The position numbers and the translations under genes are program-made. A stretch of 64,000 nt of DNA from Daucus carota subsp. sativus (taxonomy: Eukaryota; Streptophyta; Magnoliopsida; Apiales; Apiaceae): the NCBI RefSeq assembly GCF_001625215.2, contig NC_030388.2:22122558-22186557 (forward strand). The letters are read 5' to 3'. Shown here one piece after another: positions 1 through 64,000 of the stretch (position 1 is its first letter; each line of letters opens with the position of its first letter). A model generated the notes under the pieces. The model was not told the DNA's origin, did no database searches, and was given only the letters and a program-made list of their open reading frames with translations.

Positions 1-113
1 ACAATTGTGTCAATATTTAGTACAGCTTAAATTTACATATGAATCTCTCCACGCAACTCACCACATGTTTTTTAACCATCTCGCCTTAAACCGGTGATTC
101 AAGTTATTTTGAC

Positions 114-231
114 ATGCACTTCCTGATCAGAAGCCACCTGCTGGTTGGGCCCTAAATTTCGTTCCACCTATCCTGCACTTTCTGATCAGAAGCCACCTGC
201 TAGTTAGGCCCTGAATTTCGTTTTACATATC
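114..231. repeat. Two-copy tandem repeat, ~59 bp period, downstream of the ankyrin gene
   Basis: Two adjacent copies share the segment TGATCAGAAGCCACCTGCT followed by a GGCCCT-AATTTCGTT block, offset by 59 bp with a few mismatches. It lies beyond the stop codon of the minus-strand ankyrin gene, so it may be in its 3' UTR or just outside. No function is evident. Confidence 0.7.
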
Positions 232-577
232 TTACACCTTTCACGGATGGAATCACAACCGAAACTAGAAGGCATACTTTTGTTACAAACTGCTACTTTG
301 TTTACCCACTTTGCAACATCAAGTGCATATTCATGAAACATATTATCCTCCAGATTGTATAACAAGCATGCAACAAATGGCCAACAGTACTTGACATCCA
401 AAATATAATGCCATCAGCAGATACTTGAAAAACCAAGATGATGCTAATTGCAGATAAGAAGATTGTATATGATATGATCATCTATATAAAAATTCGGAAA
501 TTATTTTGACCGATGCTCCTTCCATAGTTGTTTACAATGTCACTCAGCAATCAAACTGTAAGTTAAGTATTTATTTC

Positions 578-3500
578 TTAAAGTGCATACATATGGTGAA
601 CTTCTGAATCGGAAAAATCAGAATGATGCCATGAGTTGGAGCCACTTCTTGCATGCTTCTGCCTCTTCCTCATTGATCGGACTCTCTTTGACTTCACAAC
701 GTAGTAAGTCATGGTGCCAAGAACTCCGGCCATTATAACTCCTCCCACAACTGTTACCAGAATTGCTGCCCACTCGTATTTGCGACCAACAACAATATAA
801 GAGGATGCCATGAATGCAACAGAAGTGCACACGGAAGCAAGCCACATCAACTTGTTTATTACTTCTACTACCCTTCGTTCTGCTTTCGTTTCACCTCTAA
901 CCAGTGTAATTTGAATGACCACAACAGCCAAGGACGTGAAAAGAGCTATGGCGTTAAAGATGAAGAAGATTTTAAAAGAAGCCCTGCTCACCACTACAGC
1001 CATCCCCTGGTTGTTATCTCCACCAGGTACAGTAAAAATAGCTGCGAATGCAACTGTAGCAAAAAGCACAGCCACCACAGTCACTGAGTTTGTTGCATTA
1101 TTGATCCCTTCTCGGTGAAGCTTCCTGAGCTCTTTGGCAATTCCATGAACATTCTTGTTTGTTCTTTTGGTTTGCTCGAGCTGTGTGTGAACATCTTTTT
1201 TTATTTGAGTTACAGTGTTCCTCAACTCATCCCGTGGTTGGTTCAACTCGTTAGCTCTAACAGCACCACGGCGAATGAGGCATGCCATTATATCTGAGGA
1301 TTCTTCAGAGAGTGGAAGCCCTTCAGCTATGTCAAGTGCAGTTTTGTGATCTCTGGTTGGTGCATTAACATTGATATCAGGGAGGCATAACAATTCGTTT
1401 ACTATCTGCAGCAAACAAGAAATGATATTACTAAAGTTTAGACTTCATATTTCTAACTAGCAAGTGGAAGAATTGAGGTATGCTACTATTGACATGCTTT
1501 AGGAAGTGAATAGTAAATAACTGGTGAGAACAAATCCTAAAACTATTACCCGTTTTCAAGGTAGTACTGATAATGAGAGCTTAGAAAAAAAAAGAACTCA
1601 AAACCATACAGCTTTTATAATTTGAATAAATACATATGTAGACAGTTTCTGGATTCAGATAATAGAACTAGGTACAAAATATGTAAACTCAACTTCACAA
1701 ATGTTTTTTAGGTCAGTCATTTTCATATTTGACGGTCAACTAAGATGACCAGATGATAGTAATGTGTGAACTGGAATCCTAATATGTACTGAAGATACAT
1801 TATTAATATGTGGTGATTATAATGCATATGGAAACTCAGAACATTCACAATATACCTCAGCTCGCTTTTTCCTGGTGGCTACATGCAATGCTGTGTTACC
1901 AAACTTGTCTGGAAGCATAACAATGGCAGCATCAGCTTCAAGAAGTAGCTTCACTGCCTCACAACTATGACCTTTGACAGCCATATGCAATGCAGTCTGT
2001 CCTTTTTTATCTGTTCTTCTAGCCAACTGAGGGTCTTTATTTAGTAATGACTTGACAATGTCCACGTGTCCCCCTCTTGCTGCTAAATGCAACGCATTTT
2101 TCCCATTTGATCTGGCAATCTCCAACAAATTACAATCTTTTGATAGCAATTCATTTACTACGGCTGTATGTCCTCTGGAAGCTGCAGATATAAGAGGTGT
2201 CGCATGTTGTGGGCCTATTGTTTTGCTTAGCTCAGGGTCGTGGTCTAGCAGCACCTGGACAATGGCTGCAATAAGAATTTTGATTATGTGATGAACTGAT
2301 TGGTAAATACATGTGGACCATGTCAGTGAAGATGCTTTTTGAACAATAAGCATTAACATTAATCAATCACTGATTCGCTGCAACACTTATTATCCAGATA
2401 GGCAGCCATTTGGGATTGAAGAATGTTCGGACAACATAGTTGACACTGTGATTAAAACTACAAATGAACACGTTTAGCATACAAAAAAACTAACTGTGTG
2501 TGTGAGTCCAATATGTCACAAAATACCCTTTTGAGTCCTAGGTCAACCCCTTCATCCCCTATGCTGTCTCAACTAGGTACATTAACTAACTTTAGAATCA
2601 GTTATACGCCCCTTTTGGAGGAGAAAACCTACTGGAGCATATAAATCTACAATTAGGACTAAATTTGATAACATTGACAATGTGACATTAACACATATTA
2701 TTATTGAAATGCCACTATAATCTGGTAGAAGTAAAGCACTTCAGATCTTAAACTGGACATTCAACACAGATTAATTTGAATAAGAAACCAATCTATACTT
2801 CAAAGGGCAGTAGTGTAGTACTTCAGCTCAAGAGTAATGGTAACAAAAGTAAAGCAATCACACAAAGGAAATCAGGCATGAATATATTTTAAGAAGATAA
2901 AGAACCTCACCATGATGTCCTTGACTAGCAGCCACATGCAAAGGGTCTAAATTCGATTTATTCTTCTTTGTCAAGGACTCCTTGTTCGAGTACTTTAATA
3001 ACTCCTTAACAACATCAAGATGTCCCCTATCAGCTGCTGTAAAGATTGCAGTTTCACCTAATTCATTCACCTCAGTGACAATTGATGCCCTAATTTCTGC
3101 AACCTCGGTCTCTAAATCCTCCCCACTAAAAGTCCCCGCCATTTGGTTCACAATATCACCAAGAATGTTCTTCACAGCAACAAGATCCCCACGCTGCGCA
3201 GCCAAATGCAACTCAGTGTCATTATGTCTGCCTGTCACTTGCTTAACATACTTCTTTCTCCCCTGATCAATTCTCTTGCCAGAATTAGACAGTACAAGGG
3301 CTGGTGTCGTCATTGACGAAGGCGACGATGACTGAGCCAACTCGAAATTAGGGTTTTGAACAATAGCTGGACTCGTTACACCTTTTTCCAAGTCTCTATC
3401 ACCTATTGTACAATTATCAAGAACTCAAATAAATTCAATAATAGAGTTCAAATGAAAGTTTTCCACTTGCAATAAAAGAAACCATTATAGACAAATTTCA

Positions 3501-3831
3501 TTCAGAGAATATTCCTTATTAAAACATCAGATGAGCTGTACTTAAATATTAAAATCTTTGATCTTTCTATCAGGTACTAATGTGTGTGTGATTACATACA
3601 ATTAAAGCTATGCAATGGGTATGTCTCAATGTCTGAATCAGTTAAAAGTAATGAACTTTAAGTGATTACATACAAAAAGAAGGGTGATCAGAAGAAAAAA
3701 AAATCACTATACTGTGTGTGTGTGTGAAATTTAAGTGAGAAAGAGGTGGGCAAATGTGAAATAGCTAAAAGATGCAAACTTTAAGTGAATACAGAGAGGG
3801 AGGGAGCGAGGGAGGGAGGGGGAGGGGGGGG

Positions 3832-3862
<31 letters not shown>

Positions 3863-3898
3863 CATACTTGCATCAATGGCAGAAGAGGAGGAAGACAT
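578..3898 (-). CDS. Ankyrin-repeat membrane protein, ITN1-like, with PGG domain
   Basis: I rebuilt four coding exons on the minus strand: 3898-3868, 3402-2911, 2265-1856 and 1405-578. All junctions are GT-AG and the frame stays open, giving 586 aa. The N-terminus is Ser-rich (MSSSSSAIDAS) and followed by a DRDLEKG segment. Ankyrin repeats start near residue 73 (TELHLAAQRGD) and continue to about 340, with repeated G-TALH/PLH-AA motifs. A PGG domain follows, with FTVPGG at about 435-440 and four hydrophobic segments to the C-terminus, so the protein is probably membrane-anchored with cytosolic ankyrins. Related Arabidopsis proteins (ITN1 and relatives) act in salt/ABA and reactive-oxygen responses; that role here is inference. 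The junction reading GHH-AIVQVLLDHDP matches the family well and supports the exon 2/3 splice. The stop is TAA at 580-578. Which ITN1 relative is orthologous is not resolved. Confidence 0.93.
3791..3862. repeat. Purine-rich tract and (GA)n microsatellite in intron 1 of the ankyrin gene
   Basis: A GGGA/GAGG-rich stretch runs into about 15 GA units. On the coding (minus) strand it is a CT tract a few bases after the exon 1 splice donor at 3867. CT tracts near plant 5' ends are common and sometimes affect expression; no effect can be shown here. Confidence 0.9.
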
Positions 3899-4215
3899 GT
3901 TTGAGAAAGAACCAAAAAATGAGAGAAAGCTAAGTTGTTTGAGTGATTGGTCAGTGGAGTAGAACAAGTGTAGGAGTTTTGTGGGAATGTCAAGTGAAAA
4001 TGAACAAGAGTTGTTGTAATAATGGAGTTGATCAGTGGAAGTATGGAACAAGGAAGCTAAAGACACAAGCAGAGGAAAGTGCAGAGGAAGCTCCCAAGCA
4101 AGCCTTTGGTTTCAGGATTTTGGTGTTTTGTGCATTTCAAAATATAATATGTATAGTACTTGTTTTTAAACAGATAAAATCATATTATAGTTTATTTGCA
4201 CATTTCCACAGTATA

Positions 4216-4464
4216 CTCCCTCCATCCCTCCGAGTAGTATACATTGGGGACGGGAGCGCGACATGGACTTTAATGCTCATATAAAGTGTAGTTGTGTAAT
4301 TTATTTTTAAAATTTTCTTTTTCTGAATTAAAGTTTAAATGTTATATTTTTATTCAGAAAAAAAAATCTCAAAAATAAGTTACGGAATTATATTTTATAA
4401 GAGCATTGAAATGCGTGTCGAGCAGTTGAAACGAAACGTATGCAATTAAATGGGACAGAGGGAG
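4216..4464. mobile_element. Stowaway-like MITE (Tc1/mariner type), 249 bp
   Basis: The ends are inverted (CTCCCTCCATCCCTC at left, GGGACAGAGGGAG at right) and flanked by TA on both sides, as expected for Stowaway-type elements. There is no coding capacity. It lies about 320 bp upstream of the ankyrin start codon. Confidence 0.8.
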
Positions 4465-4831
4465 TATTGATATGTCCTTGCATTTCTTTGTAATTGTTGA
4501 TTTGTAAAGAGTAAGCAAACAATGTTATTTATAAATTAAAAAAAAAGGGAAAATTACATAGGCCTCATATAGAAAATAATCCATATTTAGCCCCATTTAA
4601 AGTATTTCCATTACTCCTACTTTTTATTATATAAGACTTTGACTTTTATCTTATATTTTTGATATTTTGATCATATGGTATGAATTATATATTCTTATTT
4701 AAATTATTTGTAAAGTAAAATAAACTTTTGCTTTTATATAAATATATTAAAAATAAAAATATAAGTTATGGACTTCAAAAAGCTTATAAACGTCGTTGAA
4801 ATTAGGACAAGCTAAAAATAATATGATATTA

Positions 4832-5196
4832 GGGTCTGTTTGGGAGTGCTGTTAAAAATTGCTGTGCTGTCAGAATAAGTGCTGGTAAAATAAGTGCTGT
4901 TGTAGAAATCAGATAACTGTTTGGTAATTTTTTGATATTAACTTATTTGAGTTATAATATAAAAAATAATAATGTTTTTGATGAGGTTTTATAATGAAAT
5001 CTATAACAGCATTCTGCAAAAGCTGAAAAACAGCTTTTTCCAAAAGCATGGGAGGACCTGCTTTTTCTAACAGCAGCTTTTCAGCTAAAAGCTGCTGTTT
5101 GGAAAAGCTGCTTTTCGATTTACCAAACAGTTTTTCACCTGCTTTTCAGGAAAAAGCTGCTGTTGCTGTCTGCAACAGCAACCCCAAACAGTACCT
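4832..5196. mobile_element. Foldback MITE with GGTCTGTTTGG-type ends
   Basis: The left end GGGTCTGTTTGGGAGTGCTG is roughly complementary to the right end, which closes with CCCCAAACAGTACCT. The interior is rich in AAAGCTGCTGTT and AACAGCAGCTTTT motifs in both orientations, so the strand could fold extensively. No clear target duplication was found. A non-autonomous hAT origin is plausible but unproven. A short open frame inside it is not a gene. Confidence 0.65.
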
Positions 5197-5199
5197 AAG

Positions 5200-6469
5200 T
5201 AGGGAGTGCCCGGTATCACCGAGTCAGCCTTATTAGTAAGGTTATTTCAAAGGGGTGCGGGGAATTTTCACCTCAGAATATTTTCAACAAATGTTACAGT
5301 AGTACATTAGAATACAGCGCATTTGCTGATTGATGGAGTGTTTTCGACAAATACTACAATAGAATATAACGTATTTTTTCCTGATTGAGTGTATAATCAA
5401 AATTACCTATCTGACTATGTAATTCAGATTCATATAGAAATCAACTGTCTTTTTGCTAAATAACAGAAATCAATTTATTCACATGGTATCGACATGATGA
5501 TTACTTGTTTGCATTGAGTTGCTTTTGTATCGTGGCTTGCTTAAGCTCTACTTTAGGAGCCTTTTTGGCGGCGGTTTTAGGACATTTTCGATATTAAATA
5601 CAAATTATATATTTATATAATAAATTAGAAGTTGATATTAAAAAACAAATCATATTTGAAGTCAAAATTTCGTAAAATGTACTTCTATGAACACCTTATT
5701 TCTTAATAAAAATTAAATTCATCACTCAAATAACTAATCTATCAATTTTTTTAATAAATTAAAAATATATATAACATAAAATTGTCCAAACAAATAATAC
5801 ACTTATTTTTAAATTACACATAGAATAAGTAATATAAATCATAAATCATTACTTTATTTTAAACTTAACTACACGTAGTCACGTGTCACAAACCCACAGG
5901 TTCCATGTCACAAACGGCAGGAGTGTTATACTTATTACAGTAGTTCAACTCTTTTGAATTGACTCGCTTTTCAAGTGCGCTGATGCGTGGCTTTCTTTGG
6001 CTTTACTCCAGAGTGGTGTTACGAAACATAATCCAAAAACATGAGTTTATTTCAAGACAAAACTATTGTTTCCAAAATCTGAGTGTACTCCAAAATTTAT
6101 AGCGAATGAAAGTGTCATCATATAACTTGCTTATCGGCCAAATCATATCAGCAGTGGAGCTCTCAAACAATACCCAGGAACCCATTTCAGTAACAAATCA
6201 CTAGAAACAATCTTGAATCCTTTTTTTAAGAGCCCTCCGCTGACAAACTATCAACGTTGATTTGCCAGGAAAAAAAAAGGAGGGTGGAATGCCTGGGGCA
6301 GTTTTATCACTCATGAACATACTTGGAATGAAACTAATCTGTAAGCTAGAAATTCAGGATTTATCAAATAAAAATTAAATAAGTTACAAATTGTTAGTCA
6401 AGTCGAAGTGTAATCAGTAAATCAATATAAAAATTATAAAGATTAATCGGAAATTTTTAGCTGCTCATG
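5200..6469. other. AT-rich intergenic DNA, no gene recognised
   Basis: I see no open frame with family resemblance, no RNA gene and no intact element between the two MITEs. Two short related phrases (TACAGTAGTACATTAGAATA and ACTACAATAGAATATAACG, near 5290-5370) suggest an old local duplication. Confidence 0.5.
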
Positions 6470-7156
6470 TAGGGCTGTAAATGAGTTGATACGTTCGATA
6501 ACCGCTCGTTGTTCGGTTCGAAAAAAGCTCGGTTCGATCTCGGTTCGATTCATAAACGAGTCGATCTTGAGCACAATTTTAAGGTTCGTTTTATAAACGA
6601 GCTGAACTTGAGCACAGTAGAGTTCGATTCGATATTTCGCGAACAAGTTCGAATTATGAGTTCGTGAACTTGGCTCGTGAACCTGACTCGTGGATGTGGG
6701 AGTTTTATTAATGGATGATTGATTATGAATTTATGATTCTTCAGAGCATAAATTAAAATATTGTTATAATTTTAATTTATTTTTTTTAATTAAATTAAAT
6801 AACAAACAAGCTCGTATATAAATTTATGAGCATAAGCTAGCTCGTTAGCAAAGTTTATCAAACAAGCTCGTGAAGAAAATTAATGAGCGGTTGATGAGCA
6901 AAAATTTGTGAGACATGTTCGTGAGCGTAAGTTAATGAGCGGTTCGTGAGCAAAAGCTCATGACACAGCTCGTGAGACATGTTCGTGAGCGGTTCGCGAG
7001 CCGTTCGTGAACAGAATTGTTCCTTAATGAGTCGATACTCAAACAGTATTTTTGGCTCGATCCAAGCTCGAGCTCGAGTTCGAATTCGCTAATTTTTTAA
7101 CAAACGATACACGAGCACTCTAGAGTTCGGCTCGTCTCGACTCATTTACACCCCTA
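6470..7156. mobile_element. hAT-type non-autonomous element, 687 bp, with 8-bp TSD
   Basis: Terminal inverted repeats read TAGGGCTGTAAATGAGT at left and ACTCATTTACACCCCTA at right. The 8-bp direct repeat TGCTCATG is found at 6462-6469 and 7157-7164, the length made by hAT transposases. The interior has many GTTCGTGAGC/GAGCTCG-type repeats in both orientations and no transposase. A 67-codon frame inside it is an artefact of these repeats. Confidence 0.88.
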
Positions 7157-7565
7157 TGCTCATGCATGGGGATACTAGATAATATTTATTATTAAAAGTT
7201 CCTTTGCGTGGGGAATGAACCCAGGGGAATGAACCCACACCGACAGGCGACAAACCAATATATTAACTAAAGAGAAACATTCCAATGAACCCAGACGCAA
7301 ATATGGTGAAGCCACCACCTGGCAGTGGAGCAACAGGACAACACTCACCTTAAGAATAACTATTATGGTCTAAAATTATAAGAGAACCTCATTAGTTTAG
7401 TGAAAATATACGACAACTTCATTAGTTTAGTGATGTAAAGGGACAACAATACACTTAAATAAAGATCCACCAATATAGAGAAATGGTAAACAGTTCTCTG
7501 AACTCAAAATTGGAATCGAGATTTATAGACACGATACCAAAAACTTGACCCTTGCTGATTCTTGC

Positions 7566-9440
7566 CTACACTTTAATTGCATACTTCCTCATTGGAAAGT
7601 ACTTCTCTTTCTTCTTTTCACGCTCTGTCTTCAATGAAGCCTGTACAAAACAATGTCATTACCAACTTTATTGACTTTTTAAGTACTGATCAGAAATCAA
7701 GAGACAAATATACAGCACTAAGCTCTAGAACTCGTCAAAGCTATCCCGGGAAAAAAACAAGGGAAGGTAATGGTGCTGGTGTAGGATGGGAAATTTCTAA
7801 TATTATGACACCTCACAATTTTTTAAAAGTTTCCTGGATGTAAAAACCAGCATCACATATCTATCTTGTATCGAGTCATCAATAGGAATAAAGTCAGGTA
7901 TATTCACATATAACAAAGCATCTGTACAATTCAAACATGCAGGACACTTTCTGCTACATATAATATGATAGTTCCTTTCAAAACAAATACAGTGATCTCC
8001 CATTGAACGTAACAAGAGGAAAACACCACAAACAATCTGTGGAGAGTAAGCAATACCTGGTGCTTGGTCAGACGCCTACGAATGGCTCTTGTTTTCTTGG
8101 GACGCAAATCCAGAGGCATAAGCTTCTTGTTCTTGTACACTTCCCTCAGAGCAGCTTTTTGTTTTTGTTGCATAACAGTCAATACCTGAGCAATGGATGT
8201 CCTTACCACCTTACTGCACCAAAAATCAGCCAAATCAAAGGTCATTTACACATATAAACACAATTCACCATAGGGAATAATCCATTAATCCCTGCCTACA
8301 ACAAATCCCTGTAACTTAAATGCTAGTCCCTCAGGTACATTATAAATCGCAATGCTCCCTTCAAGAGTTGTACGCTTCAGAACTGGGATGAATTCATATT
8401 TGTAGACCTCACATGCATATTTCAGATGTAATTCATCATACAACATACAGTATAATCACGCTTAACTGAAACCATTTTTAAAGTAGCACCTCCAAAAACA
8501 TATATGGTGCCACCGGCCCCTGCACAAACAACTGCAACTGCTACCCAATTCCCATTAAACCATTAACTTATTTACAAATCCAATTTCTCAACAAAAGGGA
8601 AACACACACACACACACAGAGAGGGAGAGGGAGAGGCAACATTGCAGAATTTAAGCAATATAATTCACAATATACACAGATATATAAAGAGAATTACAAA
8701 TATAAATAAAATTAGTCACGTATGAATGGAATGTTTAATGTAGAACCAAATAGGCGAAGAGAACAGTTGAATACAGATTAAAAAATCAAAAATCTAAATA
8801 TCCATTTCGACTCGAGATATACATAATTTCCTATAGTAATATTATCAAGCTACTTGTTCCTAAAGTTTTCCCATTTCCAAGCAAAACATGAATCTATATC
8901 CTTAATATTGCATTAGGTTAGCACGATTTTAATATCATTATCAAATAGTCAAAACATCTGATAATATACAATTACACAAACAATTATGGATAACACCAAT
9001 AGACAATGACATACTAGTGCTCAATCGACAATCGACGAGGCAAAGGCAAACACATCTACAAAATATAATCAGTCGACATTCAAGAATCACGCAAACAATC
9101 ACAAATTTCAAAACACAAATTTATCGACACAATGCGAAAGCGGAAAAACAAAAACTAACATCTTAGAGAGCTTGTTAGGAGCGCCACCAGTGACTTTAGC
9201 GACACGGAGAAGAGCAAGCTCAGCTTTGAGATCCTTGAGTTGTGCCAGCAAATCAGCCTTCGGCTTTGTCCTCAATTCATGAACCTTGATTCTCGCTGTC
9301 ACATTTTCATCACCAAATTCAAAATCAAACTAAATCAACACAAATCATTTGCAATTTTTTATTCGATTCGAATTAAAACGTAAATCATTGAATCAATATA
9401 ATTGAGAGTTGTGTGGTAGAGGAATTGAGAGTTTACCCAT
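7566..9440 (-). CDS. RPL35: 60S ribosomal protein L35 (uL29)
   Basis: Four coding exons on the minus strand: 9440-9437 (only ATGG), 9295-9160, 8213-8057 and 7640-7566, totalling 372 nt or 123 aa, the usual eukaryotic length. All introns are GT-AG. The protein starts [12 protein letters not shown], continues with [20 protein letters not shown] and NKLSKIKVVR, then the basic [16 protein letters not shown] segment, and ends MRKYAIKV. uL29 is a helical hairpin protein near the polypeptide exit tunnel of the large subunit and part of the docking platform for nascent-chain factors. The tiny first exon holding only the start codon plus one base is typical of plant ribosomal protein genes. The start was chosen because it restores the family's MARIK N-terminus. 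Confidence 0.97.
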
Positions 9441-9640
9441 TGCTGCGGGGACTGTACGGATGCGCGGTGAAGCTTGAAACCCTAGAATAAGATGATGGGG
9501 ATGAGCTTGTTAGGGTTTTATATAGTAGAGTACAGAATCTGCATAATTTCTTAATGGGCTTAGCAGGGCGTTATTATTATTGTGACCAAGTGTTTGGGCT
9601 CGGCTTATCTGATGTTATAGGGCTAATTGGGCCCCAAATG
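9441..9640 (-). promoter_or_regulatory. Ribosomal-protein-type promoter: telo boxes, TATA and site II motifs
   Basis: Upstream of the RPL35 start are AAACCCTAG (plus strand, 9478-9486) and AAACCCTAA on the minus strand (9518-9510), which are telo-box sequences. A minus-strand TATA-like TACTATATAAAA lies near 9527-9516. TGGGCT/TGGGCC (site II) motifs occur near 9554, 9591 and 9628. Telo box plus site II is the known promoter signature of plant ribosomal protein genes, bound by TCP and telobox factors. That the motifs drive this gene is inference from position. Confidence 0.75.
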
Positions 9641-9884
9641 ATAAAATCTTTTCTTACCCACTTTGTGGACTCATGTTCTGTGTCCTTATTTTCTTCTTGT
9701 CATGGTAAAATTTGTTGGGTGATCCTTACGGATTCTAAAATAATACATCATATTAAATTATTCTATAAAATTTGATTATATTTTATTAGAACTAGTCTAT
9801 GCTCATGCTTTTCCCTCCATCAGATATAGTGGTGAACCAATACCACTACTTCCTAGGAACCATATGACATTCATATGAATAAGA

Positions 9885-10240
9885 ATACCCTTAGTTGTGT
9901 AATCCTCCGAGGATTTGAGGGCAAATAAATTTTCCTCCTTAGTAAAGAATCAAGAAGAACTAAACAACACTGAAGCATGGTTTGAAGATAGGGTATCGAA
10001 GAAGGGTTTACTTTAGTTAGAAAAGATCTCATTGGGTCCCAAATTGTTAGGTTCCAAATTGATATCAATAGTTAGATCTCGAATGGAAAAGTAATAATCA
10101 AATTTTGACAACCGTGTCTTTTTGAATTCCTCAAAATGGTTTTATCGGAAGTCATCCGAAGATTTCAGTGACTGCATCCACTTTGCCTATATGTTTAAAT
10201 TTGGTAAACAATCGGTATCATGCGACCATGCGACCAAATT
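9885..10240. mobile_element. Fragment of the Sirevirus-like copia internal region
   Basis: This stretch parallels part of the copia interior at about 17990-18260. Shared phrases include CTTAGTTGTG-AATCCTCC, GAACTAAACAAC, GAAGAAGGGTTTACTTT, AGGTTCCAAA and ATCCACTTTG. No LTR or coding part accompanies it, so it is an old fragment from another copy of the same family. Confidence 0.7.
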
Positions 10241-10263
10241 ATCCTCATTACGCTTATTATATA

Positions 10264-10430
10264 CTCCCTCCGTCCCCGTCAATTCTTTACTCTGAGGGAG
10301 GATTCGGAGACTAAGAAAAAATGTAATTTATTAGGTAAAATTAGGAAAAATAAGTAAAACGATGGGACCGGTCAAAAATTAATGTATAAAGTGGAGATAA
10401 TGGGAGATAATTGCGTACTGTCCTTTTCTA
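10264..10430. mobile_element. Truncated Stowaway-like MITE
   Basis: A left end of the CTCCCTCCGTCCCCGTCAAT type is present after TATA. The expected complementary right end is not found, so the copy appears broken. It resembles the complete element at 54925-55228 in its GAGACTAAGA/GATAATG interior. Confidence 0.55.
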
Positions 10431-11650
10431 TTCATCTAGCGGAACAGATACTGTAACACATAAATCGAAATCACTCCTCGACACTGCAACACCAACACCA
10501 AATGATCCATAGACTTGGATCGTAGCCTCTGGAAACACTTTAGTGATCACATTACTTAAATTGTCAAACAGCGTATTAAAAGCTTCGCTTTTTTCGGCTG
10601 ATAGCAAAAAAACTTATCGTACTGTTGCCTTAGGTACAGATCAACCGATGCCGATACCAACGGCAGAGGCAGATCCTGATAGGGGTAAGAGGGGTCACCC
10701 CCTTAAATTTTTGTCCTTAGTTTTATTTAATTACATAATGTCGTGCAATGATAAAAAATTACATAATCTGAATATTAAAATTTTATTATCTATTTAATCA
10801 TTTTGATATCCACCATTTTAATCAAGGTAGACATAACTTATTTATGTCGTGCAACGGTAACATAATATGATCATGTAAATTTTTGTTAATGAACATCAAA
10901 TCCAACTTCTTATCATGTATTAAAATATATCATTTAATCAAATATAAAATTTAAATAAATTTCAAATGACATTCAAATTTCGAAAAAAACACGATGTTGC
11001 TCAGATTCTCAGTTATGTGCAATGTTGGGAGGACTCTTGTTTATTTCTCGGAAGAAAAATATAAAGACGTTCTCAATACAAGTGAATGTTCGGTAATTTT
11101 ACTTTAAGTCCAAAATTTTAGCTTGTTAGTTAGAAGTAGTTTTATATTAATATTTAGATGTGTTGCATTCGAAATGAAATTCAAATAAGATTTTTTTATT
11201 TTATATCCAAATATATTATTTAATGAAATTCAGATTTTTCAAATAAAACTCAAATTTCAAATTATAAATTATAGGAACGTTTTTAATATAAGTAAACGTT
11301 CAAAATCATGTAATTTTACTCAAGCTCCGATTCCCGACTTTATCTAAAAGAAACTTATTTGTACCGTTCGCGTAAATTATTAAGACAACTTGTGACTTAT
11401 AAGTCAAAATGTGAAAAGTTGAACTAACTTTGACCTTTCTTTTTTGAAATTTGATTTTACAAAAATGTGGAGGACCACTTTAAAATATAATTTATTGTTA
11501 TTATATTAATATTTTATACGATAAGTTATAAATCTATATAATTCTTAAAGCATGAGTCATTTTTTAAGGCTGCTTTGGTAATTTCACTTTCTCTTGGATC
11601 AACCCATTAAGCTTCGGATCGACCCGGCAGCTTTCTCATTCAACTTAACA
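10430..11650. other. AT-rich intergenic DNA, no gene recognised
   Basis: There is a less AT-rich patch at about 10440-10700 with a short open frame. I see no family resemblance in it. The rest is AT-rich with loosely repeated AATTCAAATTTC phrases. Confidence 0.4.
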
Positions 11651-11884
11651 CTATGAAAGAATATTCCGGGTTTTTATGCGACCCACCCGATTTCCACTGG
11701 GCATGCAGCAAGTTCCTGCCATATCAGGAGCGTGGCATTTATTGTTGTTCCATTGATCAAGCCACTCATTGAGCTTTTTGGATCTCATAGCATCTTCCAA
11801 CCATATGAGAGTTTGAAAAAGGTATTGAATTCGGTTCCTCCAATCATGGCACTCATTACTACGTCTAATTGATTTCAAATTCAA
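11651..11884 (-). CDS. Unrecognised short coding segment, possibly a gene fragment
   Basis: A 77-codon open frame on the minus strand. Its composition (six Trp/Cys-containing blocks, for example WRNRIQYLFQTLIWLEDAM and LDQWNNNKCHAPDMAGTCC) looks more like real protein than the AT-rich frames around it. I do not recognise the family. It has no obvious partner exons. It may be a captured or decayed exon, or chance. Confidence 0.3.
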   Translation of the reverse strand: MNLKSIRRSNECHDWRNRIQYLFQTLIWLEDAMRSKKLNEWLDQWNNNKCHAPDMAGTCCMPSGNRVGRIKTRNILS

Positions 11885-12189
11885 ACATGATAATTAATCA
11901 TAACAAATCCGTGCTTATTTATCTAAATCAATCTCTTCCTCCTCCATTATGCTCTCTCTGCTATTTTTTATTTAAAATTCGAAATTCTTATTATCTACTT
12001 GCATCTATAATCATTTGATCATTTTTTTCTCTCTCGATTTGTAGAGTGTATGGTAGTAACATTTATTTTATATTGCAGTGATAACGGTGGTCGTGTTTTT
12101 TTAGCATGAAGACAAATTCAACGTCGTCAACAGGTTTTGCAATCATTTCGATGATAATGTTGCAGTATCGAAATCCTCGATTATAATCG

Positions 12190-12946
12190 TAAAATTTTGT
12201 TTCTGCAGGTGTGAAAAGAAATGGACGTGGATCGTGGTAAAAGTGTTGAGACAATTTCCAAGAATCAAAAGAAAGCACATGCATCAGGTAATTGATTTCC
12301 GCACTAGAGTAAAGTTTTCATACGCATTCATTTTCAAGATACAGTACTCTTGGTCTTGGTTCCTCAAAAGTCTTGGACGCGATCGTATTGTCGTTAACGT
12401 CTTCATGTAGAATCATTAGTGTGATATACAACAATTTGTAATAAGTTTGTGTCTGTTATTAATTAATAGGTGATCTCATGTGGGGAGCTCATATGATGCA
12501 CCTAATACTGGATTAAGGTAGTTATTGGGTGAAAGTTTGGAAAGTTGGAGAGGCCTTTTTTGAAAGTATACGACCTCCACATATGGGATTGTAGCTTAGC
12601 ATTGGTGTATGTTCTATTTTTTTTGTATTTTTGTTCCAGTTTTTAAGTTTTTTATATTGTATAGATGACATGATATTTTGTAATTAATTTTTTTGACATT
12701 ATTTTTGCATAATTTCCTTTCGTATTGATAGTGATTATGATGCATATATGTCCACTAATGCATTTATTGATCCTTTTTTTATGATTGAGTTTTCTTTGCA
12801 GCTGCTGAAAAGAGATGATTCGTCCAGGCCACTATCGGATGCTCACCGTGTGAAGATTTATATTCACTTTTTCTCAACATCTGATCAAGGCTTTTTGTTT
12901 ACTTCTTATTGCGTGTCATTGTATTTTGACAAGAGACACCGAGAAT
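12190..12946 (+). other. Exon-like segments with splice signals, possible captured gene pieces
   Basis: Two short segments follow acceptor-like tracts: one after TTTCTGCAG near 12210, opening with ATGGACGTGGATCG and ending before a GTAATT donor-like site near 12288; another after TTTCTTTGCAG near 12801, reading LLKRDDSSRPLSDAHRVKIY. I do not recognise either protein. They lie just before the tandem array and Helitron-like complex, where captured exons would be expected, but that is inference. Confidence 0.25.
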
Positions 12947-12964
12947 GAATACGACCCAATTTCC

Positions 12965-14380
12965 GTCCAGATACATGAATCTAGCCTACTATAACTCATA
13001 TGTGTATAAGGAAATGTTGTCAAAATATATTTGATTTTCGATGATTTTGGCATTAATTCTTTTTTGTATAAAATGTAGTGGTTTCCATATTCACTATATT
13101 CAATTTTCAAATCTAGACCTTTTGTTATAATTTCAAATTAATGGAGTACTTTTTCACTTCACAATTTTAGCTCTCGATAAGAAAGTTTTTATATATTAGA
13201 TTTTTAAATATTCGGATACATAGATCTAGACTGTTATAGCTCGCTCATATGCAAATAGGGAAGTCAAACTTTATTTGATTTTCATTGATGTTGACATTAA
13301 TTACTAAAATACCATTTACATTTAATGTTTGTGGTTTCCACGTTCATTATATTTAAATTTTCAAATCAAGACTTTTTGTTATAATTTTAAATTAATAGAG
13401 TTTTTTTTCACTCCATAATTTTAGATCTTGATAAGAAAGTTTTTATATATTTGACCTTTTAAATTTTTGGATATATGAGTCTATCATGGTATAACCCATA
13501 TGTTAATAAGGAAAAATAATCGAATTTTATTTTATTTAACTGATTTTGGCCGTTATTATTACAATCCTTTTTTGTATAATATATATTGGTTTCCATATTC
13601 AATACATTTAATTTTCAAATCAAGACTTTTGATATTTTTATATATTAATTATTATTTTTGAATGTTTTCTGATACATGGATATAGACTGCTATAATTCAT
13701 AGCAAAAAAGGAAACGTAGTCAAACATAATTTGATTTCCACTTTTTTTAGCATTTAATATTACAAAACTTTTTCGTATAATTTGTGCAGTTTTCATATTT
13801 ACTATATTCAATTTTCAGATGGACTTTTTGTTTTAATTTCCGATTAATGGAGTATTTTTTTTCACTTCACAATTTTAACTCTTGATAAAGAAGTTTCTAT
13901 ATATTAGACTTTTAAAATTTTCAGATACATGAATCTAGCCTGCTATAACTTATATGTAAATAAGGAAAAAAAAGTCAAATTTTATTTGATTTTCAATAAT
14001 TTTGGCATTTATTATTACAATCCATTTTTGTATAAAATGTGGTGGTTTACATATACACTATATTTAATTTTCAAATCAAAACTTTTTGTTATAAATTCAA
14101 ATTAATGGAGTCTTTTCTCATTCCATAATTTCAGCTCTTGATATATAAGGAAGTATTCATACACTCGGTTTTACAAATTTTCGATACATGAATCTGGACT
14201 GTAATAGTTTATATGCGAATAGGAAGTCAAACTTCATTTGATTTCCATAGATTTTGACATTTATTACTACAACAATACTTTTTCGTTTAATTTATACAGT
14301 TTTCATGTTCATTACATTCAATTTCCAGATCAAGAATTTTTGTTATAATTTCATTATTAATAGAGCATTTTCTTTTCATA
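12965..14380. repeat. Tandem array of ~230-260 bp units, about six diverged copies
   Basis: The phrase GATACATGAATCT or a variant recurs near 12970, 13215, 13467, 13672, 13924 and 14183. Each copy is followed in order by a CTATAACTCATATG block, TTTGATTTTC, TTTGGCATTTATTATTACAA, TTTTTGTATAA, GGTTTCCATATTCACTATA, TCAATTTTCAAATC and TTTTTGTTATAATTTC. Unit lengths and sequence vary, so it is an old array. It stops against the hairpin at 14381 and the last unit recurs in the duplicate at 25960. Confidence 0.88.
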
Positions 14381-15015
14381 CCTGTGTGTGTAGCACGGGC
14401 CAAAATGCTTAAATAATTTTCATGTGGTAATAAATGAGCATATATTTATTTAAATAAATTAACAATAAAATTTTTTACATGCGGTTTATTATAATTTTTT
14501 GTTATTCTATTCAAGATACGAGGTGTTGCCATTAGGCGACAACGAGAAATTTTAATTATATAGTCATTACTATTTTCATGTCTTTTATAAATATTTTTGA
14601 AAAAAATTTAATTTTTAATTATTTTAACTATACAATTAATGATTTAATAATAGATCCATAAACTTATAAATTTTTATTCCAAACATAAATTATTATTATT
14701 ATATTAAAATTTGGTTATATTAATGATACTAATGAAAAATTTGTTCCGTTATAAAATCGATACAGAATCTATTCCATTATTGATATTTATGACGTATATA
14801 TTCTTATTGTCAATTTCTAATATAGACAATAATTGTAGCATATAATTTTGGTAATGTAACTCAATTATGACTACATATGTATTTCTTTTTTCTTTTTAAA
14901 TCACACATGTATTTCTTTATTGATTATTCCTTCAAGGTTAATTATTTTTTAACATGTTTATCAATTTTTACTAAGGACGGGAGGAAACTCTATCATCAGC
15001 ATATTCACTTTAATT
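14127..15015 (+). repeat. First copy of the duplicated LTR-flanking segment (Helitron-like DNA)
   Basis: This 889-bp stretch is nearly identical to 25960-26848. It holds the last tandem-array unit, the hairpin CCTGTGTGTGTAGCACGGG at 14381-14399 and the start of a Helitron-like repeat unit, including a GCCATTAGGCGAC hairpin near 14530. It ends at the AATGA target site (15016-15020) of the LTR. Confidence 0.9.
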
Positions 15016-15020
15016 AATGA

Positions 15021-17431
15021 TGTTAGGTCCAAAGTATCGTAGAAGGGGGGGTTGAATACGATACTCACTACAATTTAAAATTCTTTCGAATCTTGCGGAT
15101 AAACAAATTGCAGTCCTGTAATGGGTTTCGTGTTCCGGATATTTATTGGGTCGGTTTCTGAGGATATAAAAATATTAAACCAACACACAATATTTTCCAA
15201 GGTATATCTGTATATTGATAAATACCTCGAAGGGTGCTACAAATCCAAACCCGAAGGTTGGCTACAATGGCTACTACTACGTACACTCACAAACCCTAGC
15301 TTCTAAATATATATATATTACAAAACTAAGCTATAGTTTATTTGTGTGTAGTAGTGTGCAAAGGCACAAAGCCATTCCACCATAAAGGTGGTGAAGAGAG
15401 TGTGTATTAATAATGAACACACATCTCAAGTATTTATAGACTTCTCATTAACTAACCCTAGTTAACTTTTGAAGCCAAACTTGCGCCAAACATATATACA
15501 TATATGTTTGTGTAACTTGAAGTTGCGCCAAGTTCATCAGTGGAGTTACTTAGAATAAAATTCTAAGTCATGGAACTTGCGCTTCAAAGGTTGCGCTCCA
15601 GTGGTACCCTTCTACTGATATCTTTCATTTGACTATAGGGTTGACCCGAAGTTGCGCCTCTTTGAACTTGCGCCTTCTTGTATACAAGGGACAGAGTGTA
15701 CTTAGAATATTTCTAAGTACAGGGAACTTGCGCTTTATACAGTGGAGCTCTCCACTGTGTCATGACTTAGAGAAATTCTAAGCAAGGAGGAACTTGCGCC
15801 TCACAGTGTACAAGTACCCCTGTTCTCTCTCATCAACCTTGCGCCAAGGTGAAGAAACACTCCACAGTTATCTCTCCATTGACCTAAACTTGCGCTAGTC
15901 AAAGTCTGCGCCTCCAATGTGCTCCACTGTAGTCATATAGTATATACATGACTTAGACAAATTCACTGGATAGTGAACTTGCGCCACTCAGTGCTCCACT
16001 CTGTATCAGTTATCTCTCCTACGTGCATGGCTTCAGTGTACAACAGTAGCTTAAAGAGATTGAAACCCTAGCTCCATGGACACATGCAAACCCTAGGTTG
16101 CCCTTGACACCTGACATCATCACATGCATGCATAATATATATAATATAATATATTATGTTGTTATTATATTAATAAATAAAAGTATATATATAAATATAT
16201 ACACACATATATATTTTATTTATATGAACATATAATAATATATGTATATATATTTAAATATATTCTCATATATTTAAATATATATAATATATAATTATAT
16301 GTAAATACAAATGTAAATATATATATATAAATATATATAGAGATATATATAGTTATTTATAAATATAAATATAAACATAAATATATATAAAGAAAAGTAT
16401 ATATAAATATATACATATATATAATATTTATATAAACATATAGTAACATATATATACACATATATTTAAATATATTCTCATATATTTAAATATATATAAT
16501 ATACATATAACTATGTGTAAATATAAATATAAATATATATATATATAAAGATATATATAACTCTCTCTAAATATACATATATTTATGCACATAATATAAT
16601 ATATATATACACTTAATTATATAATTGCTTATGTAAAATATAAATACATATACTATATACATATATATTTATTTAAATATACATACATATAAATATACAT
16701 ATACATATGTTTAAAAACATATATACATATATATTATATATATTATATTTAATTAAATATACATATATACATATATATAAATATATTTGTACATATACAA
16801 ATATATAAGTGCACACATATAAAAGATAGGTCACTTCCTGATATGGCTTTCTGTGGAAGCTTGACATATGACATTTGAGCAGTAGACTTGATACAGCTTG
16901 CAGAGGCTAGGCATTTGGCTTGGCTTTGGAACAAATGACTTGTTGTGACTTGATCAATTCTTCGATTGATAAATACTTTGCAAACTCCGTACGTGCTGAC
17001 GCTTAGTGCACTGGTCTGGTTCACAAGCGACTAACACTGAAGTCAAGCATTGTACCGTCTTTGTTAGCAAACATTGATCAGTCGGTTCCGGGTTAGTTAT
17101 GCTTCAGTTTGTTGATTGTAAATAACCAACCAAGATATATAGAAATATCTTGCTTCAGGGGTTGCACTGAAATCTTTCGAGTACTCGGACAACATCTTCA
17201 TTACTTCCACAATCTTGAATACTTCAATCTTTATTCTTCACTGAGGCATGAACATATTAATGAACTTCTTCCAGTGAACTTATTCCTTCAAGACTGTAGA
17301 CAGCTTCTTCAACCTTTGTCTTCGTATCTTCCGATTCCGGTGCAGGCGTAGTGTTATTTACTTGTCTTGTTCTATTGTTGAGTTATCATCCCTATGTAAC
17401 AGATAGGGTTGTCTTTACATTTAGACTTACA
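15021..17431 (-). repeat. Copia (Sirevirus-like) LTR, copy A, 2411 bp
   Basis: On the minus strand the LTR begins TGTAAGTC and ends CCTAACA, the TG...CA termini of LTR elements. AATGA at 15016-15020 abuts its low-coordinate end, and the matching AATGA is found after LTR copy B at 30120-30124. A polypurine tract joins its other side (17432-17445), so in element orientation this is the 3' LTR. The interior has a cluster of TTGCGCC-type motifs (15480-16000) and a TA-rich domain (16130-16800). The short open frames inside it are not genes. Confidence 0.92.
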
Positions 17432-18090
17432 ATCTCCCCCTATTTGTTTGTTAATCATAACAAGCAAATCCTCTGGAGGATAACTCAACTAACACTAGAA
17501 AAAGTAAAATCCTGGACTAGTAAATAATGCTACAAAGTTTCTGGATCATATAATACATTTCCAGATTTCATGAATAGAAACAACAAATGTGCATATCACC
17601 TGTACTTCCTTGGTTCTTGCTTTCCTGCCAGATAATCCTCATAGTCTGTCTTGAAGAGAATTCAAAACATTCCATTATGCAAAGAACAATCAGCAGCTTC
17701 ATTGAATTCTTCAGTGGTAATGAATGAGTTCATGTCTACCACTTACTGAAGAATAAATGTATCACTTTATACATCTCCTCCCGTTACCTTGATCAGGTTC
17801 CCCTCAGTTATACGTAGTTGTCTCCCCTTAGATGAAAGATCAATCCTCCTCCTTAGTTGAAAAAAGAATCTCCCCCTCAGTAGTACACAACTAAAGAGTA
17901 GTTTAATCCCCCTTAGTTGTAGACAGCTAAAGAAAGCTAACTTACTTTTTCTTCCCCCTTTCATAAATTCTCCCCCTAAATATATTCTCCCCCTTAGTTG
18001 TGGAATCCTCCAAGGATATGTGGTATCAAATAGGTCAAGGAACGTGTACAATACTTCCTGTACCAAAAGATAACATCCCCGTAGAGAACT
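17432..18090 (-). other. Multiplied polypurine tracts next to the 3' LTR
   Basis: Read on the minus strand, AGGGGGAGA or close variants recur: at 17432 (adjoining the LTR) and near 17764, 17822, 17870, 17907, 17952, 17968, 17984 and 18075. Repeated polypurine tracts upstream of the 3' LTR are a described hallmark of the Sirevirus group of Ty1/copia elements. The tract adjoining the LTR would prime plus-strand synthesis. Confidence 0.8.
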
Positions 18091-18414
18091 AAACAACGCT
18101 AAAGCTGGGGTCGAAGAAAGAGTTCAGAAGAAGGGTTTACTTTGATTGGGTTGGTCCCTATGCTGAAAGAATAGGTTCCAAACGGAAAAGTAATGAGTGA
18201 AACTGACATACCAGTAACAACATCCACTTTGTCTTTAGGTATAAATTTGGTAATTAGTAGGTGTCTCACTAAAATTTTCTGCAGGTGTATCACTCAACAC
18301 TCAATTTTCTCTCGGTTTTTTGGGTAAGGGTGTCACTCACGAGTTCTGTAAGTGTATCCCACCACACAAATACTGAGCTTCCAAAATGCTGAGTACCTGC
18401 AAGAAAATCACCTT

Positions 18415-19175
18415 AGCCACCCTTAAAGGGGGTCACCGGTGGTGCAATGGGAGTTCGTAATTCCCAGTCCCTGCAGACTCATCAGATAAATCCGAATCAT
18501 GGTCCACAAGTTGCCAACCACTAAGTGGCGTATCCAGTTAAGGATCCAGAGTTGTTTGCTCTGGGAGGTTAGACAAAGGCTTAATTATGGCAAAGGCCTA
18601 AGTCCTCCTCAATGTCCGTGAAGACACTTGATTCAAGAGAATCATCAACCATAGGTTCACACCGTGAAATAGAATGAACTATAGTTGCTTCCGTCAATTC
18701 TTTCAACAACTTGTGAGCTATCAATACCAATTATTATTTTATGTACCTCACAAGTGGTTCACTCTTCTCAATATCCTATGTGTTTGCACTCACTCATGCT
18801 CACATTTTTCTCATTCTGATATCTCACTGGGTCTTTTCAGAATCTCACCAAGTGTTTAACTCTCAGTGTTTGGCTCACAGTGTTTCTCTCAGCACTCAAA
18901 GTATGGTCTTCTGTACCTGCATGAGAAAATCACCATAGCCCCTTCAAGAGAGGTCACTGGCGGTGCAATGGGGTTTCGTAAATCCCCGATCCTCAACTGA
19001 CTCATCAATAAATTGACTCATAGTCATAGAGTTGCCGATCTCCTATAAATAGGAAATCCATTCCGATTGGATCCAGATCTGTTCTTATCTGGGGAGGGAG
19101 ACGAGAATCCTGAAGATTTGGCAATTGAGATCCTCGTTTCCTCCTTACACCTGTAAAGGCATCAACCATCTTATT
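18415..19175. repeat. Internal diverged duplication in the copia interior, ~525 bp offset
   Basis: A block beginning GGTCACCGGTGGTGCAATGG (18430) is repeated beginning GGTCACTGGCGGTGCAATGG (18952). Both continue with TTCGTAA-TCCC, GACTCATCA, AGTTGCC, GGATCCAGA-TTGTT and end near ATCAACCAT. Copies are clearly diverged, so the duplication is old compared with the LTR duplication. Confidence 0.75.
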
Positions 19176-20099
19176 TACCGTAAAATGGTAAATGAAGAAG
19201 TTGCTTCTGGAACAAAACCTTTAACCTTACTGTGCACTCTCTTGTATTGTGTCCATAAGATTTCTGTTTAGGCTCTTCATCAGAGTGATTACTGATGATG
19301 TGCTTGACTCAATACAAGATGCTCTGGCTGACGAGCGAATTTCAATGGACTCATCCTGTTGAGAGAATGATTCCAGAGACTGTTTTATTGCCTTTTCAGC
19401 TCTATATTCTTTTGGGAGAATACAGATGAGCAACAGTTACCTCAAGTTTGAAAACACCTTTTCTTCTTGAGAGGTAGAGCTGTGGGTACACTATATCCCT
19501 CACATCCTTATTTGCTGTAACAAGTACAGTTTCTCCCTCATTGACCTCTAGTCTAATAAGTTCCTTATTACTCCATGGGAAAGTTGGGATGTGTTCTGAA
19601 TTTGGTTTTGTAGTCTGGGATAAAGATTGTTGGTTTTCAACCTTATGACTATCTAGGAAAGCCAAGAGGCTGATAAAGTTCCGAAGAACAGAAAGAGATA
19701 TAAATGCATTTTAGAAAATCTATGATTTTGAATGAAAGCAATTGCATTTAATCTTTTGAGAAAAAAAATGAATCAGTTGTGATTGTAGAAATGATTTGCA
19801 TAAAGAATGACAATCACAACCGATGAAAGAATCTAAGTTTTCCTTTAAAAACTAGTTTGAGTACGAGAGTCTGAATGTATGCATAAAAAAGTTTGAATGA
19901 ACTTGTCTTTGAAAAAGACACAGACTCCTGTTTCTCACTACAATTTAAAAAGGGAACAAGAAAATTTATGCGCTACAGTGTATAAAGCACTCGCCACAAT
20001 AATTAGTGAAAAGGCCTCATACTAGCACATCGTCAAAACAGACGCTGCAAGTGACAAAGATCACCAAGTACACAAATACAAGATAATCAATGCCTCGTC

Positions 20100-21990
20100 C
20101 TATGACGCTACATGTATAGATGTAAAATATTCTAAGAAATATTTATGAAATAGAGTAGTGGATACCAATTGTTGAAATCAATTGATAATAAAATTTTTTT
20201 GAAGAAACTCACCACTCCACAACATAAATATGAGACAGAATAAAGATTATGTTGTCTCCCTTGTACTCAGAATATTAAACACCTAAAATATATTAACACC
20301 AATGGTTTTAAGAGATATGCAACAATATTTTACCAGTGCCGATACATCACAATTAATTCACAAATAAAACATCAATAAAGCATCAAAAATAGATACCAAT
20401 TAAATATTTCAGAAATGAATTAATCATGCTTCTATTATTCTATCAAAGTTAATCATGAAACAAGTGAGAATATAATTGTCATGGATCACAATTTAACTAA
20501 GATAAAATATTAATTACCTACGCAATATCATATAATTATCAGATCAGCATATAACAACAAAAATCATGACAATCATACAAAGATATTCGCAAGCCCGAGG
20601 GAAAGTTGAAGAAAAGTTCACAAGTCCTATACATGTAAGCATTGAGTACAATTAAACTCACACAACTCCTCGCAGAAAGTATTAACAATTAATATTAGTG
20701 ATCTACATATAAGCATGCAAAATATCACTAACACTAAAAGTATCACACCTATATGCAGTTAGACATGAAATAAAATACCAATTAATAAATCATCAAATAT
20801 CTAACACAAATAGCTATGCTTCACATATATACACTAATATAAATGGATTCAGCCTAGAGAGAATCTAAGTAACTCCACAAATACTAGTATATCATGACTA
20901 AATTCTAACTAGATTCTAACCACATACCAATTACTGATACAAGTCACAAGTCTAGAAACAAATAAGTCATGCTTCAGATTTTATACCTATAAAAATGAAT
21001 TGAACCTAGAAAATAATCCTAAGTATGTTCACAAATACAGATATATCACGACCAAATTATGACAAAGTTCTCTACTAGATACCAATTGATAAAGAGGTAT
21101 AGATCAAGAAAAATAACATAATTAAGTCATGCTTCATGTCATCTCTAATCATTTAAATCATGAACAAATAAGTCACTTAATTGTCATGCAACATAATTTA
21201 AATAATTGAAATAACAAACGCTCATGCTAAAACATATAATCACCATCTAAGCATGCAAAGCAATAAACATGGCAATCACATAGAATAGCAAAAAGCACGA
21301 GGTACTGGATTTTAAATAAATTCACAAGTCCTATGTATAGACAATTTAATACTCATGAATTCATTCAAGAAATACGATAGACATGCTCATGAAAGAAGTA
21401 ATACCTTATAGAAAGTATAGTATGTGATCTACTTGCAGTTAAGTAAAGTGATAAGTTGAATACCTCTGAGACTTGACATTTCAGTTGATGTACCTTTCTT
21501 GTACTGATCAAGTCCAGTGGTTGTTGGCATAAGTCTTGACAAGTCTAGAATCTTCCAAAATGCGCATATTCAAAAGATCCTTGATTTCCTTTTATTGTCA
21601 TCATTCTTTAGGCTAACTAGTAGACCATAAAGAATTGCAACTTTCCAACAAACTCATCATATCACTAATCTGCATTCACTTAGCAATTATCTTGCACAAG
21701 TGACATTAGTCCACATATAAAATAATCATGGTATCACAGCACATATAATTATATTTTGTGTGCCTTGTGTCATGAGAGGTAATAATTTGAATGCCAAATA
21801 TGACTCTAGAAAACAAATATTAAAATAATATGCTAGTCAGAAGTCATACCATGTCTGCAACGATCGTTAGGTCTTGGATAGCAACTTCATGAGAGCTGAT
21901 GAAGAAAGAGATATACAAATTCTGTTGGATCTGCAACTGCAAATTCCTTGAAATGTTGTATGAAGCTTTATCCTCTAGCTCACTGTAATA
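20100..21990. other. AT-rich part of the copia interior, no coding sequence recognised
   Basis: No protein family is visible. The phrase ATACCAATT recurs near 20164, 20394, 20778, 20926 and 21081 in one orientation. On the minus strand it reads AATTGGTAT, vaguely like sequence around primer-binding sites, but no full tRNA-complementary site is seen. Confidence 0.4.
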
Positions 21991-22029
21991 TCCCGAACCC
22001 GAGTCTCGTCAATGGTGCTTTAGGTCAAT

Positions 22030-23300
22030 CATGAAGATCGTTGAGTCCCCTAAGATGTAGAGTCCTAAACTTTGAAGATTCTATTTCCATCATCTTCGTA
22101 ACCTTCTCTTTTGAATTAACTCTTAAGCAACCAAATTTGGCTTGTCCCTCGTAACAGAGCCAAAAACATCCAGTTGGAATCTAAATACCCGACAAGTACT
22201 AAGTACTGAATTGTTATTAGGCGAGGTATTAGAATCCGCACAATCTGCTTTCAAACTGATTGAGATCATCTTGTTGTGCAATCACTCAATCTGGATCCAT
22301 TTAAGAGCTTCTGAATCTTCCTCAAGTTTCACTTCAGATTGAAACCCAAAGAAACAACATCCTTTCACAATATCTCTCCTAGTCTTCACTTCACCATTCG
22401 GAACATTTAAGAACTAGAACCCGGGAATGATATTGACTCCAAACCCTTTGTCTAAGCAGATACGTTCTTGATATGTCCTGTTCATCTCCAACGTGGTGTA
22501 GAGTTTGACTAGTGGATCCACCAAATGCTCCCCCTAAGCTGTTGCTGGGATTTCTTTAATAATCCTTATCCTTGCAAAGAGATTCTGCTTGGATCTGAAT
22601 CATTATTAAACTAATACTATCACCTTTAACAGCTTGGAGCAAAGTGTCATTCAATGTCCTGTCCAGACTTACAATCACCTTCTGTTGATTAATCACAATC
22701 ACCCTGTAGATTATAGACTCCATAGAGTAGCCGAGGAAAATGTTCTTTGGGCTTTAGATGCAAGACTTGCAAAGATGCTCACACTAATATTTTGAGATGG
22801 AGCATTTTCCTCCAAACACATACCAAGAGATAGTGTTTGCTTCTGATTGGCTACTGGAAAGAATGGTGTCTTTCTGAATTTATCAATGATCAGGGTTCAT
22901 CTTGATCAACCTTCATTTGTGACATCTTGTTCTTCGAACGCATACGAACAGCACGAAAGAATCTAGAGTAGTCAATGATCATCGCAAAAAGATACATGGC
23001 TTTGTTTGCAGACATGACATTAGCTGATCCGTAGAAATCCATACGTAGCATCTGAAGCGGCTCAGTAATGTTTATCATATCTTTGCTTCTGTGCGATACT
23101 CCTTCGACTTCCCTATTGACATACCTCATAATCTTCATCCATAATGACTTCCAGATGAGGTAGTCCTCTTACCAAATCTCTTCTTACTAATAAAAAGAGT
23201 TCCTTGTTTTGACATACAAGTTTGAGAGCTTCAAGTGCCATAGCTAATACTCATCCGATGAAGCTTCACTATCGAAACAGCTCACTCCATCTTCAGTTGA
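22030..23300 (-). pseudogene. Broken copia pol: gag-pre-integrase, integrase and reverse transcriptase start
   Basis: With stops and frameshifts tolerated, the minus strand shows the copia pol order. WHLKLSNL near 23240 resembles the gag-pre-integrase WHxRLGH motif. RGLPHLEV follows, then SHRSKDMINITEPLQMLRMD and IIDYSRFFRAVRMRSKNK (23100-22920), which match the integrase core L-HMDLFGP and VDDYSRF-W---LRSK. FLGYSMES-YRV near 22720 is the integrase C-terminal part. Near 22290-22080, DLNQFE and VFRFQLDVFGSVTRDKPNLVA match the start of copia reverse transcriptase (EELNQFE, WVFRNKLDE-G-V-RNKARLVA). Several in-frame stops mean it cannot make a working polyprotein. The rest of RT and RNase H is not recognisable. 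Confidence 0.82.
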
Positions 23301-25959
23301 AGTTCCATATTAGCTACGAGCAAAATTCACATCTTTCCTGATTTGAGATAAAGCACTATTCCATGAACTGACATAATGTCCTTTGTCAGAGAACAGTCTG
23401 ATACTCAGAATTTGTGTGCTTTGACTCTTTGCAAGAAAGATATGCTTCCATGATGGCATTCCATAAAACAGGCATGTCCCGTAAGAGAATCTTCGTTGTC
23501 ATCTTCCAAAGATTATTGACGGAACTGCTCACACGATCACATTTGCTAACAGGGTACTTTTGTGAATCATATGATTTCAGCTACTCAGCAAACAGAGTGC
23601 ACCAAAAATCATATGGAATATATGTAACCTACAATCACAAATGGAAAGAGTTCTATGGTCCCCAATCATAACTGGGTCCGGATGGATTAGAGATTTTTCT
23701 TTAACAATGGTAACAACAGAAGCAACCTTAACATGCTCATTCTTATCTAGACATTGCCCTAATGTGATTCTCAAACATGCTTTTCTAAAATCAATGCAAG
23801 TACAAAGACATGCATTCATGACATGAAAATAAGCAGACATGATGTTGAATACACATGGCAAACAATCAAAGATAAGACAATAGCACGAAAGGCAGTTATG
23901 CAATTCAGAAGATTCAATACTCTCTACTTAAACCAATTAACACAAGTGTAACAGGTAGAAAGCAGAATTAAAGATATTTAATAATCCCCTAAAGCATAAT
24001 GATAATAGACAAATTAATAATCACATTATCAATTCATACTAATCCCACTCTATTGTTATATGACATTATACTATCTCTATTACTTAAGTCAGTTTTAGAT
24101 CTAACATGAACTTCTAAAAGTTCTACTGACACAAGGTAGACATTCCATCATAGAACAAACAAATTCCTTAACAAACAATTCAGATAAATAAGCAAATCTA
24201 GTTGTACTAGGAAATCTGAAACTAAGTGTTTTAACAAAGTTATATATGCTAGGATCATAACCCCTAAAATTAAGAGTCGTGTTCCAAAGGAAAGCTTCTA
24301 ATCTTACTATTACAAATAATCAAATCCTAAATATTCATACACATGCTAAGAATCTGCTAAAGACACATGCACAAGATTATCATCAATCCTAGTTACCAGA
24401 ACAATGATCTAGCATACTAGTCCAATCATTATCTATTGTGATGCTATCATGCTTGTGCTTGTGTGTTAAACAATTCTACTCAGAGATTTATAACATGCTT
24501 TGAATATAAAGAAATATGTATTGCATAGATAGAAAGAATTCATACCTGAGATGTGCGAATTGAGTCATCTTCAGAGAATGCTAGGATCGCTAGATAACCA
24601 TAATCATCCTTCTCATCAGCAACTGATCCATCTCACACCTGTCCTAAAATAGCATAAGAACTTCTTGTGATGCTTCTTTCAAAACATCCACTTGAAATTC
24701 AGACAAGCCCTATCATCCTTGTTTGTCGAGGCTTCAATATATATAGCAACCCTTCTTTGCTTAAGATACCAAACAATATTGTGTGTACTGACCAACTCAG
24801 TTTTCAAACAACCTGTCGAACTGAACCCCGAAGAGTCTCCACTTGAAACCAATGGATTCCATCTGAATCTGACATGACTAAACCTCTCAGATAGTGTTAT
24901 GCTAATCCTTGAAGTTATGTCCTCACATTCTTCAAAAGTGTTAACTTTCGTCGACTTGAGCTTCCTCAAATTCAGTAGTTACAAACTCTTTTGTTCAATC
25001 CTAAGGTTCTGACATAAATGCACGAAACTGATTTGGTGCGGTAGTAACTCGATAATTATATCCTTAAACATCCACAGTTCTCTGTCTTTGGTTCAGCTGA
25101 TTCCACATAGATTTAGCATTGGTACAATTCACTGAGTAATTGTATATCCCTGAATCACTGAGTTAGATTTGAAATCCCTTGAAGATTCTCTTGCAAAAAC
25201 TTCTCTTTTCCTACTACTAGTGGTGCCATTCAAAGTTGACATTCCGAGCCCTGGAAAGATGCTTCATTGTAGATGTAGCAAATTCCCATCCTGATCTGGT
25301 GATCTGATAATCAAGTCGGAGTAATTACTCAGATCAAGGCCTGAAGTACCTTCTTCAAAATCCACTTTTAGTAGTACCAAATTAGTCTTCAATAGAATCT
25401 TCTTCGAATCACAATCACCTTTGTCGAACATAGAAAACTGCTTCTAATAATCCTTTGAGAAATCAATTGGATTGGGTCATCAATGTACTTCCATTACCGG
25501 TTCTGAGAATTTGGTATTTGAAAGCCCGGTGTTTGTCTTGTAATCTGTCAGCCTGATCTGTCTCAACTAAATGTCAATCTGATTTGTCTTGGAGTAGAAT
25601 AATTAAAAAAGTTACGGGACACTTGATTATTTAAACTAAGTTTAAATTATAAAGAAAATAAATTTAAAAATAAGTTTTAAAAGATGAAAGAAAATAAAGT
25701 ATAAAATAAACTTAGTTAAATCTATAAAGTAAATTTAATTATATTTAAAAAATAAATTCAAATAAATTCATAATAAACTGAACAAGTTTAGAACAAATTT
25801 ATTTCGAATTCATTTAGTAAATATATTAAAATTTATTAGATAAATTTAATTTTTGAAAATATTCAAGTGTCTCGTCTCCAATTAAATCATAGCTTCCTGA
25901 ACAAACTAAATTGAACCCTTGAACTTGAACTTATATCCATAATCAGTTAAAACCTCTTA

Positions 25960-26853
25960 AATTTCAGCTCTTGATATATAAGGAAGTATTCATACACTCG
26001 GTTTTACAAATTTTCGATACATGAATCTGGACTGTAATAGTTTATATGCGAATAAGAAGTCAAACTTCATTTGATTTCCATAGATTTTGACATTTATTAC
26101 TACAACAATACTTTTTCGTTTAATTTATACAGTTTTCATGTTCATTACATTCAATTTCCAGATCAAGAATTTTTGTTATAATTTCATTATTAATAGAGCA
26201 TTTTCTTTTCATACCTGTGTGTGTAGCACGGGCCAAAATGCTTAAATAATTTTCATGTGGTAATAAATGAGCATATATTTATTTAAATAAATTAACAATA
26301 AAATTTTTTACATGCGGTTTATTATAATTTTTTGTTATTCTATTCAAGATACGAGGTGTTGCCATTAGGCGACAACGAGAAATTTTAATTATATAGTCAT
26401 TACTATTTTCATGTCTTTTATAAATATTTTTGAAAAAAATTTAATTTTTAATTATTTTAACTATACAATTAATGATTTAATAATAGATCCATAAACTTAT
26501 AAATTTTTATTCCAAACATAAATTATTATTATTATATTAAAATTTGGTTATATTAATGATACTAATGAAAAATTTGTTCCGTTATAAAATCGATACAGAA
26601 TCTATTCCATTATTGATATTTATGACGTATATATTCTTATTGTCAATTTCTAATATAGACAATAATTGTAGCATATAATTTTGGTAATGTAACTCAATTA
26701 TGACTACATATGTATTTCTTTTTTCTTTTTAAATCACACATGTATTTCTTTATTGATTATTCCTTCAAGGTTAATTATTTTTTAACATGTTTATCAATTT
26801 TTACTAAGGACGGGAGGAAACTCTATCATCAGCATATTCACTTTAATTAATGA
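25960..26853 (+). repeat. Second copy of the LTR-flanking segment
   Basis: Nearly identical to 14127-15020, including the hairpin (26214-26232) and the AATGA at 26849-26853. The left junction at 25959/25960 joins the copia interior directly to the middle of a tandem-array unit, with no LTR or primer-binding site between them. Confidence 0.92.
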
Positions 26854-28242
26854 TGTTAGGTCCAAAGTATCGTAGAAGGGGGGGTTGAATACGATACTCA
26901 CTACAATTTAAAATTCTTTCGAATCTTGCGGATAAACAAATTGCAGTCCTGTAATGGGTTTCGTGTTCCGGATATTTATTGGGTCGGTTTCTGAGGATAT
27001 AAAAATATTAAACCAACACACAATATTTTCCAAGGTATATCTGTATATTGATAAATACCTCGAAGGGTGCTACAAATCCAAACCCGAAGGTTGGCTACAA
27101 TGGCTACTACTACGTACACTCACAAACCCTAGCTTCTAAATATATATATATTACAAAACTAAGCTATAGTTTATTTGTGTGTAGTAGTGTGCAAAGGCAC
27201 AAAGCCATTCCACCATAAAGGTGGTGAAGAGAGTGTGTATTAATAATGAACACACATCTCAAGTATTTATAGACTTCTCATTAACTAACCCTAGTTAACT
27301 TTTGAAGCCAAACTTGCGCCAAACATATATACATATATGTTTGTGTAATTTGAAGTTGCGCCAAGTTCATCAGTGGAGTTACTTAGAATAAAATTCTAAG
27401 TCATGGAACTTGCGCTTCAAAGGTTGCGCTCCAGTGGTACCCTTCTACTGATATCTTTCATTTGACTATAGGGTTGACCCGAAGTTGCGCCTCTTTGAAC
27501 TTGCGCCTTCTTGTATACAAGGGACAGAGTGTACTTAGAATATTTCTAAGTACAGGGAACTTGCGCTTTATACAGTGGAGCTCTCCACTGTGTCATGACT
27601 TAGAGAAATTCTAAGCAAGGAGGAACTTGCGCCTCACAGTGTACAAGTACCCCTGTTCTCTCTCATCAACCTTGCGCCAAGGTGAAGAAACACTCCACAG
27701 TTATCTCTCCATTGACCTAAACTTGCGCTAGTCAAAGTCTGCGCCTCCAATGTGCTCCACTGTTGTCATATAGTATATACATGACTTAGACAAATTCACT
27801 GGATAGTGAACTTGCGCCACTCAGTGCTCCACTCTGTATCAGTTATCTCTCCTACGTGCATGGCTTCAGTGTACAACAGTAGCTTAAAGAGATTGAAACC
27901 CTAGCTCCATGGACACATGCAAACCCTAGGTTGCCCTTGACACCTGACATCATCACATGCATGCATAATATATATAATATAATATATTATGTTGTTATTA
28001 TATTAATAAATAAAAGTATATATATAAATATATACACACATATATATTTTATTTATATGAACATATAATAATATATGTATATATATTTAAATATATTCTC
28101 ATATATTTAAATATATATAATATATAATTATATGTAAATACAAATGTAAATATATATATAAATATATATAGAGATATATATAGTTATTTATAAATATAAA
28201 TATAAACATAAATATATATAAAGAAAAGTATATATAAATATA

Positions 28243-29091
28243 GGGTCAGGTTCCAGATAGAACCGCTTAAACTTAGAACCATAGAACCATATTAATAGTC
28301 ATTAAATGAAAGTAATTTGAATGTGTGAAATTAAATATATGAATGTGTTTTAATATAGTTAGTATTTAAATATACATGTTCTCAATTAATGCACATTCTT
28401 AATTTATATTTGATCATTTTAATAATAAAAATACATTTAATATTTAATTCATATATCTAAGTAGTGTGATGCAACATAACTCCAAAATACGAAGAGCTAG
28501 AGTGTGCATGTTTTGATATTTTATTATTGTTTACATGTACTGCAACAGAATTTCGTGCTTTGTAATATAATTTGAGCCAGATATGTACTGCATCAGAATC
28601 TCGTGTTATGTAATATTATATGAGCTAGATATGTACTGCATCAGAATCTCGTGTTGTGTGTTGTGTGATATTATATGAGCTAGATATGTACTGCAGCAGA
28701 ATCTCGTGTTTTGCAATATTATTTTAGCTAGATATGTACTGCAACAGAATCTCGTTTTTTGTAATATTACATGTACTGCAGCAGAATATCGTGTTTTGTA
28801 ATATTATATTATTAAAATTGATTGACAATCACATGTTGGTGGTTTGATTTGCATTTATAACAAAATGGATATATATTAACTGATTATCATAATGAGTAGG
28901 TAGTAGTTAATGATTATTATGATTTGTAATAATGGTTTACATATATAAGATAAGGTATCTTAAATAGCATTAAGTTGTAATTTACATTTATATAGCTAGG
29001 CAGATCATGACCATTGAATTCATATTCATCCAATGGATGTGTATGGTCCTAAGTTCTAATTTTAATATTGGTTCTAATTTGAACCTCACCC
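28243..29091. mobile_element. 849-bp inverted-repeat element inserted in LTR copy B, Mutator-like
   Basis: The insertion is exact when compared with LTR copy A. Its ends are GGGTCAGGTTC and GAACCTCACCC, an 11-bp inverted repeat with one mismatch. The flanks TATAAATATA at 28233-28242 and 29092-29101 give a target duplication of up to 10 bp; the TA-rich site blurs the exact length. Long (8-10 bp) duplications suit Mutator-like elements. There is no transposase, so it is non-autonomous. Confidence 0.82.
28500..28810. repeat. Tandem repeat (~55-60 bp unit, about six copies) inside the inserted element
   Basis: The phrase ATGTACTGCANCAGAATCTCG followed by TGTTTTGTAATATTAT recurs about six times, at near-regular spacing. 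The copies are similar enough to be recent, with small length changes (for example a TGTGTTGTGTG expansion near 28655). Confidence 0.85.
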
Positions 29092-30119
29092 TATAAATAT
29101 ATACATATATATAATATTTATATAAACATATAGTAACATATATATACACATATATTTAAATATATTCTCATATATTTAAATATATATAATATACATATAA
29201 CTATGTGTAAATATAAATATAAATATATATATATAAAGATATATATAACTCTCTCTAAATATACATATATTTATGCACATAATATAATATATATATACAC
29301 TTAATTATATAATTGCTTATGTAAAATATAAATACATATACTATATACATATATATTTATTTAAATATACATACATATAAATATACATATACATATGTTT
29401 AAAAACATATATACATATATAATATATATATTATATTTAATTAAATATACATATATACATATATATAAATATATTTGTACATATACAAATATATAAGTGC
29501 ACACATATAAAAGATAGGTCACTTCCTGATATGGCTTTCTGTGGAAGCTTGACATATGACATTTGAGCAGTAGACTTGATACAGCTTGCAGAGGCTAGGC
29601 ATTTGGCTTGGCTTTGGAACAAATGACTTGTTGTGACTTGATCAATTCTTCGATTGATAAATACTTTGCAAACTCCGTACGTGCTGACGCTTAGTGCACT
29701 GGTCTGGTTCACAAGCGACTAACACTGAAGTCAAGCATTGTACCGTCTTTGTTAGCAAACATTGATCAGTCGGTTCCGGGTTAGTTATGCTTCAGTTTGT
29801 TGATTGTAAATAACCAACCAAGATATATAGAAATATCTTGCTTCAGGGGTTGCACTGAAATCTTTCGAGTACTCGGACAACATCTTCATTACTTCCACAA
29901 TCTTGAATACTTCAATCTTTATTCTTCACTGAGGCATGAACATATTAATGAACTTCTTCCAGTGAACTTATTCCTTCAAGACTGTAGACAGCTTCTTCAA
30001 CCTTTGTCTTCGTATCTTCCGATTCCGGTGCAGGCGTAGTGTTATTTACTTGTCTTGTTCTATTGTTGAGTTATCATCCCTATGTAACAGATAGGGTTGT
30101 CTTTACATTTAGACTTACA

Positions 30120-33100
30120 AATGATACTAATGAAAAATCTATTACGTTGTCTTTCATAACTTATATCTCATATCATACTGTTTGTTAATAAAAAAATGTA
30201 TAGCTTAACTGGAAAAAAAAAACAAAAAAATCCTATCTGTGTACGTAGCACGGGCTAAAATGCTATGAGCATTTTTTTATTTGAATTAAAATTTGATAGA
30301 TGAGCATCGTTTTATTCAAATAACTTAACAATAAAATTCAATGCATACAGTTTATTATTATTTTTTACTATCTTATTTAAGGTATGAGGCATCGCCGCTA
30401 GGCGACACCGAGAAACTTTAATTATATAATCATTACTATTTTCATGTTTTCTTATAAATATTTTAGATAAAAATTACTTAATATTTTTTTATTATTTTAA
30501 CTATACAAATAATGATTTAATAATATATCCATAAACTTATAGATTTTTATTCCAAACATGAAATACTATTATTATATCAAATATTTGATTATATTAATGA
30601 AAAATATATCCCGTTATAAATATTTATCAATTTTTATTAAGGACGGGAGGAAACTCTATTAGCAGCATATTCACCATAATTTTATAATTAAGGAATGGAA
30701 GGAAGCTTTATAACTTGCATAACTGGGTTAAGTTTATTGTTATTTATGTTTCAAAATACAAAAATTTATATAGTACGCGTCGTTATAATTTCTGTTGTGT
30801 GACTTTATTTTTTTCATTCGACATTCGTATATATTACCTTTAACATCTACAGCGTATTGATCGCCAATAACATAACTCGGGTATTTTGACTGTTACCTAC
30901 GCTGCCTTTCTGAACTTATATCTCATATCATACCGTTTGTCAATAAAAAAATGTATAGTTTAACTACATAAAAAAATCAAAAAATCATACCCGTGTGCAT
31001 AGCACGGGCCAAAATGCTATGAGCATATTTTTATTGAAATAAAAATTTGATAAAGGAGCATATTTTTATTTAAATAACTTGACAATAAAAAAATTTTACA
31101 TACGGTGTACTATAATTTTTTGTTATTTTATTTAAGATTCGAGGAGTCGCCGTTAGGCGACGTCGAGAAATTTTAATTCTATAGTCGTTATTATTTTGGT
31201 GTCTTTTATAAATATTTTAGAAAATAATACCTGATATTTTTGATTATTTAACAATACAGATAATGATTTGATAATAGATCCATGAAGTTATAAATTTTTA
31301 TTCCAAACATGAAATATTATTATTATATTAAATATTTGATTATATTAATGATACTAATTAAAAATCTATTCCGTTATAAAATCAATACAGAATCTATTCC
31401 ATTATAAATATTTATCACGTATATCTTTTTATTATCAATTTTCGATATAAACAATAATCGTAGCATATAATTGTAGTAATCTAACTGAATGATGACTACA
31501 TATGTATTTCTTTATTGATGTATTACCTTAAAGTTATTTATTTCTTAACCTATTTATCAATTTTTATTAAGGAAGGGAGGAAACTCTATCATTTGCATAT
31601 TCACCTTAATTTTATAATTAAGGTATGGATTGAAGCTTTATGATACGCATAATCAGGTTAAGTTTATAATCATTTATGTTTCTAAACACAAAGATTTATA
31701 TCGTCCGCGTCATTATAATTTTTGTTGCGTGATTTTATTTTTTTTCAATCGACATTCGTATATATTATGCTTAACATCTACAACGCACTGATCGTCAATA
31801 ACATAACTCGAGTATTTTGACTCTTACATATTTTGTCTTTCATAACTTATATCTTATATCATACTGTTTATTAATAAAAATGTATAGTTTAACTAGATTA
31901 AAAAACAAAAAATTATATCCGTGTGCGTAGCACGGGCCAAAATGCTACGAGTATATTTTTATTTAAATAAAAATTTCATAAATGAGCATATTTTCATTTA
32001 AATAACTTCACAATAAAAATTTTACATATAGTTTATTATATTTTTTGTTATTTTATTTAACATTCGAGGCGTCGCCTTTAGACGACGCCAAGAAATTTTA
32101 ATTATACAAACATTACTATTTTCATATCTTTTATAAATATTTTGGAACATATTACCTAATATTTTTGATTATTTAACTATACAAATAATGATTCGATAAT
32201 AGATCCATAAAATTATAAATTTTTATTCCAAACATGAATTATTATTATTATATTAATTATTTATTTATATTAATGACACTAATTAAAAATCTATTCCGGT
32301 ATAAAATCAATACAGAATCTATTCCATTATAGATGTTTATCGCGTATATCTCTTCTTATTATCAATTTTCATTACAGGCAATAATCGTAGCATATAATTT
32401 TAGTAATGTAACTGAATTATGACTACATATGTATTCTTTTATTGATGTATTACCTTAAGGTTAATTATTTCTTAACTTATTTATCAATTTTTATTAAGGA
32501 AGGGAGAATACTCTATTATTTGCATATTCACCTTAATTTTATAATGAAGTATGGATGGAAGAATTATAATACGCATAATCAGGTTAAGTGTTTATAATTA
32601 TTTATGTTCTAAATACAAAGATTTATATAGTCCGCGTCCTCATAATTTCTGTTGCATGAGTTTATTTTTTTTCAATCGATATTTGTATATATTATCTTTA
32701 ACATCTACAACGTACTGATCGTCAATAACATAACTCGAGTATTTTGACTCTTACATATGTTGCCTTTCATAACTTATATCTCATATTATACTGTTTGTTA
32801 ATAAAAAATGTATAGTTCAACTAGATAAAAAAACAAAAAATCATACTCGTGCGCGTAGCAAGGGCCAAAATGCTACGAGTATATTTTTATTTAAATAAAT
32901 TTTTCATAAATGAGCAAATTTTCATTTAAATAACTTAACAATAAAATTTTTACATATAATTTATTATATTTTTTGTTATTTTATTTAAGATTCGAGGCAT
33001 CGCCAAGAAATTTTAATTTTATAGTCATTACTATTTTTATGTCTTTTATAAATATTTTAGAAACAATTACCGAATATTTTTTTATTATTTTAACTATACA

Positions 33101-34840
33101 AATAATGATTTGATCATAGATCCATGAAGATATAAATTTTTATTCCAAACACGAAATATTATTATATTAAATATTTGGTTATATTAATGATACTAATGAA
33201 AAATCTATTCCGTTATAAAATCAATGCAGAATCTATTCCATTGTAGATATTTATGATGTATATCCTTTTATTATCAATTTTCAATAGGCAATAATTATAG
33301 CATATGTATAGTTTTAGTAATGTAACTGAATTATGATTACATATGTATTCCTTTATTGATGTATTACTTTAAGGCTAATTATTTCTCAACATATTCACCT
33401 TAATTCCATAATTAAGGAATGGATGGAAGTTTTATAATACGTATAATCAGGTTAAGTTTATAATTATTTATGTTTCTAAATTAAAAGATTTATATATAGT
33501 CCGTGTCGTCATAATTTCCGTTGTGTGATTTTTTTTTTTTTAATTGACATTCGTATATATTATTTTTAACATTTGCAACGTATTGATCGTCAATAACATA
33601 ACTCGAGTATTTTGAATGTTACATACGTTAGTTTTCATAACTTATATCTCATATCATACTGTTTGTTAATAAAAATTTTATAGTTTAACTAGATAAAAAA
33701 AAATCATACCCGTGTGCATAGCACGGGCGAAAATGCTACATGTATATTTTTATTTAAATAATTTTTTCATAAATGAGAAAATTTTCATTTAAATAACTAA
33801 ACAATAAAATTTTTACATATAGTTTATTATAGTTTTTGTTGTTTTATTTAAGATTCGGCGACGCCGAGAAATTTTAATTATATAGTCATTACTATTTTTT
33901 ATATCTTTTATAAATGTTTTGGAAACAATTATCGAATATTTTTTTATTATTTTAACTATACAAATAATGATTTGATCATAGATTCATGAACATATAAATT
34001 TTTATTCCAAACATAAAATATTATTATTATATTAAATATTTGGTTATTGTGATGATATTAATGAAAAATCTATTCCGTTATAAAATCAATACAGAATCTA
34101 TTCCATTATAGATATTTATCACGTATATTCTCTTCGTATCAATTTTCAATATAGGCAATAATTATAGCATTATATAATTTTAGTAATGTAACTATATTAT
34201 GAATACATATGTATTCCCTAATTGATGTATTACTTTGAGGTTAATTATTTCTTAACATATTTATCAATTTTTATTAAGGACGGGAGGAAACTCTATCATC
34301 AGCATATTCACCTTAATTTTATAATTGAGGAATGGATGGAAGCTCTGTAATCTGCATAATCATGTTAAATTAATAATTATATATATTTCTAAATACAAAG
34401 ATTTATATAGTCCGCGTCGTTATAATTTCTGTTGCGTGATTTTATTTATTCAATCGACATTTGTATATATTATTTTTAACATCTACAACGTACTGTTCGC
34501 TAATAACAAAACTCGAGTATTTTGACTCTTACGTACGTTGCTTTCATAACTTATATCTCATATCATACTGTTTGTTAATAAAAATGTATAGGTTAACTCG
34601 ATAAAAAAAACAAAAAACATACACATGTGCGTAGCACGAGACAAAATGCTAATAAACATTTAAAATTCTATAATTTAAAACTCATAATAAATAATTTGAC
34701 TGCGCTGATTACCCGCCAGATTTGGGGTTAAGCACGACATAAAGTATAGATTAAGTTTTTTTTTAAAGCAAATTATAGATTAAGTCGATAAAAATTAAAG
34801 AATCAATACCCGTGTGCGTAGCACGGGCCAAAAAAGCTAG
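30120..34840 (+). mobile_element. Helitron-like region with tandemly repeated hairpin end units
   Basis: The hairpin CCCGTGTGCGTAGCACGGG or a variant occurs near 30232, 30990, 31919, 32846, 33709, 34623 and 34809. Each is followed by a similar 750-930 bp unit (the last is only ~186 bp). Each unit has a second palindrome near GTCGCC-TTAGGCGAC and a shared AAGGACGGGAGGAAACTCTA phrase. The last hairpin is followed by CCAAAAAAGCTAG and then T, which fits a Helitron 3' end (hairpin, CTRR, inserted before T) at 34840. The 5' TC end was not located; the element may extend left through the LTR insertion to before 13 kb. No Rep/helicase is seen, so it is non-autonomous. Confidence 0.72.
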
Positions 34841-35120
34841 TATCAATAAATATATCTAAACATATAGATTAAAATGGATAATCATCAAAGCGATCACTAA
34901 AATCACTCAGATATATAAATACATTAAATAGGTCACTGATTAATTGATATTACTTTGATCACTACCATTAAGTTTTTTAACGAAGAGAATAATGATCCGG
35001 AATTGATACCGTGACAAATACGTGAAATGTGTGAATAATATACATAATTTTTTTTTTTTTTGAAAGCAATATACATAATTTTTTATTTTTGTTATTATGC
35101 ACACACGTATGACGTATCCG

Positions 35121-35590
35121 GTTAGGAGAGTAGAGCACATATCAGTTCGGGGTAAGAGAAAGAGGGGTCGGCCTCGTCGGACATGGGCTGATCAATTAAG
35201 TTTGGACATGGGAGCCTTAAATCTCACAGGTGATGTGACATTAGATAAGAATGATTGGAGACGGCGTATTAGAGTAGTTGAGACTAGGTCTCGTGTCTCA
35301 CAGAGATTATGATGGTTATGGTGTATGTTTTAAGGGAGGGTTCAACTCGGTCATTACCAGATGCATTAGCGCCAATAAAAAATGTTTGGGTAAGTCCCAT
35401 GTGAAGAAGGCCATGGGCTAAGGTATTATATTCTTCTTATAGCACACACTATTTTATTTGTTGTGCACTAAGCCGGGGGTCTTCACGGAAACAGCCTCTC
35501 TACTTTAAGGGTAGGGGCAAGGCTGCGTACATCTTACCCTCCTCAGACCCTGCTCTAAGCGGGATATACTGAGTATGTTTGGTTTGGTTT
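35121..35590 (+). mobile_element. 5'-truncated RTE-type LINE with 16-bp target duplication
   Basis: The 3' tail of a non-LTR element is bounded by ACGTATGACGTATCCG at 35105-35120 and again at 35591-35606. It encodes the C-terminal end typical of plant RTE reverse transcriptases: GKRKRGRPRRTWADQLSLDM, then NDWRRRIRV, stopping at 35312. The 3' UTR holds the familiar GGTCTTC-CGGAAACAGCCTCT and AAGGCTGCGTACATCTTACC blocks and ends in a TTTGG-repeat tail (about 35576-35590). The open frame begins upstream of the element only because it reads through the target duplication. It is dead: only about 60 codons of pol remain. Confidence 0.9.
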
Positions 35591-35606
35591 GGTTTACGTA
35601 TGACGT

Positions 35607-37549
35607 ATCCGATCATTTAAGTTTTTTAGAAAAGACAAATGCGAGATTTCTAGCCATTGAAAATATAATTGGGACATATAATTTCTGTTTGTTTTGCAGA
35701 AGTAGGAATTTCTGCTTCAGCTTCTCTCTCACACCCTCTGTTTCTTTTTCAAACACTTTATTAACTTATATATTTTCACTTCTAATCTATTTTTTTATTT
35801 TAAATAAAAAACATTTATTTTAAATTTACCTAGTCGCCCCATAATGAGTACAAATGTTTCTTCTTCGGTCTTTAAATTTTTGTTAGTTTTTTTCATTAGT
35901 GTAATGAGATAACAACGCAGTATACTGTCACCTAATTTGAAGAAATCGCGTCTCACTTTAGCCTGATTGATATTAAAGATATTAAGAACAAATCGTCCAT
36001 TTTGATTTATTTGAGTGAAAGAGTGAGTTGGATGATAGGTTCTATAATAAACTCAAATTGAAAAGTATATACTCTTTTGGGATCTTAAGGAATCATAGGT
36101 TCTAATATGACTACAACATACATGGTTCTCTATGTCTTATGATTCAATAAGTCTTAGTAATTGTACAGGAACTTGATTATTATTTTAAGTAGAAAATCAT
36201 GGTTTTATCTTAATTAGATTTATAACCCGGGCGAGGCACGAGCGTGTTATAAAATCTAATTTGTAAATTTAAAAATTATCATAATATTTTTTAAAAAAAT
36301 ATTCTTTTATTTATTAAAATAATGTGTTAGCCAGTGGTTAAACACAATATTTATCGTTTATATATATAAAGAAACATGTTATAAATATACAAACTCAAAT
36401 ATAATAAGCTAGAATTTCGATATCAAAAATTATTTCACAAAGTCCATGTGATTTTATTTTAAAAAAAAAACTTAAAGAGTACCCAAGCTAGTAGAGCTCT
36501 GCTTAATTGTACATGTCACAGTTCTTTTAATAACGAAGATGTTGTTTCTCTCTACCAGAGTACTTCTCAACTTCCCAGCATCACTTGAAATCATGATAAA
36601 ATATGAAACCTATAATTTTCATAAACCTCTTTTTTAATATTATTTGATTACGTCTTATAGGGATAAGTTTTAGAATAATTATCTTTGTATTACTTTACTT
36701 GTCTACATGTCCCTCACTATCACAAATCTGGGCAATGCAGTGCAAGTGCCAGCTCCGATATGACAACAGAGAAAGAATATAAAATGAATTTTGAAAAATA
36801 GCAAATATTTAAATTCTTGTATCGGTAAAGAGAGATATAATTAGAAATAATATTTGGGAAAAAAGTGCTAATATAATATAATAAATATGGAAAACCCCAT
36901 TACTCTATATTATCATGATAAAAGATCAAATAAGAAGGAAATTATCAAATTATTTACTTTTATTTTTCGAGTTATCAATATATTCCTATTATTTTTAAAT
37001 AAAATTTACCGATCAACATTTGTTTTTTATAAATCAATAAGATAAATATAAAATATTATATTAGTCTATATCTTTTTCTTTCCATCAAAACGAGTCGAGC
37101 CAAACATTTTCGAGCTCAGTCTTTTAAATTAAAAATTCGGATTGATCGAATTTAATTCGTCTAAAATTTTAAGTTCAGAATTTGAATTGATCAAAATTTT
37201 TTGAAGACTCGAATCAACTAAAGTGTAATTTTTCTTTAAGAAAATATGTATCCTAAGTGATTTAAAATGGACCTGTAGGATTATGCAATTCCCTATTTTC
37301 AACCTCTAAAATATTATATTTTAATGATTACTTAAAATATTGAGGATCAAAAAATTATTTTGCTCCAACGGTGTTCCCTATTTGATTCCTTATATTTTAA
37401 ATCTATATATACAACTAAAGGAGACAGAAAGATTGCACTAATAAATAACAGAAAAATAAGAGGAGATATGAGCTGGTGATGACATGGAGCATATAAGGGG
37501 TTGCTTTTTCATCTCTCAAATAAGGGGTTGAACTTTCTCTCATCTAAAA
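35607..37549. other. AT-rich intergenic DNA, no gene recognised
   Basis: There is a possible Helitron-end remnant near 36220-36250 (AACCCGGGCGAGGCACGAGCG), too degraded to call. Otherwise no coding, RNA or intact mobile signal. Confidence 0.45.
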
Positions 37550-38838
37550 CTAGTTGAGAAACCGCCCGTTGCGGCGGCCTATAAAACTTATATTAATAAT
37601 TCAATATTAATCTTTGTAGAATGCAATAATTTTGTGGCTGTCAATAAAAAGTATATTAATGATTAAAAATTAATATTTATAGGATAAAATAAATTTTATA
37701 TTATAAAAATATTGATGAAATACCAATACTAATATATAAAATTGTAAAATTGGACTATAATTTATGGTGAAAAATGAAAATAAATTTCTACACGTAATTA
37801 ACAATTTAATGCACGACGAATCTTAATTTTATTTGTGTTTTTTTAAAAAGTAATCATGTTCTTACATTGTCACTTTACTCCAATTTTTTTGGATTGATTG
37901 TGCACAAAAACATCTAACTTAAATCCGTGAGATAGCGCCATAGCGGTCTATACTACCCTTGCATGTAGCAACCTTTATTTTGTAATACTGTATAAACAGC
38001 CTTCACTTAAAAGTTGCTTGAACTGAGTAAACAGATAATATATGAATAATATATTCTTGTATACAAATTAAATCATGTAAATTAACAACAACAAACATGT
38101 CCGATGAACAAAACAGATATTATACTCTAAAAGAATAACCAACAAACATACATCACTAATAGTTAATTTATTGATATCATCCATCAAAATCATGTCAAGA
38201 CTATATTCTTCTCCCGTATTTGGATTTGTCGACTCCCACATAGCGGTCTATAACTACATTTGCTTGCAACAACCTTTATTATTTTGATTTTTAAATACCG
38301 TATAAATAACCTTCACTTATCGTTGCAGAAGAACCAAAAACCTGTATTTATAGGTGCAGAGAGACTTGTGTGCTACTCTTTCCCATAATTAAATAATCTG
38401 AAACAAAATCAGATTAAAACTTTCAAGCTGCTATATTCCATAAATAATTTAAAACAAAATCAGATTCTAAAACTTGGTTTTAATATATCCGAAACTAAAA
38501 AAGGCATGTCTAATTTTTGATATTTTTCATCCGAAAATTCAAGAAAATTTAAAAAAATAGAACGGAGCGACGTGAGAGGCGCCACCTACACGCCCCTCAT
38601 TTCTCCTTTATATGGAAACAAAATCAGATTAAAACTTTCAAGTTACTATATTCCATAAATAATCTGAAACAAAATCAGATTCTGAAACTTACTTCTAATA
38701 TATCCGAAACTAAAAAAGGTAGTTCTAATTTTTGATATTTTTCTTCCAAAAATTCCAGAAAATTAAAAAATTAGAACGGAGCGATGTGAGAGGCGTCAGC
38801 TACACGCCCCTTGCTCCTCCTTGATATAAGTATATTGA
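37550..38838 (-). mobile_element. Non-autonomous Helitron, copy 1, 1289 bp
   Basis: On the minus strand it starts TCAATATACTTATATC and ends with a GC-rich hairpin (CCGC...GCGG, 37562-37577) and CTAG. It sits between host A and T, the normal Helitron target. Its 5' terminal part is duplicated inside it: ACGGAGCGACGTGAGAGGCG near 38568 and ACGGAGCGATGTGAGAGGCG near 38775. No Rep/helicase is encoded. It shares both ends with the element at 41379-43128. Confidence 0.85.
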
Positions 38839-38948
38839 TTAATGGGGATAGGGAGTTGCATTGGAGAAACTCTTTTTGTTCTCAATCCCCAAATCTTGTC
38901 CATATAGATCAAATATAAATAAAGAATGAGTGCATTGGAGTTGCTCTT

Positions 38949-39068
38949 GTGCAGTTCGTGGGATAGACTATGAGGGTCATGGAAAGTCATCTGGGCTGCA
39001 GGTATATATTGCGGAATTTGACGCGCTTGTCACAGATTGTTCTGAGCATTTCACAAGTATATCCTGAA
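38949..39068 (+). pseudogene. Fragment of a MAGL-like gene (exon 4 copy)
   Basis: About 115 bp match the downstream gene's exon 4 (44246-44365), for example GGATAGACTATGAGGGTCA, AAAGTCATCTGGGCTGCAGG and CACAGATTGTTCTGA-CATTTCACA. The reading would give DYEGHGKSSGLQ, but flanking exons, the serine nucleophile and splice context are missing. Its edges match no intron-exon junction. It lies 110 bp from the 5' end of Helitron copy 1. Confidence 0.92.
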
Positions 39069-39874
39069 TCTTATGAATTTTGGTAGGATTTCAAAAAAAT
39101 CAAAATACATTGAAATATGACATAAAATTCATCATTTTAAAAAATTCAAAAAAAAATCCATCAGCATTTGAATATTATCAGATTTTAATGGATTTTAAAT
39201 AATCTTAATTGAATATTATTGGATTTTAAAGCACAATTTAAAATCCTAATTGAATATTACCAGATTTTATAGTATAATTTAATATCTTAAATTGAATACC
39301 CCAAAATTTTAATGGATTTCAAACAATCTCAATGAATAATCTCCAATTTCTCGTATGAAAAAAATACTTTAAAATCTCAATGCAATACGATCTTTTTATC
39401 TGAATTTACTTAAAATTAGGACCGAATTAAATCAGATTGGCACAGTTCACTGGTTCAGCTTAATTTTTTGATTCTGATTCGATTTTGTTCGCCGTTGCTC
39501 GTGCCTCCGCCCAAGAAAAGCCTCTAAAAGCATCTCCAACTATTGAAAGTACTTGGTTAAAAAATGAGTTGGCATACTTAAAATAAAAAAATTTAGCCAG
39601 CAGCTCGAAAAACTCAACTCCAACCATACTCAGCTGTTGTTTATAAATTTAACCAACCTCCTGTGGATGGCTAAATTTGTCGAACCTCTACAGGTCTGTA
39701 AGAAATCTGTAGGAAAATTGCACATCATTATTACCATATTAAATTGATATATTCTATTTTAACAATCTAAAATATTAATAACATACTATTTTTAAATTAT
39801 AGGCAACCAATATAGCCAATATACTATTGAAGCAAAATGTCTTACAGGTTCAGCAAATTTTACATAATGTCTTA

Positions 39875-40664
39875 GAGCATCTCCAACCATTGAAAAATCT
39901 TGGCTAAAATGTGAGTTGGCATACTTAAAATAAAAAAATTTAGCCAACAGCTCGAAAAACACAACTCCAACCATGCTCATCTGTTGTCTATAAGAGCATC
40001 TCCAACCATAAGTCCCCTTAGCTAAAATGCAAGTTGGCATACCATAATTAAAAATTATAGCCAACATCGTCAAAAAAGTACACTCCAACCACGCCCATTT
40101 GTTGTCTATAATTACAGACAACCTCCTATGGATGGCCAAATTTGTTGAACCTCTACAGGTCTGTAAGAAATCTTTAGGAAAATTGCCCATCATTTATTAC
40201 CATATTAAACTGATATATTCTATTTATAACAATCTAAATATTAATAAAATACTATTTTTAAATTATAGCCAACCAATATAGCCAATACCATCGTAGCACG
40301 ATGTCTTACAGATTCAGCAAATTTTACATATTGTCTGACAGGTCCAATTTAGCCAACGATTATAGCCAACACCGGTGGAGATGCTCTAAATTTAGCCAAC
40401 CTCCTGTGGATGGCTAAATTTGTCGAACCTCTATAAGTCTGTAAGAAATTTGTAGGAAGATTGCACATCATTTATTACCATATTGAACTGATATATTCTA
40501 TATTAACAATCTAAAATATTAATAACATATTTTTTTTAAATTATAGCCAACCAATATAGCCAATACAATTGAATCAAAATGTCTTACAGGTTCAGCAAAT
40601 TTTGCATAATGTATTACAGGTCCTATATAGCCAACGATTATAGACAACGCCGTTGGAGATGCTC
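39875..40664. mobile_element. Middle nested PIF/Harbinger-like MITE
   Basis: GAGCATCTCCAACC at left and GTTGGAGATGCTC at right, with TTA before and TTG (probably mutated TTA) after. It is inserted in the outer copy's CTTACAGGTC sequence. It carries the innermost copy. Confidence 0.85.
39994..40385. mobile_element. Innermost PIF/Harbinger-like MITE, 392 bp
   Basis: GAGCATCTCCAACC at left and GGTGGAGATGCTC at right, flanked by TAA on both sides, the 3-bp target duplication of PIF/Harbinger elements. It interrupts the middle copy's TATAAATTTAGCC sequence. A 133-codon minus-strand frame spanning it is an artefact. Confidence 0.88.
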
Positions 40665-40716
40665 TTGCAGGTCACATTTAGCCAACGATTATAGCCTAAC
40701 ACCGTTGGAGATGCTC

Positions 40717-41378
40717 TAGTCATACAGTTCGCAATAAAATAGATAATCACATCTTACATCTTTAAATCGGGTTCATGTACCTCTAAACCTAGCAATGTAT
40801 CATACCATTATAATATTAACAACTAACTTCAAATTAATGTATCAAATCAAAAAGGCAGGAATCTTTTAACGTTAACTATTTATAAATGAGGCTGTTAAAA
40901 AACTACTCCTACTTGTGTAGGACAATTTGGTACTTTTCTCCTCACCCACAATTCTTTGAATTTTTTCATGAGAAATCTTAGGTCAATATATGTGGGCTTG
41001 AACAAATGAATCTTGATATTTATATGTGTCTGCCATTACTTTGAGACACAATCTCGTATTACCAGGTTCACGCCCGCGTATTGAACGGGATCAAATCGTC
41101 TTTATTATTCTTAAGAGAATCAAGAAATATTATCACATCCGTTTCAAAAAAAAAAAAGAAATATTATCACATAAATTATCATAAAAGAATATAAATCACA
41201 TGGACAGCAATCAAGAAAGAAAATATTTGATCTTGATCTCGATAATCCTGAAATTTATTATTGAAATATCTACCAGTTTATAAATTTATAAATTTGTTTA
41301 TTTCATAAAATATATCATTCATATTTTTCTATGGATTGCTTCGTATCTTTGTTACCTGATCCTAGCATTAATTAAAAA
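40717..41378. other. Intergenic DNA, nothing recognised
   Basis: AT-rich sequence between the nested MITEs and the second Helitron. No coding or RNA signal. Confidence 0.4.
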
Positions 41379-43128
41379 CTAGTTGAGAAGCCGCGCGTTG
41401 CGGCGGCCTATAAAAATTATATTAATGATTCAATATTAATATTTGTAGAATAAAATAATTTTGTGGCTGTCTATAAAAAGTATATTAATATTTCAAAATT
41501 AATATATGTAGGATAAAATCAATTTTATATTATAAAAATATTGAGGTAATACCAATACTAATACATAAAATTGTAAAATTGGACTATAATTCATGGTGAA
41601 AAAATGAAAATAAATTTATACACGTAATTAACAATTTAAAGAACGACGAATCCCAATTTTATTTGTGTTTTTTTTTTTGAAAAGTAGCATGTTCTTACAT
41701 TGTCATATTATTACAATTTTTTTTTTTTGGATTGATTGGGCACAAAAACATCTAACTTAAATCCGTGAGATAGTGGTCTATAAATACCCTTGCTTGTAAC
41801 AACCTTTATATTTTAATACTATATAAACAGCCTTCACTTAAAAGTTGCTTAAACGGAGCAAACAGATAATATTAATGATTCAGATAAACCTTGCGTTGCG
41901 GCGGATTACAAAATTTATATTAATGATTCAATATTAATATTTGTAGAATAAAATAATTTTGTGGCTGTCTATAAAAAGTATATTAATGTTTCAAAATTAA
42001 TATTTGTGGGATAAAATAAATTTATATTATAAAAAACTTGACGTAAATATATAAAATTGCAAAATTGGACTATAATTCATGGCGAAAAAATGAAAATAAA
42101 ATTATACACGTAATTAACAATTTAAAGCATGACGAATCTTAATTTTATTTGTTTTTTTAAAAAAAGTAATCATGTTCTTACGTTGTCACCTTCCTCCAAT
42201 TTTTTTAGATTGATTGTGCACAAAAAATATCTAACTTAAATCTGTAAAATAGCGGTCTATAACTACCCTCTTAAAAGTTGCTTGAACGGGGCAAACAGAT
42301 ATTGCATGAATAATTTTTTCCAGTATACAAAGTAAATCATATAAAAATTAACAACAACAACAAACATGTCCGAAGAACAAAACAAATATTATAAAATAAT
42401 AACCAACAAACATACATCACTAACACACTGACAGTTAATTTATTAACATCATCCATCAATATTATGTCAAGACTATATTTTTTTCCCGTGTTTGGATTTG
42501 CCGACTCCAACATAGCGTAAAATAATAACCAACAAACATACATCGCTGACATATATCACTGACAGTTAATTTATTGACATCATCCATCAATATCATGTGA
42601 AGACTATATTCTTTTCCATGTTTGGATTTGTCGACTCCAACATAGCGGTCTATAACTACATTTGCTTGTAACAACCTTTATTTTTTTAATCTCACGAGAG
42701 AGAGATGGGTTTGTGGTATTGAAAGAGAGAGGAGGTTGTGTTTAGATGATCCGAAACCCCACAAACTATAAGGGTATTTATAGGTGCAGAGAAACTTGTG
42801 TGCTAATCTTTCCCATAATTAAATAATCTGAAACAAATCAAATTAAAACTTTCAAGCTACTATATTCCATAAATAATCTGTCTTTCCCATAATTAAATAA
42901 TCTGAAACAAAATCAGATTAAAACTTTCAAGCTACTATATTCCATAAATAATTTGCAACAAAATTAGATTCCGAAACTTGCTTCTAATATACCCAAACTA
43001 AAAAAGGTAGTTCTAATTTTTGATATTTTTTTCATCCAAAAATTTCAAAAAATTAGAAAAATAAAACGGAGCGATGTGAGAGGCGCCACCTACACGCCCC
43101 TCGCTTCTCCTTTATATAAGTATATTGA
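41379..43128 (-). mobile_element. Non-autonomous Helitron, copy 2, 1750 bp
   Basis: The same family as 37550-38838: minus-strand start TCAATATACTTATATAAAGG, end hairpin then CTAG, between host A and T. The 3' terminal ~500 bp is partly repeated in tandem (GCGTTGCGGCGG near 41396 and again near 41893, each followed by the same ATTAATGATTCAATATTAAT block). It also holds repeated TAACCAACAAACATACATC segments (42405-42545). Short frames inside are not genes. It ends 484 bp before the lipase start codon, so it may sit in that promoter. Confidence 0.85.
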
Positions 43129-43454
43129 TGATACATATATTGTCAACGCTCATTCATTAATTCAAAAAGTCGCGAGAAAAGTACGTATAATAGAAATTTA
43201 TTCCGTCCACATCTATGTTCTATCATTATTCAAAGTATGTGGATTTGGCATGCATTCACAAACTTTTTAATAATATTCCGAATAAAATAAAAGCTGTCTC
43301 AACTTGACCCCGAAGTTAAATAATCAGAAAGTGTTTGAATATAATCTTGGCTTTAAGTATATTTTTTGTATTAATCCCTATCCTGTTTAGATATAATCAC
43401 TCCTTAATCTTCTCCATCCCTTAAATCCTTTTCCCTCTTGCACTCTGATTTTCT

Positions 43455-43611
43455 TTGCCTATATAAAACTATCATCTGTAACGCTACTGTTTATTCTTTT
43501 CTTTATAAATCATCAGAAGCAACTTTCTCTTTCCTTCTCTCCTTTGTTCTGACCAAACCTTAACCATCTCGTTCTGTACATTTGTTTTGTTGTTTGAGAT
43601 CTTTATTTATC
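43455..43611 (+). promoter_or_regulatory. Core promoter and leader of the MAGL-like gene
   Basis: CCTATATAAAAC (TATA at 43460-43467) precedes the start codon by about 145 bp. A pyrimidine-rich CTTTCTCTTTCCTTCTCTCC leader follows near 43521, typical of a plant 5' UTR. Confidence 0.65.
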
Positions 43612-45547
43612 ATGGTAAGTATGCATGTTTTGTAGCTTTGCATTGATGTTCCTCTCTTTCTTTCATGTCTAATCTATTTTTGTTTTGATTTTTAGGAGGC
43701 TGGAGCTGAAAGTGTTAGATATGAAGAGGTATGCATGATTGTGTAGATTAGTTTTTTTTTTTTTTTTACAAATATGGCTTATAGCCTTACAAATGAGTAT
43801 ATGTTCTAAGAATTCTCGGGACTGTCCTGGGACAAACCCAGGACCTGGGATGAGGATAAGGTATTAACTACGGAGCTATCTAACCGTGCTCATGTAGATT
43901 AGTTGTTAAAGCTTGTTTTTTGAGAATTCAATTGTGTTTAGTGAGATGGTTAGTGATTTTGATATGATCTTGTGCAGGAGTACATAACGAATTCGAGAAA
44001 CATGAAGCTTTTTACTTGTAGATGGCTGCCTAGTTCTGAGCCAAAGGGTCTGATCTTTCTCTGCCATGGGTATGGCATGGAGTGCAGTATCTTCATGAAA
44101 GGTCAGTGTTACAAGTCATGAGTTGTGGTTTGTAACGGCAGAAATATTTATTTTTGTGTGTGTTGAAAGCCGTTGACTCGATTAGAAATAAGGTTTGCTG
44201 ACATGAGGATGAATGTAACTGCAGACACAGGGATTAGGCTTGCGAAAGCAGGTTATGCAGTTCATGGAATAGACTATGAGGGTCACGGAAAGTCATCTGG
44301 GCTGCAGGGATATATTAAGGATTTTGATGCGCTTGTCACAGATTGTTCTGAACATTTCACAGGCATATGTGGTATGTTGAATTCAATTTGAAAGAATTCA
44401 AGTGTGAGCTTTGAATTGTTGGTGGCAGACTCAGATTTTTAAGAAAAAGGGTAATGAAATTATGAAACTAATGTTTTTGTTGGCGATATATGCAGAACGG
44501 AAGGAGAACTCGAAGAAGCTGAGGTTTATCATGGGAGAATCCATGGGGGGAGCAGTTGTGCTACTTTTGCACAGGAAGAAGCCAGCCTTTTGGGATGGAG
44601 CCATTTTACTGGCTCCTATGTGCAAGGTCTCTCTCTTTTGCTCTGCAAGAACACGTAACAGATACCGTCTATAAATTTTACCTTAAATTTAGAACATTAT
44701 GTACATATATTAAGCTGAGTTGCCATGTGTGTGTGCAGATTGCAGATGATGTTAAGCCAAACCAGTTTGTGATTTCTGCTCTGACCAAGCTTACTCGGAT
44801 AATTCCAACATGGAAAATCATACCGACTCCAGATATAGTTGATCTTGCCTTCAGAGAGCCTGCAGTAAGAAAAGAGGTACAGCATCTATCTCATCCCTAA
44901 AGCTAATCTTCTGTTGAGAAAACCCCAGACAAGTAATTCTGATGTTTTCTGTGATAGGTACGAGACAGTCCGTATTGCTACAAAGGGCGCCCTCGACTGC
45001 AAACTGCTTACCAGCTACTAACTATCAGCTTGGATATTGAAAAAAGACTTCAAGAGGTCATAACTGTGATTTTTCCTTAACATCTTACATTTTAGCAAGT
45101 TTTTTCTTTATAAGACCTTTTAAGTAGCTATAAGGTACTTCTGGCAATGAATTTTGATTTGGAAAAAGAGTTTAGCCAAATGGCCTAATGTATGTTGATG
45201 TCTGTTATCAGAGAATGTATTGTTCATTCGCTCTTGTTGCTTGACAGGTTTCGTTACCTTTCCTTCTTCTTCACGGTGGAGATGACAAAGTGACTGATCC
45301 GTCAGTGAGCAAACTTCTTCATGAAAAGGCGATCAGCTCTGACAAGACCTTCAAGTTGTACCCCGGAATGTGGCATTCCCTCTCCCGCGGGGAGACAGCT
45401 GAAAATACAGAGATTGTGTTCTCAGACATTACCAAATGGTTAGATGAGAAAACAGCCACAGGAAATGCTAAATTGGAAAGAGAACTGAAATCTGGAAATG
45501 ATGCTCTTCACACAGATAGCTCTGGCAAAACGATACTCGTAGAATAG
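43612..45547 (+). CDS. Monoacylglycerol lipase / caffeoylshikimate esterase-like alpha/beta hydrolase
   Basis: Eight coding exons: 43612-43614 (ATG alone), 43696-43728, 43978-44101, 44225-44371, 44496-44626, 44739-44876, 44958-45056 and 45248-45547. These total 975 nt or 324 aa, with GT-AG introns and unbroken frame. Features: HGYG oxyanion region (42-45), IDYEGHGKSSG, nucleophile elbow GESMGG (Ser118), LAPMCKIADD, acidic residue Asp238 in GGDDKVTDPS and His268 in GMWHSL. This is the plant MAGL family, serine hydrolases that release fatty acid from monoacylglycerols; one member acts as caffeoylshikimate esterase in lignin synthesis. The substrate here cannot be told from sequence. A SINE sits in intron 2. 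An exon 4 fragment of a close relative lies at 38949-39068. The C-terminal tail after WLDEK is long and hydrophilic. Confidence 0.95.
43754..43892 (-). mobile_element. tRNA-derived SINE in intron 2 of the MAGL-like gene
   Basis: TGTAGATTAGTT occurs at 43742-43753 and 43893-43904 as a 12-bp target duplication. On the minus strand the insert opens GAGCACGGTTAGATAGCTCC (A-box-like) with GGGTTTGTCCC (B-box-like) and ends in a run of A. The head matches the element at 46100. It is about 139 bp. Confidence 0.85.
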
Positions 45548-46090
45548 CAAGAACGCCAAATCGACACAATTGAGACCTTCATCATTCATTGCGGTTACAG
45601 TATTCTACCAGTAATCATCGTACAGCCTTGCTGGCTGTTATTCATACATATATATTTTACAGGATGTACTGATTATCAGTGAATTGGCAATTACTTATCA
45701 AAATTCTTGCATAATTATCAAACTGCAATTGTTAGACAGAAAAGACCAGGAATATTTCAGTCTACGCAGGCTTATTTTTATCAGATGATTCATTGCCGAT
45801 TATCAGATGATCCATGGCCAACACCATGATCAGCAAGATTCAAGAAATATTTCAGTCTATGCAGGCTTATTTTTTTTTCCCGTCAAAAAAAAAACTCGCC
45901 ACTTAACAATTACGCAGGCTTATCTTTATTTTTCGTCAAAAAAAAACTCTGTGACTTAACAGATTACGAGAAGACGTTTTACTGCAATGTTGCAGATGAC
46001 CTATACACTGATACTGCATAGTTTAATCGGCAGAACTAGTTCGATTCAACCACAACAATGTTATTATATAGACTGCAATAATTAAAAAAA
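45548..46090. other. 3' flank of the MAGL-like gene
   Basis: Holds the likely 3' UTR and small local repeats: ATATTTCAGTCTA-GCAGGCTTATTTTT occurs near 45752 and 45848, and again in part near 45910, each next to CGTCAAAAAAAAACTC. No gene is seen. Confidence 0.5.
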
Positions 46091-46099
46091 CGGCATGCT

Positions 46100-46190
46100 G
46101 AGCACGATTGGATAGCCCAAGTAGTGGGTTTATCCTCTGTTATCCCCGGAAACCTGGGTTCGACTCTGGCTAAAAAAAAACGGCATGCTA
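46100..46190 (+). mobile_element. Short tRNA-derived SINE with target duplication
   Basis: CGGCATGCT at 46091-46099 recurs at 46191-46199, each with preceding A residues. The insert opens GAGCACGATTGGATAGCCCA (A-box-like) and holds GGGTTCGACTC, a good pol III B box, then ends in an A run. It shares the head of the SINE at 43754-43892. It is not a tRNA gene: the ends do not pair into an acceptor stem. Confidence 0.85.
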
Positions 46191-46199
46191 AGAAATTTA

Positions 46200-47757
46200 T
46201 GGACGGCTATTATAAAAACTCCAAAGGGCACCTAATCCTTTGTTGGACAATGATAATATGTTATCCATAGATAATGACTGAAAGAGATGAATCAGATTAC
46301 TTGCGTGTGAGTACAAATAACTAAAGTATTGGACCAAAATTTCAAAGATCACTTGTTATTTAACGAATTTTGTGATTAAAAAAACAGATTAATCTGTGGT
46401 CACCAACTGCTTCCAAATTATATTCATATAATGTCCTGTTATAGAGAAAAACACGGTGAGGTCAAATCATGACTCCACCTAGTTGGCCACTAGCTAGACT
46501 TGTTCCAACTTTATGTAAAATAAGAACAGACAAAAAACCAGAAGTAACATAACAAAACATGTCCGGTATGTCCCGCTTGACGGTTGAGTAGAATAAAGAG
46601 GTTGTTTCCGTGTAAACCTGGATTTTTCGAGGAACATTTGGAGGAGGTTTGTGTTATGAAATATCTGGAGCAGCTCCAAACAGATGTAAACAGAAACTGG
46701 TGAATCACACAAGTGCAGGGTCCATATGAAGGATAAAGCAAGAACAATATACAGCAGCTTATCTGTTTTCTGGATGATGTAGGAAAAGCAGTACTTGATT
46801 GTTTTGTAGAACAAATAAATGCAGAGGGCAATTTTGGAAGCTCAAACCTAAAAAATTACTGTAGATATTTCAGACATTCATTTGAACAATTAGGTATCTG
46901 CAATATTGATCAAGTGTCTACATCTACTACAGTCTAAATTAACAAACAAATGAGTTTCATGTGGACTTATACATTCTACACTATATTATCAAGCTTTCAA
47001 CTTATGTATCGCTATCCATCACAACAGCAATACTTGCTAAAGGGCCACATTTAACATGGACAAGAAACATCGACCACCAAAAGGAACTAGGAGTCGTCGA
47101 TATGTGGCCTGTGGTCCTCATAAACAAAAGCTTCAAGCAGTACTAGATGCAGCTATTAAAAATCTTGTCCAGAGGCATCTCCTGTGAAACCTATATGCAC
47201 CGGCAACCACTTGATGCTTTGAAGCTCCATTTTAAATTGTAAGAGCTATAAGAGCTAACCACGCCTCAATTAACAATGATGATATTCTAGAAACATATTC
47301 TCTGAGAATCCATACACTCTGAATAGACTAGAAAAAGCAATGAATAGTAATTTAACCTTGCAGGACATGATGGAATGTCCGATGAACAAAAGGCCTAGGT
47401 GACCATTCAACCATTGCCAATTTGCCATCCACAATACTGCAGATTGACAGACCCGGTCACTGCAGAATGCAGACTTGACATGAATACAGAACAAGATGGC
47501 CTTTCTGAAGGGATCATATTGATATTAATATCTTCTTAATTCATCTATTTCAGCAAGGTTTACAGTATCACTGTTTTCTAATTTAATAACGTCAGAAACA
47601 GAACTAACACAAAATTTACATCCAGCAGCGTCATATATTGTGATTAACCACCGGTCACCAGCTCTAGAAACTGAAGTCTAAAAGTCAGAAGTTAGGTTGC
47701 TTTGCTACCTGGCGCCAAGGCATAAACTCAATCTTAGAGTCCAAATGAGGTTCCATT
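46200..47757. other. Intergenic DNA, no gene recognised
   Basis: Several short frames on the minus strand (for example 46494-46831, 47270-47494) show no family resemblance and overlap one another. Base composition is less AT-rich than the repeat region, so decayed coding sequence is possible. Confidence 0.4.
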
Positions 47758-48301
47758 TTAGCCTACTATGGTCCAGGAGTTGATACCGATCCAGCTACAC
47801 CCAGGCTCCTTGCTAACTCTTCGAAGGTCTATCAATCTTGTTACCCGTACCCCATGCTGTATGTATATTAGACAACAACAAGTAAGCAGATCATTAACTA
47901 AGCCCAATTCCACTAATTTTTCCTGACTAGACCTCTGATTACTGTAACTTAGAATTGCATTTGGCGAAATGCTCCACAAACTTAAACCATGATTACTTGT
48001 AGACGCCTCAATTAACTCTGTCTTCATTCAGCTTCCTAATTTGGCTAAGAAGATCAACCATGCATATAAGCAAAGTGCTACACTGTTGCATAAATACCAT
48101 ACTCATCAGATGTCATCTTCGAATAGACCCAACCTCCTCCATCAATCCTGTGTGACTTGCAAGTCTATACGCAGCAAGAACAGTGACAAAAGTGACATGA
48201 TCTGATTGTGTGCCCTTCAGGTGCTTCCTTTCAAAAAGCACAATTCCAATTTTAGAGTACACTGTAACAATAGAATTATCAGCAGATACAAAAAATCCCA
48301 A
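47758..48301 (-). pseudogene. Pentatricopeptide-repeat (PPR) protein pseudogene, C-terminal remnant
   Basis: The minus strand shows PPR phrases in order. IVTVYSKIG and HLKGTQSDHVTFVTVLAA with SHTGLMEE (48290-48120) match a PPR motif pair. MVDLLSQIRKLNED near 48060 matches the MVDLLGRAG-L-EA motif. RRVSKEPGCSWIGIN (47830-47780) matches the KKEPGCSWIE start of the E domain. Stops, frameshifts and a missing N-terminal repeat array show that it is dead. Working PPR-E proteins edit or process organelle RNA. The upstream part could not be followed past about 48301. Confidence 0.85.
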
Positions 48302-49328
48302 ACTTAATCACAAGTAATTGTTTACCAATGTCAGAAAAATCTTTCAAACAAGACTAGTATAATTTACAGACTCATTGACACCTTTCTCCTCTTCCGACAT
48401 CATGATCTTAAACAGTTCGAAAGCAAACCCAATAAGCCTCTCCGCGTACAAGTTGTGAGGTCATTGCTTTGTATATCTTCAAAAACTAAGCTAACTTCTG
48501 CTGGGAAATAGCAATTGCCATACAAGTTATGAGGCTATTAGCTATATAAGTGCATGTGAATTTACCAGTTCTAATGACTTGGCCATGCAAGCTTCTGCAT
48601 ATAGAGAAATTCGTATGCATTGAAGTACTTGATTTAAAGAAAGATTGTTTAACAATTAACAAATGTACCTGCTGTCATGTCAAGTCGGTGCCCATTGTTT
48701 GACAAAAGGGTCATGCACAATTTGAGGAAAAAATGCAGAAAAAGACCCTAGAAAGATGGCTGTTTGGGCCAGAAAATGCAACAAACATTAGCCTTTACAT
48801 CTCTTTTAAAGTGATTCAGCTTGCCTTTTGATGGTTTCATGTCTTTCATTTTTCTAGATCACAAGTGAAAATTGTGTTCATATATTTTTACGCGCACTAT
48901 TATCTTAGTATGTGATCTTTAGAATTGTTCAGCACAAAAATTATCTTAAGATAATTCACACTTTCAACCAGGTGATAAACCTTGGTCCTTGTGGTTTGCA
49001 AGAACAAAAGCCTGTTAACCAATAAGGAACAAAGAAAACATATAATAATGCTGTTGTGCAAGTGAACAAATGCACATCGAGCAGGGTTAGTTTGAGCTAA
49101 ACAGCATGAGGAATTAGGTATTTCCCAACATATCACACATTACAAAAGTGGGTGAATGTGCAGCAACAACTCCATCAAAATATCAGATCAGCTCCACTTC
49201 ATTTTTTCATGTTGCACATCCAACTACAAATACTAAGAGTAACAATCTTTGAAATGCATCAACACAAGTCTCCTAAACCTCTTCATTCTTACTTAGCATC
49301 TTGTGTCCTACTTCTTGTAAACGAAAAA
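48302..49328. other. Upstream flank of dirigent gene 1
   Basis: No gene is recognised. The segment from about 49040 to 49330 resembles 51690-51990 upstream of dirigent gene 2 (for example GTGCAAGTGAACAAATGCAC, TTAGTTTGAGCTAAACAGCA, GGAATTAGGTATTT), so the tandem duplication includes the proximal promoter. Confidence 0.6.
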
Positions 49329-50447
49329 ATGGCCAAACTCCAGCTACACAGCTCAAACATACTCAAAACAACTCTGTACCTGTTGTTGTTAGCCATTACG
49401 ATTGGTTGTGCCAGCTCAGCGAGGATTCTTGAGGAAGCAGACCCTCAATTCCCTGTCCCGGTCAATCAGCCAGTGGCATCTGATCCACCTGAAATTGATG
49501 ACCCTGAAGAGGCACCAGTGGTAGGATCCTCTACTACATTGCCAAGTGGGCAAATACCAGTCCCTGCTGCCACTTCACCTGTTGCTAATGTGGCACCGAT
49601 AGCAGATCCTGCCATCCCATTACCTAGTGTACCAGGACCTGTCATTCCACCTATCGCCACAGCTGCACCAGTAGCAACCACCACATCACCAAGCGGGCCT
49701 GCGGGAACAGCAGCCTCTGGGGCCAGTGATACAGGACATCCCGAGGCCACACTAGCCTTCTTTATGCATGATGTCCTTGGTGGAAGTCACCCATCAGGCC
49801 GAGTGGTGACAGGAATCATAGCCAACTCTGACGACAACGGTCTCCCATTCTCCAAAGCCAACAGTCAAGTATTTCCCATCAACGGTGGTGTGCCACTAAA
49901 CAACATAAACAATCTTGTCAACAACAACAACGTCCCCTTCCTTGCAGGACTGAATGGTTCTCCAACCTCAACAAATTTACATAATACTGGTAACAACAAT
50001 GTCGTCAGCGGTGGCAATTCATTACCATTTGTCTCCGCAGGGCAACTTCCAGCAGGAATAACACTCCAGCAGCTGATGTTTGGCACCATAACAGTGGTGG
50101 ATAATGAGCTAACCGAGGGGCACGAACTTGGATCATCTGTGCTGGGAAAAGGGCAAGGATTTTACCTATCAAGCTCTCTCGACGGTACTAGCCATACATT
50201 AGCACTGACAACACTGTTCCACAGCGGAGACCATGATCACGAGCATGTTGATGATTCTATAAGCTTCTTTGGAATTCACCGGACAGGTTCACCAATTTCT
50301 GAGATTGCAGTCATTGGAGGGACCGGAAAGTATCAGCACGCAAAAGGGTATGCAACCATTGAAAGTCTTCATCAGGTTGACCAGCATACTACAGATGGTG
50401 TTGAAACAGTGACACACTTCACTGTATACCTCACATATGAGGTCTAG
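49329..50447 (+). CDS. Dirigent protein, long-linker ESB1/DIR10-like type, copy 1
   Basis: Single exon, 372 aa. An upstream in-frame ATG at 49152 exists. I chose 49329 (MAKLQLHSSN) because it puts the hydrophobic signal peptide (about residues 1-31, ending GCASSA) at the N-terminus and matches copy 2. A Pro/Ala/Val-rich linker covers about 32-137. The dirigent domain runs from PEATLAFFMHDVLGG (138) to the end, with an Asn-rich insert (NNINNLVNNNN) and the conserved FGTITVVDNELTEG, GKGQGFYLSSS and IAVIGGTGKY segments. Dirigent proteins guide stereoselective coupling of phenoxy radicals. Long-linker relatives such as ESB1 are needed for lignin in the root Casparian strip. Secretion to the cell wall is expected. 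The domain is identical in protein sequence to copy 2. Confidence 0.95.
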   Translation: MAKLQLHSSNILKTTLYLLLLAITIGCASSARILEEADPQFPVPVNQPVASDPPEIDDPEEAPVVGSSTTLPSGQIPVPAATSPVANVAPIADPAIPLPSVPGPVIPPIATAAPVATTTSPSGPAGTAASGASDTGHPEATLAFFMHDVLGGSHPSGRVVTGIIANSDDNGLPFSKANSQVFPINGGVPLNNINNLVNNNNVPFLAGLNGSPTSTNLHNTGNNNVVSGGNSLPFVSAGQLPAGITLQQLMFGTITVVDNELTEGHELGSSVLGKGQGFYLSSSLDGTSHTLALTTLFHSGDHDHEHVDDSISFFGIHRTGSPISEIAVIGGTGKYQHAKGYATIESLHQVDQHTTDGVETVTHFTVYLTYEV

Positions 50448-51200
50448 ACTCCAAGAGTACATTTTCTTAAGTGTTCTGTTTCTTTCTTTAAGTTTGTACC
50501 TGTAGTCTTGTGAAGTTCTTGTGTGCTTAATCTGTGTATCAAGTGTCTTTGATCGATGTTGTCCTTAGTAATTATGACAAAGAAATTAGAAAATAATCTC
50601 TGTATCTCCAACCATGTCCTTAGCTAAAAGCCATTAATACACACTATAAATAAAAAATATAGATATTATGTGAAAAAACTGATTTTTTTTACATAATCTC
50701 TGTATATTTTCGAGAAGATGCTGCATTGAAGGAAAAGGAACCCCAAGCTCTATAAAAACAGACTATTCCAGTATACAAAGTACAAACATACAAGGCGTTG
50801 AATAAGTTTAAATGCTGCAAATTAAATGAGCAGATTTCCAGATAGCAACAGGAATGAAGGTTGTCTAATATAAAAGAAGCTTATAAAAGCATACCAAAAA
50901 CATCGGATTATCCAGCAAAATGCACAAAATTGAATTTAAGCTCGGCAAAAACAAATTCAACATTTCCAAAACCAGTTTTTTTTTTTGTTATATCGGGTCA
51001 TCGGGTGTCCCGGAAAACACAGTTACAAGAAACCACAGCTTAACACTACTGTTACATAGACATACTGTCGAAAAATCAACAATACTTGATATAATCTTTA
51101 AATTTTAATTTACCTTCATGCTTAATGAATACAAACAATCCAGAAAAGAAATTCAAAACTTCCAAAAACTAAAAATACATAAACTCACTACCAGGCAATT
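50448..51200. repeat. Duplicated 3' flank of dirigent copy 1
   Basis: Parallels 53131-54395. Shared text includes the 3' UTR (CTCCAAGAGTACATTTTCTT), then AACAGACTATTCCAGTATA, TTAAATGCTGCAAATTAAAT and GAGCAGATTTC, in the same order. Short frames at 50861-51108 are not genes. Confidence 0.85.
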
Positions 51201-51204
51201 AATC

Positions 51205-51340
51205 AGAGCTTTTCAAGAACAGGCATGGTCCTCATCACATTGATCATGACAATGATTATGAACTCCCTCTTCATCATCGCTGGAATTATCATCAAAAGGC
51301 TTATTCTTGTGAAAATTACAACATTTCTTGGAGCTTTTTC
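51205..51340 (-). pseudogene. 5'-truncated copy of the PP1 inhibitor-3 gene
   Basis: The minus strand reads SSKKCCNFHKNKPFDDNSSD then an acidic/His stretch to EDHACS and a stop, matching the C-terminal half of the gene at 54396-54710. Similarity stops abruptly near 51340 (GGAGCTTTTTC), so the start codon and the KVSW PP1-binding segment are missing. Many substitutions change amino acids compared with the intact copy. It marks the end of the first tandem block. Confidence 0.9.
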
Positions 51341-51690
51341 GATAGCATTTGTACGAATATCTAATAAATAACAAGTTAAACAGAGAGAATACGGGCTGTT
51401 ATGACCTTACAATTGAATTTTGATTAAGTAATAAAAAAATGATCGTATCTAAACAGGTAGGGTCCGGGTTTGAATTTTTCAACCCGTTTTGGGTTTGGGT
51501 TGACCCAAAAACTGGATCGGATAAGATAATGGATAACCTGACCCAAACCCAACCCATTACCCGAAATTGTCACCCCCTACGTTTAAGGGATTTGATCGAC
51601 ACAAGATACTAAATATAATATCTCAACATGATTCATTTCTCCAAGTCATATAAACCTTATATTTGCAAGACCACAAGGCTATCAACACAC
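51341..51690. other. Spacer between tandem blocks, possible MITE
   Basis: A segment at about 51458-51592 opens GTAGGGTCCGGGTTTG and closes CACCCCCTAC, with GGGTTTGGGTT and AACCCAACCC in opposite orientations inside. This suggests a foldback element, but no target duplication was found. Confidence 0.4.
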
Positions 51691-51993
51691 AAGTAACAAA
51701 GAAACATATTATACTTGATTACTTGTGCAAGTGAACAAATGCACTTCCCGGGGAGGGGAGGGGATTAGTTTGAGCTAAACAGCAAAAGGAATTAGGTATT
51801 TTTCCAATATCACACATTGCAAGAGTGGGTGAATGATGCAGCAACAACTCCATGAGATCAGGCCCTGTTCTTTTTCATGCACAGCAAACTACAAATACTC
51901 AAGAGTAACATCCTCAAATTCATCAACTCGAGTCTCCTGACCCTCAAACCTCACTTGCATCTGTGCATCTTAATTCCTAGTAAAACCAAAAAA

Positions 51994-53130
51994 ATGGCCA
52001 AACACCAGCTACACAGCTCAAACATACTCAAAACTACTATGTACCTCTTATTGCTAGCCATTACGATTGGTTGTGCCAGCTCTGCTCGGATTCTCGAGGA
52101 AGCAGACCCTCAATTCCCTGTCCCGGTCAATCAGCCAGTGGCATCTGATCCACCTGAAATTGATGACCCTGAAGAGGCACCAGTGGCAGGACCCTCTACT
52201 ACATTGCCAAGTGGGCAGATACCAGCCATCGCTGCCACTTCACCTGTTGCAAATGTGGCACCAATAGAAGATCCTGCGATCCCACTACCTAGTGTACCCG
52301 GACCTGTCATCCCACCAATTGCCACAGCTGCACCTGTTGCAAATGTTGCACCAGTAGCAACCACCACATTACCGAGCGGGCCGGCGGCAACTGCAGCCTC
52401 TGGGGCCAGTGCTGCAGGACATCCTGAGGCCACACTAGCCTTCTTTATGCATGATGTCCTTGGTGGAAGTCACCCATCAGGCCGGGTGGTGACAGGAATC
52501 ATAGCCAACTCTGACGATAATGGTCTCCCATTCTCCAAAGCCAACAGTCAAGTATTTCCCATCAACGGTGGTGTACCATTGAACAACATAAACAATCTTG
52601 TCAACAACAACAATGTTCCCTTCCTTGCAGGACTTAATGGTTCTCCAACCTCAACAAATTTACATAACACTGGTAACAACAATGTCGTTAGCGGTGGCAA
52701 TTCATTACCATTTGTCTCCGCAGGGCAACTTCCAGCAGGAATAACACTCCAGCAGCTGATGTTTGGCACCATAACAGTGGTGGATAATGAGCTCACTGAG
52801 GGGCATGAACTTGGATCATCTGTGTTGGGGAAAGGGCAAGGATTTTACCTATCAAGCTCTCTCGATGGTACTAGCCATACATTAGCACTGACTACATTGT
52901 TCCACAGCGGAGATCATGATCATGAGCATGTTGATGATTCTATAAGCTTCTTTGGAATTCACCGGACAGGTTCACCAATTTCTGAGATTGCAGTCATTGG
53001 AGGGACCGGAAAGTATCAGCATGCAAAAGGGTATGCAACAATTGAAAGTCTTCATCAGGTCGACCAGCATACTACAGATGGTGTTGAAACAGTGACACAC
53101 TTCACTGTATACCTCACATATGAGGTCTAG
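51994..53130 (+). CDS. Dirigent protein, long-linker ESB1/DIR10-like type, copy 2
   Basis: Single exon, 378 aa, tandem paralogue of the gene at 49329. The start MAKHQLHSSN gives a signal peptide ending near GCASSA; an upstream in-frame ATG at 51877 was not chosen because it would bury the signal peptide. The linker is six residues longer than in copy 1, from an extra APVANV-type unit, and has several substitutions. From PEATLAFF to the terminal TYEV the protein is the same as copy 1, while the DNA differs at scattered third positions. Role as for copy 1: secreted, guides radical coupling in lignan or lignin formation. The promoter regions are similar, so overlapping expression is likely, but not shown. 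Confidence 0.95.
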   Translation: MAKHQLHSSNILKTTMYLLLLAITIGCASSARILEEADPQFPVPVNQPVASDPPEIDDPEEAPVAGPSTTLPSGQIPAIAATSPVANVAPIEDPAIPLPSVPGPVIPPIATAAPVANVAPVATTTLPSGPAATAASGASAAGHPEATLAFFMHDVLGGSHPSGRVVTGIIANSDDNGLPFSKANSQVFPINGGVPLNNINNLVNNNNVPFLAGLNGSPTSTNLHNTGNNNVVSGGNSLPFVSAGQLPAGITLQQLMFGTITVVDNELTEGHELGSSVLGKGQGFYLSSSLDGTSHTLALTTLFHSGDHDHEHVDDSISFFGIHRTGSPISEIAVIGGTGKYQHAKGYATIESLHQVDQHTTDGVETVTHFTVYLTYEV

Positions 53131-54395
53131 ACTCCAAGAGTACATTTTCTTAAGTGTTCTGTTTCTTTCTTGCAGTTTGTACCTGTGGTCTCATGAAGTT
53201 CTTCTGTGCTTAATTTGTGTATCTAGTGTCTTTGATCAATGTTTTCTTGATTAATTATATATATAAGATGTTCTACATTTCCTATCTCTTTACACTTAAC
53301 ACAAGCAGTTTACCAAGTCAATAAAGGTTGAGAGAAAGTCTAATAAAACTTGTAAAATGATAGGACTGCATTAACTGTGCTACAGATATTTGATAATTAA
53401 TTGTCAATGAAAAGAAATATGGCTAATGACTACAATAAGTAACACAACACTGGAAATATTACATAGATGAAAACAGAACTCAAATCATATAACAGAAGAT
53501 TATAAATAATCGATGGAGGTTTATTAACCATAACAAAGCACGGTATAGCATTACCATAAATGATACACGTAGGTATAGCATAAGTAGATTTGATCTACAT
53601 ATTCCTTCAAGGTTCTTTTCTGTACGTAACTACCCCAAAATCGGGCCACTTAACTTTCATATGCAAAAAAAATTGGTTTCTATATAATATAATTGTTTTA
53701 AGGAAGGTGATTCACAAAGTCCAAGTTTCACTATATATAGAAACTGAATTTCTCTCTTCAGTTTGAATTTGTTGAAGCTTAAAGACACAGGACAGAAAGA
53801 AGGAAATGAACAGCATGAAGCTTGAGATAAAAAGGCATTGTAGAATGTTAAACTTTGCGAAGATGCCACACTGAAGGATAGAAAAGGCATCTCAATAAAG
53901 AAACAGACTATTCCAGTATAACGCGTAAGTTTAAATGCTGCAAATTAAATGAGCAGATTTCAAAATAGACAATAGGAATGGAAGCTATCTAAAACAAAAG
54001 AAGCTTAAAAACACATAACGTACAAATAACTAGAGACAAAATCATCCGATTATCCAGAAGCCCAGCAAATGCAAAAAATTTAATTTTATCTCGCCAAAAC
54101 ATCAGCAATTTCCAAAAACAGTTATAAAAAAAACCGCAGCTCAACACAAATTTAACACAGACATACTAACCGACAATACAAATTCAACAATTTCCAAAAA
54201 CAATGTTATATACATATAAGAAGTTAAGAACCCGCAGCTCAACACTAATTAAGTCGTCGAAAAATCATCAATACTCAATATTATCATCCAAATAGCATCA
54301 ATTCTCAATTCATCTCGACACTTAATCAATACAAACAATCCAGACAACAATCCATCACTTTCCGAATCAAAAACAAGTAAACTCACACCAACCAA
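53131..54395. repeat. Duplicated 3' flank of dirigent copy 2
   Basis: Second copy of the dirigent-to-inhibitor spacer. It is longer than copy 1 (50448-51200) and contains extra AT-rich sequence between about 53230 and 53860. Part of it is probably the 3' UTR of the minus-strand inhibitor gene. Confidence 0.75.
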
Positions 54396-54710
54396 TCAAT
54401 CCGAACTTTTCGAAGAACAGGCGTGGTCCTTATCACCGTGATCATGACAATGATCATGATCCGCCTCATCATCATCGCTGGAATCCTCGTCAAAAGGCTT
54501 GTCCTTGTGGAAAATACAGCATTTCTTGGAGCTTTTCTTCTGAAGAAACTCGTTGTCCACGGTGCCTTCTTTCCACGAAACCTTCTTCTTCTTGCGATTG
54601 AGTGTTAAAACTAGGGTTTGAGGGGGGGCTTGTTGCGAAGGAGACGGCGATGGAGATGGGTTTTCCAGGGTTACCGTTGCGGTCATCGATGGTCCAATTT
54701 GTCGCGACAT
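54396..54710 (-). CDS. Protein phosphatase 1 inhibitor-3 (PPP1R11/YPI1 family)
   Basis: Intronless, 104 aa. The core reads [20 protein letters not shown], with the KVSW PP1-docking (RVxF-type) motif near residues 43-46. [20 protein letters not shown] follows, the conserved CCIFHK block of the family, then a His/Asp-rich tail ([14 protein letters not shown]). Members bind the catalytic subunit of type 1 protein phosphatase, inhibit it in vitro and act mainly in the nucleus; Arabidopsis INH3 is essential for embryo development. The length is usual for plants. A truncated duplicate is at 51205-51340, so this is the only working copy here. Confidence 0.95.
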
Positions 54711-54924
54711 TTTCGGTGGCTTTTTTCCCCCTTGTTCTTGAGCTCGATTGCGGGGGTCTCCTGATTTTATGGGACTTCGTACTTTCCAGACTCCATTCTC
54801 TATACTTTTCTCGACAGATTATTTTACTTCGTAGTTTATTTGTTTTCCGTAGTGATTTCGAAATTTGAGGGGAATTTTTTTTATTACATATATATTTTTA
54901 AAAAGTTTGAATAGTAAAATGTTA

Positions 54925-55228
54925 TTCCCTCCGCCCCACTCAATTGCTTACATTGGAGGGGGACACGGAGACCAAGATAATGTATGAAAAATGAGTAAAG
55001 TTAGATGAAAAGTGGGTAAAGTGGTGAGACCTATCAATATTTAATAATAGATTTGAGATAGTGGAGAAAAGTAGTGGGTGCAATAGCAGTTTTTATTGTT
55101 AAATATGAGATAGTATGGGAAGATAATGGGTGTAATGATGGGAAGAACTTACTATTTATAGTAACGTAAAGAAATGAGAGGGACATCCCAAAATAGTAAC
55201 TGTAAAGAAATGACAGGGACATAGGGAG
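54925..55228. mobile_element. Stowaway-like MITE, ~304 bp
   Basis: Inverted ends: TTCCCTCCGCCCCACTCAAT at left, and GTAAAGAAATGACAGGGACA then TAGGGA at right, flanked by TA. The interior repeats GTGGGTGCAATAG and GATAATGGGTGTAATG. It is 215 bp upstream of the inhibitor-3 start codon. Confidence 0.75.
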
Positions 55229-56781
55229 TAATATTTTGGTTTTTACTAAAAAAAGTATTTAAAAAATAATAGATAAATGACCGAAATAGATAAAAATGGC
55301 CTCCAACTTTTGATTTTATTATTCAAACTCTTGAAACGGACAATGACATTATAATCAAATAAGTTTTAATTTCCTAGAATATCAAGAATACAAAGAAATA
55401 AAAAGGTTTTAGAATTTTTAAACAAAAATACATGAAAAATATGATCAGCCAATGTGAAAATTGGGATGGATATTTCAATAGCAGCCCTTCCGTATCCTCA
55501 AGGATTGTGAGTTGAATGAACAAATCGATGAAATCAAGAAAAAAAATCGAAGAATTTAAAGAATGGTTTGGAACCGTGCATGAGACCTCCTTCTAAATAT
55601 ATGCCCATGGATTAGCAGCAGTTTGAAAGAGAAGAGGCTCGTGGGATTGACATGAGTGGGCAGAGATGGCTATATTGAAACTCATTGTCTATGGATAAAA
55701 AAACTGTTTCAACATTAAAAACAGACAAAATTTTAGTGGATATTGGATTTCACACTGTTCATCCATAGATTATTAGATTTTATATCTTTCTATCCAATAG
55801 AATTCGAGAAATATATTTTTAGTTAAGGCTTACGACACATTGGATTCTAATGGAGTAATGTATTCAATGAATAAAATTTCGAGTGACAGATAGCGAAGTA
55901 ATAACGCGAGGGTAGGGTGAAAAGAACCTAATTGGGGAGTGAAAAAACGAATCAAAATTTGAACAAGGGGAAGATGCTTCGCTCACTGAGAAAACCCAAG
56001 AAAGAAAAAAAAACAACTATAATTGTACTTGATTAACCCAAAATGGCTTAGGAGTTATTATTTTATTATAATTCCAGTTACTTTGTTCTAGTTAAAATCT
56101 TTGAACCGGAGATAATCATTTCGGTCGCTGTGGTCTGACTATATCCGCTTCCAATTTTCAATCTACAACATGTATATCTATGTCTGGAATAGATTTCATT
56201 TTGAGAGAGTTGAAAAAACACCATCTCGTTGAAAGAATCAATTCTTCATTGATTACAGATTTAATCGGATTTGAAAACTTTGCGTCCATATATAACCGAT
56301 CTTCCCGATGTTGAACGTCTTCTCTAACTCTTTTTGAATGAGGAATCATTGTACACTGACGTCTTTTTGATAAACAGGATTTGAGAAGGCACCAATTCTC
56401 TTGAAGTTACGGGACTATTTTGTCGAGTTCCATTTTGATGAACAAAATGATAATTTTGATAACAAATTAAATGAAAATTGATATCGCCTGTAAATCAAAA
56501 ATCGGAAAATGTACCATTCATATCATTGATAATTTACCTATTATAAATTATGATTACGAACTGTGAAATTAGGTTTTACACAATTTAAGAAGAAATTTTT
56601 TTAGCGAACAAATACATGTTTGAATTTTTATCTTTTTTCAAAAGTCTGATCGTCATTTAGTTGATTCTTGTTTATTTATGAAAATATTTTTTGTAAGAAA
56701 ATTAAATATCAAAAATCTAGAAAAATAATTCTGATTCAGAAATGAAAGAGTTTTGATTATGAAAAATATTTAGAACTATCG

Positions 56782-56817
<36 letters not shown>

Positions 56818-57100
56818 CATAATATTAACCAAGTTCTATCATCCCGAACACAGAAATCATACACAATAAATATAATTAGCTGATCAAAATGAAAAAAAAT
56901 AATTAATCTATCATGATTCATGAACACCGAAAATGTTGAGCAAGACCGATTAAATCAACTAAAATTAAGTTAGGGGCCACGAAGCCCAACTCCTATAAAC
57001 GCATATGTTTGTTTATATTTCCCACTGCAAGGACCCAACTAAAGCTTAAAGGCCTGCTTCGTACAAAGTAGTTATCCATATTACTTCTTCCCTTTCTTAG
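55229..57100. other. Intergenic DNA with a (TA)n microsatellite
   Basis: AT-rich, no gene recognised. A perfect TA run is found at about 56788-56812. The stretch before 57130 is the likely promoter of the UPF2 gene, with GCCCAAC near 56984 and GACCCAAC near 57031. Confidence 0.5.
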
Positions 57101-57182
57101 CCCGATCCGACCCACCCAGTTCATCTCTCGCTCTTTTCCTCCAAAGTATTCCGGTGAAAGATCGGAGCCCCGTTCGTCACTT

Positions 57183-57186
<4 letters not shown>

Positions 57187-57229
<43 letters not shown>
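57187..57229. repeat. (CT)n microsatellite at the start of the UPF2 leader intron
   Basis: About 20 CT units follow ACTTCAGGT. If the leader exon ends at TTCAG (57186), the run begins inside the donor site, mirroring the CT run just inside intron 1 of the ankyrin gene. Confidence 0.85.
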
Positions 57230-57232
<3 letters not shown>

Positions 57233-57571
57233 ATATAACTGTTACGCATAGTGAAAATATGAGATTATATTCATTGTTTTATAGCTGTGTAATTTTATTT
57301 TTCAATTCAAATATTGTTTGAAAGCCTAACTGTATCGTCAATTGTTTCTCACTCCAAATTCAGAAGTTGTTTACATTTTTGTATTTTTATATTTTTTCAA
57401 TTGTCCAGTACTTGAAGATTTGTAAAACATGGAATTTCATGTGATATATTATATCTGAATCTTCGTTTTTTTGTGCCGAAGATATGTTTGGATGCTGATA
57501 GAGCTGTCTTTCGTACGGTGTTCAGTTCTTCACTAAGCCTCCGTATAATTTGTAATTTTTTTGGCAGGGAC

Positions 57572-60500
57572 ATGGAACATCCAGAAAACGAGTCTCGTTC
57601 TGGTGGTGAACAAAGCCAAGGCAAGCCAGATGATGAGGTTAGGTTGCCGCTAGTTATTTATTTTAAAAATTAGGGTCTCAGGGACTTGAGAAGTAATATT
57701 TACGCATCAAATTCTCCTAGTGATGTGTTTTTCCGGCTTTTTAAATCAATGTTCGGACAGGCTATGAGTATTGATTGTTTAGAATTGTTTTGTCGTGTAA
57801 AACGGATTATGCCAGAAGCATATTAGGAAAATGTTTTTACTTTTTGAAGGAATAATAAACTCTAATTTTTACAACCATATTAAATGCAGTGCCGAAACTT
57901 TTTAGTCTTATTGTGCTGCGAAAACACGGCGATACCGACACTATATATGATGTCAACTAAATAATTAATTAATGATGATTGGATTCGGAGTGAGTCTTGC
58001 ACGGTTGAGCTCTATATAAGTGTGTGTATATATGTATTAGTCTGTGGGATGGGTTTTATCCAGCTACGTAACTATTTTTTTGGTTGCAGGAAGCTGGGGC
58101 TCGCCTCGAAGAATTTAAGAAATCAGTGGAGTTTAAAATGACTCTTCGTCAGAGTAACCTAAATCCTGAAAGTCCTGGTAAGTAGTTTTAGAATGGGACT
58201 TTTCTTTGATACAAACAAAGCTGGTTTCTATTAATTTAAAAAAAGTCATAACGTCAGTTCTATATATAATTGTTGCAATAGAAACTAATTTATATCTAAT
58301 TTATATCTAATTAGTTAGACATCTCAGTATGATTTCTGGAATATATAAAAACTTCTATTGTGTCTGGTTCAATTGAATTGAAGTGGGAATAAATGGAATA
58401 AAATCTGTACCATATTATCAGTACATATTGTTAATATTCCTATAGATCAAAATTAGAGCTCAAACCAGCCAATTTGAGAAAGAGTTCCACTCTCCTCCAT
58501 ACTTATCTTCTTTGCAAACTCAATTAAGGAATATTTGCACCCCCTTATAGTTCACTTTTTGTTTTTACCTCTTTTCTTTCAACTTTAATTACATTACTAA
58601 CTTTTGAGTCCATTTCTTCCTCATTATACTTTATCTAACCAAATCGAGCATGAGAGTAACAATAATATTTACTTGATAGAAGTAGTTGGAAACTATGATG
58701 CTAGGACTCACCTTCAGACCTAGCAGTACCCGTGTCGGCACGACCCTGGTATGGACAAGGAATCTGGATCAGATCCTTCATCTGGAAATCAAACTCCTCC
58801 TCCCATCTCAGTTCACCGTTCACCAATTCCGGCGACTCATGATAACTCCATTGAATAGATGTCTTCAGAAGAATATACATAAGTTGATGAAGAAAATATA
58901 ACAAGCATTAAGCAGGCTATCATTAATTAGAACCACGGAAAGAACGGAATAAACAAAGGGGGAAGAAGATGATGAAGGCAATGAAGGAGAATGAGAATAG
59001 CTATGTTACCCGGATTCGGGTACGGGTGTGGATACGAGGGCCGGATTCTTAGTTCTAGGATAGTTAGTATTCTTGGATGTGGATCCGAATTTAGATACAC
59101 GGGTGCAGGGACCCGGCAATTAAGCAGTTAAGCTTAGTACTAGTAAAACTTCATAAAGACTAATTTATTGCACATTCATAAAAATAGTGCCTGCCACAGA
59201 TAAATCACATGAAACTTTTATTTATTTTATTTTGTAGCAAAAAATCGATAGAATAACATAGAAACAAGTCATTTATGGACAATACTCTTTTTAAACCAGT
59301 TGTAACAAGACCGTAATCTATATTTTGAATTGGGATGCTACAAGGTGATGTGTCCGCTTCTATAAAAAAGGATCCGACTCAGATCCCGCACCCGCACCCA
59401 TGTCATGTCCCTTGGACGTGGTATAAGGACAAAGCGAGTTTGTGTAACATAGGAAAATAGATTGCAACTGATTTCTTTTTTTATGGAATAATATATAAAG
59501 TTAATCTTATTGATAATTTAAACTGAAATAGATTCAAAAAGCTTTTTTTTTTAATTTTACTTATATTTTTTATTTTTTATATTAGTACATGATAGTATTT
59601 CTAATCAGAATATCATTTAAAAAATTGTTATCTTTGAACTAACTGAATAATTAATATTTATTTTAGAAATAATGTTGCCGTGTCCAAATCAAGGTGTCCC
59701 ATTCTCGCTAAATGAGTCCCCGAGTTTTTGATTTTGGAGTTTAGAGAATATGTCATTCTGACGCGTGTCTGTGTCGTGTCGGATCCTCGCAGAAGAGTCT
59801 GAGCATCCCAGGTTGGATAGCACATTTATACTTGAGCTTTGGTTCCCATTAAAAATAAATGGCAAACAATTTTGTAAAAGTAAGCGAGTGTTTAATCAAA
59901 AATTATTAAACCTATATTAAAGTAACAACACAACATACAATAAGGACGTTAAGCACCTCGGGTCTTTAAACTCTCAACATATTTATATATATATATCTTA
60001 TTTTTGTAAACGGCTCCTGAATTCTTAAAGCTCAGCAAATTGACTATCTAGATGTTTGGTCTGGTCACATACTTTTATCGCAATACATTGTGCCTGTGTT
60101 TCAAGAGAGAGGCTATACTAGTGAAATAACTGGCCGAGTTACAAAGTGGGTTTGAGACTTTATGTTTAGACCTTCATGAATCTTCTTTTTCTTTTTTCTT
60201 TTTTTGCTGAAGACTCTATGTTACCATTATATTATATATCATCTATGTTGCATAGTTCAATGTTTTGTTGTACCCATCCTCCCATCGGTCAAAGGACTCT
60301 ATAAATCAGGATAAAATGTTCATGCCTACTTCATGATAGATCAGCCGAATTTGACATTTTTATCCATTAATTCTGTTTTTCTTTTCAATGTTTTCTCAGA
60401 GCCAAGTTTCCTCAGGACACTAGATTCCAGCATTAAGCGCAACACTGCAGTTATTAAGAAACTGAAGCAGATTAATGAAGAACAGCGTGAAAGTTTAATG

Positions 60501-63500
60501 GATGAATTGCGAAGTGTCAACTTAAGCAAATTTGTTAGTGAAGCAGTGACCGCTATCTGTGAAGCGAAGCTTAGAACATCAGACATCCAAGCAGCAGTCC
60601 AGGTATTTATTTTATTTGAGCAATATTTAGCAGACACAACATCTAGTTTCATGTTACATCTTTCGAGTCTTCAGTTGTTATTACATGGGAATGGAAAGAT
60701 CTGTACCTCTATTCTGGATGTTGTGACAAGGGACCACTATGTTGCACACTAATTGACCTTCAATAGTGCAATTTATGACAAACCAATGGAGTTATAGAAA
60801 TAAGATCTGGCATTAAGCTTAGGTACTTTAGCTTGACAGCCAGCCTGGATAGATCTTATATGTTTCATTCATTCTGCACTTGCACAAAGATATGCTGTTT
60901 GAGAATGTTGTTGATTTTTGGCTCTCTGTTAAGAAGGTTTTTATTTTTTGGTAGAAAGTGTAACATTAAGTTTTTCCTTACAGCACCCCTTAATATTATC
61001 AGAAATTCTAAATTACTTAAAGATAAAAAAGTATGGTAATCATGGTAAAGTCAATTGTTCAAACCAAGGATTCACAGAACATAAAGTGGCAAGTTTGAGA
61101 TGTTAGGGATAAGTTTGATTTAGGCATTAGGATTGTAGAGTGTTTGATAGTGGGTTTAAATGTATATTCGGGAATCTAGTTCAGTTAAGGCAGTATTTAA
61201 TAAAATCTACCAAGGACCATTTATATGATGTGTGCTACAATTAGGGAGAGAGGTGGAAAAGACGAGTTTCTAGCCATTAAATATGACGATAGGAGGAATA
61301 TCTTTCATGAATAATCTTCTATGCAATATATTTGGATATTTGCTTGGTTGTGCTCCTTTTTTCTGTTTTTCTTATATTTCCCCCAATCCAGATCTGTTCT
61401 CTGCTCCATCAGAGGTATAAAGATTTCTCCCCAAGTTTGGTTCAAGGGCTCCTAAAAATCTTTTTTCCTGGAAAAACCCTGGAGGACCCAGATGCTGATA
61501 AGAATTCAAGGGCCATGAAGAAGCGCAGCTCGCTCAAACTCCTTTTGGAACTATATTTCGTTGGTGTGGTTGATGATTGTAGTGTTTTCGTCAATATTAT
61601 TAAGGATCTTACGAGCATGGAGCACCTAAAGGATCGTGATGCAGCTCAGACCAATTTGTCCCTTCTTTCTAGTTTTGCTCGGCAAGCTAGATTCTTTCTT
61701 GGACTTCCGCTGTCTGGACAAGAAATTCTTGAAGAGGTATATATGATGCTACTTTATTTTTATTGTTCTTTTTTCACGAGTTAGACAGTCAGCAGATACC
61801 CTTACTATAGCAATTTTTTTTTTTAAACTTAAATGTTGTATACGGATATTATGTGGTCTCCAAGTTTCGTCTGCATAGCTTTATACTTGACCCTTGTTTG
61901 CAGACAGTACACAACATTAGTTTTAATGGTCCAAGCTACCAATTATCTTTACAGAATGCTGACAACCTCATTTCATATTGTTTTTCTATCTCAGTTTTAC
62001 AAAGGACTTAACATTACACCAGAGCAGAAGAAATTTTTCAAAAAGGCTTTTCATGTATACTATGATGCAGCGGCAGAGCTTCTTCAGTCAGAGCATACGG
62101 TAGGTTTTTTGATTCTATTCACCTTACATCTTCACTTTTGATGGTTTTGTTACCTTTAATGGTATTATGAAGCCAAGGTTCTAAAGATCCTATAGTATTA
62201 TGAACAGTGGTGTGTAATATTAAGTTTGAACATTGGAAAGGTACAGTCTGACATGTGGGAGTTAAGAAATTCTGTAGCAAGTTAGTTTTTAGTGTCTACA
62301 AGGTCAGTTCTTGTCAGTCTGTTATATGGTCATAGTAGGCACGCTGATCCTCTCGCCTTGTGTATTTCTTAACTAATCTCTTTCTTGGCTTTTATTGAAG
62401 TCACTGCGCCAAATGGAGCACGAAAATTCAAAAATATTAAATGCAAAAGGCGAGCTAAGTGAGGAGACTGCAACTGCATATGAAAAGCTCCGGAAGTCGT
62501 ATGACCATCTATATCGTGGTGTTTCTGCGTAAGTTGATTTGTAATTTGTAATTTTATTTTGGCATGGTTGTTCAGATGTGGATAAGTTGAGTTTTATATA
62601 GGTGCCTAGGTGGGTGTTGGCTTGTTTTGGAATTTTGTTCTAGTGTCTTGGTTCATGTTGTTCGACTTGTGCTTTGTTAGAATACAATATAATCCTGCAA
62701 AGCCCTCCTCCCAAACACCTTGAGGTTTTAGGAGAATTGGTCACTTAACATGCTTGATATCGGATTTCGTGGGGAGGTCTTCTGCATTGTTGGTTCTTTC
62801 AATAGGGTATATTCTTGATAGGCGGACTTCATTATAATTTCAAAACATTTTCCTGCTACTCCATTCCTTGCTTACAGTATAAGCATGTTCATCAACATTT
62901 TCTTGGTGCCCGTGAACCATAAAAAGCCGGGAACTTGCTTACAGCACATTGATACCTTGCTATAGTTTATATGTAAATTTACAATAACATGACAGAAGTT
63001 AGAAGATTTTATTTTTAAACTAAAAAATGGTGAAGTTTTGTTACAAGTCACTTGGAAGTTGGAACAAAAAAGGGTACAAGGAATTTATGTAATGTTGTTA
63101 CATGTTTATAAATGAGATGTGCATGGTGGCATGTTGTTCCCATATAGACCTCTATCTGAATACCTTGTGATCGTTTCTCATAGCTATCCTTTTTAAAGTT
63201 CAAATTTTATCGATAGGTTTGCTTTATATGTTGTAGTTTAGCTGAAGCCCTTGACATGCAACCTCCCGTGATGCCAGAGGATGCCCACACAACTAGGGTC
63301 ACTACAGGGGAGGATGCATCATCTCCTGGTCCTGGGAAAGATTCTTCTACCCTTGAAGCAATATGGGATGATGAAGATACAAGAGCTTTCTATGAATGCT
63401 TACCAGACCTCAGGTTTGTTTTACGTAAAGCAATTTTTTCTACAAAAAAGTAGATAAATTTAAGTTTCAAAAGAAGGCCAAGGAGGTGCTCTCCAAGTTC

Positions 63501-64000
63501 TCAGTCTATACAAGTAGACCAATTGAGCATAAAAATTGTAACTTCCACTAGATAATTAAGACCTCGAGAAAATTTAGGTAGATCAACATTGTCACTAGTA
63601 TGAATATTTCGCTCAATAATTTAAAAAGAAGCCTTGGAAATAATATGTAAATGGGGGAATTTATGTAAATTAGCAACCTAGTATAGAAATATTAAAACCA
63701 GTCAACTTTTTCTCAAAGAATTATTTTTCCCATCATGTATGGGATGTGTCACCTTTTGCATCTTTTGTGTTGATCACTTCTCCTTTAAATTTATCTGAAG
63801 CGCATCTAGTGTCATATATATCTGTATTAAAACTTTTGAGATTGAAGTTTATTATAGCTTAGAACATTTAGTACAATTTTATCTTTATTGGTGAATGATA
63901 CATTATATACTTGTTCCAGAGCATTTGTTCCTGCAGTATTATTGGGAGAATCAGAGTCCAAGGTGAATGATCAATCTGCAAAGACACATGAGCAATCAAG
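57572..64000 (+). CDS. UPF2: Nonsense-mediated decay factor UPF2, 5' part (runs off the window)
   Basis: Coding exons: 57572-57637, 58090-58177, 60400-60602, 61392-61736, 61995-62099, 62401-62528, 63237-63413 and 63920 to beyond 64000. That gives about 397 aa in one open frame, with GT-AG introns; plant UPF2 is roughly 1,180 aa, so about a third is present. The start MEHPENESRSGG follows a leader intron acceptor at 57567. EAGARLEEFKKSVEFKMTLR and DSSIKRNTAVIKKLKQINEE lead into the first MIF4G domain (RTSDIQAAVQICSLLHQRYK, SLKLLLELYFVGVVDD, about residues 60-300). An IWDDEDTRAFYECLPDLR segment follows. UPF2 bridges UPF3 at the exon junction complex and UPF1 at the terminating ribosome to trigger decay of mRNAs with premature stops. 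Intron 3 of the coding region is over 2.2 kb and holds a MITE. Confidence 0.96.
59001..59452. mobile_element. hAT-like MITE in a UPF2 intron
   Basis: Ends CTATGTTAC and GTAACATAG are perfect 9-bp inverted repeats. Flanks GAGAATAG (58993-59000) and GAAAATAG (59453-59460) form an 8-bp duplication with one mismatch. The interior has CGGGTACGGGTG- and CCGCACCCGCACCC-like stretches in opposite orientation. Related text (GTCGTGTCGGATCC, near 59775) suggests a second, broken copy at about 59670-59820. Confidence 0.72.

Follow-up and report, generated by a model that had tools for sequence, protein, structure and literature searches.

The window analysed here, a stretch of 64,000 bases of the carrot genome (C8:22122558-22186557), contains a Helitron that hosts a copia element of Sirevirus type, to judge from its sequence marks, and the piece of Helitron on the left of the insertion is present twice, each time beside an LTR. 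The features referred to below are as follows, with copy A denoting 14127-17431 and copy B 25960-30119.

11533..34840, plus strand: Helitron inserted between A and T, with TC...CTAG ends and tandem arrays inside, host of the insertion; borders common to paralogues
14127..15020, plus strand: left flank, source copy, ending in AATGA (15016-15020); contiguous with the left context here and in both paralogues
15021..17431, minus strand: 3′ LTR, 2,411 bp (element on the minus strand); TG/CA ends, terminal PPT 10 bp away
17432..17994, minus strand: PPT-proximal linker with four AGGGGGAG octamers, by octamer mapping
17432..25964, minus strand: degenerate interior of the element, which stops 461 bp short of the 5′ LTR and lacks the PBS; from relatives and integrase traces
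25960..25964, no strand: AATTT microhomology at the new join, common to the uncut interior and the source flank, by sequence comparison
25960..26853, plus strand: 894-bp copy of the left flank, with AATGA (26849-26853) at its end; 1 difference from the source, 3 states in common against both paralogues
26854..30119, minus strand: second LTR, interpreted as the original 5′ LTR of the element, and holding the MITE; from alignment, termini and uncut relatives
28243..29091, no strand: MITE-like insert, 849 bp, not present in copy A, with imperfect terminal inverted repeats and a 10-bp target duplication (TATAAATATA), by alignment
30120..30124, plus strand: AATGA, right-hand target-site duplication; AATGA is found once in both empty sites

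The repeated flank and its host

Helitrons are defined by an A/TC 5′ end, a 3′ hairpin and a CTAG/T 3′ end. Here A/TC lies at 11532/11533 and CTAG/T at 34840/34841, the 3′ hairpin is present, and we base the assignment on the termini together with the borders of two paralogues (98.0-99.2% identical to the window): the one on C6 (36.4 Mb) has both borders in common with the window, and the one on C8 (18.29 Mb), which is 5′-truncated, has the 3′ border.

Aligned end to end, copies A and B differ by 4 substitutions in 3,301 aligned bases, by two 2-bp AT indels and by an 859-bp gap, which corresponds to the 849-bp MITE plus its 10-bp target duplication. In self-BLAST, 14127-16411 matches 25960-28242 at 99.8% and 16402-17432 matches 29092-30120 at 99.7%. 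The repeat is composed of 894 bp of flank (AATGA included) and an LTR of 2,411 bp with TG...CA ends (15021-17431 in copy A, 26854-30119 in copy B). The substitutions lie at 14222, 15516, 15931 and 16734 in copy A coordinates; those at 14222 and 15931 are changes on the copy B side, and those at 15516 and 16734 cannot be assigned to either side. Between the LTRs alone there are 3 substitutions and the two AT indels in 2,411 bp; the right 625 bp of LTR B are identical to LTR A and 2 differences fall in the left part, too few for a gradient. At a substitution rate of 1.3e-8, 4 changes in 3,301 bases would date the split of the copies to ~47 kyr ago (13-119).

AATGA is found at 15016-15020, 26849-26853 and 30120-30124, and the LTR of copy A is followed by ATCTC. 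A sequence-only reading of this DNA had thus correctly described the near-identity of the two stretches, its continuation for ~890 bp beyond the LTR, the Helitron-like character of the flank, a MITE in copy B alone, and AATGA on both sides of copy B as against the outer side only of copy A. The MITE-like insert holds an internal array of ~48-bp units (28535-28773), and the LTR contains eight copies of CTTGCGC (15480-15978, 45-96 bp apart).

In both paralogous empty sites (2/2) AATGA occurs once and the left flank meets the right flank directly. Because it is single there, AATGA is, by this comparison, a true target duplication. These sites also settled a doubt about the left AATGA, raised by an array unit at 32523 that has AATGA 4 bp further on. 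Copy A and both paralogues have the left flank joined without interruption to its left neighbour; in copy B, similarity to the arrays starts at 25960, barring weak matches (five short ones to the left, 13 bp across; E of at least 0.016). Everything to the right of the copy B LTR is original flank, with the AATGA that is single in both empty sites. A 24-nt stretch at the right flank, considered as local filler, is present in 3/3 Helitron copies, both paralogues included, and is thus ancestral. Over 894 aligned positions the two flanks have three states in common against both paralogues and one difference, which changed in B. The common states show that the copy B flank had its source at this locus.

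Elsewhere in the window, 48995-53258 holds two dirigent-protein genes in tandem whose DNA is 89% identical, and several blocks alike at 83-97% make up another stretch of local duplication at 37546-44368. Proteins of the window are close to those of carrot-family relatives, the dirigent protein being 94% identical in Heracleum and 85% in Apium.

Marks of the element and its interior

Sireviruses are marked by a PPT octamer 10 bp upstream of the 3′ LTR followed by AT/TG, by about four such octamers in the linker, by CA/ATTGG-TATCAGAGC at the junction of 5′ LTR and PBS, and by a C-rich integrase signal near the 3′ end of the LTR (PMC2829016). The element in the window has AGGGGGAG at exactly 10 bp before the 3′ LTR, with AT/TG next, and four such octamers at 10, 446, 546 and 563 bp from that LTR; the whole window holds 6 against 0.42 expected, the other two being at 22528 and, in a GA-rich repeat, at 3817. 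CA/ATTGG-TATCAGAGC is missing from the window and is exact in 3/3 relatives inspected (L010-L012). By eye, seven C lie within ~25 bp of the 3′ end of the LTR, a match by position and C-richness only. With as many as 2 mismatches allowed, the PBS 12-mer gave 4 matches against 3.26 expected. An inverted repeat with its left arm next to the PPT was found in all but three of the Sireviruses covered in PMC2829016, and is hence not universal; in the window it is not where that paper puts it, the best arm pair (14/15) being 58-44 bp before the LTR. Taken together, the marks indicate a Sirevirus-type copia element. At 9888-10219, three fragments are 78-83% similar to the PPT-proximal linker at 17991-18265, as remains of an older related element.

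We scanned 53 stop-to-stop pieces of the interior with Pfam (51/51 minus-strand pieces of at least 30 aa in 19700-25959, and 2 nearer the LTR). The two copia-type integrase traces found stay under the Pfam cut-off (SH3_retrovirus, E=2.5e-5; rve, E=0.004), and chance-like matches also reach E=0.004; reverse transcriptase was not found in these pieces. Gag-like residues seen by eye near 25.1 kb had no Pfam match and are not claimed. Rfam at gathering cut-offs gave 0 matches.

Uncut relatives and the origin of the arrangement

We searched the carrot genome itself (441,086,747 bases in 11 contigs) with the segment around the join, 25860-26060. Among 40 places scored of 593 candidates, all 39 outside the window match up to 25964 and none beyond, and the window itself is the one place that reads across the join; a further match, of 44 bases and in reverse orientation, lies next to one of the 39. 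The segment 24356-25964 is continuous with relatives at ~96%. In the relatives L010-L012 (3/3 inspected) the interior runs to 25964, AATTT included; another 461 bp, which contain the PBS, separate this point from the LTR. The sequence-only reading was thus right that the interior is truncated, the 461 bp with the PBS being absent. It had also held that a normal LTR pair was excluded by the common flank, and this is probably wrong: given the uncut interior of the three relatives, the locus appears to be a complete element in which the last 461 interior bases were replaced by an 894-bp copy of the left flank.

The distance between the LTRs agrees with this replacement, the observed offset of 11,833 being equal to that predicted from the uncut distance of 11,405 plus (894 - 461 - 5). 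At least 15 LTR pairs 11,235-11,531 apart are found in the carrot genome among the matches listed; in one case, C1 at 42.2 Mb, the spacing was measured between the aligned ends, since one match is shorter. In three relatives (L003-L008) the LTR pairs are 99.96-100% identical over 2.3 kb, which marks the family as young, or recently active, though the interior in the window looks degenerate. The divergence between LTRs A and B is within the range that the pair of a young element may show, yet above that of the three relatives inspected.

The sequence at the join is CTTAAATTTATATT in the uncut interior, CATAATTTCAGC in the source flank and CTTAAATTTCAGC in the product, with AATTT in all three. 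When these two regions were joined at random 200,000 times, a fraction of 0.0155 (1.55%) had at least 5 shared bases, so the 5-bp microhomology (P = 0.0155) is moderate support in AT-rich DNA for a join closed in this way. The longest reading frame across the join has 31 residues. Exact searches of viral contigs with the join and with an LTR 30-mer gave 0 matches each and are uninformative.

We consider it probable (roughly 65%) that one break was repaired by LTR-primed copying into the flank and closed by microhomology. The element would have inserted once at AATGA in the Helitron, to which the empty sites and the target duplication attest, and a later DNA break would have fallen within the 461 bp between the interior and the 5′ LTR. 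The 5′ LTR end may then have paired with the other LTR of the element, on the same molecule, a sister or a homologue, and been extended across the edge of that LTR and 894 bp into the left flank, after which the new end would have been joined to the broken interior at AATTT. This would give the order that is seen: interior, copied flank, 5′ LTR, AATGA and right flank. Alternatively, copying may have set out from AATTT on the interior side and finished when the new strand annealed to the 5′ LTR; the product would be identical, and the direction of copying cannot be told from it. A single repair event predicts copied flank directly against an LTR with AATGA, microhomology at the far join and otherwise a normal element. 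Since copy A keeps a single target, the MITE would have entered the copy B LTR as a separate event.

The most likely reading of the copy B LTR is thus that it is the original 5′ LTR of the element, still in position, and so a false solo LTR. A solo LTR has no interior at its locus; here the interior and the other LTR of the same insertion lie directly upstream of copy B. Calling copy B a solo LTR, as had been done from the sequence, fits the local structure but probably not the history, because uncut relatives show the 5′ LTR in place. A true solo LTR could have arisen if the ~11.8 kb from 14127 to 25959 had been duplicated in tandem at AATTT and LTR-LTR recombination had then taken place in the second unit. 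Product and microhomology would be the same as after one repair event, solo LTRs are described as common in plants (PMC7251063), and the window has other tandem duplications, such as 48995-50575 / 51662-53258. This history nevertheless takes two events where one is enough, and the position of the junction relative to the relatives requires no second unit; we regard it as unlikely, and only parsimony separates it from the single repair. The earlier proposal of unequal crossing-over or template switching pointed the right way in its second clause, while its tandem duplication of ~11.8 kb is possible but costs the additional event. Much less probable still is an illegitimate exchange in which one chromosome carried the complete element and the other a true solo LTR; this might give the product in a single step but requires a prior solo-LTR allele.

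The other earlier proposal, that the assembly joined two alleles, or in a wider form two haplotypes or two loci end to end, seems to us similarly improbable. The carrot DH1 v.3 assembly (440.7 Mb, nine chromosomes; PacBio, Nanopore and Hi-C) was made with guided assembly and gap filling, a point in favour of such a join, and comes from a doubled haploid (PMC10581907). The locus is known from one assembly. If this assembly is DH1 v.3, the MITE and SNP differences cannot be alleles, because heterozygosity is not expected in a doubled haploid; such a source leaves two alleles little room. In addition, there is no N at the join or anywhere in the 64,000 bases, and the 5-bp microhomology lies at the join. 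It is the uncut relatives, the empty sites and the probable doubled-haploid identity of the genome that led to the revised interpretation.

Relation to known systems

The locus offers a clean footprint of what was probably one repair event, all parents of which can be read in uncut relatives, in the source flank and in two empty sites, and suggests that a complete element can pose as a truncated element plus a solo LTR. Counts of solo LTRs are a measure of LTR-LTR recombination, and can be off through such false solo LTRs. It is conceivable, though we think it doubtful, that a break next to one LTR is often mended by copying out of the other LTR and on into the flank of that LTR. If so, further LTRs should carry a piece of flank along with both target duplications, some of the solo LTRs with target duplications in plant surveys would be false, and elements would gain host flank between interior and LTR.

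The repair mechanism proposed belongs to a known class. Repair-mediated duplications with hallmarks of synthesis-dependent strand annealing are described in human, with intra-chromosomal cases of up to 619 bp (PMC2671141). The carrot locus resembles them in having a closely linked direct copy, one new join and apparent break repair by copying, and differs in that 894 bp of flank lie beyond 2.4 kb of LTR homology and that closure is by microhomology. As in the filler DNA of maize, nearby DNA was apparently copied into a break of a plant genome, but the maize fillers in PMC2686159 are 1-131 bp long, compared with 894 bp here. The solo LTR Diguus, a product of intra-element recombination described in the same paper (PMC2686159), likewise has identical target duplications on both sides, whereas in the window the remainder of the element lies upstream and a duplicate of the flank adjoins the LTR on the left. 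The element itself is like Sireviruses (PMC2829016) in the PPT octamer and its spacing, AT/TG, the several octamers and, in relatives, the PBS junction; unlike six tabulated there, with LTRs of 1.16-1.56 kb, it has an LTR of 2.4 kb, and its interior is degenerate.
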